Of a DNA stretch of 64,000 nt, positions 1 through 64,000 are shown in pieces; the stretch's first letter is position 1; every line of letters begins with the position of its first letter. Source of the stretch: Tritonibacter mobilis (GTDB taxonomy: Bacteria; Pseudomonadota; Alphaproteobacteria; Rhodobacterales; Rhodobacteraceae); assembly GCF_001681715.1 (NCBI RefSeq), contig NZ_LNWY01000009.1:1-64000 (forward strand), in the 5' to 3' direction. The notes beneath the pieces were generated by a model, which was not told where the DNA came from, made no database searches, and saw nothing but the letters and a program-made list of their open reading frames with translations. The position numbers were made by a program, and so were the translations under genes.

Positions 1-79
1 ACCGTTAATGTGACAACACCTCTTCTTCCTTCTCTCAATTGCTAAGCGTTCAACTAAGTCATCCGCATTTGGTTTCAAT

Positions 80-93
80 TTCCAGCGCTGGAA
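80..93. promoter_or_regulatory. CueR-like operator dyad
   Basis: The perfect palindrome TTCCAGCGCTGGAA has the TTCCAG/CTGGAA arms of CueR operators but is 14 bp, one shorter than the 15-bp dyads upstream of the two Cu ATPases here. No good -10 element lies at 19 bp on either strand, so which gene it controls is unclear. The ScsB-like gene to the right, or a gene to the left of the window, could be the target. Confidence 0.5.
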
Positions 94-213
94 GGTTGGA
101 GGCCGCGGTTGCGATTGAAATGTTCAATGAAGAAAAAAGCTTCTATTGGCCTTCCTGCTACGAACGCGGACTTCGTCGCGTTATTCTCGCAGCGGGATGG
201 CTTCACAAACGAC

Positions 214-238
214 ATTGTATCCGTTTGTAAAGTTGACC
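214..238 (+). promoter_or_regulatory. response-regulator box plus -35 upstream of scsB-like gene
   Basis: TTGTA at 215-219 and 225-229 form a direct repeat with one-helical-turn spacing, the usual layout of OmpR-family sites. TTGACC follows at 233-238 and ATAGAG at 256-261 gives a weak -10 with 17-bp spacing. The same box with TTGACC at the same 7-bp offset occurs at 16830-16853 before the DUF2933 gene. Assignment to the two-component system at 13408-15566 is inference. Confidence 0.55.
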
Positions 239-308
239 AACCGGGAGATGCAGCCATAGAGGTGCTTCGGATTTCGATCTCGGGACAAGGGTGGAAGCGA
301 GCCAAAAG

Positions 309-2402
309 ATGATGCGAACCACGTTGCGCCTATTCTTCCTTCTCATGGCTTGCCTTTGGGCCTCCATGGGCTTTGCTGCATCGAGCGATACCTACGAGAA
401 TTCAACAATCACGGCCCGGCTCATCTCCGTTGAAAATGGGGTCGCGGAAACCTCCAGAACCCTTTCCCTTGGCCTGGATGTCGAGCTGGCCGAGGGCTGG
501 AAAGCCTATTGGCGTTCGCCCGGCGAGGTGGGTCTGCCGCCTGAAATTTCATGGGATGGATCGGAAAATCTGGTGAGCGCACAGATGCTCTGGCCCGCGC
601 CTGAGCGCTTCACGGCATTCGGCATCGAGAATTTTGGCTACAAGACCCGTGTCGTCCTGCCCATTCAGGCAGTTCTCGAAACTGCGGGCCAGTCCGCAAC
701 ATTGCAGGCGCGTGTTTCATTGCTGGCGTGCTCGACTGTCTGTGTGCCGCATGATTTCGATCTCGCACTGACAATTCCGGCGGGCACCGGGATTGACGCG
801 AAGGCGGCGGGCCTGATTTCGGAGTATGCCCAGCGGGTGCCGCTTGGTCCCGAAGAGAGCGACATCATTGTCGAAACGGCGGTGATCGCGGATGATGCGC
901 TTTATGTGACGGCGCGCAGTGCGAATGCCTTTGTGAAGCCGGATATCTTTCCGGAACTGGGGCCGGAATTCACCTTTGGCAAACCGGACATCCGAACCGA
1001 TGATGCGGGAACAGCCCTTTGGGCCAAGCTGCCTCTTCTCGCGCAAGGGGAGGATCCGCCGCCCCTGCAACTGACTTTGACCGATGGATCACGCGCGGTG
1101 ACAGCGCAGCCCGCTTGGTCAGACCGCATCCCGGGTGCACCATTCGAGGTTATGGCGAACCTGCCGGATCTGACGCAAATCCTGGCGATTGCGGCCTTTG
1201 CCTTTCTTGGCGGTCTGATCCTGAATGTCATGCCCTGTGTTCTGCCTGTCCTGTCCATCAAGCTGACATCGGTTCTCAATCATGGAAACAAGCCAGCGCA
1301 CGAGGTCCGGAATGGGTTCCTGATGTCGGCGCTTGGCGTTCTGGTGTTCATGTGGGCCCTCGCCGCAATCATTCTGGTTCTGCAATCCGTCGGCGTCACC
1401 GTTGGGTGGGGCCTGCAATTCCAAAGCCCTGTTTTCCTGACCGTCATGTTTCTGGTGCTTGCCGTGTTCTCTGCCAATCTGTTCGGGGTGTTCGAAGTTT
1501 CATTGCCCTCCGGGTTGCAGTCACGGCTGGCCAGATCAAGCGGTCGCGACGGGTATGGCGGAGATTTTGCAACAGGCGCCTTCGCGGCGGTGCTGGCCAC
1601 GCCCTGCTCGGCCCCGTTTTTGGGGACAGCGGTTGCCTTTGCCCTGTCCGGGCGCCCGATTGATGTCATTCTCGTTTTCACGGCTCTGGGGCTTGGGCTC
1701 TCCCTGCCCTATCTGGTTCTGGCGGGGAAGCCTGGTCTGGTCCGGTTGTTGCCCAGGCCGGGACGTTGGATGGTTGTCGTCAAATGGGTGCTTGCCGGTC
1801 TTCTGGCCGGGACCGCGATCTGGCTGCTCTGGGTACTGATAGGGGTGGCGGGTGGCCGGGTGGCCATGACCGTGCTGCTTATGACGAGCCTTTTCATTCT
1901 TCTCGCAACAATACGTTTGCCGGGCAGATTGACGCGCCCGACAGCGCTGGTGGTGGTTGCTGTTCTCAGCCTTCTGGTGCCGACGGCGCTGACAATCCCG
2001 CCGCAGACGAGAGCGGTGGGCCAGGACTGGGTCGCGTTCGATCGCTCCGAGATACCGAAACTGGTGTCGCAGGGAAAAACCGTCTTTGTCGACGTGACCG
2101 CAGACTGGTGCCTGACGTGCAAGGCCAACAAGACGCTGGTGCTGGACCGTGCGCCCGTGGTCGACCAACTGCGGGGTGATAATGTCGTTGCGATGCGGGC
2201 AGACTGGACTAGGCCCAGCACTGACATTTCCCGGTATCTGGAAAGCCACAACAGGTTTGGCATCCCGTTCAACATCGTCTACGGGCCAAACGCGCCAGAC
2301 GGGATCATCCTGTCCGAGGTTCTGACGTCCGAAGCCGTTCTCGACGCGCTGAGCAGGGCTGCACTTGGCGACCCTGTGACCGCTTTGAAAACGGATGGTT
2401 AG
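309..2402 (+). CDS. scsB: ScsB/DsbD-family protein-disulfide reductase
   Basis: This is a membrane thiol-disulfide reductase that would carry electrons from cytoplasmic thioredoxin to periplasmic partners. A signal-like segment is followed by an N-terminal periplasmic domain with a Cys pair (ACSTVC near residue 140). A multi-span CcdA/DsbD-type membrane domain carries conserved cysteines in NVMPCVLPV and ATPCSAPF, and a C-terminal thioredoxin-like domain has the WCLTCK motif. About 697 residues fits ScsB-like proteins of copper islands better than classical DsbD. Two ATG codons (309 and 312) or a GTG at 291 could start it; I chose 309 because the signal sequence follows directly. A response-regulator box and CueR-like dyad lie upstream. 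The DsbA/ScsC-like protein at 7523-8242 is a plausible client. Confidence 0.85.
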   Translation: MMRTTLRLFFLLMACLWASMGFAASSDTYENSTITARLISVENGVAETSRTLSLGLDVELAEGWKAYWRSPGEVGLPPEISWDGSENLVSAQMLWPAPERFTAFGIENFGYKTRVVLPIQAVLETAGQSATLQARVSLLACSTVCVPHDFDLALTIPAGTGIDAKAAGLISEYAQRVPLGPEESDIIVETAVIADDALYVTARSANAFVKPDIFPELGPEFTFGKPDIRTDDAGTALWAKLPLLAQGEDPPPLQLTLTDGSRAVTAQPAWSDRIPGAPFEVMANLPDLTQILAIAAFAFLGGLILNVMPCVLPVLSIKLTSVLNHGNKPAHEVRNGFLMSALGVLVFMWALAAIILVLQSVGVTVGWGLQFQSPVFLTVMFLVLAVFSANLFGVFEVSLPSGLQSRLARSSGRDGYGGDFATGAFAAVLATPCSAPFLGTAVAFALSGRPIDVILVFTALGLGLSLPYLVLAGKPGLVRLLPRPGRWMVVVKWVLAGLLAGTAIWLLWVLIGVAGGRVAMTVLLMTSLFILLATIRLPGRLTRPTALVVVAVLSLLVPTALTIPPQTRAVGQDWVAFDRSEIPKLVSQGKTVFVDVTADWCLTCKANKTLVLDRAPVVDQLRGDNVVAMRADWTRPSTDISRYLESHNRFGIPFNIVYGPNAPDGIILSEVLTSEAVLDALSRAALGDPVTALKTDG

Positions 2403-2404
2403 GC

Positions 2405-3173
2405 CTAAAAGAGGCCCATCGCACGCGCCGACATCCAGACGCCCATGAATATCATCATCAGGTTTTCGGTCAGGGACACGAAACCCAGCGGCACGTTTGA
2501 ACCGCCGCCCACGCAGGCGCACTTGATCTCGCGCTTATCGATGTAGACGGCCTTGAAAACTGAAGCCGCTCCGACCGTACCGATGAACAGTGCAACAGGC
2601 GCGCTGATCCAGACCAAGGCACCGGCGACCATGAGAATACCGGCAAGTGCTTCGCCGAAGGGATAGACATAGCCATAGCGCACCCATTTCTGGGCAAGCA
2701 GATCGTAGTTCAGAAACATCGTGGAAAACGTCTCGACGTCCTGCAGTTTTTGAACAGCAAGAAAGCTCATCGAGATCGCGATGAACCACTCGAATGCCCG
2801 CAGCGTCAGGATCGAACCGTAAAACGCCCAACTGAGACCAAGCGCCATAAGGAATGCGACAGCGAATATCGCAATGACGGGTTGATAAGTCGTCTCGTCG
2901 TCATCCTTTACGTCCTGGCCGAAAAATTCCCTCAGCGCGTCATAGCCACCAATTCTTTCATTGCCGATAAAGGTCTGCGGAGTCGTTTCGACACCGTGTT
3001 CTTCCATGAAAGCATCCGTTTCCTCGCGGGTGTTCAGAGGCCGGTCCTCAATCGAATACCCCTCCCGCTCAAGCAGGTCCTTCGATTTTCAGCCCATAGG
3101 GACAAACATGCTCCTCCATCACCATTCGGTACAAAACCGCCGTCTTCGGGGTGGATTTTGCCTCTCTCGTCAT
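2405..3173 (-). pseudogene. glutaredoxin-MauE/DoxX-like fusion, frameshifted
   Basis: The distal 200 residues (up to 3007) are intact. They comprise the end of a glutaredoxin fold (TTPQTFIGNERIGG) and a four-helix MauE/DoxX-like membrane domain with a C-terminal CACVGGGSNVP motif. The preceding sequence from an ATG at 3173 encodes the glutaredoxin start with CPYG, but its frame is broken just after CPYGLK at the T run 3088-3091 (A4 on the coding strand). Removing one base restores SKDLLEREG and a continuous protein of about 255 residues. Such fusions are thought to supply redox equivalents or metal handling at the membrane. It is either a true frameshift or a homopolymer sequencing error; a shorter product from the ATG at 3007 is possible. 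It ends 3 bp from the convergent scsB-like gene. Confidence 0.7.
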
Positions 3174-3193
3174 GACGCGTTCCTTTAAATCCT

Positions 3194-4144
3194 TTAACCG
3201 TTGCAGGTCCAATACCCGGTAAATCCGACAGTCAGAGGCGTCTCTCCCGTCAATTCAAACAGCAGGGTGGCGTCTTCACCGTCCGCGTCACCCGGCGCCA
3301 GCGTGAATTGGCCACCATCGGCAGACAGGACGCCACCGGACGTCACTGTGTCTTGCGACGTGAAGTTGACCAGCGATCCGGATATCTTGGCGACGCCGTT
3401 CCCCGCCCCGTCCGTGACCAGAATGGGATCGGCGTTCACGGCGCGAATGAAACGGCATTGTCCGTCGGACCCCAGTGCGCGTGTTATTTCTTCGGCTTTG
3501 AGCGGTGCAGGACGGATTCCGGCAATCACCGGGGTTGCAATCGCTTCTTGAAGCCCCTCCATTTCAGCCGGACCGTCCGCTTCACCAAGTGGCCATTCAG
3601 GACCGGCTTCGCCATTTGCCTCAATGTCATCTATGAGGAAACGCATTTCGGAAATTTCGCGGTTTTGCGCCGTCACAATTTCCGAAGCCAGCGCCTCGAC
3701 CCTTGGATCTGTCAGCTCGGCCCGTTCGCTTGTCATGATCGCAATGGAGTGGTGCGGAATCATCGCGCTCATCCAGCTTTCGTCCTGAATGGTCTCCTGG
3801 CTTCTCACGAGCCAGAGCGCGCCGGCGAACATCACGACAGACCCGAGAATGATCGCGGCGTTGACGCCCTTGTTCTTGTACATGTTCAACATGAAAAGGA
3901 GCATCACGGTCGCCATCGTCGCGCCCATGATGAACGTCATGTAAAATCGGGTTTCGCTCCAGTAGACATGTTCGAAGGAGTACGAGTTGATGTACATCAG
4001 GCCGAACATGATCGCAGTCGATGTGCCGACCATCGCCAGAAACCGGCCATAGGATGAACCTGAATGGCCTCCCGAATGTGCTGCACCTTCACTTGAACGG
4101 GTGTCGGACCCGCCACGAGATTTCCCGATCGCATCTTCAGACAT
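3194..4144 (-). CDS. DUF305 family copper-associated membrane protein
   Basis: The protein starts with a soluble Ser/Gly/His-rich stretch, then three predicted membrane helices (about residues 33-110) and a DUF305 segment with the typical MIPHHSIAIM motif near residue 128 and an EIVTAQNREI helix. DUF305 proteins recur in copper and silver clusters and are thought to bind metal through the His-His/Met-rich motif. A C-terminal domain of about 110 residues with a CRF...YWTCNG Cys pair is an added exported-type domain I cannot assign firmly. The ATG at 4144 has a GGAGAG ribosome site. A CueR-like dyad lies 42-55 bp upstream on the same strand, so copper induction is likely. Confidence 0.8.
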   Translation of the reverse strand: MSEDAIGKSRGGSDTRSSEGAAHSGGHSGSSYGRFLAMVGTSTAIMFGLMYINSYSFEHVYWSETRFYMTFIMGATMATVMLLFMLNMYKNKGVNAAIILGSVVMFAGALWLVRSQETIQDESWMSAMIPHHSIAIMTSERAELTDPRVEALASEIVTAQNREISEMRFLIDDIEANGEAGPEWPLGEADGPAEMEGLQEAIATPVIAGIRPAPLKAEEITRALGSDGQCRFIRAVNADPILVTDGAGNGVAKISGSLVNFTSQDTVTSGGVLSADGGQFTLAPGDADGEDATLLFELTGETPLTVGFTGYWTCNG

Positions 4145-4185
4145 CTGATCTCTCCATCATGGATTCTATTTGTGGAGGAACAACA

Positions 4186-4210
4186 TTCCAGCGCTGGAGG
4201 GTTTCAAGAC
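4186..4210 (-). promoter_or_regulatory. CueR-like promoter of the DUF305 gene
   Basis: On the minus strand TTGAAA (4210-4205) is followed by the 14-bp dyad CTCCAGCGCTGGAA (4199-4186) inside a 19-bp spacer, and then by TGTTCC as a poor -10. The dyad matches CueR half-sites, although it is one base shorter than the canonical form at 7211-7225. Confidence 0.5.
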
Positions 4211-4263
4211 GATATATCGAAACGGCATGAAACCCCATAAATGTCTGGCCCAGGCATCGTGCG

Positions 4264-4653
4264 TTACGGGTCTTTGGCCAGATCTTTCAGGATTGGACAA
4301 TCGGGGCGGTGATCGCCCTGGCAGGCGTCAACGAGGTGAGCCAGGGTCTCTCGCATCGACTTGAGCTGGGCGATTTTTTCGTCAACGGCGGCCAGATGCT
4401 CTTGAGCGACAGCCTTGACCTGTGCACTTTCCCGCGTCTCATCTTCATAGAGATCAAGCAGCGTGCGGCAGTCTTCGATCGAGAACCCGAACGTCCTGGC
4501 GCGACCGAGAAATGCGAGCTTGTGGATGTCGCTGTCGCGAAAGGCGCGATAGCCGTTGTCGCTGCGCAAAGGCCGGACAAGGCCGATGTCTTCGTAGTAG
4601 CGGATTGTCTTCGCTGGCAAACCCGCGCGTTCTGATACTTCTCCGATGTTCAC
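4264..4653 (-). CDS. cueR: CueR-type Cu(I)-responsive MerR-family regulator
   Basis: This 129-residue MerR-family activator would sense cytoplasmic Cu(I)/Ag(I) and distort the 19-bp-spaced promoters of copper genes. The N-terminal winged helix is typical (MNIGEVSERAGLPAKTIRYYE), followed by a dimerisation helix. The metal loop has the CueR spacing of seven residues between its cysteines (CQGDHRPDC), with no third MerR-type Cys near residue 80. It starts 9 bp downstream of copA on the same strand, so copA-cueR is an operon. Dyads matching CueR sites occur before copA, before the second ATPase and elsewhere in the island. Confidence 0.93.
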   Translation of the reverse strand: MNIGEVSERAGLPAKTIRYYEDIGLVRPLRSDNGYRAFRDSDIHKLAFLGRARTFGFSIEDCRTLLDLYEDETRESAQVKAVAQEHLAAVDEKIAQLKSMRETLAHLVDACQGDHRPDCPILKDLAKDP

Positions 4654-4662
4654 ACCTGTCTC

Positions 4663-7173
4663 CTATTCTGCGGGCTGCGTTGCGAATTTCGTCTCCGCGT
4701 CGTGGGGCGGATCCTGTTCCGACATCGTCGCCTTGATCCGTCGCAGCCGCAGCGCGTTGGTCAGAACCGACACGGAGGACAGCGCCATGGCCCCGGCGGC
4801 AAACACCGGCGACAGGAGCAATCCAAAGGCCGGGTAAAGCGCGCCCGCCGCCACAGGGATCAGCGCGACGTTATAGCCAAAGGCCCAGATAAGGTTCTGC
4901 CGTATGTTGCGCATGGTCTTGCGCGACACGTCGATGGCATTCACCACGCCGCGCAGGTCGCCCGACATCAACACCACGTCGGCGCTTTCGATTGCGACAT
5001 CCGTGCCGGTTCCGATGGCGATGCCGACATCGGCATGGGCCAGCGCTGGCGCGTCGTTGATGCCGTCTCCGACAAAGGCGATCTTGCTGTTCCCTTGCCG
5101 CAATTCGTCCAGGGCGGCGACTTTTCCATCCGGCAACACCCCTGCAATGACATGGTCGATCCCGACCTCGCGGGCGATGGCATCTGCCGTGGCCTTCTTG
5201 TCTCCGGTGATCATCGCGACCTTGATCCCTCGATCATGCAGAGCTGCGATCACTTCGGCGCTGGAGGATTTGACCGGGTCTGCCACGGCAATCACGGCCG
5301 CCAGGGATCCGTCCACCGCAGCATAAAGCGCGGTGCGTCCCTTTTCGGCCAAGGCCCTTTCGCGGTCTTCCAGCGGGCTGGTGTCAATGCCCTGCTGCAC
5401 CATGAAGCGATCCGCACCGACATGAACCTTGCGGCCCTGGACAAGCGCCTCGACACCGTAGCCGGTCACGGACCGGAATTCCGTCGCATCGGGCCAGGAC
5501 AGGCCTTCGCTCTTTGCGGACTGCACAATGGCCTCTGCCACCGGGTGCTCAGACTGCGCCTCGACAGATGCGATGAGGGCGAGTGTCTCTGCCCGGTCAA
5601 AGCCGTCGGCCGTGATGAGGTCTGTCAAACTGGGTTGCCCTTGCGTGACCGTCCCGGTCTTGTCCAATGCGACAACGCCAACTTCATCCAGATGTTGCAG
5701 CGCATCTCCCTTGCGGAAGAACACCCCCATCTCAGCCGCGCGTCCTGTCCCCACCATGATCGAGGTGGGCGTGGCCAACCCCATGGCGCAGGGGCACGCA
5801 ATGATCAGAACGGAGACACCCGCCACAAGCGCAAAGGTCAGAGCCGGATCGGGACCGACCAGCAGCCAGACAACCACAGTCGCAAGCGCCAGAACCAGAA
5901 CGGCAGGCACGAACCACATGGTCACGCGATCCACTAGGCCTTGGATCGGCAGCTTGGCCCCCTGAGCATCTTCGACCATGCGGATAATCTGCGCCAGCGT
6001 GGTATCCGCCCCGACTCGCGTCGCCGTTATGGTCAGGCTCCCGGTGCCGTTCACCGTGCCGCCGGTCACCGGTTCGCCAGCAGCCTTTGGCACGGCGAGG
6101 GGTTCACCGGTGATCATGCTTTCATCGACGTTGCTTGATCCTTCTGTGACCTCGCCATCGACAGGCAGCCTTTCACCGGGACGCACGAGGATCTGATCGC
6201 CGATCCGCAGTTCCTTGATGTCAACCTCGGTCGCCTGCCCGTCACGCAGGACCCTGGCTGTCTTTGCCTGCAGACCAAGAAGGGCCTGAATGGCTGCACC
6301 GGTCTTGCCCTTGGCCCGCGCTTCAAGCCAGCGACCCAACAAGATCAGAACGACAATAACCGCCGCTGCTTCGAAATAGACGGCGCGCACACCGTCAGGC
6401 AGCACCTGAGGCAGGAAGGTCGCGACTACGGAATAAGTCCACGCCGCCCCGGTTCCCAGTGCGACAAGGCTGTTCATATCCGGGGCACGCTTGATCAACG
6501 CCGGAATGCCCTTCGCAAAGAACCCCCAACCCGGTCCGAAAAGAACCACCGTGGCAAGCGCGAATTGGATCAGCCATGACGTTTGAATGCCGATTGTGCT
6601 CTCAATCAGGCCCTCAAAGCCGGGTATGGTATGTTTTCCCATTTCCAGAACGAACACCGGCACGGTCAGGATCGCGGCAAGGATGACACGGCGCGCCAGC
6701 GCGTCGGCTTCTTCTGCCTTGCGGTCCGATCGGTCCTCGTGCGCATCGCTCTGCGCAATCTCGGCCGGGTACCCCGCCTCCGTACTGATCCGGGCAATCT
6801 TTTCCGGGGTGATGGCATCTGGCAGATACTCTACCACAGCCGTTTCGGTTGCCAGATTGACCGCCGCATTCAATACGCCGGGTGTCCGTACAAGCGCCTT
6901 TTCAACCCGACCGACACAGGACGCGCAGGACATGGCGTCTACGTTCAATGTTACGCGCCCCGTCCGTGCCGGGTATCCGGCGTTCGAGAGGGCCGTGACC
7001 GCCACGCCCGTGGTGGCCGGATTATCCATCTGAAATTGAGCCGTTTCGTTCACAAGGTTGACACTGACGTTCGAAAGGCCCGGAACCTCGTTCAAAGCCT
7101 TCTCAACCCTGCCCACACAAGACGCACAGTTCATGCCGGAAACGGATAGACGTATCGTATTGGGGTCGGTCAT
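4663..7173 (-). CDS. copA: Cu(I)-exporting P1B-type ATPase CopA
   Basis: An 836-residue inner-membrane ATPase that pumps Cu(I) (and Ag) out of the cytoplasm. Two N-terminal heavy-metal-associated domains each carry [12 protein letters not shown]. Eight membrane helices follow, with the [11 protein letters not shown] ion motif, the phosphorylated Asp in [18 protein letters not shown] in the nucleotide domain, [10 protein letters not shown] in the hinge, and the P1B-1 signatures FGYNVALIP and MALSSVSV in the last helices. The ATG at 7173 is preceded by GGAGG. The promoter at 7201-7231 is a textbook CueR site. The gene overlaps no neighbour and precedes cueR. Confidence 0.96.
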
Positions 7174-7200
7174 GAGGGCCTCCTCGGTTGAACTTACCCT

Positions 7201-7231
7201 GATATAGGGCTTCCAGTTGCTGGAAGCTCAA
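7201..7231 (-). promoter_or_regulatory. CueR-controlled copA promoter
   Basis: On the minus strand TTGAGC (7231-7226), a 19-bp spacer containing the perfect dyad TTCCAGCAACTGGAA, and TATATC (7206-7201) form a canonical MerR-family promoter with its overlong spacer. It lies 28 bp upstream of the copA start. Confidence 0.9.
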
Positions 7232-7260
7232 GAGAGTATCTAATTTTTTTTGATATTTGC

Positions 7261-7291
7261 TTGACCTTCCTCCCGATGGAACGACCAAGTC
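7261..7291 (+). promoter_or_regulatory. degenerate CueR-type promoter before copZ-like gene
   Basis: TTGACC at 7261-7266 is followed by TTCCTCCCGATGGAA (7267-7281), which keeps the outer TTCC/GGAA arms of a 15-bp CueR dyad but loses the inner bases. The -10 at 19-20 bp is weak. Copper control of this gene is a reasonable inference, not a demonstration. Confidence 0.4.
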
Positions 7292-7319
7292 TGAGGTTGT
7301 ACCAAAAATGGAGGCCTTC

Positions 7320-7514
7320 ATGATTTTTTCCGTCCCGAAAATGAGCTGTGGACACTGCACATCCGCTATAGAAAGCGGCATCAAGGCAAAGGATCCATCA
7401 GCCGTTGTCACGGCCGATCTGGACCTTCGCCTTGTCACTGTCCAAAGCACATTGGAACAGGCGACCGTGCGGCAAGCCATCGCTGACGCTGGCTACGACG
7501 CTTCAGCCGCGTAG
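7320..7514 (+). CDS. copZ: CopZ-like heavy-metal-binding chaperone
   Basis: A 64-residue single HMA-domain protein with the MSCGHCTSAI metal motif near residue 8 and the expected beta-alpha-beta-beta-alpha-beta pattern. It would carry Cu(I) in the cytoplasm and hand it to CopA or CueR. I chose the ATG at 7320 because GGAGG lies 5 bp upstream and the domain begins at once; an earlier GTG and ATG would add residues with no family match. It is divergent from copA across a region containing the canonical CueR promoter and a degenerate second one. Confidence 0.9.
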   Translation: MIFSVPKMSCGHCTSAIESGIKAKDPSAVVTADLDLRLVTVQSTLEQATVRQAIADAGYDASAA

Positions 7515-7522
7515 GATTGTCC

Positions 7523-8242
7523 TTATTCGGCGGCCCGTGCCTGATCGACAAGCTCGATCATCTGGTCCGCCTGGATCAGGCCCGGCGCAAGACTGTCGCC
7601 GATCACAAATGAAGGTGTGCCACTGAACCCCAGAGATTGCGCAAGCCGCATGGAAGTCTGTATGTGTTCTTCTATTTCCGGTCCGTTCATGTCGCGACGC
7701 AACTGTGCAACATCGAGGCCGATGTCTTCCGCAGTGCGGAGAATCGATGCTTCCTCTGCGCGTTCCTTCAGTTGCATCATGGCCCAATGAAACTCTTCAT
7801 ATTTGCCCTGGTTTCGGGACGCCAGCGCCGCGCGGGCGGCAAAAACCGACCCGTCCCCCAGAATGGGCCATTCCCGGTAAACGACCCTGACGTTGGGATC
7901 AGCAGCGAGCAGGGCCTCCATTTCAGGTTTAACCCGGCGGCAATAGGGGCAGTTGTAGTCGAAGAATTCGACAACCGTGACATCGCCATCCGGATTGCCC
8001 AGAACGGGCGCATTGGGATCATTTTCAAGCGTGGCTTTTTCCGTATCGAGAACCTGCGCTGCGGCTTGCGCCTGCAACGCCTGCTGTTGCTGTTCGAACA
8101 ACTGCGCGGCCTCGAACACGATGCCCGGATTCTCGCGGATGGCTTCCAGCACCAGTTCCTTGATCCGGTCTTCGTCCATGCCGTCTGCCGTCGCAGCGAT
8201 GGGAAGCATTAACAGTGCGGTGGTAGCCAAGAATCTTTTCAT
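7523..8242 (-). CDS. DsbA/ScsC-like periplasmic thiol oxidoreductase
   Basis: A signal peptide ([19 protein letters not shown]) precedes a Gln/Ala-rich helical stalk (residues 30-75) of the kind that oligomerises ScsC and related isomerases. A thioredoxin fold follows with the CPYCRRV active site near residue 98, an inserted helical domain, and a cis-Pro segment (SGTPSFVIGD). It would shuffle disulfides in copper-stressed periplasmic proteins, reduced by the ScsB-like protein at 309-2402. Its ATG shares one base with the stop of the upstream cytochrome gene (TAATG), so it is the last gene of the long minus-strand operon. Confidence 0.85.
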   Translation of the reverse strand: MKRFLATTALLMLPIAATADGMDEDRIKELVLEAIRENPGIVFEAAQLFEQQQQALQAQAAAQVLDTEKATLENDPNAPVLGNPDGDVTVVEFFDYNCPYCRRVKPEMEALLAADPNVRVVYREWPILGDGSVFAARAALASRNQGKYEEFHWAMMQLKERAEEASILRTAEDIGLDVAQLRRDMNGPEIEEHIQTSMRLAQSLGFSGTPSFVIGDSLAPGLIQADQMIELVDQARAAE

Positions 8243-8736
8243 TATCCGTCTCCTTGTGAGGCAATATCCTGGGCCGTGCGCTCGGCTTGCGTGGCGCGTT
8301 CACGCTCCGGCCATGTTGACTTGATGTATGCGAGGATGTCCCAGATTTCCCCGTCGCTCAGTTGGTCGCCGAAACCGGGCATGCCGCTGTTGAAGTCAAC
8401 GCCTTGCGCCGCGAGAACCTCGGCGCCCCCCAGCTTGGTGTAGGCGAACAGCATGCTGTCCGCGTGGTGCCAAGTGTGGCCGCTTGCATCATGCGGCGGT
8501 GCGGGCAGGCTTCCGTCATCACGCGGACTGCGCCAGTTTTCTTCACCTTCCAAATTTGCGCCATGGCACGCGGCGCAATTTTCGGCATAGAGAACTTCGC
8601 CCGCGGCCACATCGGCTGAGGAGTTGATGAGGTTTTCCGCCGTATGGTCGGTTCCGCCGGACCGGGTCCACAGGAATATGGTAGCCACCGCAACGGTAAC
8701 TACGCCCAACGCAAGATAGACGGATCGCGGGGTCAT
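8242..8736 (-). CDS. membrane-anchored monohaem cytochrome c
   Basis: A 164-residue protein with an N-terminal uncleaved membrane anchor ([17 protein letters not shown]) and one CAACHG haem site near residue 53. A distal Met candidate sits in [23 protein letters not shown], the usual end of a class I cytochrome c. It is likely an electron shuttle for the multicopper oxidase just upstream. The ATG at 8736 overlaps the oxidase stop by four bases (ATGA), so the genes are translationally coupled. Confidence 0.87.
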
Positions 8737-10121
8737 CCAACGACGATCTTGGTCATCATGCCCGAAGCCGCATGCGACAGCATGTGGCAATGTAGCAGCC
8801 ATTGGCCCGGGTTGTCCGCCACAAAGGCAATCTCGCGCGTCTGACCCCGTTCAAGAAGGGTCGTGTCACGCAGTGGCCCAAGGGTGCCGTTTTCGGCGAC
8901 CTCGTGGAAGTGAATGCCATGCAGGTGCATCGCGTGCGGAAACGCCGTGTCGTTCACCATCTTCAATCGTACATTCTGGCCGCGGTCCAGCCGCGCAAGG
9001 GGATCACCGTTGATGCCATCCACTCTGCCGTTGAACGACCAGAAATACCCGGCCTCGACGATCTCGCCAATCGGCTTGAGCTCACCTCCTAGGGAGGCGG
9101 ACCTCATGCGACCCATGGCACCGCCTTCCATGCTGAGGCTGAGCGTCGTGGCTTCTTTCAGGTCGACCATCCTGTGGTCGTTCGGCGGCAAGGCCAAGGG
9201 CGCGTCGCGACGGTTTGTCGTGCCCCCCTCAACAACCTCGAATGCAACCTGGCTGAAGGCTTCTTCCCGGCCGAACTGAAGAATATGAGCCGCTTCACCA
9301 ACATCCGCGACCACATCGACGATCAGGTCAATCCGTTGTGCCGGAGCGAGGATCATCGCCTCTGTCACCTTCACGGGTGCCGTCAAGGGCATGCCGTCCA
9401 GCGCGACCACCCAACCGTCCAGGCCTTCCAGGCCCAGCTGGAAATTGCGCGCATTGGCAGCATTGATCAGCCGCAAACGCAGTCTTTCGTTCTTTCGGGC
9501 ACGCAGGCCCAGATTGAAGGTTCCATTGGTCGTCAGCAGGTTGCCGATGCGCCCTGCGTGGCTAAGATCATGAGACGCGCCGAAGTCGTCCTTGATTTGC
9601 GCGGTTTCGGGATCAATAAGCCAGTCATCCAGGATCAGGACTTCCTCGCGATCAATGTCGAGAGGCTCGGCCTCTTCCACGATCAGTGCACCGTAAAGCC
9701 CTCTGCCCACCTGCTCGAACGACCTATTATGGGCATGGTACCAATAGGTCCCGGCGTCCGGGACGGTAAAATCATAGTCGAATGTTTCCTCCGGCTGGAC
9801 CGCGTCCTGGGTCAGGCCGGAAACGCCATCCATTGCATTGTTGATGCGGATGCCGTGCCAATGCGTCGACGTTCCCTGAGAAAACCGGTTGACCAACCTG
9901 CGCTGGACACGCCCCCCCTGCGCCACGCGAATCTCCGGACCGGGTGAGCCGCCGTCAAAGCACCAAAGCGATGTCTTGCCATAGTCGCCGGGCAGCAGCT
10001 GCACGTCGCTTTGCTGGGCTGTCAGGGTCGCGAATGGCGTGCCCGCAAATCCAGTGCGGGCCGACAGACCACTGAACGCAGCAGATGTTGCCAGAAACTG
10101 GCGGCGATTGAGCGTGATCAT
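8733..10121 (-). CDS. multicopper oxidase with twin-arginine signal (CueO/CumA-like)
   Basis: The 462-residue protein begins with a Tat signal ([11 protein letters not shown]) and has three cupredoxin domains. All four copper-binding motifs are present: HWHG near residue 92, WYHAHNR near 130, [10 protein letters not shown] near 400 and [12 protein letters not shown] near 445 with the type 1 Cys. It would oxidise Cu(I) to Cu(II), or another substrate, in the periplasm. It is flanked by cytochrome c genes on both sides, so electron exchange with the respiratory chain is possible (inference). Start is the ATG at 10121, 16 bp after the diheme cytochrome gene. Confidence 0.92.
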
Positions 10122-10137
10122 TCGTGGGTTCCCAAGA

Positions 10138-11028
10138 TTATGATTTGTTGTCCAGCAGGTAGGTGGCCATCGCGTTCAAGTCCGCATCGCTCAGAAAGCC
10201 TGTGCCATAGCGCACGACTTCGGCCATTGAACCACCAAAGACGTCGCCGGAAGGAGTTATTCCAGATCGCAAAGCATAAGCCATATCGTCCACCGTCCAG
10301 CCTTCTGACAAAAGGTCGCGTGACCGGATCGAAGGCGCTTTGCCGCCTCCGGGCAAGGCGTCGTTGCCGGAAAACCGTTCCGCCACGATGCGCGCACCTG
10401 CAAAGTTTCGCGACGTGTGGCAGGCAGAGCAATGCGCGGCCCCGTTGACCAACAGCTTGCCCCTGTTCCATGCATCGCTTTTGTCCGCCACTGGTTTTGT
10501 ATCAGGCTTCGTTAGAAAAGCCGCCCGCCAAAGTTTCATTCCCCACCGCTGATCGAACGGGAATGGCACCTCGTGCGCCGGGGCCGACACGCTCACGGCT
10601 GGCACGGTCTGGAACGCGGCCCACAGATCGGCAATGTCTTGATCCGTGAAGTTCGCGTAAAACGGATAGGTGAAGGTCGGATAATAAGGATCACCATCCG
10701 GGGAAACACCCTGCCGGACGGCCCTTGCAAAGTCTTCTACGGTCCAGCCCCCCATTCCGTGTTCGACATCGGTGGTCAGATTTGGCGGATAGAACGTACC
10801 GAAATCGGTCCGGAGCGGCGCTCCTCCTGCCAATGGCGCCCCGCCAGCTTCAAAGTTGGTGTGGCACGCAATGCATCCACTGGCGCGCGCCAGATACGAC
10901 CCCCGCTGGGCATCGCCTTGCAGGGTCAGGTCCGAGACTGGCCCACCGATCGGCCAGGCTATCGTTGCCGCGACAACGCCGATGCCGCCGACGACCCCCG
11001 CACCGATGATCCAACGCCACCACCGCAT
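10138..11028 (-). CDS. membrane-anchored dihaem cytochrome c
   Basis: An N-terminal anchor (MRWWRWIIGAGVVGGIGVV) precedes two cytochrome c domains with CIACHT near residue 51 and CSACHT near residue 202, about 296 residues in all. It resembles the cytochrome subunits that take electrons from periplasmic dehydrogenases. I chose the ATG at 11028, 4 bp after the stop of the cytochrome c-prime gene; a longer reading frame upstream has no family match. Its position just before the multicopper oxidase suggests it docks to that enzyme or feeds an oxidase. Confidence 0.88.
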   Translation of the reverse strand: MRWWRWIIGAGVVGGIGVVAATIAWPIGGPVSDLTLQGDAQRGSYLARASGCIACHTNFEAGGAPLAGGAPLRTDFGTFYPPNLTTDVEHGMGGWTVEDFARAVRQGVSPDGDPYYPTFTYPFYANFTDQDIADLWAAFQTVPAVSVSAPAHEVPFPFDQRWGMKLWRAAFLTKPDTKPVADKSDAWNRGKLLVNGAAHCSACHTSRNFAGARIVAERFSGNDALPGGGKAPSIRSRDLLSEGWTVDDMAYALRSGITPSGDVFGGSMAEVVRYGTGFLSDADLNAMATYLLDNKS

Positions 11029-11032
11029 CTGA

Positions 11033-11641
11033 TCACTTGTCCTCTTTGCGGAACTTCTGGTGGCAGGCCGAACAGGTCTGGGCGACCATCGCGAACGCAC
11101 GGTCGGTCGGCATGTCCGCAAACATCTCGGTCGTCATGGGAAGGTCCGATCCCATCATGCCCCCTCCCATTGCAGGCGCGGACCCGCCACCCATCATCCC
11201 GTCAGTGGCGCCGCCCATCATTGATTCGCTACCGTTGCCCTGTGCTGCGGCCAACCCATTGCCTGCGCTCAACTTCAATCCTTCGGCGGCTGTTCTCAAC
11301 TCTTGCGCAAGGGCCGCGAACTCTTCGCTGTTTTCCCAGACCGACGGCAACGCCTTGGACACTCCGCCACCCGAGCCTTCAGGAAACAGTCGCGTCATTT
11401 GCTCACCGGCATGGCCGATCATCGCGCCAGCTTCCCTGCGGACGACATCGGCGTCATAAGGTACCTGACCCCGCATCATGGGTGATAGCGTCTTGAGTGT
11501 TTTGGCCATCGCGGACATGCCCTGCATCCGCTCCAGCACCACGCCGGTTGCTCCGGAATGCGCCAAGGCAGCAACGCCGGTCGTCCCGATCGCAATGGCA
11601 GTAATCCATATCTTCATGTTCATGTTGGTCATTCCTGTCAA
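11033..11641 (-). CDS. cytochrome c-prime family protein, Met/Gly-rich insert
   Basis: A signal peptide (ending near ALA-HSGATG) is followed by a four-helix cytochrome c-prime-type protein whose haem site CSACHQKFRKEDK lies at the extreme C terminus, as expected for the class. A Met/Gly-rich insert (residues 140-168, repeated MMGG units) is unusual and looks like a copper-binding addition. It overlaps the upstream cytochrome gene by four bases and is 4 bp from the next, in a tight operon. The start could be the first ATG (11641) or ATG codons three to eight residues in. Confidence 0.85.
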   Translation of the reverse strand: MTGMTNMNMKIWITAIAIGTTGVAALAHSGATGVVLERMQGMSAMAKTLKTLSPMMRGQVPYDADVVRREAGAMIGHAGEQMTRLFPEGSGGGVSKALPSVWENSEEFAALAQELRTAAEGLKLSAGNGLAAAQGNGSESMMGGATDGMMGGGSAPAMGGGMMGSDLPMTTEMFADMPTDRAFAMVAQTCSACHQKFRKEDK

Positions 11642-12096
11642 TTGATCCCGTTGGCGCGCTGAAGTTCCCGCACATATGCAACAACCATCTTCACATCGCC
11701 GGGTGTGACGCCTTCAACTGGCGGCATATTGCCAAACTTCCAATGGTGCGCTCTGACACCTTGTTTCGCGGCAAGCAAAAAAGCGGCGTCACCGTGATGG
11801 CTCGGTTCATAGATCTTGTGGACAAGCGGCGGTGCCACGCCATTCTGTCCGGCAGCATTCGCACCGTGACAAGCGGCGCAAGCGCCATCGAAAACACGCT
11901 TTCCCAATTGGGCATTTGCTGAGAATTCAGCAGGCACAACCACGTCTGCAATCGGCGCGCCCTCTTCCGTCTGCGAAAGATCAGGCGTTGTCATTGTGTG
12001 GCCGGGCATCGAAGACGATGGCTGCAATTGCTGCCAGATCACAACCGCGCCACCGACGACAAAAAACGCCGCAATCAGGATGCCGGACTTCGACAT
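11638..12096 (-). CDS. membrane-anchored monohaem cytochrome c
   Basis: A 152-residue protein with an N-terminal helix (ILIAAFFVVGGAVVIW), a Met-containing linker and one CAACHG haem site near residue 73. A Met ligand candidate lies in FGNMPPVEGVTPGDVKMVVAYVRELQ. The ATG at 12096 shares one base with the stop of the L,D-transpeptidase gene, so translation is coupled. It is probably one of several interchangeable electron carriers of this operon. Confidence 0.87.
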   Translation of the reverse strand: MSKSGILIAAFFVVGGAVVIWQQLQPSSSMPGHTMTTPDLSQTEEGAPIADVVVPAEFSANAQLGKRVFDGACAACHGANAAGQNGVAPPLVHKIYEPSHHGDAAFLLAAKQGVRAHHWKFGNMPPVEGVTPGDVKMVVAYVRELQRANGIN

Positions 12097-12668
12097 CAGA
12101 TTAATCGTACCTGCGTGCCGACCGGTGTCCTTTCGAACACCTCGATGATTTGCTCGTTGTAGAGACCGATACACCCGCTTGAAGAGCGTCTTCCGATCTT
12201 GCGCGTATCATGGGTGCCGTGAATCCTGTAGTACGTCCAACTCAGGGGCAGGGCACGGACGCCCAACGGGTTATCCGGCCCGGGCGGCATATAGGCTGGC
12301 AAAGACGGGTCACGTTCGCGCATGGAGGGTGTAGGGGTCCAGTCAGGTTCGGGGTCCTTGAACGTGACTGTCGTGTAGCCGCGCTTTGTCAGCTCGTCAG
12401 ACAAGGGAACCGATGTCGGATAAATGCGCATTTCGCCATCGGCCGTCCAGTGTTGCATCACGCGGGTAACGGTGTCTGCGATGATGATACCCTTGTCCAA
12501 AGCGTCAAAGTGGTCTTGCCAAGCGTGTGTACGAAACGATGAGATATTCCTTCGGACACTGGTTTGATCCACCTGGGCACGCAGGATGGACGGGGCCGCG
12601 AAAGCTGCCGGTGCGGCACCTGCCGTGAATGCTCGACGCGTTACACGTGTTTGCTTGCGGGTCATCAT
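12096..12668 (-). CDS. L,D-transpeptidase (YkuD domain), Tat-type signal
   Basis: A 190-residue YkuD-family enzyme that would form 3-3 peptidoglycan cross-links or anchor proteins to the wall. The N terminus resembles a twin-arginine signal (TRRAFTAGAAPAAFAAPS). The catalytic motif HGTHDTRKIGRRSSSGCIGLYN supplies the His and Cys near residues 150-166. Copper is known to inhibit enzymes of this class, so a second or tolerant copy in a copper operon is plausible. It shares its stop with the start of the downstream cytochrome gene. Confidence 0.9.
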   Translation of the reverse strand: MMTRKQTRVTRRAFTAGAAPAAFAAPSILRAQVDQTSVRRNISSFRTHAWQDHFDALDKGIIIADTVTRVMQHWTADGEMRIYPTSVPLSDELTKRGYTTVTFKDPEPDWTPTPSMRERDPSLPAYMPPGPDNPLGVRALPLSWTYYRIHGTHDTRKIGRRSSSGCIGLYNEQIIEVFERTPVGTQVRLI

Positions 12669-12748
12669 ATGGCCTCATGTTGTTGTCTGCCTATCCACTA
12701 GACTACCCGCCTGGTCGCATTTCATGAACAGTCCGGGGCCTGATATTA

Positions 12749-12762
12749 TGTAACGATATGTA
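12749..12762 (+). promoter_or_regulatory. possible response-regulator box between L,D-transpeptidase genes
   Basis: TGTA at 12749-12752 and again at 12759-12762 gives the 10-bp-spaced repeat seen before other genes of the island. Its orientation is opposite to the adjacent genes and no -35 follows at the usual offset, so support is weak. Confidence 0.3.
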
Positions 12763-12796
12763 TCCCGGCCAACGGACACGTCTTCGCGCTGCTGCC

Positions 12797-13390
12797 TCAA
12801 ACCTCGATGGGTTTCAGGACAACACGCGTGTCGAGCGGGACCTTCTCATAGAGTTCGATGATCTGATTATTGGTAAGCCTTGCACAGCCGTTTGAGACAC
12901 GTCGACCAATCGTCTTCGGATCCGTTGTGCCGTGAATTCTCAGGTAGGTGTCCCCACGCCCTGGCTGGTAAAGATACAAGGCGCGGGCACCGAGTGGATT
13001 GTTCAGCCCACCGGGCACACCGCCCGCAAAACGAAGATATCGGTCAGGATCTCTGGCTATCATGGCGGGTGTGGGCGTCCACCGCGGCCACTTTTGCTTG
13101 CGCGCGACATAGAACTCGCCGGATTCATAGAGCCCCTCCCGGCCAATTCCGACGGTATACCTGATTGCCCGATTGTTCGGCAAAGTCCAAAATAAAGCGA
13201 ACTGGTTCGGATCGACATGTATTTCTCCCGGTTTGTCTGCCTCGGTGAACGGAACCTGGCGCGGCAACTGCTCCGGGGGCACCACAGATGGCCCGACGCG
13301 CCGGTCGTGCTCTGCGTCACTATGCGCGAATGCTGTTTTTCCACTCACCGAAAGAGCTGCAACAGAAGTCAGGAAATATCTTCGTTTCAT
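12797..13390 (-). CDS. L,D-transpeptidase (YkuD domain)
   Basis: A 197-residue exported enzyme with a signal peptide (MKRRYFLTSVAALSVSGKTAFA) and the catalytic HGTTDPKTIGRRVSNGCARL motif near residues 150-168. It is a paralogue of the enzyme encoded at 12096-12668; about half of the C-terminal motif positions are shared. It begins 17 bp after the histidine kinase gene, so it is probably co-transcribed with the two-component system. The 128-bp gap to the next gene could hold an internal promoter. Confidence 0.9.
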   Translation of the reverse strand: MKRRYFLTSVAALSVSGKTAFAHSDAEHDRRVGPSVVPPEQLPRQVPFTEADKPGEIHVDPNQFALFWTLPNNRAIRYTVGIGREGLYESGEFYVARKQKWPRWTPTPAMIARDPDRYLRFAGGVPGGLNNPLGARALYLYQPGRGDTYLRIHGTTDPKTIGRRVSNGCARLTNNQIIELYEKVPLDTRVVLKPIEV

Positions 13391-13407
13391 ATACTTGCCT
13401 CACTAAA

Positions 13408-14856
13408 CTAGTCGGGTTTGAGGTGACGAACAACCCGCGCCATATGTGGCGAGCCTTCCTCTTTCGGGGCTGACTCGGCGCTTTGTTTGACGGGCAGCGT
13501 GATTTCAGCGCGCAGACCCCCATCAGTGCGGTTTTTCAGTTCGATAGAACCACCGTGCTCAAGGATGATGCTGCGCGCAATCGACAGCCCCAGGCCATGA
13601 CCGCCGGTATCCTGTGATCGCGACGTCTCGAGCCTGACATAGGGTCCGAAAACAGCCTCCAGCTGATTGTCGGGAATACCGGGCCCCTGATCGTCGATGG
13701 CGACCACTACCTCACTGCCCATGCGTTGCCACGAAACCCTGGCCTCACTCCCGTAGCGGATCGCGTTCTCAATCAGGTTTCTCAACGCGCGCCCCATCGC
13801 GCTTGGTTTCACGGATACGATGAGTGGACCTTGGCTGGTCACCTGAACCTTGTCCAAGCCCATACCAGTGATCAGATCGTGCAAATCAACCGATTGGACC
13901 TCTTCATGCTGTCCGACGCCCTTCGCGAAATCGAGGGTCGCATCGACCATCCGTTGCATCTCTTCACTTGACGCCACCAAGGACGTGCGCGTGTCTTCGT
14001 CGTCCACCATTTCGGCCCGCACCCTAAGCGCCGTCAAAGGCGAGCGCAGATCATGCGCAAGCGCTGCAAGCATCTGGGTCCGGTCACTGACAAATCGCGT
14101 CAGGCGATCCTGCATGATGTTGAATGATCGGGTCAGATCCCGAACTTCCTTCGGCCCTACGACCGGCAGATCGCCCTTGGCGGCGCCGCGACCCAGACGT
14201 TCGGACGCAGTCGCGAGATCGTTGAGTGGTCCGGTCAGTCGGGACAGGAGAAACCAGAAACTTGCAACCAGCAGAAGTCCCGCAGTCAGTGCAAAGGATA
14301 TGTTGGACGCCAGCGACCTTTGCAGAGGCGGCCGTTCGAACCGCGTCTCGATGTTGAGCCAATTCCCACCGGACAGCGCAATGGACAGCTCCATCTCGAT
14401 GGCCGCAAGGCTGCCCTGCATCATTTCGGCGTGCATTTGCGCCATTTCCGGTGACAGGTTCGGAAGGGGCAGCAGACCTCCCTCGATTTCATGAACCTCA
14501 ACCCGGATATCCCGGCTGTAGCTTTCCTGAAGCAGTGCCCGTATCCGCGCTTCGACCGCTCCACCGTCATCGTGTTGTCCGTGTGCAACCGACGGCTCGT
14601 CTGTAAGGTCGAACCGTACGAGCGGAGACGTTGCCGCGCGGACGATCTGGGCATGCAATTCCGGGGGTGCGCCTTCAATCAACTGTGCGACATTTGCGGC
14701 CCTTCCGGCGGCTTCGGCACCGATGGCGGCCTGAATGGCTAACGAGCGTTCATCAACGAAAAACCAAAGACTCAGAGCTTGCGCGAGGATCAAGACACCG
14801 AGGACCAGAAGGGCAATCTGTGCACGCAACGTCCGCGGAAGCAGCTTCATTCGCAA
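13408..14856 (-). CDS. sensor histidine kinase, probably copper-responsive
   Basis: The 482-residue kinase has an N-terminal membrane helix (IALLVLGVLILAQALSLWFF), a periplasmic sensor region (residues 35-185) with scattered Met and His, a second helix, and HAMP. The phospho-acceptor sits in LAHDLRSPLTALR near residue 268, the N-box in RNLIENAIRYG, and the G-boxes in DDQGPGIP and GGHGLGLSIA. Its start overlaps the response regulator stop: an ATGA overlap at 14850 or an ATG at 14856. The metal signal is inferred from context only. Confidence 0.88.
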   Translation of the reverse strand: MRMKLLPRTLRAQIALLVLGVLILAQALSLWFFVDERSLAIQAAIGAEAAGRAANVAQLIEGAPPELHAQIVRAATSPLVRFDLTDEPSVAHGQHDDGGAVEARIRALLQESYSRDIRVEVHEIEGGLLPLPNLSPEMAQMHAEMMQGSLAAIEMELSIALSGGNWLNIETRFERPPLQRSLASNISFALTAGLLLVASFWFLLSRLTGPLNDLATASERLGRGAAKGDLPVVGPKEVRDLTRSFNIMQDRLTRFVSDRTQMLAALAHDLRSPLTALRVRAEMVDDEDTRTSLVASSEEMQRMVDATLDFAKGVGQHEEVQSVDLHDLITGMGLDKVQVTSQGPLIVSVKPSAMGRALRNLIENAIRYGSEARVSWQRMGSEVVVAIDDQGPGIPDNQLEAVFGPYVRLETSRSQDTGGHGLGLSIARSIILEHGGSIELKNRTDGGLRAEITLPVKQSAESAPKEEGSPHMARVVRHLKPD

Positions 14857-15566
14857 ATCTCGACATCGCAGGAAAGACTATACCCCCCATGCCGGACAGT
14901 CGCGATGATCTTCGGGCGCAAAACGTCCTCTTCCATCTTCCGGCGCAACCGGCTCACCTGATTGTCGATGGTTCGGTCCAATGGACCGGCGACCCGGCCG
15001 GTGCTCAATTTGAGCAGCTCGTCGCGGCCAATGACCGTCCTTGGCCTTTGCAGGAACAGGGTCAGGAGTTTGAGTTCACCGGATGTAAGTTGCGTACGCG
15101 AACCGCCTTGGTCAATCAGTGTGCGGCCATCGAAATCCAGCTTTAGGTGTGCAAACTTCAACGTTTTCCCCGCAAAACCATTCGGTTTTGGGATCAGCTG
15201 CGTCCGACGCAATATCGCGTTGATCCGCGCCACCAGTTCCTTGGGATTAAACGGCTTGGCGAGATAATCGTCTGCCCCGCCATCCAGACCCGCGATGCGG
15301 TCTTCGTCGTCACCCAATGCGGTCAGCATCAGGATCGGAATATGCCCTTCCTTGCGCAATCGCCTGCACGCGGACAGCCCGTCTTCCCCCGGCATCATCA
15401 CATCGAGGACAATCAGATCGAAATGCGCTTCCGCCAGCCTTGCGTCCATCTCAACTGCATTTTCCGCCGCTGAAGCACGCATGCCGTTGCGTTCCAGATA
15501 ACTGGTGACGGATTTCCGAATCTCTGAATGGTCATCGACGACAAGGATGCGTGGCAGATCGCTCAT
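14847..15566 (-). CDS. OmpR-family response regulator
   Basis: A 239-residue regulator with a receiver domain (acidic pair in VVDDHSE, phospho-Asp in VLDVMMPGEDG, Lys in LAKPF) and a C-terminal winged helix of the OmpR/PhoB type ending QVSRLRRKMEED. The ATG at 15566 begins MSDLPRILVVDD; longer upstream extensions have no match. It is divergent from the DUF411 gene, and a 10-bp-spaced TGTA repeat lies between them at 15610-15627. I propose it binds this repeat and the related sites across the island. Confidence 0.9.
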   Translation of the reverse strand: MSDLPRILVVDDHSEIRKSVTSYLERNGMRASAAENAVEMDARLAEAHFDLIVLDVMMPGEDGLSACRRLRKEGHIPILMLTALGDDEDRIAGLDGGADDYLAKPFNPKELVARINAILRRTQLIPKPNGFAGKTLKFAHLKLDFDGRTLIDQGGSRTQLTSGELKLLTLFLQRPRTVIGRDELLKLSTGRVAGPLDRTIDNQVSRLRRKMEEDVLRPKIIATVRHGGYSLSCDVEICE

Positions 15567-15609
15567 GCCGCCAACATAGTCATTTTCACCAAGGGACGCC
15601 CATCCCGTG

Positions 15610-15627
15610 TTTGTAGCCAAATGTAAC
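15610..15627 (+). promoter_or_regulatory. response-regulator box in the divergent RR/DUF411 region
   Basis: TTTGTAGCCAAATGTAAC has TGTA at 15612-15615 and 15622-15625, exactly 10 bp apart. It lies midway between the response regulator and DUF411 starts and could serve autoregulation and activation of the plus-strand gene. Confidence 0.55.
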
Positions 15628-15698
15628 AGCGCGGGCAGTCGACTTCGGGATACCGAGCAACTATTTAAGGAAGAACGAAGAACATCGAGGAGTTTTAA

Positions 15699-16145
15699 GT
15701 GAACCGACGTGAATTTGGCCTTACGGCACTCAGCCTGGCCTTGGCCGGGCCTGCTTTGTCGCAAACCGCCGCACCCACGTTGCAGGTGACAAAGACACCG
15801 ACCTGCGGCTGCTGCGGCGCTTGGGTAAATGAGATGATCGCTGCCGGTTTCAAGGCATCGGTCGAGGACGTGGATTACGACACGCTTCAGGTTCTGAAGC
15901 AGAAACACGGCATCGCGCCGGAACTGGCAGGATGTCACACTACGTCCGTGGGCGGATATTTCGTCGAGGGTCACGTGCCTGCGGCTGACATCGGGCGGTT
16001 GCTGAGCGAAAAACCTGTCGCGCGCGGACTGACAGCACCGGGAATGCCCATGGGTTCGCCCGGCATGGGCCCCCAAGGTGATCCCTATGATGTGCTGCTT
16101 GTACTGATGGATGGGTCGACGCAAGTCTTCGCAACCCACGGCTGA
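15699..16145 (+). CDS. DUF411 family exported metal-binding protein
   Basis: The 148-residue protein has a Tat/Sec-like signal (NRREFGLTALSLALAGPALS) and a DUF411 domain with TPTCGCCGAWVNEM near residue 33 and a C-terminal Met/Gly-Pro loop (GMPMGSPGMG). DUF411 proteins are common in copper and silver clusters and are presumed periplasmic copper chaperones. GTG at 15699 is the start, supported by GAGGAG 7 bp upstream. It starts a plus-strand group that continues with an unknown membrane protein and a DUF2933 protein. Confidence 0.88.
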   Translation: MNRREFGLTALSLALAGPALSQTAAPTLQVTKTPTCGCCGAWVNEMIAAGFKASVEDVDYDTLQVLKQKHGIAPELAGCHTTSVGGYFVEGHVPAADIGRLLSEKPVARGLTAPGMPMGSPGMGPQGDPYDVLLVLMDGSTQVFATHG

Positions 16146-16785
16146 CGTGTTTGCCCGCGATACGTTCCGACAAAGTTTTTCGCCGACCTTACCATTCGGC
16201 AGATTTTGTTGGAACGTATCCGTTCTGAGCTTGGCAAGCATATTGCCGTTCCTGCTTGTCTACATCCTCGCAACGCCTGGTTTTGCGACGCTGCTGCTGA
16301 CGAATGGGACCGCGCTCTCGCGCTTCCTCCGGCAGGTCTTTACCAATGGGTTTGTGGTCGTTTTCCTCGTGAATTACTTGGGGTTCGTTTCCGCATCGGT
16401 CGCGCTGAAGCAGTACCAGCATCGGCCGATTGTTTACCTGGTTTTAGATGGCCTGCTGCGGAGTGTCGCATTCATTGGGGTTCACATTGCCGTCTATGTG
16501 ATGTCGGCCGATCTGTTCGGCTCGTTCAACGGCAGCCGTGCAACAGCTTTGAGCGTGGTCGGACCAACGCTCGAGCGGTCGTTCATGTTTGGGAACATCT
16601 CGGGCGTATATCTCTATGCCCTGGCGCCCGGCACCTTCATCGCGCTTCTGGTGGTTCTGACAGAACCTTCTGGCGAGGCATCGAAGCCTACCATGTTCAG
16701 GACAATGAGCATGGCCTTGCTGTTCAGCCTGACCCCGATCCCCCTCGTCACATTCCTGTCCTATGCGTTGGATCTGGCAACCTGA
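16111..16785 (+). CDS. unknown multi-span membrane protein
   Basis: This protein of up to 224 residues has about five hydrophobic helices (around residues 37-58, 72-100, 106-135, 158-180 and 200-220) and no Cys or His cluster. I do not recognise the family. The start is uncertain: the ATG at 16111 overlaps the DUF411 gene by 35 bp in another frame. It lies between two copper-type genes on the same strand, so a membrane role in the same response is the only hint. Confidence 0.65.
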   Translation: MGRRKSSQPTADVFARDTFRQSFSPTLPFGRFCWNVSVLSLASILPFLLVYILATPGFATLLLTNGTALSRFLRQVFTNGFVVVFLVNYLGFVSASVALKQYQHRPIVYLVLDGLLRSVAFIGVHIAVYVMSADLFGSFNGSRATALSVVGPTLERSFMFGNISGVYLYALAPGTFIALLVVLTEPSGEASKPTMFRTMSMALLFSLTPIPLVTFLSYALDLAT

Positions 16786-16829
16786 CGGGCCAACTTGGTC
16801 AACGACCCGCAGGCTGTCATCTGATCAAA

Positions 16830-16853
16830 TTGTATCCGAATGTACCCTTGACC
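16830..16853 (+). promoter_or_regulatory. response-regulator box plus -35 before DUF2933 gene
   Basis: TGTA at 16831-16834 and 16841-16844 form a 10-bp direct repeat followed by TTGACC at 16848-16853. Composition and the 7-bp offset from second TGTA to TTGACC match the site at 214-238, including a shared ATTGTATCCG core. The following bases TTGCCTCACTGGAA also keep a CueR-like half-site. Confidence 0.6.
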
Positions 16854-16904
16854 TTGCCTCACTGGAATGTCGCAGAAGAACACGAGCATATTCTGGAGAG
16901 CTAC

Positions 16905-17216
16905 ATGTCTGACAATCAAAGTCAAAAATCCACCGGTTCATCGAAACTGATGCAGTATGGTATGATGGCCTGTTGTGCCGTTATGTTGTTTCCAGTCGCC
17001 GCATTCTTTATTGCAGGCGGCACGATCGCGGGTCTGTGGGGCAACGTCGGCCTTTTTGCGCCGCTCGCACTTTGTCTTGGTGCGCATGTCGTCATGCACA
17101 GGATGATGGGAAAGTCGTGTCACGGGTCAAGAGTTGAACAGGCGAACGAGGCGACTGTGGATGCAGAATTTGAAGATGGCCAAGCTCCCGAACGAGAACT
17201 GGTACGCGCCCGCTAG
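16905..17216 (+). CDS. DUF2933 family small membrane protein
   Basis: A 103-residue protein with two hydrophobic helices (residues 16-36 and 42-62), a short cytoplasmic or periplasmic HVVMHRMMGKSCHG motif and an acidic tail. It matches the DUF2933 pattern seen in copper clusters. The ATG at 16905 has GGAGAG 7 bp upstream. The Met/His/Cys motif could bind Cu. It is preceded by a response-regulator box and followed by an overlapping lipoprotein-like gene. Confidence 0.75.
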   Translation: MSDNQSQKSTGSSKLMQYGMMACCAVMLFPVAAFFIAGGTIAGLWGNVGLFAPLALCLGAHVVMHRMMGKSCHGSRVEQANEATVDAEFEDGQAPERELVRAR

Positions 17217-17439
17217 AACGCGGCTGACAATCGGAATTCCGATTGCAGGTATTCTGGCCCTCGGCGGTTGTGCCCAGTCGGCCTCGGGCAAGCTTTGCCC
17301 ACTTGAGCCCCCTTCCGTGACACGGGATGCGGCACACGACGTCATGCTTCCCGTAGGATGTCGCTTGGTCGGTCAGTCTGAAGGTACTACCCACGAAATA
17401 GTCTGTGACGACGGCCGGACCGGATGGGCTTTCGATTAA
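17161..17439 (+). CDS. small putative lipoprotein of unknown function
   Basis: From the ATG at 17161 (or 17176) the product is about 90 residues: a short basic N terminus, a hydrophobic helix and a lipobox-like LALGGC near residue 37. Three further cysteines (LCPLE, VGCRL, IVCDD) lie in the mature part. It overlaps the end of the DUF2933 gene in another frame. The family is unrecognised; a small periplasmic Cys protein fits the island. Confidence 0.5.
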   Translation: MQNLKMAKLPNENWYAPARTRLTIGIPIAGILALGGCAQSASGKLCPLEPPSVTRDAAHDVMLPVGCRLVGQSEGTTHEIVCDDGRTGWAFD

Positions 17440-17496
17440 GCGCCAAACCTTGATCCTGCCTCACATTCACCTGCACAGCGACGGTCGCCCACGCCA

Positions 17497-18654
17497 CTAC
17501 GGGCGCAACCGTTCCAACGCGCTTTGCACGGCTTGACGGCGCGGGTCATCTCCCGGCACCTCCGACAACAGGATTTCAGCGTGTTCAAACGCCGCGATTG
17601 CCGGCGCGGTATCACCCAGAACCGAATAGGCATTGCCAAGCCGCATCCATCCATCAAGATCGTCAGGCTCATCTTCCAGCCGCGTGGCCAGCCGTTCGAC
17701 CATCGAGCGGATGAAATCCTGTCGTTCCTCCACACTCATGTCCTGCGCGTTTTCGATGTCTTCCTGTGTCGGGCCGGACGCACTGGTCTTCGGGGCATAG
17801 TCGGCCAGCGAGATCGGAGCCTTGCCGATCTTCGCGCCAATCCGGTTGGCTTCGCCAACAAAGCTTTCCATCCACGGGAAAAACCTATCCGCATCGTCCA
17901 GCCGGGCCACCAGCGTTTCGTGAGCCCGAGCCTCATCGCCCTTCTGCTCGAGCGAGACTGCCTTGAAAAAGGCAGCACCGGGATTGGAAGGATCCAGTTC
18001 GTACGCCCGATCAATCGCGGTGTCCGCTTCAGGTGTCACCACACCTTGCTCTGCGTAGATCAGAACCTCGGCCAACATGGAGAAGACGGCGGAATCGGCC
18101 TCCGGTCGTTGTGCGACAACTCTATATGCATCGGCTGCATCCGCATACCGGCCCATTTTCGAATAGGTTTGCCCCAGCAGCATCCAGCCTTCCGAAGGCC
18201 CGCCTTCGGGGTCTGAACTGAGCCGGACGTACAGACGATCTGTCAATTCGGCGATTTCCGCCGCTTCCTGCCGTTCAGTGGCACGTTCGGCAAAGGCGAC
18301 ACCTGGGATCTCTGGCGAGCCCATTGCGGAGTAATATCCAAAAGCGAAGACCGGCACGAACACTGCGCTCAGAACGACCATCAAGCGGCCCCCTGCCGCC
18401 GGTTTCCCATCTGACAGAACGGACCGGCGCGACTGCACGAGGATCCGTCTCTTGATCTCCTGCTCCGCCGCCGTGGCCTCGGTGTCGGAAATGACACCGC
18501 GCTCAAGATCCCGCCGAACCTCATCCAACTGATCCATGAGGACCGCATCCGTGGCGTCAGCCGGGACGGGTGTCCGCGACGACCGATGGCGCAGCGGCAG
18601 GCCCATGAAAAGCAGACCTACAACGGATAACAGGGCGAAAACCAACCAGATCAT
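17497..18654 (-). CDS. ccmI: cytochrome c maturation protein CcmI (TPR)
   Basis: A 385-residue protein with an N-terminal membrane helix (IWLVFALLSVVGLLFMGL), a coiled-coil CycH-like segment (ELDEVRRDLERGVIS-type, residues 40-75), a second helix near residue 100, and tetratricopeptide repeats to the C terminus. CcmI holds apocytochrome c and presents it to CcmFH. It overlaps ccmH by four bases (ATGA). It is the last gene of ccmFGHI. Confidence 0.9.
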   Translation of the reverse strand: MIWLVFALLSVVGLLFMGLPLRHRSSRTPVPADATDAVLMDQLDEVRRDLERGVISDTEATAAEQEIKRRILVQSRRSVLSDGKPAAGGRLMVVLSAVFVPVFAFGYYSAMGSPEIPGVAFAERATERQEAAEIAELTDRLYVRLSSDPEGGPSEGWMLLGQTYSKMGRYADAADAYRVVAQRPEADSAVFSMLAEVLIYAEQGVVTPEADTAIDRAYELDPSNPGAAFFKAVSLEQKGDEARAHETLVARLDDADRFFPWMESFVGEANRIGAKIGKAPISLADYAPKTSASGPTQEDIENAQDMSVEERQDFIRSMVERLATRLEDEPDDLDGWMRLGNAYSVLGDTAPAIAAFEHAEILLSEVPGDDPRRQAVQSALERLRP

Positions 18655-19121
18655 GAACCGTCCTTTGAAGCGTTCTCTTCAATGAAACGCGCAATTTCCG
18701 CTTTTTCGTCATCGGAAAATCCCGTTGCGGCAGCCCTGCGCCGGCTTCTCGAAATGACGGTCCAGCCGACAAGCAGCGAAACAAGCGCAAACACGAAGGG
18801 CGCCATCCAGAGCGCGAGAGTGGCGCGATTCAGGGGCGGGCGCATCAGGACATAATCGCCATACCGGGCGTGGATGTACGCGATGACCTCCTTGTCGCTG
18901 TCACCGGCAACAAGCCTTTCGCGCACCAGTATGCGCAGGTCCCGCGCAACCCCGGCGTTGGAGCTGTCGATGTCCTGATTCTGGCAGACAACGCAGCGCA
19001 GTTCCCGTGATATTTCACGGGCGCGTTGCTCCAGTACAGGATCCTGCAACATCTCGTCTGGCTCGACCGCCAAGGCCGTCACCGGAAGCAGCAGGAGGAA
19101 AGCAAATGCGATATACCTCAT
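18651..19121 (-). CDS. ccmH: cytochrome c maturation thioreductase CcmH/CycL
   Basis: A 156-residue protein with a signal peptide, the redox motif RCVVCQNQDI near residue 42 and one C-terminal membrane helix (ALWMAPFVFALVSLLVGWTVI), the standard CcmH layout. It reduces the haem-binding thiols of apocytochromes. It overlaps ccmG and ccmI by four bases each, so the three are translationally coupled. Confidence 0.93.
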   Translation of the reverse strand: MRYIAFAFLLLLPVTALAVEPDEMLQDPVLEQRAREISRELRCVVCQNQDIDSSNAGVARDLRILVRERLVAGDSDKEVIAYIHARYGDYVLMRPPLNRATLALWMAPFVFALVSLLVGWTVISRSRRRAAATGFSDDEKAEIARFIEENASKDGS

Positions 19122-19684
19122 CCGTTCTGGCCCCTTGCTAACGCGCCAGCCTGGATCAATGCTTCCCTGAATGTGGAAATCGCCGTTTCGCCCACGACGG
19201 GGCCGACATATCTGAACAACACCGTCCCGTCAGAGCCGACAATGAATGTTTCAGGTACGCCCGAAAGGCCCCATTCAATCCCCACTCTGCCGCTCAGATC
19301 AGACCCGATCCTTTCGTAGGGATTGCCAAGCTCAGCAAGCCATTTAGTCGCATCCTCCGGCTTGTCCTTGTAATTGATCCCGAACAACGTCAGCCCGTCC
19401 TTTTCGACCATCTGGGTCAGAACCCCGTGTTCGGCCCGGCAGGGCACGCACCACGAGGCAAACACGTTCACGATGACCGGTCGCGGGTTCCCGACCAGAT
19501 CGGCGCGGGAAAGCCCTGGCGTCTCCAACCCGTCGACAGCGGCCAGATCGAATTCGGGTGCCGGCTGCGAGATCAGAACCGAAGGAATGTTGTTCGGGTC
19601 CCGGTCCGGGTTCAAGCCCCACAGAAAAAACCCCCCGAAAATGGCCGCGATTGCCAGCGGAATGAATGCCAGTATACGTCCCAT
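19118..19684 (-). CDS. ccmG: thiol-disulfide oxidoreductase CcmG/DsbE
   Basis: A 188-residue membrane-anchored thioredoxin-like protein with the WCVPCRAEHG active site near residue 77 and the GVPETFIVG cis-Pro segment. It passes electrons to CcmH and apocytochromes during haem attachment. It begins 2 bp after ccmF. Confidence 0.93.
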   Translation of the reverse strand: MGRILAFIPLAIAAIFGGFFLWGLNPDRDPNNIPSVLISQPAPEFDLAAVDGLETPGLSRADLVGNPRPVIVNVFASWCVPCRAEHGVLTQMVEKDGLTLFGINYKDKPEDATKWLAELGNPYERIGSDLSGRVGIEWGLSGVPETFIVGSDGTVLFRYVGPVVGETAISTFREALIQAGALARGQNG

Positions 19685-19686
19685 GC

Positions 19687-21687
19687 CTACTCCGCAGGAA
19701 GTGCTGCGGGCGCTGTCGCCTTGCGACGGGGTGCCCCGACGCGCAACCGCCGGTCAGACAGCGAAAGACCCCCACCAAGCACAAGCATCGCCGATCCGAT
19801 CCAGATAAAGTTGACCAGAGGTTCATACAGGATGCGCAGGGTCCAAGCCCCTTGCGTGCTCTCGTCCTCGGCGGCCGGATTTGCGATGGACGCATAGAGA
19901 TCACCGGCCATTGTCGATCTGATGGCGCTCTCTGTGGTGGTGGTTTGCGCGACCGGATAGGTACGCCGCTCCGGGAAGAGATCGGTGACATAGTTCCCCT
20001 CCCGGGCCACACGAAGCGTGCCACGATCCGCGAAGTAATTTGGCCCACGCACACGTTCGGCCCCCTCAAAGGTGACATCGAACCCACCAATGCTGACCTC
20101 TGTACCGGGCCGGACAAAGATGATTTCCTCGGATTTCCAGACCGTCGAGCCGATAAATCCGAACATCGCCATCGCGAGCCCCGCATGAGCCAGTGTCATC
20201 CCATGAGAGGATCTGGGCAGGTTGCGTGCACGGCGCACCGATTCCGGGAACGGTGCCTCAAACAGCTTTATGCGCATCGCCCATTCCCGCAGGGTTGAGA
20301 AAAACAGCCAGAATGCAAGCATCAGCGACAGATACCCCAACACCGGACCGCCCTCGGCGAGATACCAGGTCACCAATGTCGCGAGCACGGCCAGAACGAC
20401 CACGAAACGCAACCGCTGCAGAACGCCCGCCAGATCGGCACGTTTCCAGGACAGGTAAGGCCCCAGCCCCATCGCAAAGACGAGCGGCAGCATCACGGGA
20501 ATAAAGGACGCATTGAAGAAGGGCGGCCCCACCGACAGTTTTTCACCGCCCGTCGCGGCTTCGTAGAAGAGCGGGTACAAGGTGCCGAACAGCACAATGC
20601 CGGTGGCCGTGGCCAGCAGCAGGTTGTTCACCAATAGCCCCGCTTCCCGGCTGATCGGCTTAAACAGGCCGCCGGGCTCCATTGTCGGCGCGCGCCAGGC
20701 AAACAGAGCAAGGGAACCGCCGATCGAAACGGCCAGCAATCCAAGGATATAAAGTCCCCTTTCCGGGTCGACCGCGAATGCATGCACAGAGGTCAGCAGG
20801 CCCGATCGGACAATGAACGTGCCCAAGAGCGATAGGGAAAAAGTCAGGATCGCCAGAAGGATTGTCCAGCTTTTGAACGCATCCCGTTTCTCCGTCACGA
20901 TTGCGGAATGCAGCAGTGCCGTGCCCATCAGCCATGGCATGAAACTGACGTTCTCAACGGGATCCCAGAACCACCAGCCGCCCCAGCCAAGCTCATAATA
21001 GGCCCACCAGGATCCCAGCGCGATGCCTGCGGTCAGGCTCATCCAGGCAGCCAGCGTCCACGGACGTACCCACCGTGCCCAGGCCGCGTCCACCCGCCCT
21101 TCGATCAGGGCGGCAACCGCGAACGAAAAGACAATCGAGAACCCGACATACCCGAAGTAGAGAAGCGGCGGGTGCATGGCGAGACCGACATCCTGCAATA
21201 ATGGGTTGAGGTCCTGACCGTCGTCTGCCGGAGGGAAAACGCGGTCGAAGGGATTGGACGTCAGCAGCATGAAAGTCAGGAAACCGACACTGATCCAGGC
21301 CTGCACCGACAGCGTTCTTGCCTTCAGCGACAGAGGAATGTTCGATCCGAAGAGGGCGACCGCCGCACCAAACACCGTCAGGATAAGGGTCCACAGCAAC
21401 AGGGATCCTTCGTGACTGCCCCAGGTGCCTGCCACCTTGAACAGCATCGGTTTGAGTGAATTGGAATTCTCCACCACGTTCTTGACCGTGAAGTCGCTTG
21501 TGACGAAGGCTTGCATCAGCGCCAGAAACGCGATGCCGACAAAGAAAACCTGACCGAACGAGGACCATCTGGCAGACTGCATCCACAGGATGTTTCCGCG
21601 CCCCGCACCGAGGATGGGCAGCACACTTTGAACAAGCGCCATGGCCAAGGCCAGTGCCAGCGCGAAATGACCGATTTCAGGTGTCAA
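19687..21687 (-). CDS. ccmF: haem lyase subunit CcmF
   Basis: CcmF with many membrane helices and the periplasmic WWD motif (WGGWWFWDPVENVSFMPW) that handles haem, plus conserved His residues in HPPLLYFGY and near the C-terminal half. I chose TTG at 21687 (LTPEIGHFALALALA follows) because known CcmF proteins begin with this segment and GAGG lies upstream. A longer frame back to 21798 would run through a probable regulatory repeat. No ccmA-E genes are in the window, so it must work with chromosomal partners. Confidence 0.92.
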   Translation of the reverse strand: MTPEIGHFALALALAMALVQSVLPILGAGRGNILWMQSARWSSFGQVFFVGIAFLALMQAFVTSDFTVKNVVENSNSLKPMLFKVAGTWGSHEGSLLLWTLILTVFGAAVALFGSNIPLSLKARTLSVQAWISVGFLTFMLLTSNPFDRVFPPADDGQDLNPLLQDVGLAMHPPLLYFGYVGFSIVFSFAVAALIEGRVDAAWARWVRPWTLAAWMSLTAGIALGSWWAYYELGWGGWWFWDPVENVSFMPWLMGTALLHSAIVTEKRDAFKSWTILLAILTFSLSLLGTFIVRSGLLTSVHAFAVDPERGLYILGLLAVSIGGSLALFAWRAPTMEPGGLFKPISREAGLLVNNLLLATATGIVLFGTLYPLFYEAATGGEKLSVGPPFFNASFIPVMLPLVFAMGLGPYLSWKRADLAGVLQRLRFVVVLAVLATLVTWYLAEGGPVLGYLSLMLAFWLFFSTLREWAMRIKLFEAPFPESVRRARNLPRSSHGMTLAHAGLAMAMFGFIGSTVWKSEEIIFVRPGTEVSIGGFDVTFEGAERVRGPNYFADRGTLRVAREGNYVTDLFPERRTYPVAQTTTTESAIRSTMAGDLYASIANPAAEDESTQGAWTLRILYEPLVNFIWIGSAMLVLGGGLSLSDRRLRVGAPRRKATAPAALPAE

Positions 21688-21765
21688 AGGATCATCAGCC
21701 TCTTCAATGAATTCACTGGATCGACGTCTGTCTAGCAAATCGTCCGGCGAACTGTGAGTGGTTGC

Positions 21766-21784
21766 TTTGTCACCGTTTGTAACA
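21766..21784 (+). promoter_or_regulatory. response-regulator box facing the EF-hand gene
   Basis: TTTGTCACCG and TTTGTAACAG are a 10-bp-spaced direct repeat (TGTC 21768-21771, TGTA 21778-21781) in the 200-bp region between ccmF and the EF-hand gene. A second box faces the opposite way at 21794-21810. Confidence 0.5.
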
Positions 21785-21793
21785 GGATGCTGT

Positions 21794-21810
21794 GACAAAT
21801 GATTACAAAA
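21794..21810 (-). promoter_or_regulatory. response-regulator box facing ccmF
   Basis: On the minus strand TTTGTAATCATTTGTC holds TGTA (21807-21804) and TGTC (21797-21794), 10 bp apart. Together with the box at 21766-21784 it makes an inverted pair that could control ccmFGHI and the EF-hand gene jointly. Confidence 0.5.
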
Positions 21811-21883
21811 CGGCCCGCGCTTGGCCTTTAATCAAAGCGCTATAACGCCAATGTATCTAGGGTAAGTCTGAAAGGAATGAGAA

Positions 21884-22429
21884 ATGAAAAAACAAGAAAT
21901 TATTGCGCTTGGCGTGGTGATCGCGGTTGGCATGGCGCAAACAGCATTTGCGGAATCCGACGGGGCTGCCGACAGCAAGCCTGACAGCGGGAATATGTCC
22001 GGCATGGCGATGGGCGATGGCGACAATCAGATGGGCATGATGGGCGGGGACATGATGCCGATGATGCGAAAAATGATGAAGATGCATGCCGCTATGATGG
22101 GTGGCCAGGGCAACATGATGGGAATGATGGATCGGGACATGATGTCGACAATGATGTCCGGTGGACAGCCTCATGAAATGGCCGCGCAGATGTCCGAAAA
22201 AATGCGGGAGTTCGATGCGAATTCCGATGGAGCGTTGACACTTGACGAGTTCGAAGCCTTGCATATGGACGCAATGCGCGCGCGCATGGTAGATCGCTTT
22301 CAGCATCTCGATGCGGACGGTAACGGCCAGATCTCTCAGGACGAGATGGAAGATGCCGGTACACGGATGAGCAAAATGAACGGTACTTCCACCGGAACGG
22401 ACATGGAAGGTCATCATGACAGCGAATAA
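21884..22429 (+). CDS. Met-rich EF-hand periplasmic protein
   Basis: The 181-residue protein has a signal peptide ending TAFA-ES, a strongly Met-rich stretch (residues 38-95, many MM, MGGM and MM-K repeats) and a pair of EF-hands with DANSDGALTLDEF near residue 109 and DADGNGQISQDEM near residue 146. The Met region is a likely Cu(I)-binding segment; the EF-hands imply calcium. It is followed by a rhodanese gene and a multicopper oxidase on the same strand, consistent with periplasmic copper sequestration. Confidence 0.8.
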   Translation: MKKQEIIALGVVIAVGMAQTAFAESDGAADSKPDSGNMSGMAMGDGDNQMGMMGGDMMPMMRKMMKMHAAMMGGQGNMMGMMDRDMMSTMMSGGQPHEMAAQMSEKMREFDANSDGALTLDEFEALHMDAMRARMVDRFQHLDADGNGQISQDEMEDAGTRMSKMNGTSTGTDMEGHHDSE

Positions 22430-22468
22430 GGGTCAAGCCTGCGGCACTCAGCTTGATGGGGGCAAATT

Positions 22469-22936
22469 ATGGCCTTCTTTCTGACGCGCCGCGGCGCAAG
22501 CCTTGCGATGTTGGCCAGTTCCGTTGCACCTTTCTCGGCTGTCGCCCAGACCGCCGAGGTCTGGTCGGCGGACATGGCAGCAGATGCGCTGCAACAGGAC
22601 CTGATCCGGATGATCGACGTTCGGTCGCGACCGGAATGGACCGACACCGGCGTTGCCGACGGTACCTGGCCCATCAGCCTGCATGAGGACCGTTTCGCCG
22701 AGCGGCTTTTTGCCGCCCGGGAACGGGCCGAAGGGCGGCCTGTCGCGCTCATCTGTGCGACAGGCGGGCGGTCTGGCCGCGTCATGCGAAGTCTTCGGCA
22801 GGCTGGCTACAGCGGCTTTCTTGACGTATCCGAAGGCATGCTCGGTTCTGCCGCCGGACCGGGCTGGATCGCGGGCGGTTATCCGGTCGTCAGTGTCGAT
22901 ATGGCTCTGGCGGCGCTGCCAGAGGAATTGAGTTGA
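22469..22936 (+). CDS. exported rhodanese-like protein
   Basis: A 155-residue protein with a signal peptide (ending AVA-QTAEVW) and a single rhodanese domain: DVRSRPEW near residue 50 and the active loop CATGGRSGRV near residue 95. It may act as a periplasmic sulfurtransferase or sulfane-sulfur carrier. It ends one base before the GTG of the multicopper oxidase, so both are likely co-translated. Confidence 0.85.
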   Translation: MAFFLTRRGASLAMLASSVAPFSAVAQTAEVWSADMAADALQQDLIRMIDVRSRPEWTDTGVADGTWPISLHEDRFAERLFAARERAEGRPVALICATGGRSGRVMRSLRQAGYSGFLDVSEGMLGSAAGPGWIAGGYPVVSVDMALAALPEELS

Positions 22937-22937
22937 A

Positions 22938-24389
22938 GTGAAACTGTTGAACCGTCGAGAACTGTTGGGCCATGCCGCAGGCTTTGGGGCTGCATTTGCC
23001 CTGCCATCGGCTGCATTCGCGGCATCGGACAAGAGGCTCGCGTATCCTCCCCTTCTCGATGCGACGACATCCCGGCTTTTTCAGCTGGAAGCCCGCACGG
23101 GCGAGACCCGTTTTGACGACGGTGCCGCCAGCGAAACGTTCGGCTACAACCAGGGATACCTTGGCCCGACGATCCGGGTGCAGGCCGGGGTCGAGACACG
23201 GGCAGAGGTGCACAACACGCTTGGCGAGCCGATGTCGGCGCATTGGCACGGGTTGGTTGTTGCCGGTGAGTTCGATGGCGGACCACATCAGGCCATCGCA
23301 CCGGGAGACACCTGGAAGCCGGTGCTGGACCTTGACCAGCCCCCGGCAACGGCCTGGTATCACAGCCACATTCACGGCGCGACGGCACGGCAGGTCATGC
23401 TGGGGCTGGCGGGTGTTCTGCAGGTGACGGATGACGCGGATGACGCCCGTGGATTGCCATCCGCCTACGGGGTCGATGATCTGACCCTTGTATTGCAGGA
23501 CCGTCAGTTCAACTGGCGCGGACGCCTGAAATACGATCCCGGCATGCACCAGTCCATGAACGGGTTTCAGGGCGACACAATGGTTGTGAACGGTCAAATC
23601 GGCGCGTCGGCAGCGGTTCCGAAGGGGATCGTGCGGTGCCGTGTCGTCAACGGCTCGAATGCGCGGGTTTACCGCCTGTCCATGTCTGACAGCCGGTCGC
23701 TTCATCTCATCGCGACAGATGCCGGATTTCTGGATCGACCGATTGCGCTGAACCGCCTGACCCTTGCACCAGGAGAGCGCGCAGAAGTGCTTGTGGATTT
23801 CACAAGCGGGCGGGACAGTGTTTTGAAGTCCGACGATATCATTAATTCGGCCATGGGCGGAATGATGGGCGGCGGCGGTTCCGGCAGTCCATTCACCGTG
23901 CTGCCTTTCGCTGTCGACACAACCCTTCCGGTTCGCATCGACGCCCTGCCCGGCTCTCTGGACGGGCAGTTGCCTGATCTTGCGGTCAAGGACGCGCCAG
24001 TCCGACGTCTGTCACTGGATATGTCGATGGGCATGGGGATGATGTTCTCGCGGTCCGGTAACCGATTTTCGATCAACGGCGCGTCATACGATTCGGGAAC
24101 GCTCAATTTTTCCACCAAACTCAACAGCATCGAGCGTTGGATTGTGCGTGGGGCCATGATGATGCACCCGTTCCATGTTCACGGCGTCCGGTTTCAGGTC
24201 CTGTCGGAAAACGGTACGGCACCGCGTGCAGAGAACAGGGGTTGGAAGGATACGGTACTGGTGGATGGTGAAGTGGAGCTTGCGATGAAATTCGAAAAAC
24301 CTGCCTCAGCGGCTGCGCCCTACATGTATCACTGCCACATTCTGGAACACGAAGACGGCGGCATGATGGGGCAATTCAGTGTTGCTTAG
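22938..24389 (+). CDS. multicopper oxidase with Tat signal and Met-rich insert
   Basis: The 483-residue enzyme begins with a Tat signal (NRRELLGHAAG) and has the four copper motifs HWHGLVVAG, WYHSHIHG, HPFHVHG and YHCHILEHEDGGMMG. Met-rich segments (MGGMMGGGG near residue 313 and DMSMGMGMM near 360) resemble the Cu(I)-oxidase loop of CueO. The GTG at 22938 is the start, directly after the rhodanese stop. Periplasmic Cu(I) oxidation is the likely role. Confidence 0.92.
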   Translation: MKLLNRRELLGHAAGFGAAFALPSAAFAASDKRLAYPPLLDATTSRLFQLEARTGETRFDDGAASETFGYNQGYLGPTIRVQAGVETRAEVHNTLGEPMSAHWHGLVVAGEFDGGPHQAIAPGDTWKPVLDLDQPPATAWYHSHIHGATARQVMLGLAGVLQVTDDADDARGLPSAYGVDDLTLVLQDRQFNWRGRLKYDPGMHQSMNGFQGDTMVVNGQIGASAAVPKGIVRCRVVNGSNARVYRLSMSDSRSLHLIATDAGFLDRPIALNRLTLAPGERAEVLVDFTSGRDSVLKSDDIINSAMGGMMGGGGSGSPFTVLPFAVDTTLPVRIDALPGSLDGQLPDLAVKDAPVRRLSLDMSMGMGMMFSRSGNRFSINGASYDSGTLNFSTKLNSIERWIVRGAMMMHPFHVHGVRFQVLSENGTAPRAENRGWKDTVLVDGEVELAMKFEKPASAAAPYMYHCHILEHEDGGMMGQFSVA

Positions 24390-24401
24390 CGCAGAAATCC
24401 C

Positions 24402-24432
24402 TTTACCCTCCGCTGACAGGAACCTTTAGGGG
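24402..24432 (+). promoter_or_regulatory. degenerate CueR-type promoter
   Basis: TTTACC (24402-24407), a 19-bp spacer with the partial 15-bp dyad CTCCGCTGACAGGAA, and TAGGGG give a weak MerR-family layout before the small membrane gene and the TVP38-family gene. Outer arms match the intact site at 25979-25993, inner bases do not. Confidence 0.3.
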
Positions 24433-24459
24433 AATCCTATTCCTCGATAGAGGTTTGAG

Positions 24460-24603
24460 ATGAAAACCGAATTGCACATCAAGCGGCTGACCCTCGCCGG
24501 CGGGCTGTTGATCGTCATCTCTGCGCCTATGCATTTCATCTTGCCCGAGCAAAGGCCAATTGTCTTCGCAGCTCTCTTTCTTTTGGTGCTCCATGCCGCT
24601 TAG
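24460..24603 (+). CDS. small membrane protein, 47 residues
   Basis: ATG at 24460, with GAGG 7-10 bp upstream, opens a 47-residue reading frame with two hydrophobic segments (LTLAGGLLIVISAP and IVFAALFLLVLHAA). It overlaps the next gene by 11 bp, so it may be a translational leader or a small membrane partner. No family is recognised. Confidence 0.5.
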   Translation: MKTELHIKRLTLAGGLLIVISAPMHFILPEQRPIVFAALFLLVLHAA

Positions 24604-25267
24604 CAAACCGCGCCTGCATCGGGTTGGGCTATGGTTGGTGGTTGCGCTTGGCGTACTTTTGATAGCCATATGGGCAATGGGATATGGCCCGGCGATAGCC
24701 CGCGAGACTATCGAGGTCTGGATAGAGCGGGCCGGCGCTTTGGGACCGTTGCTCATCATCGTGCTCATGATGGTTTCGATCGTGGCAAGCCCCATTCCAA
24801 GTGCACCGGTCGCACTGGTGGCAGGCGCGGCGTATGGTCATGTTGCCGGAGCTGTCTATGTCGCCATCGGGTCGGAACTGGGTGCACTCGTGGCATTCAT
24901 CATCGCCCGCTATATCGGGCGCGACCACGTTGAGCGCTGGCTTGGGGATAAGGCCGGTTTCGGGTTATTGGGCTCTCAAAATCTGTTGATGTTGACGGTG
25001 TTCGCGTCTCGCCTCTTGCCCTTCATCTCGTTTGACGCAATGAGCTACGCTGCCGGTCTCAGCCGCCTGCGCCTTTGGCGGTTCCTGATCGCAACTCTGG
25101 CAGGCATTCTTCCAGCCAGTTTCCTGCTCGCGCATTTCGGAGCAGAGGCCATGTCGGGAGATTTCGGCACTGCTGAGTGGATCATCATCGGTCTTGGATT
25201 GATGACTGCCGCACCGTTGCTGGTCGCAGCGCTCTGGCGAACAAATCGGTCAACCAACGCTTCCTAA
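24593..25267 (+). CDS. TVP38/TMEM64 (DedA-type) membrane protein
   Basis: A 224-residue protein with about five or six helices and the SNARE-associated/VTT-domain signature (IVASPIPSAPVALVAGAAYGHVAG near residue 67 and FASRLLPFISFDAMSYAAGLSRL near residue 145). Such proteins are linked to lipid or small-molecule transport and turn up in mercury and copper clusters. ATG at 24593 starts the family match; earlier TTG/GTG codons are unlikely. Confidence 0.85.
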   Translation: MPLSKPRLHRVGLWLVVALGVLLIAIWAMGYGPAIARETIEVWIERAGALGPLLIIVLMMVSIVASPIPSAPVALVAGAAYGHVAGAVYVAIGSELGALVAFIIARYIGRDHVERWLGDKAGFGLLGSQNLLMLTVFASRLLPFISFDAMSYAAGLSRLRLWRFLIATLAGILPASFLLAHFGAEAMSGDFGTAEWIIIGLGLMTAAPLLVAALWRTNRSTNAS

Positions 25268-25354
25268 GTCTGAGTATGTCAGCAAAAATGAAAACCGTGA
25301 TTGCCTACTTTACCATTGACCTTCCCCCACAGGAAGCTGCGACCGTGAATCGCT

Positions 25355-25912
25355 ATGGATACACAAACACCACAACTCCGCCGGGATTTCCTGTACTACG
25401 CCACCGCCGGAACGGGCGCGGTTGCCGTAGGGGCTGCGGTCTGGCCATTGCTCAATCAGATGAACCCATCCGCCGATGTCCGCGCGCTGTCCCAGATCCG
25501 CGTCGATATCTCCGGTGTGGAACCCGGAACGCAATTGACTGTCAGTTTTCTCGGCAAGCCGGTGTTCATCCGGCACAGGACCGACGCGGAAATCGCGCAG
25601 GCCCGTTCGGAAGATGTGCTTTCCCTTCCTGATACCGTCGCCAGAAATCCCAACATATCCGGAGATGACCTGGCCACCGATGCAAACAGGGCAGTGGCGG
25701 GAAATGAGAATTTCTTGGTCATGATAGGCGTTTGCACGCATCTGGGATGTGTACCACTTGGTGACGGAGCCGGCGATTTTGGTGGTTGGTTCTGTCCCTG
25801 TCATGGCTCCCATTATGATACAGCAGGACGCATTCGAAAGGGTCCGGCACCGGAGAACCTGCATATTCCCACGATGTCCGTTTCGGAAGACATGATACTG
25901 ACCCTGGGCTGA
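25355..25912 (+). CDS. Rieske 2Fe-2S protein of bc1 type
   Basis: A 185-residue protein with the N-terminal tail anchor typical of PetA ([25 protein letters not shown]) and the two cluster loops CTHLGC and CPCHGSHYD near residues 127 and 148. No cytochrome b or c1 gene is nearby, so it is a stand-alone copy. It could replace the chromosomal subunit under copper stress, which damages Fe-S clusters, or serve a different complex (inference). The canonical CueR promoter is downstream, not upstream. Confidence 0.9.
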
Positions 25913-25918
25913 CAGGAG

Positions 25919-25935
25919 CTTCGCGCATCGCGAAG
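25919..25935 (+). terminator. short hairpin after the Rieske gene
   Basis: CTTCGCG and CGCGAAG form a 7-bp stem with a CAT loop 7 bp after the stop codon. It is followed only by a weak A-rich stretch, so termination is possible but not certain. Confidence 0.4.
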
Positions 25936-25972
25936 GCCCATAAAATTCATACGCAGCGTTGTCGGAAGAGTC

Positions 25973-26003
25973 TTGACCCTCCAGTAACTGGAAGGGTTAT
26001 GTG
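25973..26003 (+). promoter_or_regulatory. CueR-controlled promoter of the second Cu ATPase
   Basis: TTGACC (25973-25978), a 19-bp spacer with the dyad CTCCAGTAACTGGAA and TATGTG (25998-26003) form a near-canonical CueR promoter 30 bp before the ATPase start. Confidence 0.88.
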
Positions 26004-26033
26004 TTCAATTGTCTTGAAAACGGGAATTAGAAG

Positions 26034-28379
26034 ATGGCCACGGACCAAGAACATCATCATGACATGACGCGCACCTCGACCGCATCAGACCCAGATACAG
26101 CGACCGACCCGGTGTGCGGCATGACCGTCGAGATAGACGAAGACACGCGCAGTGCCGAGTATGATGGAGAGGTCTTTCATTTCTGCTCGGAAAACTGCGA
26201 AACCAAGTTTGGCAAAGACCCATTTTACTATGCGTCGGGAAACGCCCAAAAGACACCAGCACATGGCGAGGCCGGTACGCAATGGACCTGCCCGATGCAT
26301 CCGCAAATCCTGAAGGATGAGCCCGGGTCCTGTCCGATCTGCGGCATGGCGCTTGAACCGATGCTTCCATCGGACGAGCCGTCAGAAGAGTTGTCCGATT
26401 TCACAACACGCATGTGGATCAGCGCGGCAGCCGCCGTTCCGCTGGTTATCCTGACGATGGGTGAACTGGTCGGCCTACCTGTGCGGGAATGGATCGGACA
26501 TCAGACGGCTGTCTACATCGAATTCGTCCTCGCAACCCCGATCATTCTCTGGGCGGCTCTTCCCTTCTTCAAAAGGGGGTGGGAATCGATCAGGAATATA
26601 TCGCCGAACATGTGGACCCTGATCGCGCTTGGCGTCGGGGCTGCCTATATCTATTCGCTTGCCGCAACATTCCTGCCCGGCATTTTCCCCGAAGCGTATC
26701 GAAACGGCCAAAGCGTCGGGACATATTACGAAGCTGCGGTTGTGATCGTTGCGCTGATCTTTGTCGGTCAGGTGCTCGAGTTGCGCGCCCGCGAACGGAC
26801 GGGTGATGCCATCCGTGCATTGCTCGATCTCGCACCAAAAACGGCGCGGCGGATCCTGCCGGACGGGACGGAATATGACGCACCTCTCGAACACATTGTT
26901 GAGGGTGACAGGTTGCGGGTACGCCCCGGCGACAGCATACCCGTCGATGCCGAGGTCCTCGAAGGGCATTCATCTATCGACGAAAGTATGATCACCGGAG
27001 AGCCGTTGCCGGTCGAGAAAACACAAGGCGACCGGGTCACAGGCGGCACGATCAACAAGAACGGCACATTGGCGATCCGGGCCACACAGGTCGGTGCGGA
27101 CACGGTCCTGTCCCAGATCGTGGACATGGTGGCAGGTGCAAAGCGGTCGCGCGCGCCGATTCAGGGTCTGGCGGACCGGGTATCGTCCGTCTTTGTTCCG
27201 ACGGTTGTCGTCATTGCGATCATATCCTTCGTTGTCTGGCTGTTCTTAGGGCCCGATCCCGCGCTCGCCTTCGCTGTTACTGCAGCCGTATCCGTTCTTA
27301 TCATTGCTTGCCCCTGTGCCTTGGGCCTTGCGACGCCCATTTCGATCACAACGGCGGCGGGCCGCGGGGCACAGGCTGGCGTTCTGATCAAAGACGCCGA
27401 AGCACTGGAACGCATGGCGCGTGTCGATACCGTCATCGTTGACAAGACCGGAACACTCACCGAAGGGCGCCCCAAGCTGACAGACGTGGTGCCCACGGGG
27501 GACAAGGCTGAAAATGACCTGCTGACAATGGCTGCGGCCCTCGAACGGGGCTCCGAACATCCGCTGGCCGAAGCAATAGTCGAGGGTGCGCTGGCACGGG
27601 GGCTGACGCTTCCGAACGCAACGGAATTCGAAGCCGTGACTGGCAAGGGCGTGAAAGGCATGGTCGATGGCCAGGTCGTGGCACTTGGGAATCCCGCCAT
27701 GATGGCAGAGATCAACGTTGACGCTTCGATTGCGGAATTTGCTGCGGACGACCTTCGTGAATCTGGAAAGACAGCAATGCTTGTGGCGATAGATGGCACT
27801 TTTGCCGGCATTGTCGCTGTTGCCGATCCCATCAAGGAGTCCACGGCAGACGCCATCGATGACCTTCATCGCCTCGGTCTCAGGGTCATAATGGCAACCG
27901 GTGACAATCAGAAAACCGCCGAAGCCGTCGCCGCAAAGCTGGGTATTGATGAAGTCCACGCAGGCGTCTTGCCCGAAGACAAGAAGGCATTGGTGGACTC
28001 CCTCAGACAAGAAGGGGCCCGGATCGCCATGGCAGGAGACGGCGTGAACGATGCCCCTGCCCTGGCGGCGGCTGATGTGGGCATTGCGATGGGCACCGGT
28101 GCCGACGTTGCCGTGGAAAGCGCAGGCATCACCCTTCTGGGTGGTGATCTTGTCGGCATCGTGCGTGCGCGCCGATTGGCAAAGGCAACGGTGCGAAACA
28201 TCAAGCAGAACCTGTTTTTTGCCTTCGCCTACAATACCGCAGGTGTGCCCATCGCGGCTGGTATTCTCTACCCGTTTTTCGGCCTTCTTCTGTCGCCGAT
28301 GATCGCCGCCGCCGCGATGAGCCTGTCTTCGGTCTCCGTCATTAGCAATGCACTGCGGCTGCGACGGGTACGGCTTTAG
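26034..28379 (+). CDS. Cu/Ag P1B-type ATPase with YHS and metal-binding N terminus
   Basis: The 781-residue pump has no HMA domain. Instead the N terminus carries a YHS-like motif ([11 protein letters not shown] near residue 22) and a heavy-metal-binding motif ([20 protein letters not shown] near residue 83). The core has [39 protein letters not shown] and the P1B-1 end helices ([19 protein letters not shown]). It would export Cu or Ag as a second pump beside CopA. The first ATG after the CueR promoter is used. A CDF gene follows 22 bp later. Confidence 0.94.
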
Positions 28380-28401
28380 TCGCAAACTAAGGAGATAGAT
28401 G

Positions 28402-29328
28402 ATGGCAGGCGGACATCAGGGGCATATGCCGTCCGGCGGCAAGGGGCTGGCGATATCAGCCTAGTTGACCGGCATCTATTTTGTGATTGAACTGGCGATT
28501 GGCCTATGGACAGGGTCAATCGCGGTCATCTCCGACGCGTTCCATACCTTTTCGGCCGTGGGCGGTGTGCTGGTCGCCATTGTCGCGGCGCGTATGGCGT
28601 TGCGTCCGGCGGATGAAGAGCGGAGCTTTGGCTGGGCGCGCGCCGAAATCATCGGCGCCCTTGTGAATGGCGGCTTCTTGCTGGCCATGGCGGTTGTTGT
28701 CATCGCGATGGCTGCCATGCGCATGTCTGCGCCAATTGATCTTCCAACGGGTCCGATGCTGATTGCGGCTGCCGGGGGGCTCTTTACGGAGTTCATTTCG
28801 CTTGCGCTGATCTGGAAGCAAAGCAAGGAAGATCTGAACACGAAGGGAGCGTTCTGGCATATCATCCAGACCTTTGTTGGCAGTCTGTTGATCATCGTGA
28901 CCGCCCTCGCAATCGAATTCACCGGGTTTCTGCTGATCGACCCGCTGCTTGGCATGGCGTTCGGGTTTGTCCTGCTATGGGCGAGCTGGGGATTGCTGAA
29001 AGAAGCGGCGCATCTTTTGATGGAAGGCACGCCTCCCGAAGTGAGTCTGCCTGAAATCAAACGTACCCTTGAAGAACTGCACGAGGTTTCCGATGTTCAC
29101 CATATTCATGCCTGGGCGCTGACAAGTGGCAAGCATGTCTTCTCCGCGCATCTGCGTGTCACAGATCAAGAAGAGGTCCTGCAAACCGCCTACGACATGC
29201 TGCGTAAGGACTTCGGGTTCTTTTTCGCAACCCTGCAGATCGAAACACGGTGCTTCGACGAAAGCGGCGCTGAGGCAATCGACCTTTCAGCGGCGAGCAG
29301 TAAGACAGGGCATAACGGCGATCTTTGA
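28402..29328 (+). pseudogene. CDF cation efflux transporter interrupted by TAG (intact from TTG 28465)
   Basis: The reading frame from ATG 28402, behind AGGAGAT, encodes MAGGHQGHMPSGG and then hits TAG at 28462-28464 before the first helix. The frame continues without further breaks for 287 codons from a TTG at 28465. That part holds the CDF membrane domain with the HD-type metal site (SDAFHTFS near residue 24) and the C-terminal cytoplasmic domain (HHIHAWALTSGKH). The His-rich start is typical of CDF proteins, so a sense codon has probably become a stop. Re-initiation at TTG could still give a nearly whole transporter for Zn, Co or Cd. It is co-directional with the upstream ATPase. Confidence 0.75.
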
Positions 29329-29445
29329 AAACAGGTCATCGTCGCGGGCAGCAATTCTCATTGTTATCGGGCAAGCGAAATACCCGCCAAGCTTTGCTAC
29401 CGCACCTTTTGTTATCTCGAACCGGGCATGGTCCGGCTGATCCAT

Positions 29446-30012
29446 TCAGGGGCGCAAATGATACGTTCCCCGGGTCGGATTTGCGATCCGGCCATCATTC
29501 ACAAGCTTTCGCAAGGCCCGATAGGTGGCCTCGTGCGAAAGGTGCAGCGCGCTGGCAAAATCGACAACGGAGCTTTCAAGCAGGCCCGCCACCATACCGG
29601 CATAGACCCGTTCTTCTGCGCGGCGGATGCCTACGATCTCAAGCGCCTGACGTTGCGCTTGTATCTGCTGTGCCGCTTGCCGCGCATAGGCGCGTGCAAA
29701 ATCCGGATCTGCAAAGGCAGACAAGACCGCCGCTTTGTCGATCTGTACAAACGCCCCAGCCTCCGCCACGACCGCATCGCAGTGGTATCTATCCGAAAAC
29801 ACCGATGCTTCGGCAAGGCTCATCCCGGGCTCGGCACGGTAGATGATAAATCGTTCGCCATCCGGGCCGACACGCTCAAGATGAACGCGCCCGCACTTAA
29901 CAACATAAAGGCCGCAGGTCCGCGCGCCCTGACGAAAGACCGTATCCCCTGCGGCCCTCGTCAGCGGACGCAAGGCGGAGGGCGGTATGAGATTATAGGG
30001 TTCAGGCATCAT
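29446..30012 (-). CDS. Crp/Fnr-family transcription regulator
   Basis: From the paired ATG codons at 30012/30009 the protein is about 188 residues: a cyclic-nucleotide-type beta roll (GLYVVKCGRVHLERVGPDGERF) and a C-terminal helix-turn-helix (DFASALHLSHEATYRALRKLV). There is no N-terminal Fe-S Cys set. A perfect inverted repeat (30011-30028) covers the start region, suggesting autoregulation. An upstream in-frame start near 30087 is possible but would read through that repeat. It is divergent from a broken exported-protein gene. Confidence 0.82.
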   Translation of the reverse strand: MMPEPYNLIPPSALRPLTRAAGDTVFRQGARTCGLYVVKCGRVHLERVGPDGERFIIYRAEPGMSLAEASVFSDRYHCDAVVAEAGAFVQIDKAAVLSAFADPDFARAYARQAAQQIQAQRQALEIVGIRRAEERVYAGMVAGLLESSVVDFASALHLSHEATYRALRKLVNDGRIANPTRGTYHLRP

Positions 30013-30028
30013 ATGATCCAAATCATAT
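30011..30028. promoter_or_regulatory. perfect inverted repeat at the Crp/Fnr gene start
   Basis: ATATGAT, four bases (CCAA), then ATCATAT form a perfect 7-bp-armed dyad in the FNR/CRP half-site style. It overlaps the first codons of the regulator gene and lies 58 bp before the divergent gene, so it is a likely operator for this regulator. Confidence 0.6.
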
Positions 30029-30085
30029 TTCAGGGTCCGATCAGGTACTAGGCTGAATCCGAATACACTCAGGAAAGGCTGGTCC

Positions 30086-30608
30086 ATGCGACTGATACCC
30101 GTTCTCTTCGCTGTCTTGCTTGCGACACCCGTTACGCCGCAACAAATGCATTCATCCATGGGTCACGCGTCCGACGCCCCAGGAAACCGGCCAGTCCGCC
30201 TTCGCCGCATTGGCCGAAATAGTTGTGCTGCTCCAGGCCGATCCCGAAACCGATTGGGGCGCCGTCAATATCGACAAACTGAGGGACCATCTGGTCGATA
30301 TGGACCTTTTGACACGAAAGGCAGAGGTCACCCGCATTCTGCGGCCCGACGGGGCACGGTTCGAAGTGCGTGGCAGCCCGCGTGTCCTGTCGGCCATCAA
30401 CACAATGGTTCCCGCCCATGCACCGTTCCTTGCCGGTGAAACAGGCTGGAGTGTTGCGTCAGAAGAAATGGAGGATGGTGTCGCACTGATCGTGGGTGGC
30501 GATGGTGAACAAATACAGGGCCTTGGTTTCTTTGGTCTGATGACAATCGGTGTACATCATCAAGAGCACCATCTGATGATTGCGAAAGGACGCAAGCCGC
30601 ATCATTGA
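30086..30608 (+). pseudogene. exported protein of unknown function, frameshifted
   Basis: The first part (ATG 30086) encodes a clean signal peptide (MRLIPVLFAVLLATPVTPQQ) and a Met/His stretch (MHSSMGH). The frame then fails at the C4 run 30177-30180. In the next frame the sequence continues with a coherent 140-residue domain (ETGQSAFAALAEIVVLLQADPETDWG through HHQEHHLMIAKG) rich in acidic residues and ending in a His-rich tail. Removing one C joins them. The domain is not recognised. It is either decayed or mis-sequenced. Confidence 0.6.
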
Positions 30609-30677
30609 GCACGCGCCCAAGGCTCATATGCGGACCCAGGCCGCAATGGTCACTTCGCCAACACTACGCTCGGATAT

Positions 30678-31607
30678 TCACAAAGAATCTGATGTCGACA
30701 CCAGATCCGCAGAATTAACCGTCACACGCCTGCGGGACCATACGATCAGGGCCGCGCCAAGGATAATCATCGGCAACGACAGCAGTTGGCCCATTGTCAG
30801 CCCATAGCCCGCCCAATGAACCGCATGTCCAATCGGGTTGTCCTGCGTGACGAACTGCATATCAGGCTGCCGGAAGAACTCGACAAGGAACCTTGCGCTT
30901 CCGTATCCCGCCAGGAACAGGCCAGTAAGGCTTCCGGGAAAGCGCAGCCAACCGCGTTTCCAGGCCAGAAAGATCAGGACCGAGCCAAGCAGGATACCCT
31001 CCAGAAGAGCCTCATAAAGCTGGGACGGATGGCGGCCACACAGGCCCACGACGCCCGCACAGGACTGGGCCGCCTCGCCGGGGAATGCCACCGCCCAGGG
31101 CACATCGGTCGGACGGCCCCAAAGCTCGTTATTGGTGAAGTTGGCCAGCCGACCGAGGAAAAGACCCGGTGGTGTTGCAACAGCGAGCAGATCCGCCGTT
31201 GATAGAACGGGTGCGCCGTTGCGATAGCAAAAAAGCAAGGTGGCCACGACCACGCCGAAAAAGCCGCCATGAAATGACATACCACCCTGCCAGACCATGA
31301 AGATTTCGACGGGGTTCTGAAAATAGTACTGAGGTTGATAGAAAAGCACGAACCCCAGCCTGCCCCCCACGATCACGCCCAGAATGATCCATGTCAGCAG
31401 GTCTTCCAGTTGCTTGGGTTGCAGCGGCGGCGCCCCGGCCCCCCAGACTGACGAAGAGCGGACCAATGCGACACAGATGCGCCAGCCGATAAGGAGGCCA
31501 ACAATATAGGCCAGCGCATACCAACGCAGGGCAAAGCGGAACGATCCGATATCAACGGCAAAAATCTCTGTTCCGATGTCAGGAAATTGGATAATCGAAG
31601 TCAGCAT
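30678..31607 (-). CDS. lgt: prolipoprotein diacylglyceryl transferase
   Basis: A 309-residue membrane enzyme that attaches diacylglycerol to prolipoprotein cysteines. The family motifs are present: [10 protein letters not shown], the conserved HGGFFG region, [16 protein letters not shown] and [12 protein letters not shown]. It is an accessory copy, as the chromosome must already have one; copper and mercury islands of this group sometimes carry extra lgt genes. ATG at 31607 fits the family start. Confidence 0.93.
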
Positions 31608-32066
31608 TCTTTGTTACCTTTGCCTGTTTCACACAAGGCCACATTTTGTTTCCCGCAACGGACGTTGGCGCGTTCAACCCTGTTGTCCCCAGCCCAAAGC
31701 GCTGTGGTGAATGTGCCATCCTTGCGTGCGGGAGTCGGTTCCGTTGAACCAGAGATGACGCACATCGGCACCCGCGTCCATGTGTTCAGGCGCTTGTATC
31801 CCATGAGTTTTGTACTTGTTTGTAACGGTTGGAAGCTCCGCCGCCTACTGGATCCGTCCGTCGCGGGAAATCAGCCGATCAAGGTCGCGCTCCATGATCT
31901 GAATTCGCTCCCGCGTCCTGCAACGACCATTGCGCAACCACATCTATGATCACGGATATGTTCATTGAAGTTGCGCGCGCCCGGCACAATTCAACGGATC
32001 ATGACGGCACATAATGGTGATAACCGGGATCAAAGCAGGACCAGCGGCATCGCAAAAGGAGTTCAG
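31608..32066. other. 459-bp gap between lgt and the DUF3047 gene
   Basis: No secure gene is present. A 67-residue minus-strand frame (31601-31804) overlaps the lgt start by 7 bp and could be a leader peptide gene, but it has no ribosome site or recognised family. The stretch also contains a response-regulator-type repeat at 31809-31826. Confidence 0.45.
31809..31834 (+). promoter_or_regulatory. response-regulator box with TTGGAA -35 candidate
   Basis: TGTA at 31811-31814 and 31821-31824 form the 10-bp-spaced repeat (TTTGTACTTGTTTGTAAC); TTGGAA follows at 31829-31834, within one base of the usual offset. The DUF3047 gene is 230 bp downstream on the same strand. Confidence 0.5.
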
Positions 32067-32732
32067 ATGTTTATACGGTCCCTCGCAGCGACACTTTTCA
32101 TCGCTTTTGTTGCATTAGCTGCAAACGCCCCGCCCCTCTATGCGCAAGGAAAGACAATTCCATTCGATGGAAGCTGGAAAGAACAGGGCCTCTTGCGGCT
32201 CTTTTCGAACGAGTACGGCCTGCAAGGTCGGCGGCTGGACGTGATTTCCGATGGCACGGTTTCGGTTCTCTGGCGTCCGGTCAGCGCAGCCCTTGGCACC
32301 GCAAAGGCAGCAATGTGGGAATGGTCCGTCACGCAGGGTGTTAAGGGAACCGACCTCACACGGCGCGGCGGCGATGATCGCAATCTTGCTTTGTACTTCA
32401 TATTCGTCGATCCGCAGACCGCAAGCACGCTTGGCCGAACAACGGCGCGCAAATTGCTGCGTGATCCCAATACGCGGGCGCTGGTTTATGTCTGGGGTGG
32501 CAATCATGCGAAAGGCGCATTGCTGAACAGCCCCTACTCGACGGGTCTCAAATCGAAAATTCTGCAAACGGCGCAAACCGGCAACTTCACCGAGAATGTG
32601 AACCTGGATCGCGATTTCGTGCGTGCGTTCGGGGACATGCCAAAGGTTCTGGTCGGTCTTGCGGTGACAGCCGACAGCGATGATACCGACGGAAAGATCC
32701 TTGCGGCCATTCAGGACCTGCAGATACATTAG
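32067..32732 (+). CDS. DUF3047 family exported protein
   Basis: A 221-residue protein with a signal peptide (MFIRSLAATLFIAFVALAANA) and a DUF3047-like domain (DGTVSVLWRPVS, ALYFIFVDPQTAS, YVWGGNHAKG, LVGLAVTADSDDTDG near the end). Function unknown; these proteins are periplasmic and look like jelly-roll ligand binders. ATG at 32067 is backed by AAAGGAG, and the signal peptide begins there. Confidence 0.8.
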   Translation: MFIRSLAATLFIAFVALAANAPPLYAQGKTIPFDGSWKEQGLLRLFSNEYGLQGRRLDVISDGTVSVLWRPVSAALGTAKAAMWEWSVTQGVKGTDLTRRGGDDRNLALYFIFVDPQTASTLGRTTARKLLRDPNTRALVYVWGGNHAKGALLNSPYSTGLKSKILQTAQTGNFTENVNLDRDFVRAFGDMPKVLVGLAVTADSDDTDGKILAAIQDLQIH

Positions 32733-32860
32733 GTGCTCTCCGGTATTCCGCCAAACCTGGGCGCCGATCTGCAATGTATCAATATATCTCGCCGGGACGC
32801 CCTTCCGCAACGGTGGGGGATGTGGGTTGCAGGCCCCAGAAACGGAATACACGGAAACCC

Positions 32861-34145
32861 ATGCTTAAGCGTCTTCAGATGATGGTTGCGCTTGGCGCAG
32901 CCACGCTCCCCCTGCCCCTGAGTGCGGCTTCGGTGCCTGTCACCCTGACGCCCGGCCTTCACCCGGATCGGGTCGCGGGACATTGCAATGCTTGGATTCA
33001 ATGGCACCTGTCCCGGCCCCGAAATCAGACAGCGCCAGAACGATATTCTGCGGGCGCGGGTGGAAAACGGGCTGGAGGACGGGACCCTCGTACACTGGCA
33101 TGGCATTCGGTTGCCCAACGCGATGGACGGCGTAAACGTGCTGACACAGGATGTCATCATCCCGAATGAGGGTTACGAGTACCGGTTTCCGGTTTCCGGT
33201 TCCCGATGCCGGAACCTACTGGTATCACTCCCACTACCTTTCCTACGAACAGGTCGCCCGCGGACTGTTCGGCCCCTGATCGTCGAAGAACCTGCCCCGC
33301 CAGACGTGGATCAGGACATCACGGCCATCCTCTTCGACATTCGGCTTGATGACACCGGCCAGTTCGACATGGAATTCGACCGCGCTGATTTCATAACAGC
33401 AGGTAGGCTGGGGAACTTGATGACCACCTTCCTGTCGTCTGAGCAGGCGCGGCTGGGGGATCACATCCGGTTGCGTCTGATCAATCCGACACCGGATCGC
33501 ATTTTCGAGATACGTATCGACGGGCTGACGGGCTTTTGTGTGGCCTATGACGGGATGCCGCTGCCCGAGCTGGTTTCGCTGGGCAATCTAAAACTCGCAC
33601 CGGCGCAGCGCATCGACATCATCGCAGATGTGACGGGTGATGTGATCCTAAGAGAAACCGTGCCTTCGGGTGGCGAGGAACTGGGGGGCATTATGTTGAA
33701 CGGTCAGCGACAAATCCGGTCTGCGCCGATAGCTCCCCTCCCCGCGAACCTCGTGCCCGCGCCCGGAGAGATCACGCAAACGGCAGATCTCTTCATGCAA
33801 GGCGGTGCCGGGGACGGCGCGCACGGCGGGTTCGGGGGCTGGGCCTTCAACGACGTGAGCGGTCTGCCGAACAAACCGCTGATTTCGGCAAGACGTGATG
33901 AAGCAGTGCAGGTGCGGATGGTGAACGACACTGCTTTTCCGCACGGTATCCACCTGCATGGCCACCATTTCTGGGAAACCGATCAGAATGGTGCGCGAAC
34001 CCACCTTCGCGACACGACCCTCGTAGCGCCGGGCGAGACGATGACGATTGTGTGCGTACTCGACAATCCCGGCGCGTGGATGCTGCACTGCCATATGCTG
34101 AGCCATCAGGCTGATGGCATGGCGACCTGGATGCAAGTCAGCTGA
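32861..34145 (+). pseudogene. third multicopper oxidase, multiply frameshifted
   Basis: A signal peptide from ATG 32861 (MLKRLQMMVALGAATLPLPLSAA) runs out of frame before the first domain, which resumes as LGFNGTCPGPEIRQRQ from about 32988. HWHGIRLPNAMDGV is intact. Then a 7-bp tandem duplication (TTTCCGG twice, near 33185-33198) shifts the frame, so the WYHSH motif that should follow is out of frame. The loss of a base in a C run near 33278 restores it. The C-terminal motifs HGIHLHGHHF and HCHMLSHQADGM are intact. The gene is closest to the oxidase at 8733-10121. Confidence 0.75.
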
Positions 34146-34230
34146 GGTCGGAGCGGTGGTTGCGCCAACCGTTGACGCGAAGCTGTGCCACAACGGGATA
34201 TCGCTCTTAACAACAAGCACAGGCCCGTCA

Positions 34231-34244
34231 TACAAAAGTTTACA
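34231..34244 (-). promoter_or_regulatory. possible response-regulator box, minus orientation
   Basis: TACA at 34231-34234 and 34241-34244 is the 10-bp-spaced TGTA repeat read on the minus strand. It lies 70 bp before the propeller protein gene but in the reverse orientation to most other boxes. Confidence 0.3.
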
Positions 34245-34314
34245 TGGCACTCGCCAAAATTTGCCTATGCTCAGGTTGTGAATGACGCTGGTCTGATAAT
34301 CGGAAAGGTGCGCA

Positions 34315-35559
34315 ATGCCATCAAAAATCCATTCTGGCGTGATTGTGGCCCATCTGTTCATGGGCATGACGGCGGGCATGGTCCTTGCCGAGCCATTGGA
34401 GTTCGCCGACCTAGACCCACCGGTCGGGAACAATGCGCAGGAACCCACCCTGTTCGCACTGCAGGATGATCGGGTCCTGCTGGGTTGGACCGAACCACAC
34501 CCTGCCGGGTTTGCGGTAAAATTGTCGGTCCTTGAAGACGCAGAATGGAGCGCGGCCCGCACTGTTACCGTGTCCGACGAACTCTTCGTGAACTGGGCCG
34601 ATTTTCCGTCCGTTGTTGCGCTTGATGACGGTACCTTTGCGGCTCACTGGCTGTGGGAAAATTCCAAAAACGACTATGCCTATGACGTCAAGATCTCTCT
34701 TTCGCCGGATGAGGGCCTGACATGGAGCGCACCGATAACGCCACATGATGATCGGTCGGTTAGCCAACACGGTTTTGTCACGCTCCAGCCGCTCGAAGAC
34801 GGTTCCTTGATGTCTGTCTGGCTTGACGGACGCGCATATGACAAGCCGCTTTTCACCAGCGCAGCCAGCAACTACCCGGATGCAATGCAGTTGCGCGCAA
34901 CCCGGATCACGCCCGAAGGTACGCGAACCGATGATGTTCTTGTCGATGCGCAGACCTGTTCATGCTGCCAGACGTCCGCCGCATCGCTGGACGATGGCAC
35001 CGTCCTTGTCGCATACCGCGACAGAACAGATGCGGAAATCAGGGATATATCTGTCGTAAGACACCAAGGCGGCATGTGGTCAGAACCAACAAACGTCCAC
35101 AATGACGGCTGGGAAATCTCCGGCTGCCCGGTCAATGGCCCCGCCATCGCGACCGCCGGTCAAACAGCCGCCGTGGCCTGGTTCACGGCTGCAAATGACA
35201 AGCCGGAAGTCAAGGTTGCGTTCTCTTCCGATGGTGGCAGAAATTTTGGCGATCCGGCGAAAGTCAGCCTCGGGATTCCCGCCGGTCGGGTCGATATTCT
35301 CATGCTGGACCCTCAGACTGCGTTCGTGACGTGGGTCGAATGGGCAAATGAGAGCGAGGTGATCCTTGCTTGCCAGATCACAACCGGTCAGCAGTGTAAG
35401 GACCTGCAACTGATTGCGCGAAACAACGGCGCAGGTTCGGTCAACTTCCCGCGCACGGCGCGAACGAATGAAGGGGTTTACCTGTCGTGGACACAGCCCA
35501 GCAACTCGGATGATCCGGAACCGAGTTCGACTATACGCACGGTTTTCGCTTCCTATTGA
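34315..35559 (+). CDS. exported sialidase-like beta-propeller protein
   Basis: A 414-residue protein with a signal peptide (ending VLA-EPLEF) and sialidase/BNR-type propeller repeats (SPDEGLTWSAP near residue 130; SSDGGRNFGDP near residue 305). A CSCCQT motif near residue 215 and DGWEISGCPVNGP are unusual additions that could bind metal. Catalytic sialidase residues are not evident, so a binding or structural role near copper proteins is more likely than glycosidase activity. Confidence 0.75.
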   Translation: MPSKIHSGVIVAHLFMGMTAGMVLAEPLEFADLDPPVGNNAQEPTLFALQDDRVLLGWTEPHPAGFAVKLSVLEDAEWSAARTVTVSDELFVNWADFPSVVALDDGTFAAHWLWENSKNDYAYDVKISLSPDEGLTWSAPITPHDDRSVSQHGFVTLQPLEDGSLMSVWLDGRAYDKPLFTSAASNYPDAMQLRATRITPEGTRTDDVLVDAQTCSCCQTSAASLDDGTVLVAYRDRTDAEIRDISVVRHQGGMWSEPTNVHNDGWEISGCPVNGPAIATAGQTAAVAWFTAANDKPEVKVAFSSDGGRNFGDPAKVSLGIPAGRVDILMLDPQTAFVTWVEWANESEVILACQITTGQQCKDLQLIARNNGAGSVNFPRTARTNEGVYLSWTQPSNSDDPEPSSTIRTVFASY

Positions 35560-35602
35560 AGGTTTCCGGACGAAAGCTGATGGTTCTTTCGCTTGGCTCA
35601 CA

Positions 35603-36205
35603 TCAGGAGTGGGTCCAACGATCACCGTCAACAAGAATTGCATTTCCTGCAATAGAGCTACCGGCAAATGACGGTGATTTCTCATCCATAGTGACTGGTC
35701 TCTGGCCCGGAAATTGTAGCGTGCCACGCTTTTTCATGATCCCGGTCCCGAGCATATGACCCACCAGCGCTACCCAGGCAATGCCGGTGAAATTCAGAAA
35801 GAAGGGAAGATCTGCGACAGAAGTAGTGCCCCCGATGGCCAACACCCACAGGCCGAACCCATAAATCGCCGAGGGCAAAAACCAGTTCGTCTGCCCCGCG
35901 ATACGGTGCCAAATTGGTCTAAAGACGAACAACCAACCGACGGGATAGCCAATCAGGCCAACAAGATAAAAATGTACGAAATATCCTGCGAAATCACCGT
36001 TCGGCAGACCAAGGCTGCCGAGTAAGCTCCTCGCTAGCCCGTGCGGTGACAACCGCGAAAAGCCCAAGCCCGGGCTGATGATCTGACCCAACAGATCGAA
36101 CGCGACGGTCGCAAAGAAACCTGCGACGAACATTAACCCTAAAGTTCGGGCGTTGAATGCGGGTAGTGAACCTGTTGTGCGAGAATCAGTATCAACTGTA
36201 TTCAT
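35603..36205 (-). CDS. unknown membrane protein, 200 residues
   Basis: The protein has four clear hydrophobic helices (TLGLMFVAGFFATVAFDLLG, YFVHFYLVGLIGYPVGWLFV, FLPSAIYGFGLWVLAIGGTT, LNFTGIAWVALVGHMLGTG) with a polar C-terminal tail. No family is recognised. It is convergent with the propeller gene and separated from merA by a 320-bp gap without genes. Confidence 0.7.
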   Translation of the reverse strand: MNTVDTDSRTTGSLPAFNARTLGLMFVAGFFATVAFDLLGQIISPGLGFSRLSPHGLARSLLGSLGLPNGDFAGYFVHFYLVGLIGYPVGWLFVFRPIWHRIAGQTNWFLPSAIYGFGLWVLAIGGTTSVADLPFFLNFTGIAWVALVGHMLGTGIMKKRGTLQFPGQRPVTMDEKSPSFAGSSIAGNAILVDGDRWTHS

Positions 36206-36527
36206 GGCGATTCTTTCTTTGTATTGCGGGCGATCAAATAGACAGGGCTAATGTAATGACCAATTGTTGACCCAGCGACGTTCTCGGCAACTCCCGATCA
36301 CTTTCCATCTTGATGAGATCGGTCTGTTTATGAACCCCGCCACAATAACCAACCTAATGACAGAACGTGGGATGTGCACTGCTGGCTCTAATATGTGATT
36401 ATCCGTTACCGCCGTCAGCCTCCATGCCGAGAGAATGCTGACCGCCACAAGCACTTTGTGGCTTTGTACGCGCTGGTTCACAATGAGCGCTGCTTATGAG
36501 TCGGTGTCGCCGGAATTTCTCGTCTTT
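36206..36527. other. 322-bp gap before merA
   Basis: I see no gene, repeat or clear promoter here. It marks the join between the copper island and the mercury module. Confidence 0.5.
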
Positions 36528-37979
36528 TCACCCCGCGCAGCAGCTGAGTTTGGCTACATCCTTGTCGAAGGTTTGTGCGGCGAGTTTCAGCCCTTCGACC
36601 GTGGTCAAATAAGGAAAGATCGTCTCTCCGAGCGCCCGTGCGGTCATGCCGAATATCAGCGCCATTGCCAGTGTCTGAATCGTGTCCGACCCCTCCGGTG
36701 CTGCGATCTGACCGCCCAGCAGGCGGTCGGTCTTCGCGTCGGCCACCAGCTTAATCACGCCGCGGGTATCGCGTGCAGCGACGGCGCGGGGCACGTTGTC
36801 GAGCGTGATCACACTGGTTTTGACCTTGTGCCCCGCCGCCTTGGCCTCAACCTCCGAAAGGCCGACGCCGGCCACTTGCGGGTCGGTAAACACGACCCAC
36901 GGCATCGCCGCGTTGTCATAGCGCATCTGCTCCAATCCAAGGGCATTGTTGATCGCCACCTTGGCACCATAGGCCGCCATGTAGACGAACTGGTCACGGT
37001 CAGTGACATCGCCCGCGGCCCAGACGCCGGCACGCGTGGTCGCCATGTCCTGACCGACCTTGATAGAGCCGCGTGCGTCGGTCTCGATGCCAAGCTCTTC
37101 CAATCCAAGGTTCTCGGAATTGGCGATCCGGCCGGTGGTCACAACCAGCCGTTCGGCGGTCAGATCCTCGGTCTTGCCACCCCGTTCGACAATCAGATTG
37201 ACGCCGCCCGCAGCTTTCGCGACCGAGACGTAAGCAAGACCGGTCTCGACCGCGATGTCTTCGGCCTTCAGCGCTTGCGTCAGCGCCTGGGCCACCTCCG
37301 GTTCGGCGCCCGGCAGGAGGCGCGAGCGGGTCACTAGCGTGACCTTCACCCCCAGCCTTGAAGCCATTTGCGCCAGCTCGCAGCCGATATAGCCGCCGCC
37401 CAGCACCAAGATGCTTTCGGGCCGGTCAGGCAAAGTCAATAGATCGGTGGAATCGAGGGGCTCCACTGTGTCGATCCCCTCGATCGCTGGCAGGTGGGGG
37501 CGCGAGCCGGTGGCGATCAGGACGCGCGGGGCGGATATCACCCGTCCTCCAACAGCGACGCCACCCTCGACCAATCGCGCCGGGCCATCCTCGATATAGG
37601 TAACGCTTTTATAGGCGGGCAGCAGGTCTATATATTTCTTGTGCCGCATCTCCTCGACCAGATCGGTGGTGCCTTGCACTACGGCACCCCAATCCACCGC
37701 ATGATCACAGGGCTCGACGCCCGGGAACCGGGCGGCCGACGCGCCGCCATGCACCGCCTCTGCGGCGCGGATCATCGCCTTGGACGGCACGCAGCCGACA
37801 TTCACACAGGTGCCGCCGGTGGTGCCGTGCCCGATAAGCGCCACGCGCTTTCCGGCATCGGCTGCCGTGATCGAGGCAGAAAACCCGGCCGAGCCGGCAC
37901 CAACGACAATGAGATCGTAGTTGTCATCGCGGGTTTCACTGGCAGTGCAGCAATCGTCTTTCGTTACAGTTTGGTCCAT
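36528..37979 (-). CDS. merA: mercuric reductase MerA
   Basis: A 483-residue FAD/NADPH flavoenzyme that reduces Hg(II) to Hg(0). It has an N-terminal dinucleotide fold (VVGAGSAGFSAS), the redox-active GTCVNVGCVPSK near residue 65, a second nucleotide-binding fold (VLGGGYIGCELAQM) and the C-terminal vicinal CC pair (LSCCAG). There is no N-terminal HMA domain. ATG at 37979 has AGGAAG upstream. It is the last gene of the merTP operon on the minus strand. Confidence 0.95.
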   Translation of the reverse strand: MDQTVTKDDCCTASETRDDNYDLIVVGAGSAGFSASITAADAGKRVALIGHGTTGGTCVNVGCVPSKAMIRAAEAVHGGASAARFPGVEPCDHAVDWGAVVQGTTDLVEEMRHKKYIDLLPAYKSVTYIEDGPARLVEGGVAVGGRVISAPRVLIATGSRPHLPAIEGIDTVEPLDSTDLLTLPDRPESILVLGGGYIGCELAQMASRLGVKVTLVTRSRLLPGAEPEVAQALTQALKAEDIAVETGLAYVSVAKAAGGVNLIVERGGKTEDLTAERLVVTTGRIANSENLGLEELGIETDARGSIKVGQDMATTRAGVWAAGDVTDRDQFVYMAAYGAKVAINNALGLEQMRYDNAAMPWVVFTDPQVAGVGLSEVEAKAAGHKVKTSVITLDNVPRAVAARDTRGVIKLVADAKTDRLLGGQIAAPEGSDTIQTLAMALIFGMTARALGETIFPYLTTVEGLKLAAQTFDKDVAKLSCCAG

Positions 37980-38037
37980 TGGTTCTTCCTTAGCTTGCGA
38001 TCGGTATCGCGACACGGCCCCGATCAATAATTTTGAA

Positions 38038-39387
38038 TCACACCATCGAACCGATGTCGGAGGCATAGCTCGGATAGGCGAAAATCATGGCCTTGATCTG
38101 GTTGGCGGTCTGCCCGGCACCCATGGCCATGGCGAAAAGATTGATCTGCTCCTCGGAGCCCGGCCCGATCAGATGCGCGCCGAGGATCTGTCCGCTGCCC
38201 TCTTCGACAAGAACCTTGAATCCGGTATGTTTCGCGCCGACGCGCAGCGACGAATACCAGTCCCCTGTCTTTTCGAAATGGGTGTCGAACTTCAGCCCCT
38301 GTTCCCTGGCCACCGCTTCCGACAAGCCCACGGTGGCCACCATCGGGAGGGTGAAGACTACCGACGGGATCGGCGGATAATCCACGGTACGCTCGTCTTC
38401 TCCAGCCAGCAGGTTCTTGCCTGCCACACGCCCTTCGAAGGCGGACACCGGGGTCAGCTTGGGCCCACTGGCAGCGCAGTCGCCCGCGGCGAAGATCGCC
38501 GGATTGGTGGTGCGCATCGCGTCGCTCACCTTGATGCCACGGCGTGAGTATTCGACGCCGGCGGCCTCAAGGTTAAGGCGATCGATATTGGGCACCCGGC
38601 CCGTGCCATGCACCACCAGATCGCAAGTGATCGTTTCGGTGCCGTCGGGAGTTTCCACCGTGACGGTGAATTCGTCGCCCTGCTTTTCGATCTTCGCCAC
38701 CTTCGCCTTGGTGCGGAGATCGACGCCGAGCTCTTCGGTTGCCTCAACCAGCATTGCGACCAAGTCGGGATCGAAAGGACCCAAGGGGCGGTCCATCATC
38801 TCCAGCACTGTCACTTCGCGCGCGCCCGCCCGCTTGACAATATGGGCGAATTCCATGGCGATGAAGCCGCCGCCGACAAAGGCGATGCGGTTCGGTCGCT
38901 CAGGCAGTTCCAGGAATTCGGTGCTGGTGGTCAGATGCTCTTCGCCCGGGATGTTCAGCGTCATCGGCCGCGCGCCGGTGGCGATATGAAAATGCTTCGC
39001 GGTCAGGGTCTCGCCGTTCAACTCGATCGTATTGGGGCCGGTGAACCGTGCCAGCCCATGCAAGACGTCGATCCCCGCTTTTTCCAACCCGGCTTCGATG
39101 CGCGGTGGCATAGCTTCGGTGAAGCTGCGCTTGAAGGCGATCATGTCGGGCCAGTTGACCGAAGGTTGCGCCTCCAGCCCCTTGCCTTCCATGTTTTCGG
39201 CCCATTCGACACCCTCGGTGACCGCGACCAGCATTTTCTTGGGGTCGCAGCCGCGCAGGGCGCAGGTGCCGCCATGGGGTTCGCTGTCGATGCTGGCGAC
39301 GCTCCAGCCTGCATCCGCGGCCATCCGGGCGACGCCATTTCCAGCGGTGCCGCCGCCGATCACGATGAGGTCATAGGTCTTGGTCAT
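38038..39387 (-). CDS. FAD-dependent pyridine nucleotide-disulfide oxidoreductase of mer operons
   Basis: A 449-residue glutathione-reductase-like enzyme with a CX4C disulfide (GTCALRGCDPKK near residue 42), FAD (IGGGTAGNGVA) and NAD(P)H (FVGGGFIAMEFA) binding motifs. The usual C-terminal His-Glu active-site dyad is not evident (the end reads FAYPSYASDIGSMV), so the disulfide chemistry may be altered. It lies between merF-like and merA and overlaps the former by 17 bp. A role in mercury thiol recycling is inferred from the operon. Confidence 0.85.
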   Translation of the reverse strand: MTKTYDLIVIGGGTAGNGVARMAADAGWSVASIDSEPHGGTCALRGCDPKKMLVAVTEGVEWAENMEGKGLEAQPSVNWPDMIAFKRSFTEAMPPRIEAGLEKAGIDVLHGLARFTGPNTIELNGETLTAKHFHIATGARPMTLNIPGEEHLTTSTEFLELPERPNRIAFVGGGFIAMEFAHIVKRAGAREVTVLEMMDRPLGPFDPDLVAMLVEATEELGVDLRTKAKVAKIEKQGDEFTVTVETPDGTETITCDLVVHGTGRVPNIDRLNLEAAGVEYSRRGIKVSDAMRTTNPAIFAAGDCAASGPKLTPVSAFEGRVAGKNLLAGEDERTVDYPPIPSVVFTLPMVATVGLSEAVAREQGLKFDTHFEKTGDWYSSLRVGAKHTGFKVLVEEGSGQILGAHLIGPGSEEQINLFAMAMGAGQTANQIKAMIFAYPSYASDIGSMV

Positions 39388-39811
39388 ACCTGTTCCTTTC
39401 CTTGTGCCAGTTTCTCTTGATCCGGCTCACTGCTGAACTGCCTGATTTTCTGAGCCAGAGCGCATATCCCGCCACCGCCAAAGCGGCGGCAACCGAGATC
39501 CGCAGAGCAAAGCGGAACTCCAGCCAGAACAGCAGAGCCGAAAGAACAACCGCCAAGCCGATGAGAAGGGCTTTCGGACTGTGCCCTGGTCTGCCGGCTT
39601 GCTGCCACAGGGCATATGCAACCGCACTCAGCGAGGCGAAGAGCATCGGGAAAAGCGCGTAGTCGAGCCAACCAACAACGGCAGAAAGTCCGACCCCGGC
39701 GACGATCAGCACCAGGAACGGCGTGAAGCAACAGATCGCCGCAAATACGCTGCCGATGAGGCCGCGCCGCAAAAGGGTCGTGGGTTCATTGTTATTGTTC
39801 ATGTCTGTCAT
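39371..39811 (-). CDS. merF: MerF-like mercury transport protein
   Basis: A 146-residue membrane protein with the CCF-TPFL motif at residue 27 of the first helix, the mark of MerF/MerT-type mercury importers. It has four helices, longer than classical MerF (about 80 residues), and a second half without a Cys pair. It lies between merP and the FAD oxidoreductase gene, with which it overlaps. Confidence 0.78.
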   Translation of the reverse strand: MTDMNNNNEPTTLLRRGLIGSVFAAICCFTPFLVLIVAGVGLSAVVGWLDYALFPMLFASLSAVAYALWQQAGRPGHSPKALLIGLAVVLSALLFWLEFRFALRISVAAALAVAGYALWLRKSGSSAVSRIKRNWHKERNRYDQDL

Positions 39812-39848
39812 GCTGTCTCCAGCTCCGAGTGCGGGTCGGTGAATGCGA

Positions 39849-40154
39849 TCAGAAATCGCCGGACTCGACGATGTCCGCCGAATAGCCGGTGGCGCGGATT
39901 GCTTCGACGATCATGTCCTGATCGGCGGCCTCGTCATCAAAGGCGACGATGTAGGTGCCGGTGCCGAATTCCTCTCCTTCCATGAAGTCGATGATCTCGA
40001 CCGAGGGAACGCCCCGCATGGCCGCCGCCACCGTGTAGGAGCAGGTCGGGCATGTCAGTTCGCCTACCCCGATATTGATGCGCTGTTCGGCGGCGCTGGC
40101 GGGGGAAGCTGCGAGAGTGCCAACGACCGCAAGGGCAAGATGGAGTGACTTCAT
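39849..40154 (-). CDS. merP: periplasmic mercury-binding protein MerP
   Basis: A 101-residue exported HMA-domain protein with a signal peptide (ending ASA-AEQR) and the Hg-binding motif LTCPTCSY near residue 35. It binds Hg(II) in the periplasm and hands it to MerT. It is 12 bp downstream of merT. Confidence 0.93.
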   Translation of the reverse strand: MKSLHLALAVVGTLAASPASAAEQRINIGVGELTCPTCSYTVAAAMRGVPSVEIIDFMEGEEFGTGTYIVAFDDEAADQDMIVEAIRATGYSADIVESGDF

Positions 40155-40166
40155 GGGTTCGGCCTT

Positions 40167-40586
40167 TCAGTAGGACAGAAGGTATGGGGTGAGATAGGGA
40201 AAGATCATCGCGACGGTGACGATGGCGGTGGCAATCCAAAGAATGGATCGCATGAGTTTCCGGTTCATGGGGCGCGCGCAGGTGCCATCCGCGCAGGCCT
40301 CAGTCGGGATCGGACGGTAGGCCTTGTAGAATCCATAGCCGATGCAGGCGGCACTCAGCGCGAAGGTGATCCATTTGTACTGGTAGAGAACGCCCAGCTG
40401 CGCAATGAAAACGCCGGTAACGCCGAAGCTGACCAGCACCAGCGGCAGGATGCAGCATGAGGTCATCGCCAGCGCGCCAAGCGCGCCGAGCCAGGTTGTC
40501 GTCCATGCCTTTTTGTCGGCAGCCCCTGTTTCGTCCATTGCCGTCTGCCGGTCGGCGGATGTGGTTTCAGTCATGGTTCGAATCAT
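40167..40586 (-). CDS. merT: mercury transport protein MerT
   Basis: A 139-residue three-helix membrane protein with the vicinal MTSCCILP pair in helix 1 and a second cytoplasmic cysteine pair (EACADGTCA near residue 100). It imports Hg(II) for reduction by MerA. ATG at 40586 follows GAGG; a second in-frame ATG is 12 bp in. The MerR-controlled promoter lies directly upstream. Confidence 0.94.
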   Translation of the reverse strand: MIRTMTETTSADRQTAMDETGAADKKAWTTTWLGALGALAMTSCCILPLVLVSFGVTGVFIAQLGVLYQYKWITFALSAACIGYGFYKAYRPIPTEACADGTCARPMNRKLMRSILWIATAIVTVAMIFPYLTPYLLSY

Positions 40587-40607
40587 CCTTGCCTCAGTGA
40601 TGATCTC

Positions 40608-40638
40608 AATCTAGGGTCTGTAGCAGGTACAGGCTCAA
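40608..40638 (-). promoter_or_regulatory. MerR-controlled mer promoter/operator
   Basis: On the minus strand TTGAGC (40638-40633), a 19-bp spacer with the dyad CTGTA-N5-TACAG (40632-40618) and TAGATT (40613-40608) form the typical mer promoter between merR and merT. Confidence 0.88.
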
Positions 40639-40649
40639 GAGGGTCAAAC

Positions 40650-41072
40650 GTGAAAAATCGTCACAGATCGGTGAAGGTCCTCAGGCGCGGAGATCTGGCC
40701 AGGCTGACCGGCTGCAATCTCGAGACCATTCGCTACTACGAGAACATCGGCGTTATGCCCGAGCCGCCGCGCTCCAGCAAAAACTATCGCGTCTACGATG
40801 ATCGGCATGTCGCGCGCTTGTGCTTCATCATGCGCGCGCGCGAGCTTGGGTTCACGCTCGACGAAGTCCGCGATCTGCTCGCCTTGGTCGATGGCGGTGC
40901 CCAGACCTGCGGCGAGGTGCAGGGTCTGGCAAATTCGCATCTCGCCTCGGTCCGCGCCAAGATCGACGATCTCAAACGCATCGAACGCGTGCTGTCTTCC
41001 ACCGTGGCGCAATGCACCGGTGACGATGTCCCTGAATGCCCTGTGATCGACGCGCTGACGGAGGTGACCTGA
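40650..41072 (+). CDS. merR: mercury-responsive regulator MerR
   Basis: A 140-residue MerR with a helix-turn-helix (RRGDLARLTGCNLETIRYYE) and the three Hg-binding cysteines: one in QTCGEV near residue 88 and two nine residues apart in QCTGDDVPEC near residues 123-132. It is divergent from merT and acts on the 19-bp-spaced promoter between them. Confidence 0.94.
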   Translation: MKNRHRSVKVLRRGDLARLTGCNLETIRYYENIGVMPEPPRSSKNYRVYDDRHVARLCFIMRARELGFTLDEVRDLLALVDGGAQTCGEVQGLANSHLASVRAKIDDLKRIERVLSSTVAQCTGDDVPECPVIDALTEVT

Positions 41073-41141
41073 AGGGCCATAGTTGAGGACGCCCATGCAT
41101 GTCAGCCAAGCGGACAATGGTGCCAGCGCCGTTGTTTGCGA

Positions 41142-42134
41142 TCATTCGTTCCCCGCGGAGTCCTGCGTGGTCGCCGCATGTTCGGGGACCAGATAGCGCG
41201 GCACGATCCACAGATAGGCGACCATGCCGAAGAGCTCGACGAGCGACTGGAAGACGATGACCACGGCCGCCACGTTCCACTCCGGTCCAAGCACCAGCAC
41301 CAGCGGAAGTACGACGAAGGAGTTGCGGGTTCAGAGCGAGAAGATGACCGTTCGTCACCCGCTAGTGGACAATCCGGCCGCCCGCCCGGTCGCCGCACCG
41401 AGAAGTGCTGCGGCGACGAGGTAGGCGACGTAGGCGCCCGCCACCTGCGCCAAAACCGGCAGCGCATCCCGTACCGCGTCGACTTGCGAGGCCGCGATCA
41501 GGAACACCACGACAGCCAGAAGCGGAACCGGCAGCCAGGCGAGGCGATTTACGATCGCGGCCCGCTCCGGGCGCGCCTCTGCCCAACGCTCCAGCAGGAA
41601 AACCGCTGTGAGCGGCAGCAGGACAAGCGCCGCAAAGACGGCGGCAATGCGGTCGGCGGCGAGAAGCTCAAAGAATGCCTCGCCGAGAAAAAGCCAAAGG
41701 AAGAGCGGCAGACTGGCGAACTGAACCGCGAGGAGGATCGGTGTCGCGGACGCGGCACGCACCGCATCGCCGCGACCGAGATGGGTGAATGTGATGAACC
41801 AGTCGGTGCAGGGCACCAGCAGCACGACAAGCACCCCGAGCCGAAGCGCAGGATCGTCAGGCAGGAACGCGATCAGCCCCCAGACCAGCAGCGGCACCAG
41901 GACGAAATTGCCGATCAACATGGTGCCGATGAAACGCCGGTCGCGCGTCGCGCGCGGCAGGTGCGCTAGCGGCATCTGAGCGAAGGTAGTGAAAAGCATA
42001 AGCCCCAACACCGGCCAAAGCAGCGCCTCGAACACCCCCGAGATACCGGGGGCGAGCGAGCCCAAGACCAGACCGGAAAGGATGGCAGCGAGGTAGATCC
42101 AGGCTTGATGGCGTTCGAGATTTTGCAGCTTCAT
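41142..42134 (-). pseudogene. acr3: ACR3-type arsenite efflux gene with two in-frame TGA codons
   Basis: A bile-acid/ACR3-type permease with ten hydrophobic segments. The family site PCTDWFITFTHLGRGD lies near residue 117. Translation stops at TGA 41357-41355 after 259 residues (GLSTSG). The same frame then continues as RTVIFSL, meets a second TGA at 41333-41331 where a Gly codon is expected (SLGTRNSF in the family), and runs as a normal ACR3 C terminus to the real stop at 41142. Both breaks lie within nine codons. The protein would lack its last two helices unless the stops are read through or are errors. Confidence 0.8.
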
Positions 42135-42241
42135 GTCCTGCCCCTGCTCTTTCCGAAGGCGATTTTCAAGAAGACATCACTCGACATGCCATTGCGACAA
42201 CGGCTCGTTCGTCGCTTGGAGCGTTGTATGGTCTGTCCGGT

Positions 42242-42325
42242 TTATACCCGCAGACCGGTCACGACCCAGTCGACAATGCTCTCATGGTAGTTGGGGACGT
42301 GGCGATAGCCGAATTGTCTCAGCCG
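42242..42325 (-). pseudogene. remnant of a rhodanese-like C terminus
   Basis: On the minus strand a 27-residue frame (RLRQFGYRHVPNYHESIVDW...) ending in TAA resembles the last helix-strand of rhodanese-like sulfurtransferases. No active-site loop is found upstream in frame. It is probably a fragment left at a module boundary. Confidence 0.35.
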
Positions 42326-42431
42326 ATCAGCCGAACTCTTTGACCTCGAGCATCTGCAAAACGGTGCTCCTCACCGTTTCAGCCGTGCTGCGGATAGACG
42401 CAACATCGGCGCGCACAGATCGCTTCGACAA

Positions 42432-43517
42432 TCAGTTTGTGGCGCGCCACATTCGGAACCGTCCTTGCCCTGTTAGCTCGCGGACCAGATCCCGCGCTTC
42501 CATCCAGGCGAGGTTGCGCTGGACAGCGGCGCGGCTGGCTCCGGTCAGGGCCTCGGCCATAGGGGCAGAGACCAGGGGCCATTCGGTCAGCACTCCGCGC
42601 AGGGCTGGCGGCGTCTTGCCCGAGAGTGGGGTCATCTCGGCTTCCGCCAGCGCCGACCATGTCTCGATATCGTCGAGGTGCCGCATCGCGGTCAGGCAGG
42701 CCGTTTCCATTTTCTCGAGCCCGCGCGCCAAACGTTCAGCCGGGGGGCCGCCGGCGCGCAGCGCCCCCGCCCCACCCATGGCCAGGGGTGCGAATATTGC
42801 CCCCTCGCCCTCATGCGCGGCAATGCGCGACGCCGTGACCGCCGCTTCCATTCGGTTGCTCTGCTGTCCGAGGCCCGCGAGGCTCCAGAGGTGAAACCCC
42901 ATGCAGGCACGCGTGATCGGGTGCAGGTCGGCGGCTTGCGCCATCAGGTCAAGCCACCCGCCCGCGCGATCCGCGAAGGGCTCGGCTTCATCCACCATGT
43001 TCTCGGGGTCACGGCGATCGAGGAAGGCGGACAGGTCCACGTCTGGGCCGGGACCGCCTGTAAGACGCCGCACCGCCCATCCGACACGCGCAAGCGCTGC
43101 GGTGTCGTCCTGCACGCCGGACAAGCGCATGGATATCCAGAGCGCCAGCCGATCCGGGCCAATTCGGTCGCCTGCAAACCAGCTGAGGTCTGCCGCCTCG
43201 ATCAACGCAAGCCTGTGCCGCCAGCCTTCCGGGCCACGCTTCAGACGGTCGTCTAGCGCCCCGATCCGGCCGGCCACACGGGCAAGGCGGGCAGCATGGC
43301 CCGCCTCGGCACGTCGCCAATCGTCAAGAACAGCGGTCTCACGCACTTCGGCCCTAGGTCCGGGCGCCAGATAATGCGGCTCCTCTTCCATCGGACCGGG
43401 CAGGAACCACAGGTCGTCCTCAGAAGTCTCTTCAAGCTCCTCCGCATCCTCAAGAGGATCATCAAAAATATTATACTTTATACATGCTTGAGGCTCCATA
43501 TGTGCAAAATATGGCAT
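42432..43517 (-). CDS. DUF1612 helix-turn-helix protein (RHE_PE00001 family)
   Basis: A 361-residue cytoplasmic protein with an acidic N terminus (EDAEELEETSEDD), a helical DUF1612-like body and a C-terminal winged-helix (PLVSAPMAEALTGASRAAVQRNLAWMEARDLV). This family is typical of rhizobial and roseobacter plasmids and is suspected of a regulatory role. The start may be 43517 or 43499; the perfect inverted repeat at 43503-43524 overlaps both, implying autoregulation. It is divergent from the serine recombinase. Confidence 0.82.
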   Translation of the reverse strand: MPYFAHMEPQACIKYNIFDDPLEDAEELEETSEDDLWFLPGPMEEEPHYLAPGPRAEVRETAVLDDWRRAEAGHAARLARVAGRIGALDDRLKRGPEGWRHRLALIEAADLSWFAGDRIGPDRLALWISMRLSGVQDDTAALARVGWAVRRLTGGPGPDVDLSAFLDRRDPENMVDEAEPFADRAGGWLDLMAQAADLHPITRACMGFHLWSLAGLGQQSNRMEAAVTASRIAAHEGEGAIFAPLAMGGAGALRAGGPPAERLARGLEKMETACLTAMRHLDDIETWSALAEAEMTPLSGKTPPALRGVLTEWPLVSAPMAEALTGASRAAVQRNLAWMEARDLVRELTGQGRFRMWRATN

Positions 43518-43524
43518 TTTTGCA
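43503..43524. promoter_or_regulatory. inverted repeat at the DUF1612 gene start
   Basis: TGCAAAA and TTTTGCA arms separated by eight bases form a perfect dyad covering the possible start codons of the DUF1612 gene, a likely operator. Confidence 0.5.
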
Positions 43525-43725
43525 TTTTACCCAAGGGTTTTGTCAGGGTGCGCCTGCACACTTCATATAGCACGTGCGCGCAATGGTCTGCGAGAGCTCG
43601 CTGATCGCGCTCAGCGTAAGGGAACCAAGGGCTTTGGACTGAACAGCCCCACAGAGCCGGCACTTGCATTCGCTTACAAACGGTCATTTAGTGGCGATAC
43701 CTTAAATTGCAAACGGCTCGTTTTC

Positions 43726-44634
43726 ATGCCCTTGATAGGCTATGCACGCGTATCCACAGAGGATCAGACCCCCCTGCCCCAGTCAGAGGCCCTTCAATCT
43801 GCGGGATGTTCCGAGATTTTCGAAGAGCACGCCTCAGGTGGAAATCGTGCGCGGCCTGTGCTTGCCCGCGTGCTGGAGCGAGTTGACAAAGGCGATACGC
43901 TGGTCGTCGTTCGGATCGACCGGCTTGCACGGTCCTTGTCGCATCTTCTCGAAGTGATTGAGCGTCTGGAGGCCAAGGGTGCCTTCTTTCGCTCCCTGCA
44001 GGACCCCATCGACACCTCATCCCCGCAGGGCAAATTCACGCTGCAAGTTCTGGGCGCTGCCGCCGAGTTTGAACGTGCCCTGATCCGAGAGCGTACCAAG
44101 GCCGGCCTTGCCTCGGCACGCGCCAAAGGGCGCGTAGGTGGCAACCCAGGGCTTCGCGCCAAGGACCCCGCCGCGCTTCGCAAGGTCCGGCTGGCGCGAC
44201 AGGAAGGCTACATGGAGCGTCTGAACGAGACCGCGCAGGATTGGGTGCCCCATGTGCGCCGCTTGCGCCCCGATATGGCTTGGGAAGACGTCCTGCGGAT
44301 TGTCAATGGCCCCCTGCCGCCAGATCGCCATTGGACCCAAAGCCGCCTGCTCCGCGCCGTGAAGGCGTATGTGCGCGACGGATATCTGCCCAATGAAGTG
44401 CTTGGCCGCGCCGGACGCCGCGAAACCAACGATCGCCTGCCCGCAATCGTCGCCGGCATCAAGGGCGCGGACCCAGACATCACTCTTCAGGCAATCTGCG
44501 ACCGGCTTGAGTCTATGCGTGAGCGCACCCCTCGAGGTCGCACGAGCTGGCAGCCGTCGTCGGTCAAGATGCTGCTCGAACGAGCGGAGCGACTTGGACT
44601 AATTTCATCAGAATCGGCTCACTCCCGACTGTAA
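43726..44634 (+). CDS. serine recombinase/resolvase
   Basis: A 302-residue recombinase with the resolvase N terminus (IGYARVSTEDQ, catalytic Ser at residue 10; RIDRLARSLSHL near residue 65; EFERALIRERTKAG) and a long C-terminal region with two helix-turn-helix-like segments. It probably resolves plasmid multimers or mobilises the nearby modules. ATG at 43726 begins the family match; upstream sequence has no similarity. No recognisable res site was found. Confidence 0.88.
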   Translation: MPLIGYARVSTEDQTPLPQSEALQSAGCSEIFEEHASGGNRARPVLARVLERVDKGDTLVVVRIDRLARSLSHLLEVIERLEAKGAFFRSLQDPIDTSSPQGKFTLQVLGAAAEFERALIRERTKAGLASARAKGRVGGNPGLRAKDPAALRKVRLARQEGYMERLNETAQDWVPHVRRLRPDMAWEDVLRIVNGPLPPDRHWTQSRLLRAVKAYVRDGYLPNEVLGRAGRRETNDRLPAIVAGIKGADPDITLQAICDRLESMRERTPRGRTSWQPSSVKMLLERAERLGLISSESAHSRL

Positions 44635-44976
44635 TTAGCAGGGGCTCATCCAACAGAATCTATTGCTCCAGACACCGTCAGAAGGACAATTGTGCCATTG
44701 GTTGCATGGGTTTAGCTGAAACCATCCAAACAATTCGGATTGGTGGCTTGAAACGCGATCGTGTCGACTTAATGCAATAAAATCAAACGTTTGCGGCTAT
44801 CCTGATGCGGCTGAACGTATTGGCGCTGTGGATAACTTTCACACTACATCTAGATTCTTCTTGCCGGACTCACCGGATCGTGGCATTCCCATCCTGACGG
44901 CAAAACGCGTCAGATACGCTGTACACCGTCAGAATGACCAAGAGCCTCAACAGAGGCCGAGAGTGGGCGGCAGGAT
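44635..44976. other. 342-bp repA upstream region
   Basis: No gene. A 16-bp direct repeat (ACACCGTCAGAA plus four bases) occurs at 44672-44687 and 44923-44938 with one mismatch. It may belong to the replicon control region. Confidence 0.5.
44672..44938. repeat. pair of 16-bp direct repeats flanking the repA promoter region
   Basis: Copies at 44672-44687 and 44923-44938 share 15 of 16 bases (ACACCGTCAGAAGGAC against ACACCGTCAGAATGAC). They bracket the presumed repA promoter region. Confidence 0.45.
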
Positions 44977-46176
44977 ATGGATGATCGTAACGTTGGATAC
45001 GCGCAAGGCATAGGGTCTTCCGACATCGGAGCATTTGCCGACAATCTGGCTGAGTCTTTGGATCGCCAGATGAAGATCGCTTTCGAGCCCGAAGAACGAA
45101 AGTCCCTGCGCCGTTTCAGTTCTACCGAGGTCGCCAGCCTCCTGCGCGTGAGCACATCTAACCTGCGCAACCGGCACAAGGACGGCAGCTTCCCGGAAGT
45201 ACATACAGACAACCGCGGACACCGGTTCTACACAGCCCAAGAGATTGATGAGTTGCGCGATATTCTGGGGCGCACTGGAAAGAACGCAGAAAACTACCGC
45301 CCTGGTCGACGTGAGGGCGATCGTCTCCAGGTGATATCTGTCGTCAATTTCAAAGGCGGATCGTCAAAAACGACAGCAACGATACATCTTGCACAACGGT
45401 ATGCCTTGCGAGGCTACCGAGTATTGGTTTTGGATCTCGATCCGCAGGCAAGTCTGACCACCTTTTTCGGCTTTCGGCCCGAGCTCGAGTTCGCCGAAGG
45501 CGGCACAATCTATGATGCCCTGAGATATGAGGAACAAGTTCCACTCTCAGCCGTCATCCAAAAAACCTACTTCCACAAGCTCGATATGGTCCCAGCGGGC
45601 CTAATGCTATCGGAATACGAAACCGAGACGGCAAACGCCCTCGCCCGCCGGGTGCAGCCCATATTTGCGGAGCGTCTCGCCTTAGCGCTTGAGGAAGTAG
45701 AGGCGAATTACGACATCGTTCTGATCGACTGCCCACCTCAACTTGGTTTTTTGACCCTTACGGCGTTGGCAGCCTCGACGGGGCTTTTGGTAACCGTGGT
45801 ACCTGGCATGCTCGACATCGCTTCCATGAGCCAGTTCCTGAAACTTGCTTCGGAAACGGTCAAGGCCGTGGAAGAAGCCATTGGCCGGCGCGTTACCTGG
45901 GACTTCGTAAAGTTCTTGATCACGAGATACGAACCGTCGGACGGGCCTCAGACGCAAATGGCAGGCTACCTGAGATCGATCTTGGCCGGACAGGTCATGA
46001 CTGAACCAATGTTGAAATCTACGGCAATCTCGGACGCTGGTATGACCCAACAAACCGTCTACGAAGTTGATCCGAGCCAATTCATCAGAAAAACGATTGA
46101 TCGCGCTCTGACCAGCGTGAACGGCGTTGGCGATGAGTTGGAACAGACAATCCAAATGGCATGGGGGCGTCGCTGA
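44977..46176 (+). CDS. repA: plasmid partition ATPase RepA (ParA type)
   Basis: A 399-residue ParA-type protein with an N-terminal DNA-binding extension (FSSTEVASLLRVSTSNLRNRH) and the deviant Walker A motif NFKGGSSKTTATIHLAQR near residue 125. DLDPQASLTT and LIDCPPQLGFL supply the remaining ATPase motifs. It segregates the plasmid with RepB and represses the operon. Its stop overlaps the repB start by one base (TGATG). Confidence 0.95.
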   Translation: MDDRNVGYAQGIGSSDIGAFADNLAESLDRQMKIAFEPEERKSLRRFSSTEVASLLRVSTSNLRNRHKDGSFPEVHTDNRGHRFYTAQEIDELRDILGRTGKNAENYRPGRREGDRLQVISVVNFKGGSSKTTATIHLAQRYALRGYRVLVLDLDPQASLTTFFGFRPELEFAEGGTIYDALRYEEQVPLSAVIQKTYFHKLDMVPAGLMLSEYETETANALARRVQPIFAERLALALEEVEANYDIVLIDCPPQLGFLTLTALAASTGLLVTVVPGMLDIASMSQFLKLASETVKAVEEAIGRRVTWDFVKFLITRYEPSDGPQTQMAGYLRSILAGQVMTEPMLKSTAISDAGMTQQTVYEVDPSQFIRKTIDRALTSVNGVGDELEQTIQMAWGRR

Positions 46177-47144
46177 TGGCCCGAAACATCTTCAATCAGC
46201 CACCAAAGGACGAGAAGGAGAGCGCGGCCCCCTCCCCTACCCCACCAAAGGCAGCAAAACTGCCAGGATCTGTTGGCGGATTGCGCGACTCTTTGCGCGA
46301 GATTACCGCGAATTCGATCCGTGACATCGAGCCCGACCAGATTGATATGGATGGCCTGCGCGATCGGTTGGTGCTGGAGGATTCCAGTATTGATGAGTTG
46401 GCCGAAAGCATTCGCAAGCATGGGCAACAAGTGCCAATTATGGTCCGTCCATCGGCCCAACCGGACAGATACCGCATCATCTACGGACGACGCAGGCTTG
46501 CAGCGATCCGCATGGTCGGCGGAACGGTCAAGGCGATCGTTCGAACCTTGGATGATGACGCATCTCTGATCGCACAGGGCCAAGAGAACAACCTCCGACT
46601 AGACCCGTCTTTCATTGAGAAATCTCTTTTTATCAAAGAGATGCAGGAATCAGGTTACAAGCCAAACGTCATTCAGGATGCTCTCGGCTTGACACGGCAG
46701 GGCGTGTCCAACCATCGCGTGGTCATAGAGCAACTGCCAGAAGGGCTTGTACAGCTGATAGGGCCGGCACATGGCATCGGACGACGGCAATGGGGTGACC
46801 TGGCCGCTTTCTCGAAAAAGATAGATCTGGTGAACACGGCCAAAGAGGTGATTGCCGCCCTGCCCGACGACACTCCAAGCGCGGAAAAGTTTCAGGCAGT
46901 CTACTCGGCTTGTTCGAACAAGGCACGTAGCGACAAGAAGCAAGCCAACGGCAGCCTAACGTCCGTCGTCAAAGATGCGGACGGTAGCTCTGTGGGAACG
47001 CTGACAATCGATCAGAAAACGATCGCCATCAAGATCGCCAAGAAGGACAACCCAGAATTCGGCCAATGGATCGAAGAGCGCGCGGAGGCAGCGCTTTTGA
47101 AGCTCTTCGAACAGTGGCGGAATGAGAGCGGCTCTGGGTCCTAA
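46176..47144 (+). CDS. repB: plasmid partition protein RepB (ParB type)
   Basis: A 322-residue ParB-family protein: N-terminal RepA-interaction tail, ParB box (GQQVPIMVRPSAQPDRYRI...GRRRLAA), and helix-turn-helix (NVIQDALGLTRQGVSNHRV near residue 175). It would bind the two parS palindromes after repC. ATG at 46176 is used because it shares the base of the repA stop. Confidence 0.95.
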   Translation: MARNIFNQPPKDEKESAAPSPTPPKAAKLPGSVGGLRDSLREITANSIRDIEPDQIDMDGLRDRLVLEDSSIDELAESIRKHGQQVPIMVRPSAQPDRYRIIYGRRRLAAIRMVGGTVKAIVRTLDDDASLIAQGQENNLRLDPSFIEKSLFIKEMQESGYKPNVIQDALGLTRQGVSNHRVVIEQLPEGLVQLIGPAHGIGRRQWGDLAAFSKKIDLVNTAKEVIAALPDDTPSAEKFQAVYSACSNKARSDKKQANGSLTSVVKDADGSSVGTLTIDQKTIAIKIAKKDNPEFGQWIEERAEAALLKLFEQWRNESGSGS

Positions 47145-47194
47145 CCCAAGCCACACAGAGTAACGCGAGCAGAGGAGAAAAGCGAAGACCAGAA

Positions 47195-47245
47195 GAAAAG
47201 AGCCCCCCAAAGTTTCCCCTGGAGAGCCCTCATCATTCGATTAGC
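47195..47245 (-). ncRNA. antisense ctRNA of the repABC operon
   Basis: On the minus strand TTGACC (47280-47275), a 17-bp spacer and TACATC (47257-47252) form a strong promoter. The transcript of about 50 nt ends in a hairpin (GCTCTCC 47227-47221 with GGGGGGC 47208-47202, two GU pairs) followed by a U-rich run. This is the expected place and size of the repABC counter-transcribed RNA that limits repC expression and sets incompatibility. Confidence 0.75.
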
Positions 47246-47381
47246 ACTCATGATGTAGCAACCTCCAGCAAACCGGTCAAGAGTCACCGATTCGGTGGAC
47301 GGATTTTTATTGCCTTTTCCTGAGCGAAATCTCGGGAAGAGACTGGGAAGCTGTGGGCCGAACGGTCGTCGTGAACAAACC

Positions 47382-48437
47382 ATGGCATTTACAAAACTAT
47401 CGATCAGAACCGCTGGTGCTGATGCATCACGCGGCTCAATTTCTGCGGATGAAACCGACATCTGGACCATCTTCAGGGCACTGAGAGATGCACGTAGTGT
47501 ATTCGGTCTGCGTCCTGGCCATATCCAAACACTTCAAGCCATGCTCAGTTTCTTGAAGCCCGGCCATGGCGAAACGGTTTTCGCGTCCAACGACTCGATT
47601 TGCCAGCGCGTCGGCGGAATCGACGAACGGACGCTCCGCAGACACATCAACCGCTTCGTCGAACTCGGGTTCATCAAACGCAATGACAGCTCGAACCGAA
47701 AGCGCTACCGCGTTCGCTCGTCCAGCGGGGAATGCATCAGCTATGGACTGTCTCTAACCCCCCTCCTCCAACGCGCGAGCGAGCTTATCGCCATCGCACA
47801 TGAGATGGATAATAACCGGCGGGATCGGATATTTGTCCGCAAACAGATCCTTACAAAGCTCGCCCATTTGGAAGAGCATGATCCCAGCAACTCATTCATC
47901 AACCACGCACGGAGAGCTCTACGCAGGAAGCTGAGCCTGCCCGAATACCACGCGCTGCTCGCTGACACGGACAGAGAATGCCTGAGTTTGAATACACCAG
48001 ATGACACACCAGAAACTGTGGAATTGCCCGCCAATGACGGACAAACTGTCCGGCACCAATCTAAGTCCGAAGAAGAAAAAAAAGATTTAGATAGCAACAT
48101 AGGCAATGAAGCTCTGAAACCGGACTTGCTAACCTCAGTCTGCGATCAAGCGACATCGTTCTCCACAGAGAAACTTAGAGACTGGTTGGACATTGAGATA
48201 CATGCTCGAACACTTGCACCCATGATGGGCATTCACCCAGAAACGTTCGAGAAAGCCAAGAATGCGGTAGGAGCTCAGAAAGCGTCATGCGCGATCTTCA
48301 TCATGCTGCAACTTGGACAACGCATCAGGGACTTTGGAGCGTATTTTCACAGTATCACCTTGGGCCAACGTCAAGACCAGTTTGATCCAGTGGCTTTGAT
48401 CAAGCGTCTGTCAAAAACTGCTATGCAAACCGCCTAG
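47382..48437 (+). CDS. repC: replication initiator RepC
   Basis: A 351-residue RepC with the N-terminal helix-turn-helix region (SNDSICQRVGGIDERTLRRHINRFVELGFI) and a family-typical C-terminal domain (FIMLQLGQRIRDFGAYFHSI). In repABC plasmids the origin lies inside repC. ATG at 47382 fits the family start (MAFTKLSIRTAG). The 237-bp gap before it holds the ctRNA. Confidence 0.94.
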   Translation: MAFTKLSIRTAGADASRGSISADETDIWTIFRALRDARSVFGLRPGHIQTLQAMLSFLKPGHGETVFASNDSICQRVGGIDERTLRRHINRFVELGFIKRNDSSNRKRYRVRSSSGECISYGLSLTPLLQRASELIAIAHEMDNNRRDRIFVRKQILTKLAHLEEHDPSNSFINHARRALRRKLSLPEYHALLADTDRECLSLNTPDDTPETVELPANDGQTVRHQSKSEEEKKDLDSNIGNEALKPDLLTSVCDQATSFSTEKLRDWLDIEIHARTLAPMMGIHPETFEKAKNAVGAQKASCAIFIMLQLGQRIRDFGAYFHSITLGQRQDQFDPVALIKRLSKTAMQTA

Positions 48438-48438
48438 T

Positions 48439-48454
48439 GTCCACCGCGGTGGAC
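48439..48454. other. parS centromere candidate 1
   Basis: GTCCACCGCGGTGGAC is a perfect 16-bp palindrome starting 2 bp after the repC stop. Its size and position fit RepB-binding parS sites of repABC replicons. An identical copy follows at 48572. Confidence 0.8.
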
Positions 48455-48571
48455 GTCTGGCCGGCAACTAGTCCAATGACGCGCGGTCTCTCCACGTGCA
48501 TCAAAGCGACCGAGCCAAATTACACTAGGGCGATACTGCACGGTCAATCCGTGTTCCTCCGACCCGCCGAT

Positions 48572-48587
48572 GTCCACCGCGGTGGAC
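48572..48587. other. parS centromere candidate 2
   Basis: This is a second identical 16-bp palindrome (GTCCACCGCGGTGGAC) in the region between repC and the RES toxin gene. No further perfect copies were seen in the window. Confidence 0.78.
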
Positions 48588-48611
48588 AGATCAGGCACCA
48601 AGTCTCACAAC

Positions 48612-49124
48612 TCACATGCGTGACAGCCGCTCTTCGTCATCCACCACTTCCAAAGAACCTATATTGTCAGTCCAGACCCACAGCACAATATTGAAGTCAG
48701 ATGATGACGCGCCCTTTGCAAAACTCTGGATCAGAAGCCCCGCGAACCGATCTGCTATGAGGGCGCTTGCCAAATCCTGTGTCGGCACAGGTTGGCCATC
48801 GAGCATCTTCATGCGCCATGCAGGGTCGGCAAGCATTGACGCTGTCACACCATACCGATCGAGCCTGTCCTGATCGCGGGTATCGAAAATAGGCCCAAGG
48901 TCGGCCTTGTAGGACACCAGGATAGTGGGTTGCAGGCTGCCTACCTGGTTGGCTTCTCTAAGAGCGGTCGCGGGATCCAGCGAGGTGTAGAGGGCAGGGG
49001 TGCCCTTGGCATTAAAGCGCCCTCCATAGAGTTCAGCGCCTAGTCCGGACAGAGGTTCACGCGCATAGACCGGGTTCAGGGCGCGGTAGAGCGGCCCTGA
49101 GTAGCGTCCATCTTTCAGCGGCAT
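48612..49124 (-). CDS. RES-domain toxin (NAD+ phosphorylase type)
   Basis: A 170-residue protein with the RES pattern: arginine in LYRALNP, GGRFNAKGTPALYTS (the glycine-rich RFN core) and a conserved Glu in TALREANQVG. RES toxins degrade NAD+. It shares one base with the stop of the antitoxin gene (TGATG), giving coupled translation. The pair sits right after the replicon and would stabilise the plasmid. Confidence 0.9.
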   Translation of the reverse strand: MPLKDGRYSGPLYRALNPVYAREPLSGLGAELYGGRFNAKGTPALYTSLDPATALREANQVGSLQPTILVSYKADLGPIFDTRDQDRLDRYGVTASMLADPAWRMKMLDGQPVPTQDLASALIADRFAGLLIQSFAKGASSSDFNIVLWVWTDNIGSLEVVDDEERLSRM

Positions 49125-49474
49125 CAGGCAAAGACGCCTGCATCGACCGCATCGATGTATTCCAGAACTTGCTGAGCTTTGCCTTCCTGAACCAGCTGCA
49201 TGGCTGTTCGGCCATCAAAGCCGGGCAGGGGCTCTGACCGGTACCATGCATAGGCCATCAGTTCCGAGCCGAAGCGGGGTTCGACTTTGTTCAGCACCTC
49301 TACCAATTCGCGCAGGCGGCGCTGCGTCTTGTCCGAACCGATGCGGGCTCGCCTCTGCAACGCGTCTTTGCCCAAGCCGACGGTCAATGCGATCTCTTCT
49401 GCTGATGTGCGTAGCACCGCGGCGATCTTCCGCGGTTCGAATTGCCCAGCTTCAGCAAAGCTCGTGATGTGCAT
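49124..49474 (-). CDS. Xre/MbcA-ParS-like antitoxin with DUF2384
   Basis: A 116-residue antitoxin: N-terminal helix-turn-helix (IAAVLRTSAEEIALTVGLGKDAL) and C-terminal DUF2384 domain (AYAWYRSEPLPGFDGRTAMQLVQEGKAQQVLEYI). ATG at 49474 is preceded by AGGAG with 9-bp spacing; an upstream longer start is less likely. A strong promoter lies just upstream with a palindrome, so autoregulation is expected. Confidence 0.88.
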   Translation of the reverse strand: MHITSFAEAGQFEPRKIAAVLRTSAEEIALTVGLGKDALQRRARIGSDKTQRRLRELVEVLNKVEPRFGSELMAYAWYRSEPLPGFDGRTAMQLVQEGKAQQVLEYIDAVDAGVFA

Positions 49475-49503
49475 GATCTGTGCTCCTACAGTGATACTGA
49501 CGG

Positions 49504-49532
49504 TATATAGCGGCAATATTGCTGAAATTCAA
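49504..49532 (-). promoter_or_regulatory. RES toxin-antitoxin promoter and operator
   Basis: On the minus strand TTGAAT (49532-49527), a 17-bp spacer and TATATA (49509-49504) form a good promoter. The palindrome GCAATATTGC (49513-49522) in the spacer is a likely antitoxin-binding site. Confidence 0.75.
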
Positions 49533-49822
49533 GTTTTCAGGAAGTGCTGTGCCTTCGTTTCCCATACTTATTCGTAACGCTCCATTACTCAGAACGTCGA
49601 AAACCCTGATTTTTGGGCTTGAGAAGTCGCCGTTGGCGCGTTCTTTTCCGATCGAGAACGTCAGATAAGTTATTGATAATATGACAAAGACTGCGGCAGT
49701 CGGACCGGAGTTGCCGATATGGCTTGCCGATCTTGGATCGGAACCGGCACTTACTGCATGCAGTCACTGGGGTCCGCGGTGGTGTCGAGCCATTGACAGT
49801 TACCTCAGACCAGTTGGCTGGT

Positions 49823-49852
49823 GGAAAGTGAAAGTGGACTTCGGGTTTTGTG
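49823..49852 (+). repeat. shared hairpin-type element, copy 1
   Basis: GAAAGTGAAAGTGGACTTCG with a following GGGTTTTGT is a divergent copy of the element found before other genes of this block (copies at 51400, 51896, 56713, 61035 and 62425). Confidence 0.45.
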
Positions 49853-49933
49853 ACTGACGGATGAGGGCCTTTGGGGTGCCTCGGACGGGTCCGGGCCGGG
49901 TTCCGGTCTGCCGTTCCTGATAAGGGCATTCCC

Positions 49934-50404
49934 ATGCAAATAGGTGTCTTGCGCGTCTTGCGCGCGACCGCTGCCTCCTGGTGGCGGCATAGAGAACTGC
50001 GCCGAACTGGCCAGACGGCGCTGGCACAGCAGCTCGAACGCCAGACCGTCCAGCGTGACCTCGGCTATCTCAGGCAGGCGGCGACAATGCCGGACGCGCA
50101 TGTGATCTGCGGGGAGGGTGGCACTTTCCTGCATCTCGGCTGGACCAACGTTTCGACTCTCACGCCGATCGAGTGCTTTCCGTTGGCCGCCCTGGCAGTC
50201 GCACGAGGGACGCCCCTCATCGATATCCGGCCCATCACCGATGTCATCGCCTTCGCGAACCTGCCGCAGGTGAGGCGGGACGGATCGGTCAACCCTGAGC
50301 ATTCGGGTGCCGGCAGGTCCGTTTCTCTGACCACCTACATCGACATGGTCGAAGAGCTCGGCGCGAGCATCACCAACGATCCACGGCCCTGTCGGTCAAC
50401 CTAG
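49934..50404 (+). CDS. hypothetical protein
   Basis: From ATG 49934 a 156-residue frame (MQIGVLRVLRATAASWW) runs to 50404 with no recognised family. The opposite strand also has a long frame, so coding strand and even coding status are unsure. It lies between copy 1 of the shared element and the ArdC gene, with the same direction as the block. Confidence 0.4.
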   Translation: MQIGVLRVLRATAASWWRHRELRRTGQTALAQQLERQTVQRDLGYLRQAATMPDAHVICGEGGTFLHLGWTNVSTLTPIECFPLAALAVARGTPLIDIRPITDVIAFANLPQVRRDGSVNPEHSGAGRSVSLTTYIDMVEELGASITNDPRPCRST

Positions 50405-50444
50405 TCGCCACTCCCTCTCATCAACACTCGAAAGGAGGCCAGCC

Positions 50445-51383
50445 ATGGCCCGATCCCGCACGCCCAAATTCGATGCCTCCGAGGTCATCACCAACGAAAT
50501 CATCCGCATCATCGAGCGCGGCGTCCTGCCCTGGCGCAAGCCCTGGACCATTGGCGGCAGCTCTCGTCCCCTGCGCGTGGGCGGAGAACCCTACCAGGGT
50601 GTGAACAACTTCCTGCTCACCATGCGAACGGTGATGGCGGGCCACAGCTCGCCCTTCTGGATGACGTTGCCGCAGGCCAATGCGTTGGACGCAAAGGTCC
50701 GCAAGGGCGAGAAATCCTCTGTCGTCGTCTATTACGGCCAAAGCCGGAAAGACGCGGGCGGCGAGGACGACCGCAGCGATGGCGATGATCGCTCCGAGGA
50801 AGCCCGCATCTTCCGCTTCCAGAAAGCCTACCGCGTGTTCAATGCCTGCCAGATCGATGGCCTGCCCGACAGTTTCTTCCCCGACCCGGAGCCCGCACCC
50901 GAGCATCCTCCGTCCGAGCCCATCCCGCACATGCAGGCGTTTTTCGACGCCATCGACATCACGACCGTCTTCACGGGGACGGAAGCCTACTATTTGCCAC
51001 CTGTAGACAAGGTGTTCATGCCATCCATTTCCAGGTTCGAGAACCCGCGGAACTTCTACGGGGTCTGGGCGCATGAGCTCGCCCATGCCACCAAGGCGCG
51101 CCATCGGCTGAACCGCGACTACGGCCTCTCGCGCTTCGGCAACACGGCCTATGCCCGCGAAGAGATCGTCGCCGAGCTGACCTCGGTGTTCCTTGGTCAG
51201 ACGCTCGGCTTTACGGCCCATACGCTCGAGATGAACGCGGCGTATCTCTACAATTGGCTGCGGGTTCTGCGCTCGGACAAGGGCGCCATCTTCAAACACG
51301 CCGCTGACGCGCAGCGCGCCTGCGACTACCTGATCGCACTGTCGGAGGCGGGCAGGGCATGGGAGGTCGACCAGGCCGCTTGA
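50445..51383 (+). CDS. ardC: ArdC-like antirestriction zinc metalloprotease
   Basis: A 312-residue protein with an N-terminal ssDNA-binding ArdC domain (DASEVITNEIIRIIERGVLPWRKPW, GVNNFLL) and a C-terminal zincin with WAHELAHATK near residue 208 and the distal Glu in EEIVAELTSVFLG. ArdC proteins protect incoming plasmid DNA from restriction during conjugation. Start ATG 50445 has AAAGGAGG. This gene opens the accessory block. Confidence 0.9.
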   Translation: MARSRTPKFDASEVITNEIIRIIERGVLPWRKPWTIGGSSRPLRVGGEPYQGVNNFLLTMRTVMAGHSSPFWMTLPQANALDAKVRKGEKSSVVVYYGQSRKDAGGEDDRSDGDDRSEEARIFRFQKAYRVFNACQIDGLPDSFFPDPEPAPEHPPSEPIPHMQAFFDAIDITTVFTGTEAYYLPPVDKVFMPSISRFENPRNFYGVWAHELAHATKARHRLNRDYGLSRFGNTAYAREEIVAELTSVFLGQTLGFTAHTLEMNAAYLYNWLRVLRSDKGAIFKHAADAQRACDYLIALSEAGRAWEVDQAA

Positions 51384-51399
51384 GGGGATGTGTGTCGGC

Positions 51400-51420
51400 A
51401 AAGGGAAAGCAGGCTTTGGG
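51400..51420 (+). repeat. shared hairpin-type element, copy 2
   Basis: The copy contains GGGAAAGCAGGCTTTGGG; GAAAGC pairs with GCTTT across AG. It ends 32 bp before the DUF3768 start. Confidence 0.55.
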
Positions 51421-51452
51421 AAGGGTGTTTCAACTTCACAGAGGAATGCCCC

Positions 51453-51842
51453 ATGACCAGTACCGCACAACCCCAGACAGACCGCCCGGACTCGAGTGTG
51501 ATCGCAGCGCAGAACGACGCGTTTCGCAAGCTCGCTTGCCTCGGGGTGCCGCCCGCGCAGCCCATACAGGGCCGCATGCATGTCACCCGCTCGATTATGG
51601 AGGCTGGTGACGGCTTCATGGCCGAGGCGGTGAAGGCCACGGGCATGTTCGAGACCTTCGAGCCCGAGAACGATCCCGAAGGATGGCATGATTTCGGGGC
51701 GGTCGAGGTCCGCGGCGAGACCGTGTTCTGGAAACTGGATTTGTACGAAGCGGATTCCGACTTCCGCTATGGCGCCGAGGCCCCGGACAATCCCGCCACC
51801 ACCATGCGCGTGCTGACCATCATGCTGGCGCGCGACTGGTAG
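51453..51842 (+). CDS. DUF3768 family protein
   Basis: A 129-residue protein with the DUF3768 pattern (IAAQNDAFRK, GWHDFGAVEVRGETVFWKLDLYE, TTMRVLTIMLARDW). Function unknown; the family is found on alphaproteobacterial plasmids and islands. ATG 51453 follows the shared element and a GAGG site. Confidence 0.85.
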   Translation: MTSTAQPQTDRPDSSVIAAQNDAFRKLACLGVPPAQPIQGRMHVTRSIMEAGDGFMAEAVKATGMFETFEPENDPEGWHDFGAVEVRGETVFWKLDLYEADSDFRYGAEAPDNPATTMRVLTIMLARDW

Positions 51843-51895
51843 GGGAGGGGACACCCCTCCTGACAGCCCAGGCGATGAAGGCCCGCTGACCCCTC

Positions 51896-51918
51896 AAAGG
51901 GAGAGTGGGCCTTTTGTT
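51896..51918 (+). repeat. shared hairpin-type element, copy 3
   Basis: AAAGGGAGAGTGGGCCTTTT can pair AAAGG with CCTTT. It ends 78 bp before the large ParB-like gene. Confidence 0.55.
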
Positions 51919-51996
51919 GTGGTGATCCCTGAAGACGGGGATTGGCCGCGCATCTGAATGCGCGGGCCGCTCCAAACCCACCGAAAAGGAAACGCC

Positions 51997-53979
51997 ATGA
52001 CCACAAGCTTCAAACCCGTCTCCGTCGCCATCGGCGATCTGGTCTCACATCCCGCCAATGTGCGCAGCAACTCGCCGGAAACCTATGATCCTGAGAACAT
52101 CGCCCATCTGAAGGCAAGCATCGCCGTTCTGGGTCTCCTGCAGCCGCTCATGGTCCAGAAGCTCGACGGCAAATATGCTGTCCTCGCCGGTGGCCGTCGG
52201 CATGCCGCGCTGAAGGAGCTGGTCGCGGACAGGGCCGCGAAAGGCTTCACGGCGAAGGCCAAGATCGACTGCCGTCTTGTGCCAGAGGATTGCGATGTCA
52301 CCACGGCCCTGTCGCTCGCTGAGAACATCACCCAGGCGCCGATGAATGCCATCGACGAGTTCGAGGCTTTCGCGCGGATGATGGAGGTCGACGACCAGAC
52401 GCCCGAGACGATCGCAAAGACCTTCGGCACCACGGTGGCGGCCGTGAAAGGCCGGTTGCGCTATGGCCTAATCCACCCCGACATCCGCGCCGCGGCCCGG
52501 GCCAAGACGATCACGCTCGACACGATGAAGGCCTTTGCGGAGCATCCGAGCCAGGAGGTGCAGCGCGAAGTCTTCGAGGCGCTCACCAAGGAAGATAGCT
52601 ACCTGCAGGCCTATACGGTCCGCCAGGCGCTCAAATCCCGCGGCGTGCAGGTCAGTGACGATATCGGGGCCTTCGTGCGCGCGGACTACGAGGCGCGGGG
52701 CGGCGCTGTCGCCGCTGACCTTCTGGAAGAGCATTCCGTGCTCGAAGACGCCGCGCTGGTCGAGACCATCCTGCTCGAGAAGCTCGGTGCCGCCGCCGAA
52801 GAGGCCCGCATAAAGCTGGGCTTTGCCTGGGCCGATGCCATGGTCCGCTATGATTACGCGACCATGGCCGACTACGGCCGCGTTTATCCCGGCCCGATCG
52901 AGCCTGATGAGGCTGCGCAAAAGCGCATCGATGAGATCACCGCCGAGCTTGAGAAACTGCAGCTCGAGATGGAGGATGAGGGGCTCGAGGACGGTGCCTA
53001 CAACGCGCTTTACGAGCGCGTGGACGCCTTGGAAGAGGAAGCCCGCGACCTGCAGGAGGCCTACAGCGCCGAGGACCTCGCGCGGTCTGGGGTAATCGCG
53101 TCCTGGTCGGGCGGGCAGGTGACCCTCCATGTTGGCCTCGTCCGCCCGGAAGACACCGTCAAAAAGGAGGGCGCGCGCGGCTCCTCGGCTAGCCCGACCG
53201 GGGAGGAGGCCCCAGACGCCGGCGAAATCACCTATCCGGCCTCACTGGCTGAGGACCTCAAGACCGAGCGAGCCATGGCGCTTGGGGCCGCGATGGCGCT
53301 GCATCCGGAAGCTACGCTCGATCTGACGCTCTTCAAGCTGGTGAGCGACGTTCTGGCCAGCGGCATGAGTGTCACGCAGGCGATCAAGATCGATGCCCGC
53401 AAGGAATACCGCAGCCATGCCAAGATGGACGAGATCGACGCAACCTCGCGCGAGCAGGTGGCGGCGGCGCATGAGGCGCTGGACCTCTCCTGGCTCGATG
53501 ACACCCGCGCGCCCGCCGATCAGTTCGCGGCGTTTCGCGCGCTGGAGGCAGGCGAAAAGGCCAAGCTCGTGGCCTATGCCACGGCCAGCACCACGCAGTC
53601 CTGCTTCGCGCGGGACCGCCAGCGCGACAGCCTGATGCATGCGTTCGAGATCGAGATCATGCCCGACATCCGCTCCCACTGGACGCCGAATGCGGCGCTC
53701 TTCAACCGCTTCAAGAAGGCTTGGCTCCTGAAGATCCTCGGCGAGGATCTGGGTCTCGCCCAGGAGGCGGTGACGCTGGCCTCGTCGAGCAAGAAGGAGA
53801 TCGTCGCCTTTTGTGACAAGCTCTTCGCCGAGCCCTTCGCCACGCTCACGGACGCGCAGCGCGCTGCCGTGGCCGCCTGGTGCCCGCCCATGATGCAGAC
53901 AGCCGGTGTCGCCTGTGATGAGGCGGAGCCCGCGGCGGAAACCCCGGAGCCTGACGGCGACATCGCGCAAGCGGCCTGA
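51997..53979 (+). CDS. large ParB-like nuclease-domain protein
   Basis: A 660-residue protein with an N-terminal ParB/Srx fold (LVSHPANVRSNSPE, LLQPLMVQKLDGKYAVLAGGRRHAAL, SLAENITQAPMNAIDEFEAFARM), a KorB-like helix-turn-helix (ETIAKTFGTTVAAVKGRLRYG) and a long acidic, coiled-coil-rich C terminus (residues 320-365). Such proteins recur beside DUF736 and ArdC on plasmids; function is unknown, perhaps a nucleoid-associated or early-conjugation role. Confidence 0.88.
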   Translation: MTTSFKPVSVAIGDLVSHPANVRSNSPETYDPENIAHLKASIAVLGLLQPLMVQKLDGKYAVLAGGRRHAALKELVADRAAKGFTAKAKIDCRLVPEDCDVTTALSLAENITQAPMNAIDEFEAFARMMEVDDQTPETIAKTFGTTVAAVKGRLRYGLIHPDIRAAARAKTITLDTMKAFAEHPSQEVQREVFEALTKEDSYLQAYTVRQALKSRGVQVSDDIGAFVRADYEARGGAVAADLLEEHSVLEDAALVETILLEKLGAAAEEARIKLGFAWADAMVRYDYATMADYGRVYPGPIEPDEAAQKRIDEITAELEKLQLEMEDEGLEDGAYNALYERVDALEEEARDLQEAYSAEDLARSGVIASWSGGQVTLHVGLVRPEDTVKKEGARGSSASPTGEEAPDAGEITYPASLAEDLKTERAMALGAAMALHPEATLDLTLFKLVSDVLASGMSVTQAIKIDARKEYRSHAKMDEIDATSREQVAAAHEALDLSWLDDTRAPADQFAAFRALEAGEKAKLVAYATASTTQSCFARDRQRDSLMHAFEIEIMPDIRSHWTPNAALFNRFKKAWLLKILGEDLGLAQEAVTLASSSKKEIVAFCDKLFAEPFATLTDAQRAAVAAWCPPMMQTAGVACDEAEPAAETPEPDGDIAQAA

Positions 53980-54055
53980 GTCCTCACGCGACCCGCGCGT
54001 GGACCATGCCGCCCGCGCGGGTCGACCCTTCCAAACCGAACAGAAAGACATCCCC

Positions 54056-54649
54056 ATGGCTATTCTCAAGTTCTCTGCCTCCGCTGTTGCGGCGCAAATC
54101 GCACATGCGCGTGCCTGCAAGACCTTCCTGCCCAACTGGAACGGGCCCGTGGACAGGCCGGCCCTGATCCTCATCGTCGGCAATGGTGTGCATCTGCGCT
54201 CAAACGGCATCGATGGCACGACCACCCGTATCGTTACCACCGAGCAGGCCGATCCCTCCTTCGCCTTCGCCGACGGCATGAACCCGTTTCGGGACACCGA
54301 CTGGATGGCGCAGCGCCGCATGGCGTTTCGCGATCTGACCGGCCAGTTTTACACCGACATCCTGGATGACGTGCAGGTGCTCATCGACCGGGGGCGAGGG
54401 GCCATCCGGCTCGCCACCGATGGCCACAGCATCCGCGTCTTCGTGCGCCGGGCCTCGGACTATCTCATCGGCGGGACCTACGAAGTGCCCTCGGGCCTCG
54501 GTGGCACCTTCAGGGTCATCCTCAAGGATGCCTGCGACACCTTTGCGATCGTGCAGAACTGTGGCAATTGCGAGGATTTCGACGCCATGCAGCCCTACCG
54601 CGTGCCGCTCGATGCGCTGATGGAAATCGATGACCGGAGGGCGGCGTGA
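54056..54649 (+). CDS. DUF3085-like plasmid protein
   Basis: A 197-residue protein starting MAILKFSASAVAAQI, with GNGVHLRSNGIDG near residue 45 and a GMNPFRDTDWM motif near residue 80; this resembles DUF3085 proteins. A Cys-containing NCGNCEDFD lies near the end. Function unknown. It shares a base with the start of the next gene (TGATG). Confidence 0.75.
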   Translation: MAILKFSASAVAAQIAHARACKTFLPNWNGPVDRPALILIVGNGVHLRSNGIDGTTTRIVTTEQADPSFAFADGMNPFRDTDWMAQRRMAFRDLTGQFYTDILDDVQVLIDRGRGAIRLATDGHSIRVFVRRASDYLIGGTYEVPSGLGGTFRVILKDACDTFAIVQNCGNCEDFDAMQPYRVPLDALMEIDDRRAA

Positions 54650-55302
54650 TGGGTTGGCTCTTCTACACCGACGGCCGCGTCCAGACCTACGCGGATGAGA
54701 AAGCGGAGATTGCTCGGCTGTGCACCTTCGAGGGCGAAAGGCGCAAGACGGAACTGGTCAAAGCCTGCAAGGTGGGTTCGACTTGGTACGCGGCGGCAAA
54801 GGTCACAAATATCGACGGCACCCCTGTCGAAGACACGACCTATGTCACCGATGCGGATGGCTCCATCACTTTCGCCGCCGTATTCCTTACCCGATATGAT
54901 GACGGCTGCTGGGGCTACAAGGACATGGAGGAAAGCGCGGGACCGGTCGAATCCCGCGCGCCACTGAGCCTATTGGCCCTGCTGTCCGAGCTGAAAGACC
55001 CAGACAGCTATGCTCATGCCTGGCGCCAGCGCTGCCAGGACTGGGCTGCGATCCCGGACTACGAGGAAGGCGACAAGATCAAGCTCGCCACCCCTGTGAC
55101 GCTCACCGATGGCAGTACCTGCCAGATTGTCACCGCGACCCACTACAGGCGTGGGCGGCAAAAGCGCCGCTGCTACCGCATCGAGGAAACTGGTGGGCTC
55201 GTACGCCTGTCGAAGGCCTCGCTTGCGGGCTCGGAGCTGCTCAGCTCCACGAAAGGTGCGGCTAGCCCGGTGCTGGCGGAGTTCCTGGCGGGGCGAAATT
55301 AG
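54649..55302 (+). CDS. DUF6927-like plasmid protein
   Basis: A 217-residue protein beginning MGWLFYTDGRVQTYADEKAEI, with VGSTWYAAAKV and FLTRYDDGCWGYKDM, the pattern of DUF6927. Function unknown. The preferred start ATG 54649 overlaps the previous stop; a GTG lies 3 bp earlier. It is co-translated with the DUF3085-like gene. Confidence 0.8.
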   Translation: MGWLFYTDGRVQTYADEKAEIARLCTFEGERRKTELVKACKVGSTWYAAAKVTNIDGTPVEDTTYVTDADGSITFAAVFLTRYDDGCWGYKDMEESAGPVESRAPLSLLALLSELKDPDSYAHAWRQRCQDWAAIPDYEEGDKIKLATPVTLTDGSTCQIVTATHYRRGRQKRRCYRIEETGGLVRLSKASLAGSELLSSTKGAASPVLAEFLAGRN

Positions 55303-55359
55303 GTCCTGCGCCGGACGGTTCATCGACCTGCCCGGCGACAGCAGATGCTGCGGCTTGTC

Positions 55360-55388
55360 TTGACAAGGCAATGCAAATGCATTACCTA
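55360..55388 (+). promoter_or_regulatory. PrlF/YhaV promoter with operator
   Basis: TTGACA (55360-55365), 17-bp spacer and TACCTA (55383-55388) give a good promoter. A perfect inverted repeat (AATGCA 55370-55375, TGCATT 55378-55383) in the spacer is a likely antitoxin operator. Confidence 0.75.
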
Positions 55389-55426
55389 TCGCGGGCAGCA
55401 AAGCCCCTTTTCTTCAGGAGACTGCC

Positions 55427-55753
55427 ATGACAGCCCTCGCACAAGATGTCTCGAAGCTCACGGATCGGTATCAGACGACCGTGCCGGCGGGTGTGCGCAA
55501 ACAGCTCAAGCTGGGCAAGGGCGACCAGATTCGTTACTGCACCGAGCCGAGTGGCAGGGTCTATATCGAGCCCGTGCGCAGCGACGAGGAAGATCCCGTG
55601 CTCGGAGCCTTTCTCGATTTTGTCGAGGCCGATATCAAGGCGCATCCGGACCGCATTCGGGCTTTCGATGGGGCTTTGCATGACCGTCTTGCAGCACTGG
55701 TCGGAGACGTTGATGTCGATCTCGATGCGCCGCTATCGCTCGAGGATGAATGA
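55427..55753 (+). CDS. prlF: PrlF family antitoxin
   Basis: A 108-residue AbrB/SpoVT-type antitoxin (KLTDRYQTTVPAGVRKQLKLGKGDQIRY near residue 10) with an acidic C terminus. It would neutralise YhaV and repress its promoter. Its stop overlaps the toxin start by four bases (ATGA). Confidence 0.9.
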   Translation: MTALAQDVSKLTDRYQTTVPAGVRKQLKLGKGDQIRYCTEPSGRVYIEPVRSDEEDPVLGAFLDFVEADIKAHPDRIRAFDGALHDRLAALVGDVDVDLDAPLSLEDE

Positions 55754-56268
55754 GCGGCGATAGCGTGCCCGCCCAAGCGCCCCTTGTCGTGAATGGATGG
55801 TCGATTTATGCGCACCCACTCTTTCTGGACCAGCTCGAAGGGCTGGTCGAGGAGGTAGAGGCGCGTAAGGCTCGCGATCCCAAGACCTGGCACAAGAAAA
55901 ACCCGACGAAACGGCTGGCCGCCATCTTCAAGCTGGTCACCGAGGCCATACCTGCAGATCCGGGTGCCGCCGCCTTCCGGCAAGGCGGCACACTCGGCGA
56001 TCACCGCAAGCACTGGTTCCGGGCGAAATTCTTCCAGCAGTATCGGCTGTTCTACCGGTTCAACAGCGATGCGAAGGTCATCGTGGTGGCATGGGTGAAC
56101 GACGACAAGACCCTGCGCGCCTATGGCAGCAAGACGGATGCCTATGCGACGTTCAAAGGGATGCTGGAAGATGGCAATCCACCTGACAATTTCGACGCGC
56201 TCTTGAAAGAAGCAGCGGCGGCGAACAAGCGGTTCGAGACGTCCCTTGAAGCGGCGCCCGATCGGTAA
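55750..56268 (+). CDS. yhaV: YhaV family RNase toxin
   Basis: A 172-residue toxin with the YhaV pattern (VNGWSIYAHPLFLDQLEGL, HWFRAKFFQQYRLFYRFNSDAKVIVVAWVNDDKTLRAYGSKTDAY split over residues 100-140). It is a ribosome-dependent mRNA endonuclease in the known family. It forms a pair with the preceding antitoxin. Confidence 0.92.
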   Translation: MSGDSVPAQAPLVVNGWSIYAHPLFLDQLEGLVEEVEARKARDPKTWHKKNPTKRLAAIFKLVTEAIPADPGAAAFRQGGTLGDHRKHWFRAKFFQQYRLFYRFNSDAKVIVVAWVNDDKTLRAYGSKTDAYATFKGMLEDGNPPDNFDALLKEAAAANKRFETSLEAAPDR

Positions 56269-56362
56269 GTGGGCCAGCTTGCTGTGACCCTTTGGCATTA
56301 TCGTTTACGACGCCCCGCTGGTAGATGTAGCATCGGCTGATAATACGGTCGGAGAAAGCACA

Positions 56363-56527
56363 ATGATTGAGGCGGAAAAGGATAGGCAGCACCTCGGGCT
56401 AGAGGAGCAATGCGCGCCTGACCTGACGGGGCACCGTTTCCCAATTGCTGTGCACATTGCAGACATGCCCGATGACCTCGGCAAGCTGCTGGATATCGGG
56501 CTCGAGGAGCATTTCCGTGGCGGCTGA
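56363..56527 (+). CDS. small protein of unknown function, 54 residues
   Basis: ATG 56363 opens a 54-residue acidic frame (MIEAEKDRQHLGLEEQC) that overlaps the start of the next small frame by 11 bp. No family is recognised. It may be a partner of the following antitoxin-like protein. Confidence 0.4.
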   Translation: MIEAEKDRQHLGLEEQCAPDLTGHRFPIAVHIADMPDDLGKLLDIGLEEHFRGG

Positions 56528-56669
56528 TGTCAATTCGTATGACGCGTGGTTTCGCGCGAAGGTGCAGGCCGCGCTGGAGGAGGAATGCACGGGAACATCT
56601 CAAGTTCAGGTGATGCAGGCCGCACAGGCATTGATTGATGCGAAACGGGAGGTCGAACCCAAGTCCTGA
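56517..56669 (+). CDS. stability-determinant/RelB-like small antitoxin
   Basis: GTG 56517 opens a 50-residue frame with the pattern YDAWFRAKVQAALEE followed by VMQAAQALIDAKR, as seen in short stability-determinant antitoxins partnered with RelE-type toxins. No RelE toxin follows, so it may be an orphan antitoxin. Confidence 0.55.
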   Translation: MAADVNSYDAWFRAKVQAALEEECTGTSQVQVMQAAQALIDAKREVEPKS

Positions 56670-56712
56670 CCAAGCCTTGGAGGTCAGCGCAGTCTGACCC
56701 CCGTCACCCTGA

Positions 56713-56733
56713 AAAGCGAAAGTGGGCTTTTGT
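56713..56733 (+). repeat. shared hairpin-type element, copy 4
   Basis: The copy contains AAAGCGAAAGTGGGCTTTTG; AAAGC pairs with GCTTT. It ends 38 bp before the methyltransferase-helicase gene. Confidence 0.6.
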
Positions 56734-56771
56734 CCTTTGGAACTCAGACCCTGATCCAAAGGAAAATCCCC

Positions 56772-59700
56772 ATGTCCAAACCCAAACTGGCAAACCCGGC
56801 TCTCGCAATCTCCGAAGCCGATCTCGCCTCTGCGCTAGCGCTAATCGGCGCGGAGTTCGACCACCAACCCCTGCGCAGCTCAGCGCTCGCGCGCATCATG
56901 CGCGAGACGTTTCATGGCAGCGATGCCGGCGGTGCCTGGGACTGGCGCATGGCCTATGACCTGATGCAGGCCGCGGCCGTCCAGGTGCTGCTGCGTGGGG
57001 CCGACGCGGCAGGTGACATCGCTGCTGCAAAGCTGCTTGCCTCACGGCTGCTGACGGAAACCCGCCGGTCAGAGCAGCAGATCCGGCTGCAGCAGTTTTC
57101 CACGCCAATGCCATTTTCCGCCTTGGCTGTGCGGGCGGCTGCGGTCCGCAAGGGCGAGACCGTTCTGGAGCCCTCGGCTGGCACCGGTGCCCTGGCAGTT
57201 TTCGCTGCCCGGGCCGGTGCCACCCTTGTGCTCAACGAGATCGACCCCTTTCGCCAGAGCCTTTTGCGCGCGGTCTTTGGCGGCGATGTGACGGGCCATG
57301 ACGGTGAGCATATCGACGATCTGCTGCAGACGCCGGTTCTACCCGACGTCGTGGTGATGAACCCGCCCTTTGCCTCCTCGGTCGATCGCTCGCGAGACAA
57401 GCACATCGCTGCCAAACATCTCATTGCGGCCGCGAAGCGCCTGGCACCCGGTGGGCGGCTGGTGGCGATCATGCCGCCGGGGTTCAGCCCCGAACGTGAT
57501 GGCGCGCATTGGTCGCGCGCCTGCGGTCTCCTGACGCCGCGACTGGCGTTGACGATACCGGGGCAGGTCTACCGCAAGCTCGGCACCTCGGTGGAAACCC
57601 AACTGATGGTCTTCGACAAGGTGCAGGAGGACGGCGAGATGATCCGCGCCGCGGTTCAGGATCTGGAGGAAGCCCTTCCTTTTGTTGACACCATGGCCGC
57701 AAACCGGCCTGAGACGCGCCCAGTCCAACGGGCGGCGACAAACCCTCATGCGCGATCGGTCGGTCCACTACTTGTCACGCGCAAGCGCCCAGTTGCCAAA
57801 GTTGCGGCGTCCAACGCTCAGACCAACGCCGCCATACCGCTCACTTTCACAAGCCTTGAGGCCCCGCGCGACAACACGCCCGTCTCGGACATCTATGCGC
57901 GCTACCGTCCGCAGCGGATCGAGATCGCGGGTGCGCAAGAACATCCCACGCCGCTCGTCGAAAGCATCGCCATGGCCTCGGTTGCCCCGCCCATGCCCTC
58001 AAACACGGGCAGTGATGACTTGCGTCTGCCCGCCAGGCTGATCGAGGAGGGACATCTCTCAGAGGCACAGCTGGAAACCATCATCATGGCGCATGATGCC
58101 CATGGGCGTGATTTGCCAGGCCGGTTCACGATCGATGACGACCAGACAAAGCTGACGCGTGCCGATGATGACCCGTATGCGTGTCACTATCGCCTCGGGT
58201 ATTTCCTCGGCGACGGCACCGGTTGTGGCAAGGGCCGCGAATGCGCGGGGCTCATTCTCGTGAACTGGCTTTTCGGGCGCAGGAAGGCGATCTGGGTCTC
58301 CAAATCCGCCACGCTTATCGAGGACGCGATCCGCGACTGGACCGATCTCGGCGGCTCGCCTGCCGACATTCAGCCACTTTCCAAATGGAAACCCGATCAG
58401 CCCGTCCCGATGGGCGACGGAATCCTCTTCGTCACCTACGCCACGCTGCGGTCCGCGGGCAAATGCGGTACCACGCGACTGAGCCAGGTTCTCGACTGGA
58501 TGGGTGAAGACTTCGAAGGCGTCCTCGCATTTGATGAAGCCCATGCCATGCAGAATGCGGCAGGGTCCGAGCAGGGCAGGGGGGTCAAACCCTCCCAGCA
58601 GGGCCTTGCGGGCCTGCGGCTGCAACTGGCCGCACCGCGTGCCCGCGTCTTCTACATCTCGGCCACGGGTGCCACGAGCGTGCACAACCTGGCCTATGCC
58701 GCGCGGCTGGGGCTCTGGGGGCAGGGCCCCGAATACCCCTTCCCGAGCCGTGAGAGTTTCGTCTCGGCAATGGAAGCCGGCGGCGTGGCTGCCATGGAGG
58801 TGGTCGCGCGCGATCTCAAGACGCTTGGCCTCTACACGGCCCGCGCCCTCAGTTTTGATGGGGTGGAGTATGACGTACTCGGACACGCGCTCACCCCGGC
58901 CCAGATCGAGATCTACGATGCATACGCGGGTGCGTTTCGGACGATCCACCACAATCTCGAGGCGGCGCTGACGGCGACCGGTGTCAACGATGCCTCGGGG
59001 GAGACCAACGCCTCCGCCGCACGTGCCTCGGCCAAGTCCCGTTTTGAGAGCACGAAGCAGCGCTTCTTCAATCATCTGCTGATGGGCATGAAGGCACCGA
59101 CCATCATCCGCGCGATCGAGGATGATCTGGCAACGGGCCACGCGTGCGTCATCCAGGTGGTTTCGACCGGCGAGAGCCTGCTGAAACGTCGGCTTGAAAC
59201 GATGGACGCGGAAGACGAGCTCGTCGAGGGTGCCTTGACGCCGCGCGACTATGTTCTGGGCTACCTGGAACAGGCCTTCCCGATCCATGCGCAAAAGCTG
59301 GTCGAGATCGACGGTAACATGGTGGCGGAACCCTTGCGGGATGAGACCGGCGCGCTCGTTGTCTCGCGCGAGGCGCTCGCCCTGCGCGATGCGGCCATGA
59401 TGGAGTTGATGACGCTGGCGCCGATTCCCTCGGCGCTCGACCAGATCCTCTGGGCCTTTGGCGACGAGGCAGTGGCCGAAGTGACAGGGCGGTCTATCCG
59501 GCCCCTCAAGGCCGAGGATGGCCATCTCTTCATCGAAAAGCGCGCCGCCAGCAGCAATTCCTCCGAGACCCAGGCCTTCATGGATGGCGAGAAGGATATC
59601 CTGATCTTCTCGGATGCGGGTGGCACGGGCCGGTCCTACCATGCGGCCCAAATGGCGAAGAACCAGAAACGGCGGCGGCACTATCTTCTGGAGCCCGGCT

Positions 59701-61034
59701 GGCGCGCCGATGCGGCCATCCAGGGGCTCGGGCGCACGCATCGCTCGGCGCAGGTCAGCGCGCCCTTCTTCCGGGTCTGCACCTCGGATGTGCATGGCGA
59801 AAAGCGTTTCACCTCGACGATCGCCAAGCGCCTCGACCAGCTAGGGGCCTTGACCAAGGGTCAGCGCGAGACCGGCTCGCAAGGCATGTTCCGCGAGGAG
59901 GATAATCTGGAAAGCCCGATCGCACGGGCAGCTTTGCGTGGGTATTTCGCCGATCTAGCCGCCGGGCGCGCCGAGGCGATGAGCTTTGAGAGCTTCACCG
60001 ACTGGACGGCCCTGCGGCTGATCGACAAGGACGGGGTACTGCTCGAGGAGCTGCCGCCGATCCAGCGGTTTCTGAACCGGGTGCTTGCCCTTCCCATCCA
60101 CATGCAGAACGCACTCTTTGCGGAGTTCATGGCGAGAATATCCGATCAGACGGAACGGGCGCGCGCGGCGGGCACGCTCGATCTCGGCGTCGAAACCCTG
60201 CGCGGCGAAAACATCGAACAGGTCTCCACCGAAGACCTCTGGACCTGCCCGAAATCCGGTGCGGTCACGCGGATCATCGGGCTCGAGGTGACGGACCCGG
60301 TCCGTGTGCTGTCGGCGGATGGCGCCCTGTCGCGCAACCCCGACAAGCTGCCGATGGTCAATCGCGCCTCCGGCCGCGCGGCGCTCATCTCGGCGCGGCC
60401 AATGCAGATGTATGACGAAGATATCGTCACCCTCATGCGCAAGGCCGTGCGGCCCAACGGGTCGAGCTATCTCGAGGAGGTGCGTTTCGCGTCCTCGGCC
60501 TGGGAAGAGATCGGCAAGCCCGAGTTCTCACGGCTTTGGGATGCCGAGGCTGCGTCCCTGCCGAATACCACCACGACCAAGCTCTACCTGCTGACCGGGC
60601 TGCTGTTGCCGATCTGGAAGGACATTCCGACCACGAATGAACGCATCTTCAGGGTCACGCCTGACGGGGCAACCGCGATGATTGGGCGCACGCTGAGCGA
60701 AGAAGGGGCGGCCGCGCTGCGCGCCCGCTTCCTCGTCTCCAACCCGGAAACACCGCAAGAGATGCTGACCGCCGCCCTCGGCACCACCGCACCGGTCGAT
60801 CTGGGCCGGGGTCTCACCCTGACCCGTCGCCGTGTCGCAGGCGAGATACGCCTCGAGCTGGGCGGTGCGGATCTGGGTATGATCGAAAGCCTCAAAGCGC
60901 TTGGCTGTTTCACCGAGATCATCGCCTTCCAGTTGCGGGTGTTCCTCCCGCATGGGGACGGTGTCGACACGGTCAGCATTCTGGCCCGGATCGTTGGGCA
61001 GGGAACCACCAAGGCGGCAGAACAAGCCGCCTGA
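56772..61034 (+). CDS. methyltransferase-strawberry notch-like helicase fusion
   Basis: A 1420-residue protein, the largest in the window. The N-terminal half holds an N6-adenine-type DNA methyltransferase (SAM site LEPSAGTGALAVFAARAG near residue 140; catalytic NPPF in VVMNPPFASS near residue 195). The C-terminal half is a strawberry-notch-type SF2 ATPase with Walker A (GDGTGCGKGRECAG near residue 482), the DEAH box (LAFDEAHAM near 583) and motif VI (GLGRTHRSAQ near 987). Such fusions occur on plasmids and conjugative elements next to ArdC and DUF736 and are thought to guard incoming DNA. ATG 56772 fits the domain start. Confidence 0.92.
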   Translation: MSKPKLANPALAISEADLASALALIGAEFDHQPLRSSALARIMRETFHGSDAGGAWDWRMAYDLMQAAAVQVLLRGADAAGDIAAAKLLASRLLTETRRSEQQIRLQQFSTPMPFSALAVRAAAVRKGETVLEPSAGTGALAVFAARAGATLVLNEIDPFRQSLLRAVFGGDVTGHDGEHIDDLLQTPVLPDVVVMNPPFASSVDRSRDKHIAAKHLIAAAKRLAPGGRLVAIMPPGFSPERDGAHWSRACGLLTPRLALTIPGQVYRKLGTSVETQLMVFDKVQEDGEMIRAAVQDLEEALPFVDTMAANRPETRPVQRAATNPHARSVGPLLVTRKRPVAKVAASNAQTNAAIPLTFTSLEAPRDNTPVSDIYARYRPQRIEIAGAQEHPTPLVESIAMASVAPPMPSNTGSDDLRLPARLIEEGHLSEAQLETIIMAHDAHGRDLPGRFTIDDDQTKLTRADDDPYACHYRLGYFLGDGTGCGKGRECAGLILVNWLFGRRKAIWVSKSATLIEDAIRDWTDLGGSPADIQPLSKWKPDQPVPMGDGILFVTYATLRSAGKCGTTRLSQVLDWMGEDFEGVLAFDEAHAMQNAAGSEQGRGVKPSQQGLAGLRLQLAAPRARVFYISATGATSVHNLAYAARLGLWGQGPEYPFPSRESFVSAMEAGGVAAMEVVARDLKTLGLYTARALSFDGVEYDVLGHALTPAQIEIYDAYAGAFRTIHHNLEAALTATGVNDASGETNASAARASAKSRFESTKQRFFNHLLMGMKAPTIIRAIEDDLATGHACVIQVVSTGESLLKRRLETMDAEDELVEGALTPRDYVLGYLEQAFPIHAQKLVEIDGNMVAEPLRDETGALVVSREALALRDAAMMELMTLAPIPSALDQILWAFGDEAVAEVTGRSIRPLKAEDGHLFIEKRAASSNSSETQAFMDGEKDILIFSDAGGTGRSYHAAQMAKNQKRRRHYLLEPGWRADAAIQGLGRTHRSAQVSAPFFRVCTSDVHGEKRFTSTIAKRLDQLGALTKGQRETGSQGMFREEDNLESPIARAALRGYFADLAAGRAEAMSFESFTDWTALRLIDKDGVLLEELPPIQRFLNRVLALPIHMQNALFAEFMARISDQTERARAAGTLDLGVETLRGENIEQVSTEDLWTCPKSGAVTRIIGLEVTDPVRVLSADGALSRNPDKLPMVNRASGRAALISARPMQMYDEDIVTLMRKAVRPNGSSYLEEVRFASSAWEEIGKPEFSRLWDAEAASLPNTTTTKLYLLTGLLLPIWKDIPTTNERIFRVTPDGATAMIGRTLSEEGAAALRARFLVSNPETPQEMLTAALGTTAPVDLGRGLTLTRRRVAGEIRLELGGADLGMIESLKALGCFTEIIAFQLRVFLPHGDGVDTVSILARIVGQGTTKAAEQAA

Positions 61035-61055
61035 AAAGCCAAAGCGGGCTTTGGG
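61035..61055 (+). repeat. shared hairpin-type element, copy 5
   Basis: The copy contains AAAGCCAAAGCGGGCTTTGG; AAAGCC pairs perfectly with GGCTTT. It begins right after the helicase stop and ends 100 bp before the DUF6878 gene. Confidence 0.6.
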
Positions 61056-61155
61056 TCGGGCGTCGCGGATCGGGGTTTGGCCGGTCTGCGCTTTCCGGGC
61101 CCGCGCTGACCAATGCGACGCCTGGCCCCCCAACTTCTGACAAGAGGACAGACCC

Positions 61156-61542
61156 ATGACCAATCCCCAGATCGACTATGCCGCAATGGCGGCTCAGTGG
61201 CGCGCCGAGCGCGAAACCACCCTGAAAGCAACCCGAGCGGAACTGATCGCGCAATTGCGCGCGCTTGGCATCAACGAGGTCACCGCCGAATACGAAGGCT
61301 ATGGCGACTCTGGCAATGTCGAGGACGTGAATGTGCAGCCTGCGGAGGTCAAACTGCCGGAAGCGCTTGTCACCGCCGTGGGCGATTTCGCCTGGTCACT
61401 CGCCTATCACCATCATCCGGGGTTCGAGAACAACGAGGGCGGCTACGGCACGCTGACCTGGGACATTGCAGCAGACAGCATCACCCTCGATCACGCCGAC
61501 CGCTATGTCGAATGCTCGCACAGCTATGACGAGGGGCTTTGA
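61156..61542 (+). CDS. DUF6878 family plasmid protein
   Basis: A 128-residue acidic protein with the DUF6878 pattern (IDYAAMAAQWRAERE, ITAEYEGYGDSGNVEDV, HHHPGFENNEGGYGTLTWDI). Function unknown. ATG 61156 has GAGG upstream. It is followed one base later by the DUF6915 gene. Confidence 0.85.
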   Translation: MTNPQIDYAAMAAQWRAERETTLKATRAELIAQLRALGINEVTAEYEGYGDSGNVEDVNVQPAEVKLPEALVTAVGDFAWSLAYHHHPGFENNEGGYGTLTWDIAADSITLDHADRYVECSHSYDEGL

Positions 61543-61543
61543 T

Positions 61544-62005
61544 ATGGCGCATCCGCTTCATCATGCCGAAAGCTCGGCCCGAAAATTCGGCGGGGTGCCG
61601 TCTGACTATCAGGCCATCCACGATTGGTTCGATGCCTCGAAAGAGCACCTGGCGCTCTTCACGCACAGGGCGCTTCGCCACCATACCCAAGGTCTGTTCG
61701 ATGCTGAACGTGTCTTCGGTCTGACCCTGACCAATAGCGCAGGTCGGGACATCCCCGTGCGCTGGATCGGCGAGCAGCATATCCGTGAAGACTGCCAAGG
61801 CCGTATCCCGAGTATGGCGGACTGGCTGCGACGCATACAGCCTGAGCCATGGATGGCCAATGGCCATATCGAGCAGCACCTCAGCGGGGAGCCCTGCGGT
61901 GATCCAAGGGTTGCCTGGGCCTCCGAGGTCGCCGCCGGACGAACGGTTCTTGGCCTGAAAGATTGGATGGCGGCGCGCGCGACGCAAGCCACGCAAAGCG
62001 CCTGA
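61544..62005 (+). CDS. DUF6915-like plasmid protein
   Basis: A 153-residue protein (MAHPLHHAESSARKFGG...YQAIHDWFDASKEH, HRALRHHTQGLFDAERVFG, GEQHIREDCQGRIPSMADWL) rich in His; it resembles DUF6915. Function unknown. It begins one base after the DUF6878 stop and is likely co-translated. Confidence 0.85.
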   Translation: MAHPLHHAESSARKFGGVPSDYQAIHDWFDASKEHLALFTHRALRHHTQGLFDAERVFGLTLTNSAGRDIPVRWIGEQHIREDCQGRIPSMADWLRRIQPEPWMANGHIEQHLSGEPCGDPRVAWASEVAAGRTVLGLKDWMAARATQATQSA

Positions 62006-62105
62006 CAGCTCTCGGTCGTTTGCCCAACGAATGCTGCGCGTAAGCCCTGTTGGACGACCGGGCTTCTTGCGTCGTTTCCCCACTATTGTTCTTGAGGAGG
62101 AGTGC

Positions 62106-62408
62106 ATGACACTCGAAGATATCAAAGCGGCCGTCGATGCCGGGCAGACCGTGCACTGGGCCAATACCGGCTACGTTGTCCACAAGGACCGGCTGGGTCA
62201 GTACCTGATCACCTATGTGCTGAACGGCAGCTGCATCGGCCTGACCGACAGGGGCGGGCAAAGGTTGAACGGGGAAGAGGCGGAGTTCTTCCTCGCGCGA
62301 TCGGAGGACGGCGCGGAAAATCCTGGCAGCCAATCAAGACCACACGGGCAGGGGAGGGGCGTAGCACCCGGAGGCGCGGGGGCACATCCACTCGGACGGC
62401 AGCGCTGA
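62106..62408 (+). CDS. small hypothetical plasmid protein
   Basis: A 100-residue protein whose first 65 residues (MTLEDIKAAVDAGQTVHWANTG...LNGEEAEFFLAR) look like a small conserved plasmid domain. The Gly/Arg-rich tail is out of character and may reflect a late frame change. ATG 62106 has GAGGAG upstream. Confidence 0.7.
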   Translation: MTLEDIKAAVDAGQTVHWANTGYVVHKDRLGQYLITYVLNGSCIGLTDRGGQRLNGEEAEFFLARSEDGAENPGSQSRPHGQGRGVAPGGAGAHPLGRQR

Positions 62409-62424
62409 GCCGGGGGCGGGGCAT

Positions 62425-62445
62425 AAAGGGAAAGCAAGCTTTCTG
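62425..62445 (+). repeat. shared hairpin-type element, copy 6
   Basis: AAAGGGAAAGCAAGCTTTCTG is present in this copy; GAAAGC and GCTTTC pair perfectly across AA. It ends 89 bp before the DUF736 gene. Confidence 0.6.
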
Positions 62446-62534
62446 ATTTGTGACCCTAGGAGGGGTCGAGAAAGCAATCCCGGATGCGCTGGCAAGAACG
62501 TCAGGCACTGGCCAATCCAAGAAGGAACTATCCC

Positions 62535-63263
62535 ATGTTCGCAGGAACCCTCACCCGCAACGTCGAGACCGCAGCCGCCGAATACACCGGCATGATCCAT
62601 TCGACGCGCTTTGACATCGCCATCCAGCTCGAGGCACGGGCCAAGATGTCCGCGCGCAGCCCGGATTTTGACGTGACGGCCGTCAACAAATCAGGCCGCA
62701 AGGTGCGCATCGGCACGGCCTGGAACGAGACCGGCAATACCAGCGGTAACCCCTACATCTCGATGCAGATCGATGTCGGCTTGGGTCCGTTCCGGGTCAA
62801 CGCGGTGCAGACGAACGAGGCGCGCGCGGCCCAGAGCGGCGCGTTCGAGATCATCCCGCTGGTCTCGAACGGCCTGATGAAATCCGGCTCGATCTCGGGC
62901 GAGCTCACCGCCATGGACGCCGACAACGCCTTCACCGGCTACATCGCCAACATGATGTTCGATCTGGAGTTCATGCTGATCGAAAACAGCTACAAGACCG
63001 AGGAGACCCACCCCGACTACCGGATCGAGGTCAGCTCGCCCCGGGGCACACCGATCCGCGTCGGCTCGGCCTGGATGGCCAAGAGCAGCCGCACGGGCAA
63101 TGACTACCTGTCGCTTCTGATCAACACGCCCGATGGCGACCTGCGCGTGAACGCCGTGCAGAACGAAGAGCAGCGCGGTGGCCAGACTTTCTCGATCATT
63201 CCGTTCATCGACAGCGGTGATCAAGCGCAAGACGCGGGCGCGGGGCTGTCGCTGGTTGCCTGA
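62535..63263 (+). CDS. tandem DUF736 protein
   Basis: A 242-residue protein with two copies of the DUF736-type unit: DFDVTAVNKSGRKVRIGTAWN...LGPFRVNAVQTNEA (residues 40-100) and DYRIEVSSPRGTPIRVGSAW...GDLRVNAVQNEEQ (residues 155-218). DUF736 proteins are usually single-unit; this is a duplication. Function unknown, but they are conserved neighbours of conjugative and ArdC genes. ATG 62535 is 89 bp after the shared element. Confidence 0.88.
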   Translation: MFAGTLTRNVETAAAEYTGMIHSTRFDIAIQLEARAKMSARSPDFDVTAVNKSGRKVRIGTAWNETGNTSGNPYISMQIDVGLGPFRVNAVQTNEARAAQSGAFEIIPLVSNGLMKSGSISGELTAMDADNAFTGYIANMMFDLEFMLIENSYKTEETHPDYRIEVSSPRGTPIRVGSAWMAKSSRTGNDYLSLLINTPDGDLRVNAVQNEEQRGGQTFSIIPFIDSGDQAQDAGAGLSLVA

Positions 63264-63296
63264 TCAGCGCGCGGGGTGAGACGATCTGAACCGAAA

Positions 63297-63327
63297 GGGG
63301 AGCCGTGGGATCACGGTTCCCCTTTTT
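63297..63327 (+). terminator. rho-independent terminator after the DUF736 gene
   Basis: GGGGAGCCGTG and CACGGTTCCCC form an 11-bp stem (one GU pair) with a GGAT loop, followed by TTTTT at 63323-63327. It closes the block transcribed from the left. Confidence 0.92.
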
Positions 63328-63400
63328 CCATGTCCGTTTGCGTCAAGGACGCCACCCGCTTGCGATCTGCTGACTATGATATACGATAATATATTATTGA

Positions 63401-63955
63401 ATGGACAAGGGTAGGCGCATGGTGGCGAGACTGGGAAAAGCTCCGTGGTTCGAGAGCTTTGATGTAGACGCAGAGGTTGCAGAGCTTCTTGCTCATATCG
63501 AGCGTTGCACCGGATTTGCGCTGCCTGAACGACAGCGTGATGTCCTCATGACCCATGCAAGGGCAAAGCTCGACAGGACAAGGCAGGCAGTTCTGGAGGC
63601 CAAGGCTGCGGGAAAGCCGGTGTCCACATCGCGCCGCGCCTATCTGACCGACCTGCAGGACACGATCTTCATGGCGATCCCGGAAGAGAACCTCGCGCGG
63701 ATGCTTCTGAGCGAGCAGGTTGTGAACGATCCATCATTTTACGCGGACGCCATGCACCGTGCCGCTGCGATCAGCGAGGATGAGCTATTCATGGCGCTGT
63801 CCTCTTCGCTGAAAGACATGACAGTTCAAGACGCCCGCGCGTTCGTCTCCAAACTTTGGCACGGCACGATTGACGACAATGCCCGCAAATATGCCGAAGC
63901 GTTGAAGCGCCCCGAGCGTGAAATCATGCCGCTGCGGCCTGGGAACACCGTGTAA
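63401..63955 (+). CDS. hypothetical helical protein
   Basis: A 184-residue, mostly helical protein with a small HIERCTGFALPERQRDVLMTHARAKLDRT region and no recognised family. It lies beyond the terminator under its own AT-rich promoter area (63376-63399). ATG 63401 or 63419 could start it. Confidence 0.7.
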   Translation: MDKGRRMVARLGKAPWFESFDVDAEVAELLAHIERCTGFALPERQRDVLMTHARAKLDRTRQAVLEAKAAGKPVSTSRRAYLTDLQDTIFMAIPEENLARMLLSEQVVNDPSFYADAMHRAAAISEDELFMALSSSLKDMTVQDARAFVSKLWHGTIDDNARKYAEALKRPEREIMPLRPGNTV

Positions 63956-64000
63956 GATCGGAGCCATTCTCTTGGCTTGAGCACTACCGAGGTTGGCCGC

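Follow-up and report, generated by a model that had tools for sequence, protein, structure and literature searches.

Related leader elements before six genes of an anti-restriction block in Tritonibacter mobilis, probably read as RNA

Six near variants of one 18-nt box precede six genes of an anti-restriction block in Tritonibacter mobilis. In the reading that we prefer, to which we assign a probability of about 50% on the basis of sequence comparison, these elements represent the 5' box of a leader family that marks an establishment (anti-restriction) regulon of plasmids and related elements in Alphaproteobacteria and acts as RNA via a trans-acting factor. Across several orders of this class, a leader element stands in front of ArdC, ParB-like and methyltransferase-helicase genes. 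The term window refers here to the whole stretch of DNA analyzed, i.e. 64,000 nucleotides (positions 1 to 64,000 of contig NZ_LNWY01000009.1).

The six elements and their genes

All six elements follow the pattern AAAGNN-AAAG-YRGGCTTT, or a near variant of it, and lie on the + strand. In the list below, distances run from the end of the element to the start codon, with which the coordinates of each gene begin.

49825..49842, +, element 1, AAAGTGAAAGTGGACTTC, 91 nt 5' of gene g1; kept in 22 of 24 orthologous leaders
49934..50404, +, gene g1, 156 aa, no family in Pfam, NCBIfam or PHROGs
50445..51383, +, ArdC anti-restriction gene (ArdcN and MPTase-PolyVal), without an element of its own
51400..51417, +, element 2, AAAGGGAAAGCAGGCTTT, 35 nt 5' of the DUF3768 gene; kept in 30 of 31 orthologous leaders
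51453..51842, +, DUF3768 gene
51896..51913, +, element 3, AAAGGGAGAGTGGGCCTT, 83 nt 5' of the ParB-like gene; kept in 36 of 37 orthologous leaders
51997..53979, +, ParB-like gene (ParB_N, HTH_ParB)
56713..56730, +, element 4, AAAGCGAAAGTGGGCTTT, 41 nt 5' of the methyltransferase-helicase gene (MTH); kept in 37 of 39 orthologous leaders
56733..56763, +, hairpin of the MTH leader, TCCTTTGGA...TCCAAAGGA, RNAalifold consensus of 31 distinct leaders
56772..61034, +, MTH gene (AAA_34 and strawberry-notch helicase C)
61035..61052, +, element 5, AAAGCCAAAGCGGGCTTT, 103 nt 5' of the DUF6878 gene; kept in 34 of 34 orthologous leaders
61156..61542, +, DUF6878 gene
62425..62442, +, element 6, AAAGGGAAAGCAAGCTTT, 92 nt 5' of the DUF736 gene; kept in 42 of 42 orthologous leaders
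62535..63263, +, DUF736 gene

The preliminary description had reported six + strand elements at 32-100 bp before genes. These stand as near variants of one 18-mer, with the first start corrected from 49823 to 49825 and the distances to 35-103 nt. Five of the six are located 0-53 nt 3' of the stop codon of the preceding + strand ORF, and element 5 begins immediately 3' of the MTH stop codon. Short T-runs occur downstream of some elements. Element 4 has two alleles among the orthologous leaders, and the hairpin that follows it is an inverted repeat with about equal folding on both strands and a Shine-Dalgarno-like AAAGGA within its 3' arm. The assignment of a methyltransferase to the N-terminal part of MTH is based on the RefSeq names of relatives and on weak NCBIfam matches below the cut-off.

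The raw count of the consensus in the window is weak evidence, with 22 sites at up to 3 mismatches versus 14.5 ± 3.9 expected and 3 of 100 shuffles reaching 22. We also built matrices from the relatives' elements of five genes at a time, leaving one gene out, and scanned them over both strands of the 64-kb window. The omitted element was among the top six sites of the window in all six cases, at scores of 19.9-27.8 bits versus 11.4-13.7 bits for the best other site. Allowing 2 mismatches at most, the 18-mer occurs at 17 sites across the 4.7-Mb genome, six of which are these elements, versus 3 sites for the reversed pattern. An element covariance model, whose training set includes the window's own elements, placed the six ahead of every other site in the genome (E 5e-5 to 6e-4); ranks 7-9 (E 0.007, 0.23 and 2.4) are all on contig C2, where the block occurs a second time and three of its genes follow these sites. 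The repeats are real.

Conservation and folding of the element

In orthologous leaders, the 160 nt 5' of the start were searched for the element, allowing 4 mismatches at most. By this measure the element is kept in 201 of 207 leaders of the six genes. The corresponding counts are 2 of 225 leaders for seven other genes of the block and 1 of 30 for the ArdC gene. The conserved feature is primary sequence, roughly RARGNN-ARAG-NNGGCYTT. In the window group it forms a purine box of two R-A-R-G motifs, six bases apart on the coding strand and 35-108 nt before the start codon; the motifs are kept across relatives and positions 5 and 6 are variable. In the orthologous leaders the element is gene-specific and strand-specific, with a near-constant distance to the start codon. 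These counts, together with the related leaders that genes of these kinds have in other alphaproteobacterial blocks, argue for the earlier suggestion of a regulatory element shared by the block.

The proposal that a hairpin is kept in the element by compensatory change was rejected, as the AAAG/CTTT stem lacks covariation. An alignment of 47 elements, 44 of them distinct, has 74.1% of its cells paired and two cells changed on both sides, while 455-499 of 500 shuffles are equal or better on each of five measures. Sliding the 3' side by one column yields 73.6% pairing and a covariation score higher than that of the true register, and RNAalifold predicts zero pairs on the window-type elements. 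Taken alone, the 18-mers of ParB, MTH and DUF6878 fold better than shuffled sequence, and those of g1, DUF3768 and DUF736 do not. An anti-Shine-Dalgarno switch, formed by the 3' half of the element and its own Shine-Dalgarno sequence, was likewise rejected as a general rule, since the 3' half pairs no better with its own Shine-Dalgarno region than with those of the other genes, the cognate pairs ranking 516 of 720 permutations.

Leaders of distant relatives and the RNA reading

A similar purine box is found in distant relatives before many ParB-like, methyltransferase-helicase, ArdC and DUF932-type genes. The distant box alone is weak evidence, because its regular expression matches 15 intergenic upstream + strand sites, while the same pattern reversed matches 10 and two scrambled versions match 5-6. 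Two Nostoc leaders (L079 and L080) resemble the element; their start codons are uncertain.

A set of 21 distant leaders picked by eye, none from the window, was termed type A. In these leaders a purine box is followed by a hairpin with strong covariation, the end of which is formed by the Shine-Dalgarno sequence. This hairpin has 18 pairs, 11 of which are changed on both sides, and none of 500 shuffles reaches any measure. The loop is AGAGG or AGAGT in 18 of the 21 leaders and AAAGG in two, and GGAG occurs in 20, its two G pairing with C41-C42. Counts of GU versus AC are 14 to 4 and favor the mRNA strand. For type B leaders of distant plasmids (mostly MTH, 24 aligned), four weak pairs with one double-sided change were obtained and no clear structure emerged.

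The type A alignment was turned into a covariance model (R1) without any window-type sequence. Over 94 sources, R1 gave 34 best matches (E up to 0.0028), including its 21 training leaders; of the other 13, eight run up to the ATG of a ParB-like or ArdC gene, and five run up to ORFs of 36-133 aa that match nothing in the reference set. In a class search of 12 loci, all 17 complete matches end at a frame-opening ATG (3 of the 17 frames are cut by the locus end at 33-48 aa). These frames resemble ParB-like, ArdC and DUF932-type genes by sequence, and Pfam assigned ParB_N to one and ArdC to two of the five searched, with two remaining without a family. A known RNA family was rejected as the identity of the elements and leaders scanned: Rfam gave no family at threshold at the leaders of 17 loci and of 6 loci, and none at E up to 10 at the block elements or at two type A leaders (L005, 5000-9000). 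Among the titles and abstract openings listed from the open-access literature, none describes these leaders. The type A leaders represent a candidate new RNA family.

Several observations bear on a possible link between the window elements and the distant leaders. Among the 24 matches of R1 in the 13.7-kb block, the leaders or elements of ParB, MTH, DUF3768 and g1 rank 1, 2, 5 and 7 (E 0.3-3.4, none significant). The best match is the ParB leader with element 3 (10.5 bits, E 0.3, not significant alone), followed by the MTH leader (9.9 bits, E 0.41); the match at g1 ends short of its start codon, and the DUF6878 and DUF736 leaders are absent from the 24. In the genome to which the window belongs, R1 gave nothing at E up to 1 (150 of 1503 candidates scored). 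A second model (R2), trained on window-type elements and searched over the window and 43 distant loci, gave 22 further matches at E up to 10, half of which (11) precede an MTH, ParB, ArdC or DUF3768 gene. Of the 94 distant leaders, 30 score 6 bits or more with the window-type matrix, versus 13 reversed and 8.9 shuffled, and therefore purine richness explains part of the likeness. In three Rhodobacterales loci (L001, L033 and L041), a type A leader occurs alongside window-type elements, and L033 has an intermediate in which a window-like box (AAAGGGAGAG) is joined to a type A hairpin. Counts of GU versus AC in the window leaders are 13 to 10 overall, which is not clear, with the opposite trend at g1 (1 to 7). 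As judged from these comparisons, the six elements are probably one branch of an uncatalogued leader family of alphaproteobacterial anti-restriction blocks. If so, the block would be a jointly controlled gene set.

The sequence patterns suggest that the element is probably read as RNA. The window group and the distant leaders would then form one family, in which a putative trans-acting factor, of host or plasmid origin, would bind box and loop as RNA. The loop of the type A hairpin presents another AGAG (or AAAG), and part of the Shine-Dalgarno sequence lies in the base of this hairpin. Factor binding and hairpin would together set the translation of all these genes at once, and synthesis of the gene products would be timed to follow plasmid entry and later be held down. 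The position of element 5 against the MTH stop codon would suit an mRNA signal better than an independent promoter. We propose only tentatively that one factor reads R-A-R-G in the mRNA leaders of anti-restriction and establishment genes, timing their translation, across alphaproteobacterial conjugative elements.

Alternative explanations and comparison with known systems

A promoter or a terminator at the elements was rejected, as neither pattern was found at any of them. The block has two sigma-70-like pairs versus 2.8 ± 1.8 expected and five terminator-like sites versus 9.5 ± 3.2 expected. When the conserved fold is computed with RNA parameters, the mRNA-sense strand has a clear advantage for ParB, DUF736 and DUF6878, and the z-scores of the two strands are about equal for g1, MTH and DUF3768. 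For MTH, the energy is slightly lower on the template strand with RNA parameters; with DNA parameters, the template strand has the larger z and the mRNA strand the lower energy. None of the six leaders folds clearly better on the template strand. Antitermination of the RfaH/ops type was rejected, there being no NusG paralogue and a single NusG-domain gene in the genome (on contig C15).

Conservation of primary sequence and not of pairing in the window group, with strand and distance nearly fixed, would also be expected if the two R-A-R-G motifs were the double-stranded DNA site of a plasmid or host repressor or activator, and repressor-controlled establishment genes (EGeRS2) are known in Bacillus p576 (PMC8708921). 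Such an operator is nevertheless unlikely in our view, given that no promoter-like pair accompanies any element, that element 5 adjoins the MTH stop codon, and that the covarying hairpin of distant type A leaders displays one more AGAG in its loop. Moreover, a six-base direct repeat is a poor fit to the usual helix-turn-helix spacing.

The location of five elements shortly past a + strand stop codon, some followed by short T-runs, is in line with an intercistronic site that acts as a weak terminator, as an attenuator or in transcript processing; however, the rarity of terminator-like sites, their absence from the elements and the weak local stems make this improbable.

The preliminary description had suggested, as one reading, a single-stranded DNA promoter, with the incoming strand folding at the element and host RNA polymerase starting there. 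An anti-restriction gene of the leading-region sort is part of the block, the listed genes are all on one strand, and promoters of the Frpo type control such genes in F-like plasmids (PMC11541004). However, no -35/-10 pair is found at any element, and the stem of 4-5 pairs shows no covariation and would be too small for both boxes. A start after the type A hairpin would leave no leader, because the hairpin ends in the Shine-Dalgarno sequence. A promoter of this kind needs its fold on the template strand, and with RNA parameters no leader is clearly better folded there, which makes the proposal very improbable. Neither a PF03432 relaxase on the 73.6-kb contig nor an oriT was found, and the relative L001 has no IncP-like nic in the needed orientation and two in the opposite one, each within an annotated gene. 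Still less probable is a functionless remnant of leader duplication: a single leader, copied together with its gene, could be the ancestor of all six, but relatives retain the R-A-R-G motifs and differ at positions 5 and 6, and the leaders of the seven other block genes are almost devoid of the element.

To our knowledge, the on/off control of plasmid establishment genes is largely open outside F-like and pLS20-like plasmids. The RNA regulon proposed here, if true, would match the single-strand promoters of F-like plasmids at the post-transcriptional level. With the leader element as a tag, further establishment genes could be identified, among them the uncharacterized g1, DUF3768, DUF6878 and DUF736, and as a defined sequence the element lends itself to a mutational test of post-transcriptional control of plasmid entry.

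Among known systems, Frpo/ssi sequences similarly occur in more than one copy before leading-region genes, but Frpo is described as a duplex with -35 and -10 boxes, neither of which is seen at the elements (PMC11541004). The STAXI motif, reported as a candidate RNA near SSB, antirestriction and integrase genes, and the proteobacterial radC motif, a candidate RNA from the same study, differ in that the leaders scanned here match no Rfam family at threshold (PMC2864571). EGeRS2 of p576 resembles the elements as one regulatory sequence common to several establishment operons; it is, however, described as a strong promoter under a ribbon-helix-helix repressor, whereas no promoter pattern occurs at the elements (PMC8708921). 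EGeRS1 of Bacillus pLS20 comprises, as presented by its authors, related sequences directly 5' of likely ribosome-binding sites in several establishment operons including ardC; its structure is predicted, no constitutive promoter was found in the one tested, and a single-stranded DNA promoter is regarded there as highly unlikely (PMC8708921). The likeness, drawn by description, lies in related sequences before several establishment genes, with EGeRS1 spanning 420-750 bp in Bacillus (PMC8708921) versus an 18-nt box in leaders of ~60-125 nt in Alphaproteobacteria here. As for the EGeRS type, one related sequence precedes several establishment operons here, if the block is classed as establishment genes by its ArdC gene and by analogy.

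The shared element and its conservation

The six sites of the preliminary description, each preceding a gene of the plasmid block that carries the ArdC anti-restriction gene, are real, and their common sequence is longer than the 13-mer originally recognized. The 18-nt element, AAAGNN-AAAG-YRGGCTTT, is located on the plus strand 35-103 nt upstream of six start codons: those of g1, DUF3768, the ParB-like gene (ParB), the methyltransferase-helicase gene (MTH), DUF6878 and DUF736. Matches to the bare consensus in the window are weakly above chance (22 against 14.5 +/- 3.9 expected, with 3 of 100 shuffles equally high). When a matrix was built from the other five gene groups, the left-out element ranked among the window's top six every time, in six of six trials (19.9-27.8 bits, whereas other window sites reach 13.7 bits at most). 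In the 4.7-Mb genome the six elements are the best matches of a 29-column model whose training data came in part from these sites; its next three matches lie upstream of DUF736, DUF6878 and MTH (there with another allele) in the block's second copy, on contig C2.

Conservation in related plasmids, on which the preliminary description made its reading depend, was measured across 13 plasmid regions and the best 80 of 580 genome contigs encoding an MTH relative. Within 160 nt upstream of orthologues (at least 60% identity, aligned N-terminus), the element at up to four mismatches occurred in 201 of 207 leaders of the six genes together versus 2 of 225 leaders of seven other block genes; since the relatives are not independent, these counts measure conservation, not chance. 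The reversed pattern reached the threshold in 9/207 leaders and the minus strand in 43/207, 37 of which belong to DUF736, whose element is nearly palindromic. The distance to the start codon is nearly constant for each gene. R2, a covariance model of the window-type elements, was run on 196 genomes sampled from the order; 35 had matches at E <=0.01, and 27 of these had at least two.

Element start in the window, orthologous leaders with the element, and median distance to the start codon
g1: 49825; 22/24; 92 nt
DUF3768: 51400; 30/31; 35 nt
ParB: 51896; 36/37; 83 nt
MTH: 56713; 37/39; 42 nt
DUF6878: 61035; 34/34; 103 nt
DUF736: 62425; 42/42; 91 nt

In the MTH leader (56713-56771) and its orthologues, two element alleles occur, AAAGCGAAAGCGGGCTTT and AAAGTGTAGAGCGGGCTTT, with an otherwise similar 3' flank; the genome itself holds one of each kind, in the window and C2 copies.

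Neighbouring features and the second block copy
Window 291-34142: metal/cytochrome-related part, with a DsbD-like protein, two heavy-metal P-type ATPases, CcmF, cytochrome c, a histidine kinase and a multicopper oxidase
Window 48612-49516, minus strand: RES/Xre-type toxin-antitoxin pair, scoring below NCBIfam cut-offs, between repABC and the block
Window 55427-56268: PrlF/YhaV-like pair within the block, PrlF antitoxin above the NCBIfam cut-off, YhaV named only in the relative L001
G000:C2:50000-68542 (locus L196), minus strand: second block copy of the same genome, proteins 86-98% identical, ending within ParB at the contig end

In three relatives, GAAC-N7-GAAC was noted upstream of the block or MTH (L001 14751-15099, L007 8767-8955 and L008 upstream of 1450). 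We take this to resemble the alphaproteobacterial LexA box, and SOS control of the block or MTH is possible on the basis of this motif.

The short AAAGC/GCTTT stem

The compensatory change proposed for the AAAGC/GCTTT stem was not supported: for 47 elements drawn from all six positions, the stem was no better than shuffled partners by any of five measures, and a switch model based on the short stem failed this test. RNAalifold predicted no pair on the aligned elements. As there is no stem signal, it is the sequence that is conserved. Alone, the element folds better than shuffled sequence for ParB, MTH and DUF6878, and no better for g1, DUF3768 and DUF736. A switch in which the element would pair with the Shine-Dalgarno sequence (SD) of its own gene failed when tested.

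Type A leaders of distant relatives

The distant set comprises 43 loci with MTH ~43-58% identical; most are from Alphaproteobacteria, five come from Nostoc or Nostocales, and one, L013, was picked by ParB alone. Up to 125 nt were examined upstream of 113 genes, including 19 toprim genes. Many ParB-like, MTH, ArdC and DUF932-type leaders contain a purine box that often keeps the window element's six-base register (RAGKN-AGAG), from which sphingomonad boxes deviate, e.g. AGAGGGGAGGGGGCC. Type A comprises 21 leaders with one common hairpin, chosen by eye from distant and earlier leaders. Their alignment has 18 pairs, 11 of which changed on both sides, and 95.2% of cells are paired versus 86.8% in shuffles, none of 500 matching any measure. 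The loop sequence is AGAGG or AGAGT in 18/21 and AAAGG in 2/21; a GGAG SD occurs in 20/21, its first two G lying within the outermost two pairs.

R1, the covariance model of type A, was run at E <=0.01 on 385 genomes of the class, 27 of which had matches; a search of the phylum gave matches in 33 of 398 genomes, every one of them a member of that class (the share of the 398 outside it is not given). In 12 loci fetched from the class search, all 17 complete matches end at a frame-opening ATG, three frames being cut by the locus end. Pfam assigned one of five such frames to ParB_N and two to ArdC; the two without a family resemble, by eye, other DUF932-annotated genes. Among the 34 best R1 matches in 94 sources (E <=0.0028), 21 are the leaders used for training; eight of the remaining 13 lie before a ParB-like or an ArdC gene, and five before 36-133-aa ORFs without a match.

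Type A-like leaders at L075 5724-5823 (E 0.0008) and L066 7135-7222 (E 0.0027) are followed by similar ORFs of 105 and 97 aa (MAKP-DYK-TLYPAHK), possibly a further establishment gene. On the minus strand of L174 (184-1503), a 440-aa frame with ParB_N and a TrbI conjugation domain lies directly 3' of a type A leader.

The window elements are probably part of this distant family. The best evidence comes from three mixed loci, L001, L033 and L041, which combine window-type elements with a type A leader (E 1.6e-10, 4e-7 and 1e-7, respectively); that of L033, upstream of an ArdC-like gene, opens with AAAGGGAGAG, resembling the window ParB leader, and continues into the type A hairpin. R1, trained without window-type sequence and run with filters off, placed the ParB and MTH leaders as its top two matches in the 13.7-kb block, and DUF3768 and g1 at ranks 5 and 7 of 24 (5.9-10.5 bits, E 0.3-3.4 for the four); over the whole genome it gave no match at E <=1. 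Conversely, a search with R2 of the window and the 43 distant loci recovered the six elements and 22 further matches at E <=10, of which 11 could be placed, upstream of block genes. Of these 11, the matches in the intermediate relatives L051, L053 and L062 precede MTH, ParB, ArdC or DUF3768 (best E 0.004), and those in two sphingomonads, L072 and L004, precede MTH or ParB (E 0.6-5). With a matrix of window-type elements, 30 of the 94 distant leaders scored at least 6 bits, compared with 13 when reversed and 8.9 when shuffled; none of 19 toprim leaders did.

Level of action and relation to known systems

Four observations lend moderate support to the element as an mRNA signal, the case being stronger in type A leaders than in those of the window, and weigh against the earlier proposal of a single-stranded-DNA promoter. 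Under RNA parameters, folding of the conserved leader structure gave z of -7.6 on the mRNA versus -0.4 on the other strand for ParB, -9.0 versus -2.9 for DUF736 and -1.7 versus 0.2 for DUF6878; both strands were about equal for g1, MTH and DUF3768. When structures were predicted with GU pairs disallowed, GU cells outnumbered AC cells 14 to 4 in type A, the excess that mRNA-strand folding predicts, and 13 to 10 in the window leaders in total, with g1 opposite (1 to 7). Promoter or terminator patterns showed no excess in the block and none was located at the elements. Finally, the DUF6878 element starts directly after the MTH stop codon. No PF03432 relaxase was found on the 73,619-base contig; the genome has two matches, on C1 and C2, the latter (C2:48422) on the same strand as the second block copy.

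For the mRNA signal, we infer that the R-A-R-G motifs, two copies of which stand six bases apart in the box, would be recognised as RNA by a putative trans-acting factor governing translation of the entire gene set. The window MTH leader has its own hairpin incorporating the SD. No RfaH-like gene was found in the genome.

Rfam has no family match at the elements or the leaders scanned, and nothing on these leaders was found in the open-access literature. Frpo single-stranded-DNA promoters (PMC11541004) have an anatomy unlike the window elements. The nearest described likeness is the EGeRS sequences of pLS20 plasmids, which also precede ardC and other establishment operons; their authors (PMC8708921) call the EGeRS1 mechanism unknown and think an ssDNA promoter very unlikely. 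The window elements are best classed with shared establishment-gene regulatory sequences, a kind already known, and the distant type A branch is a candidate new RNA family.
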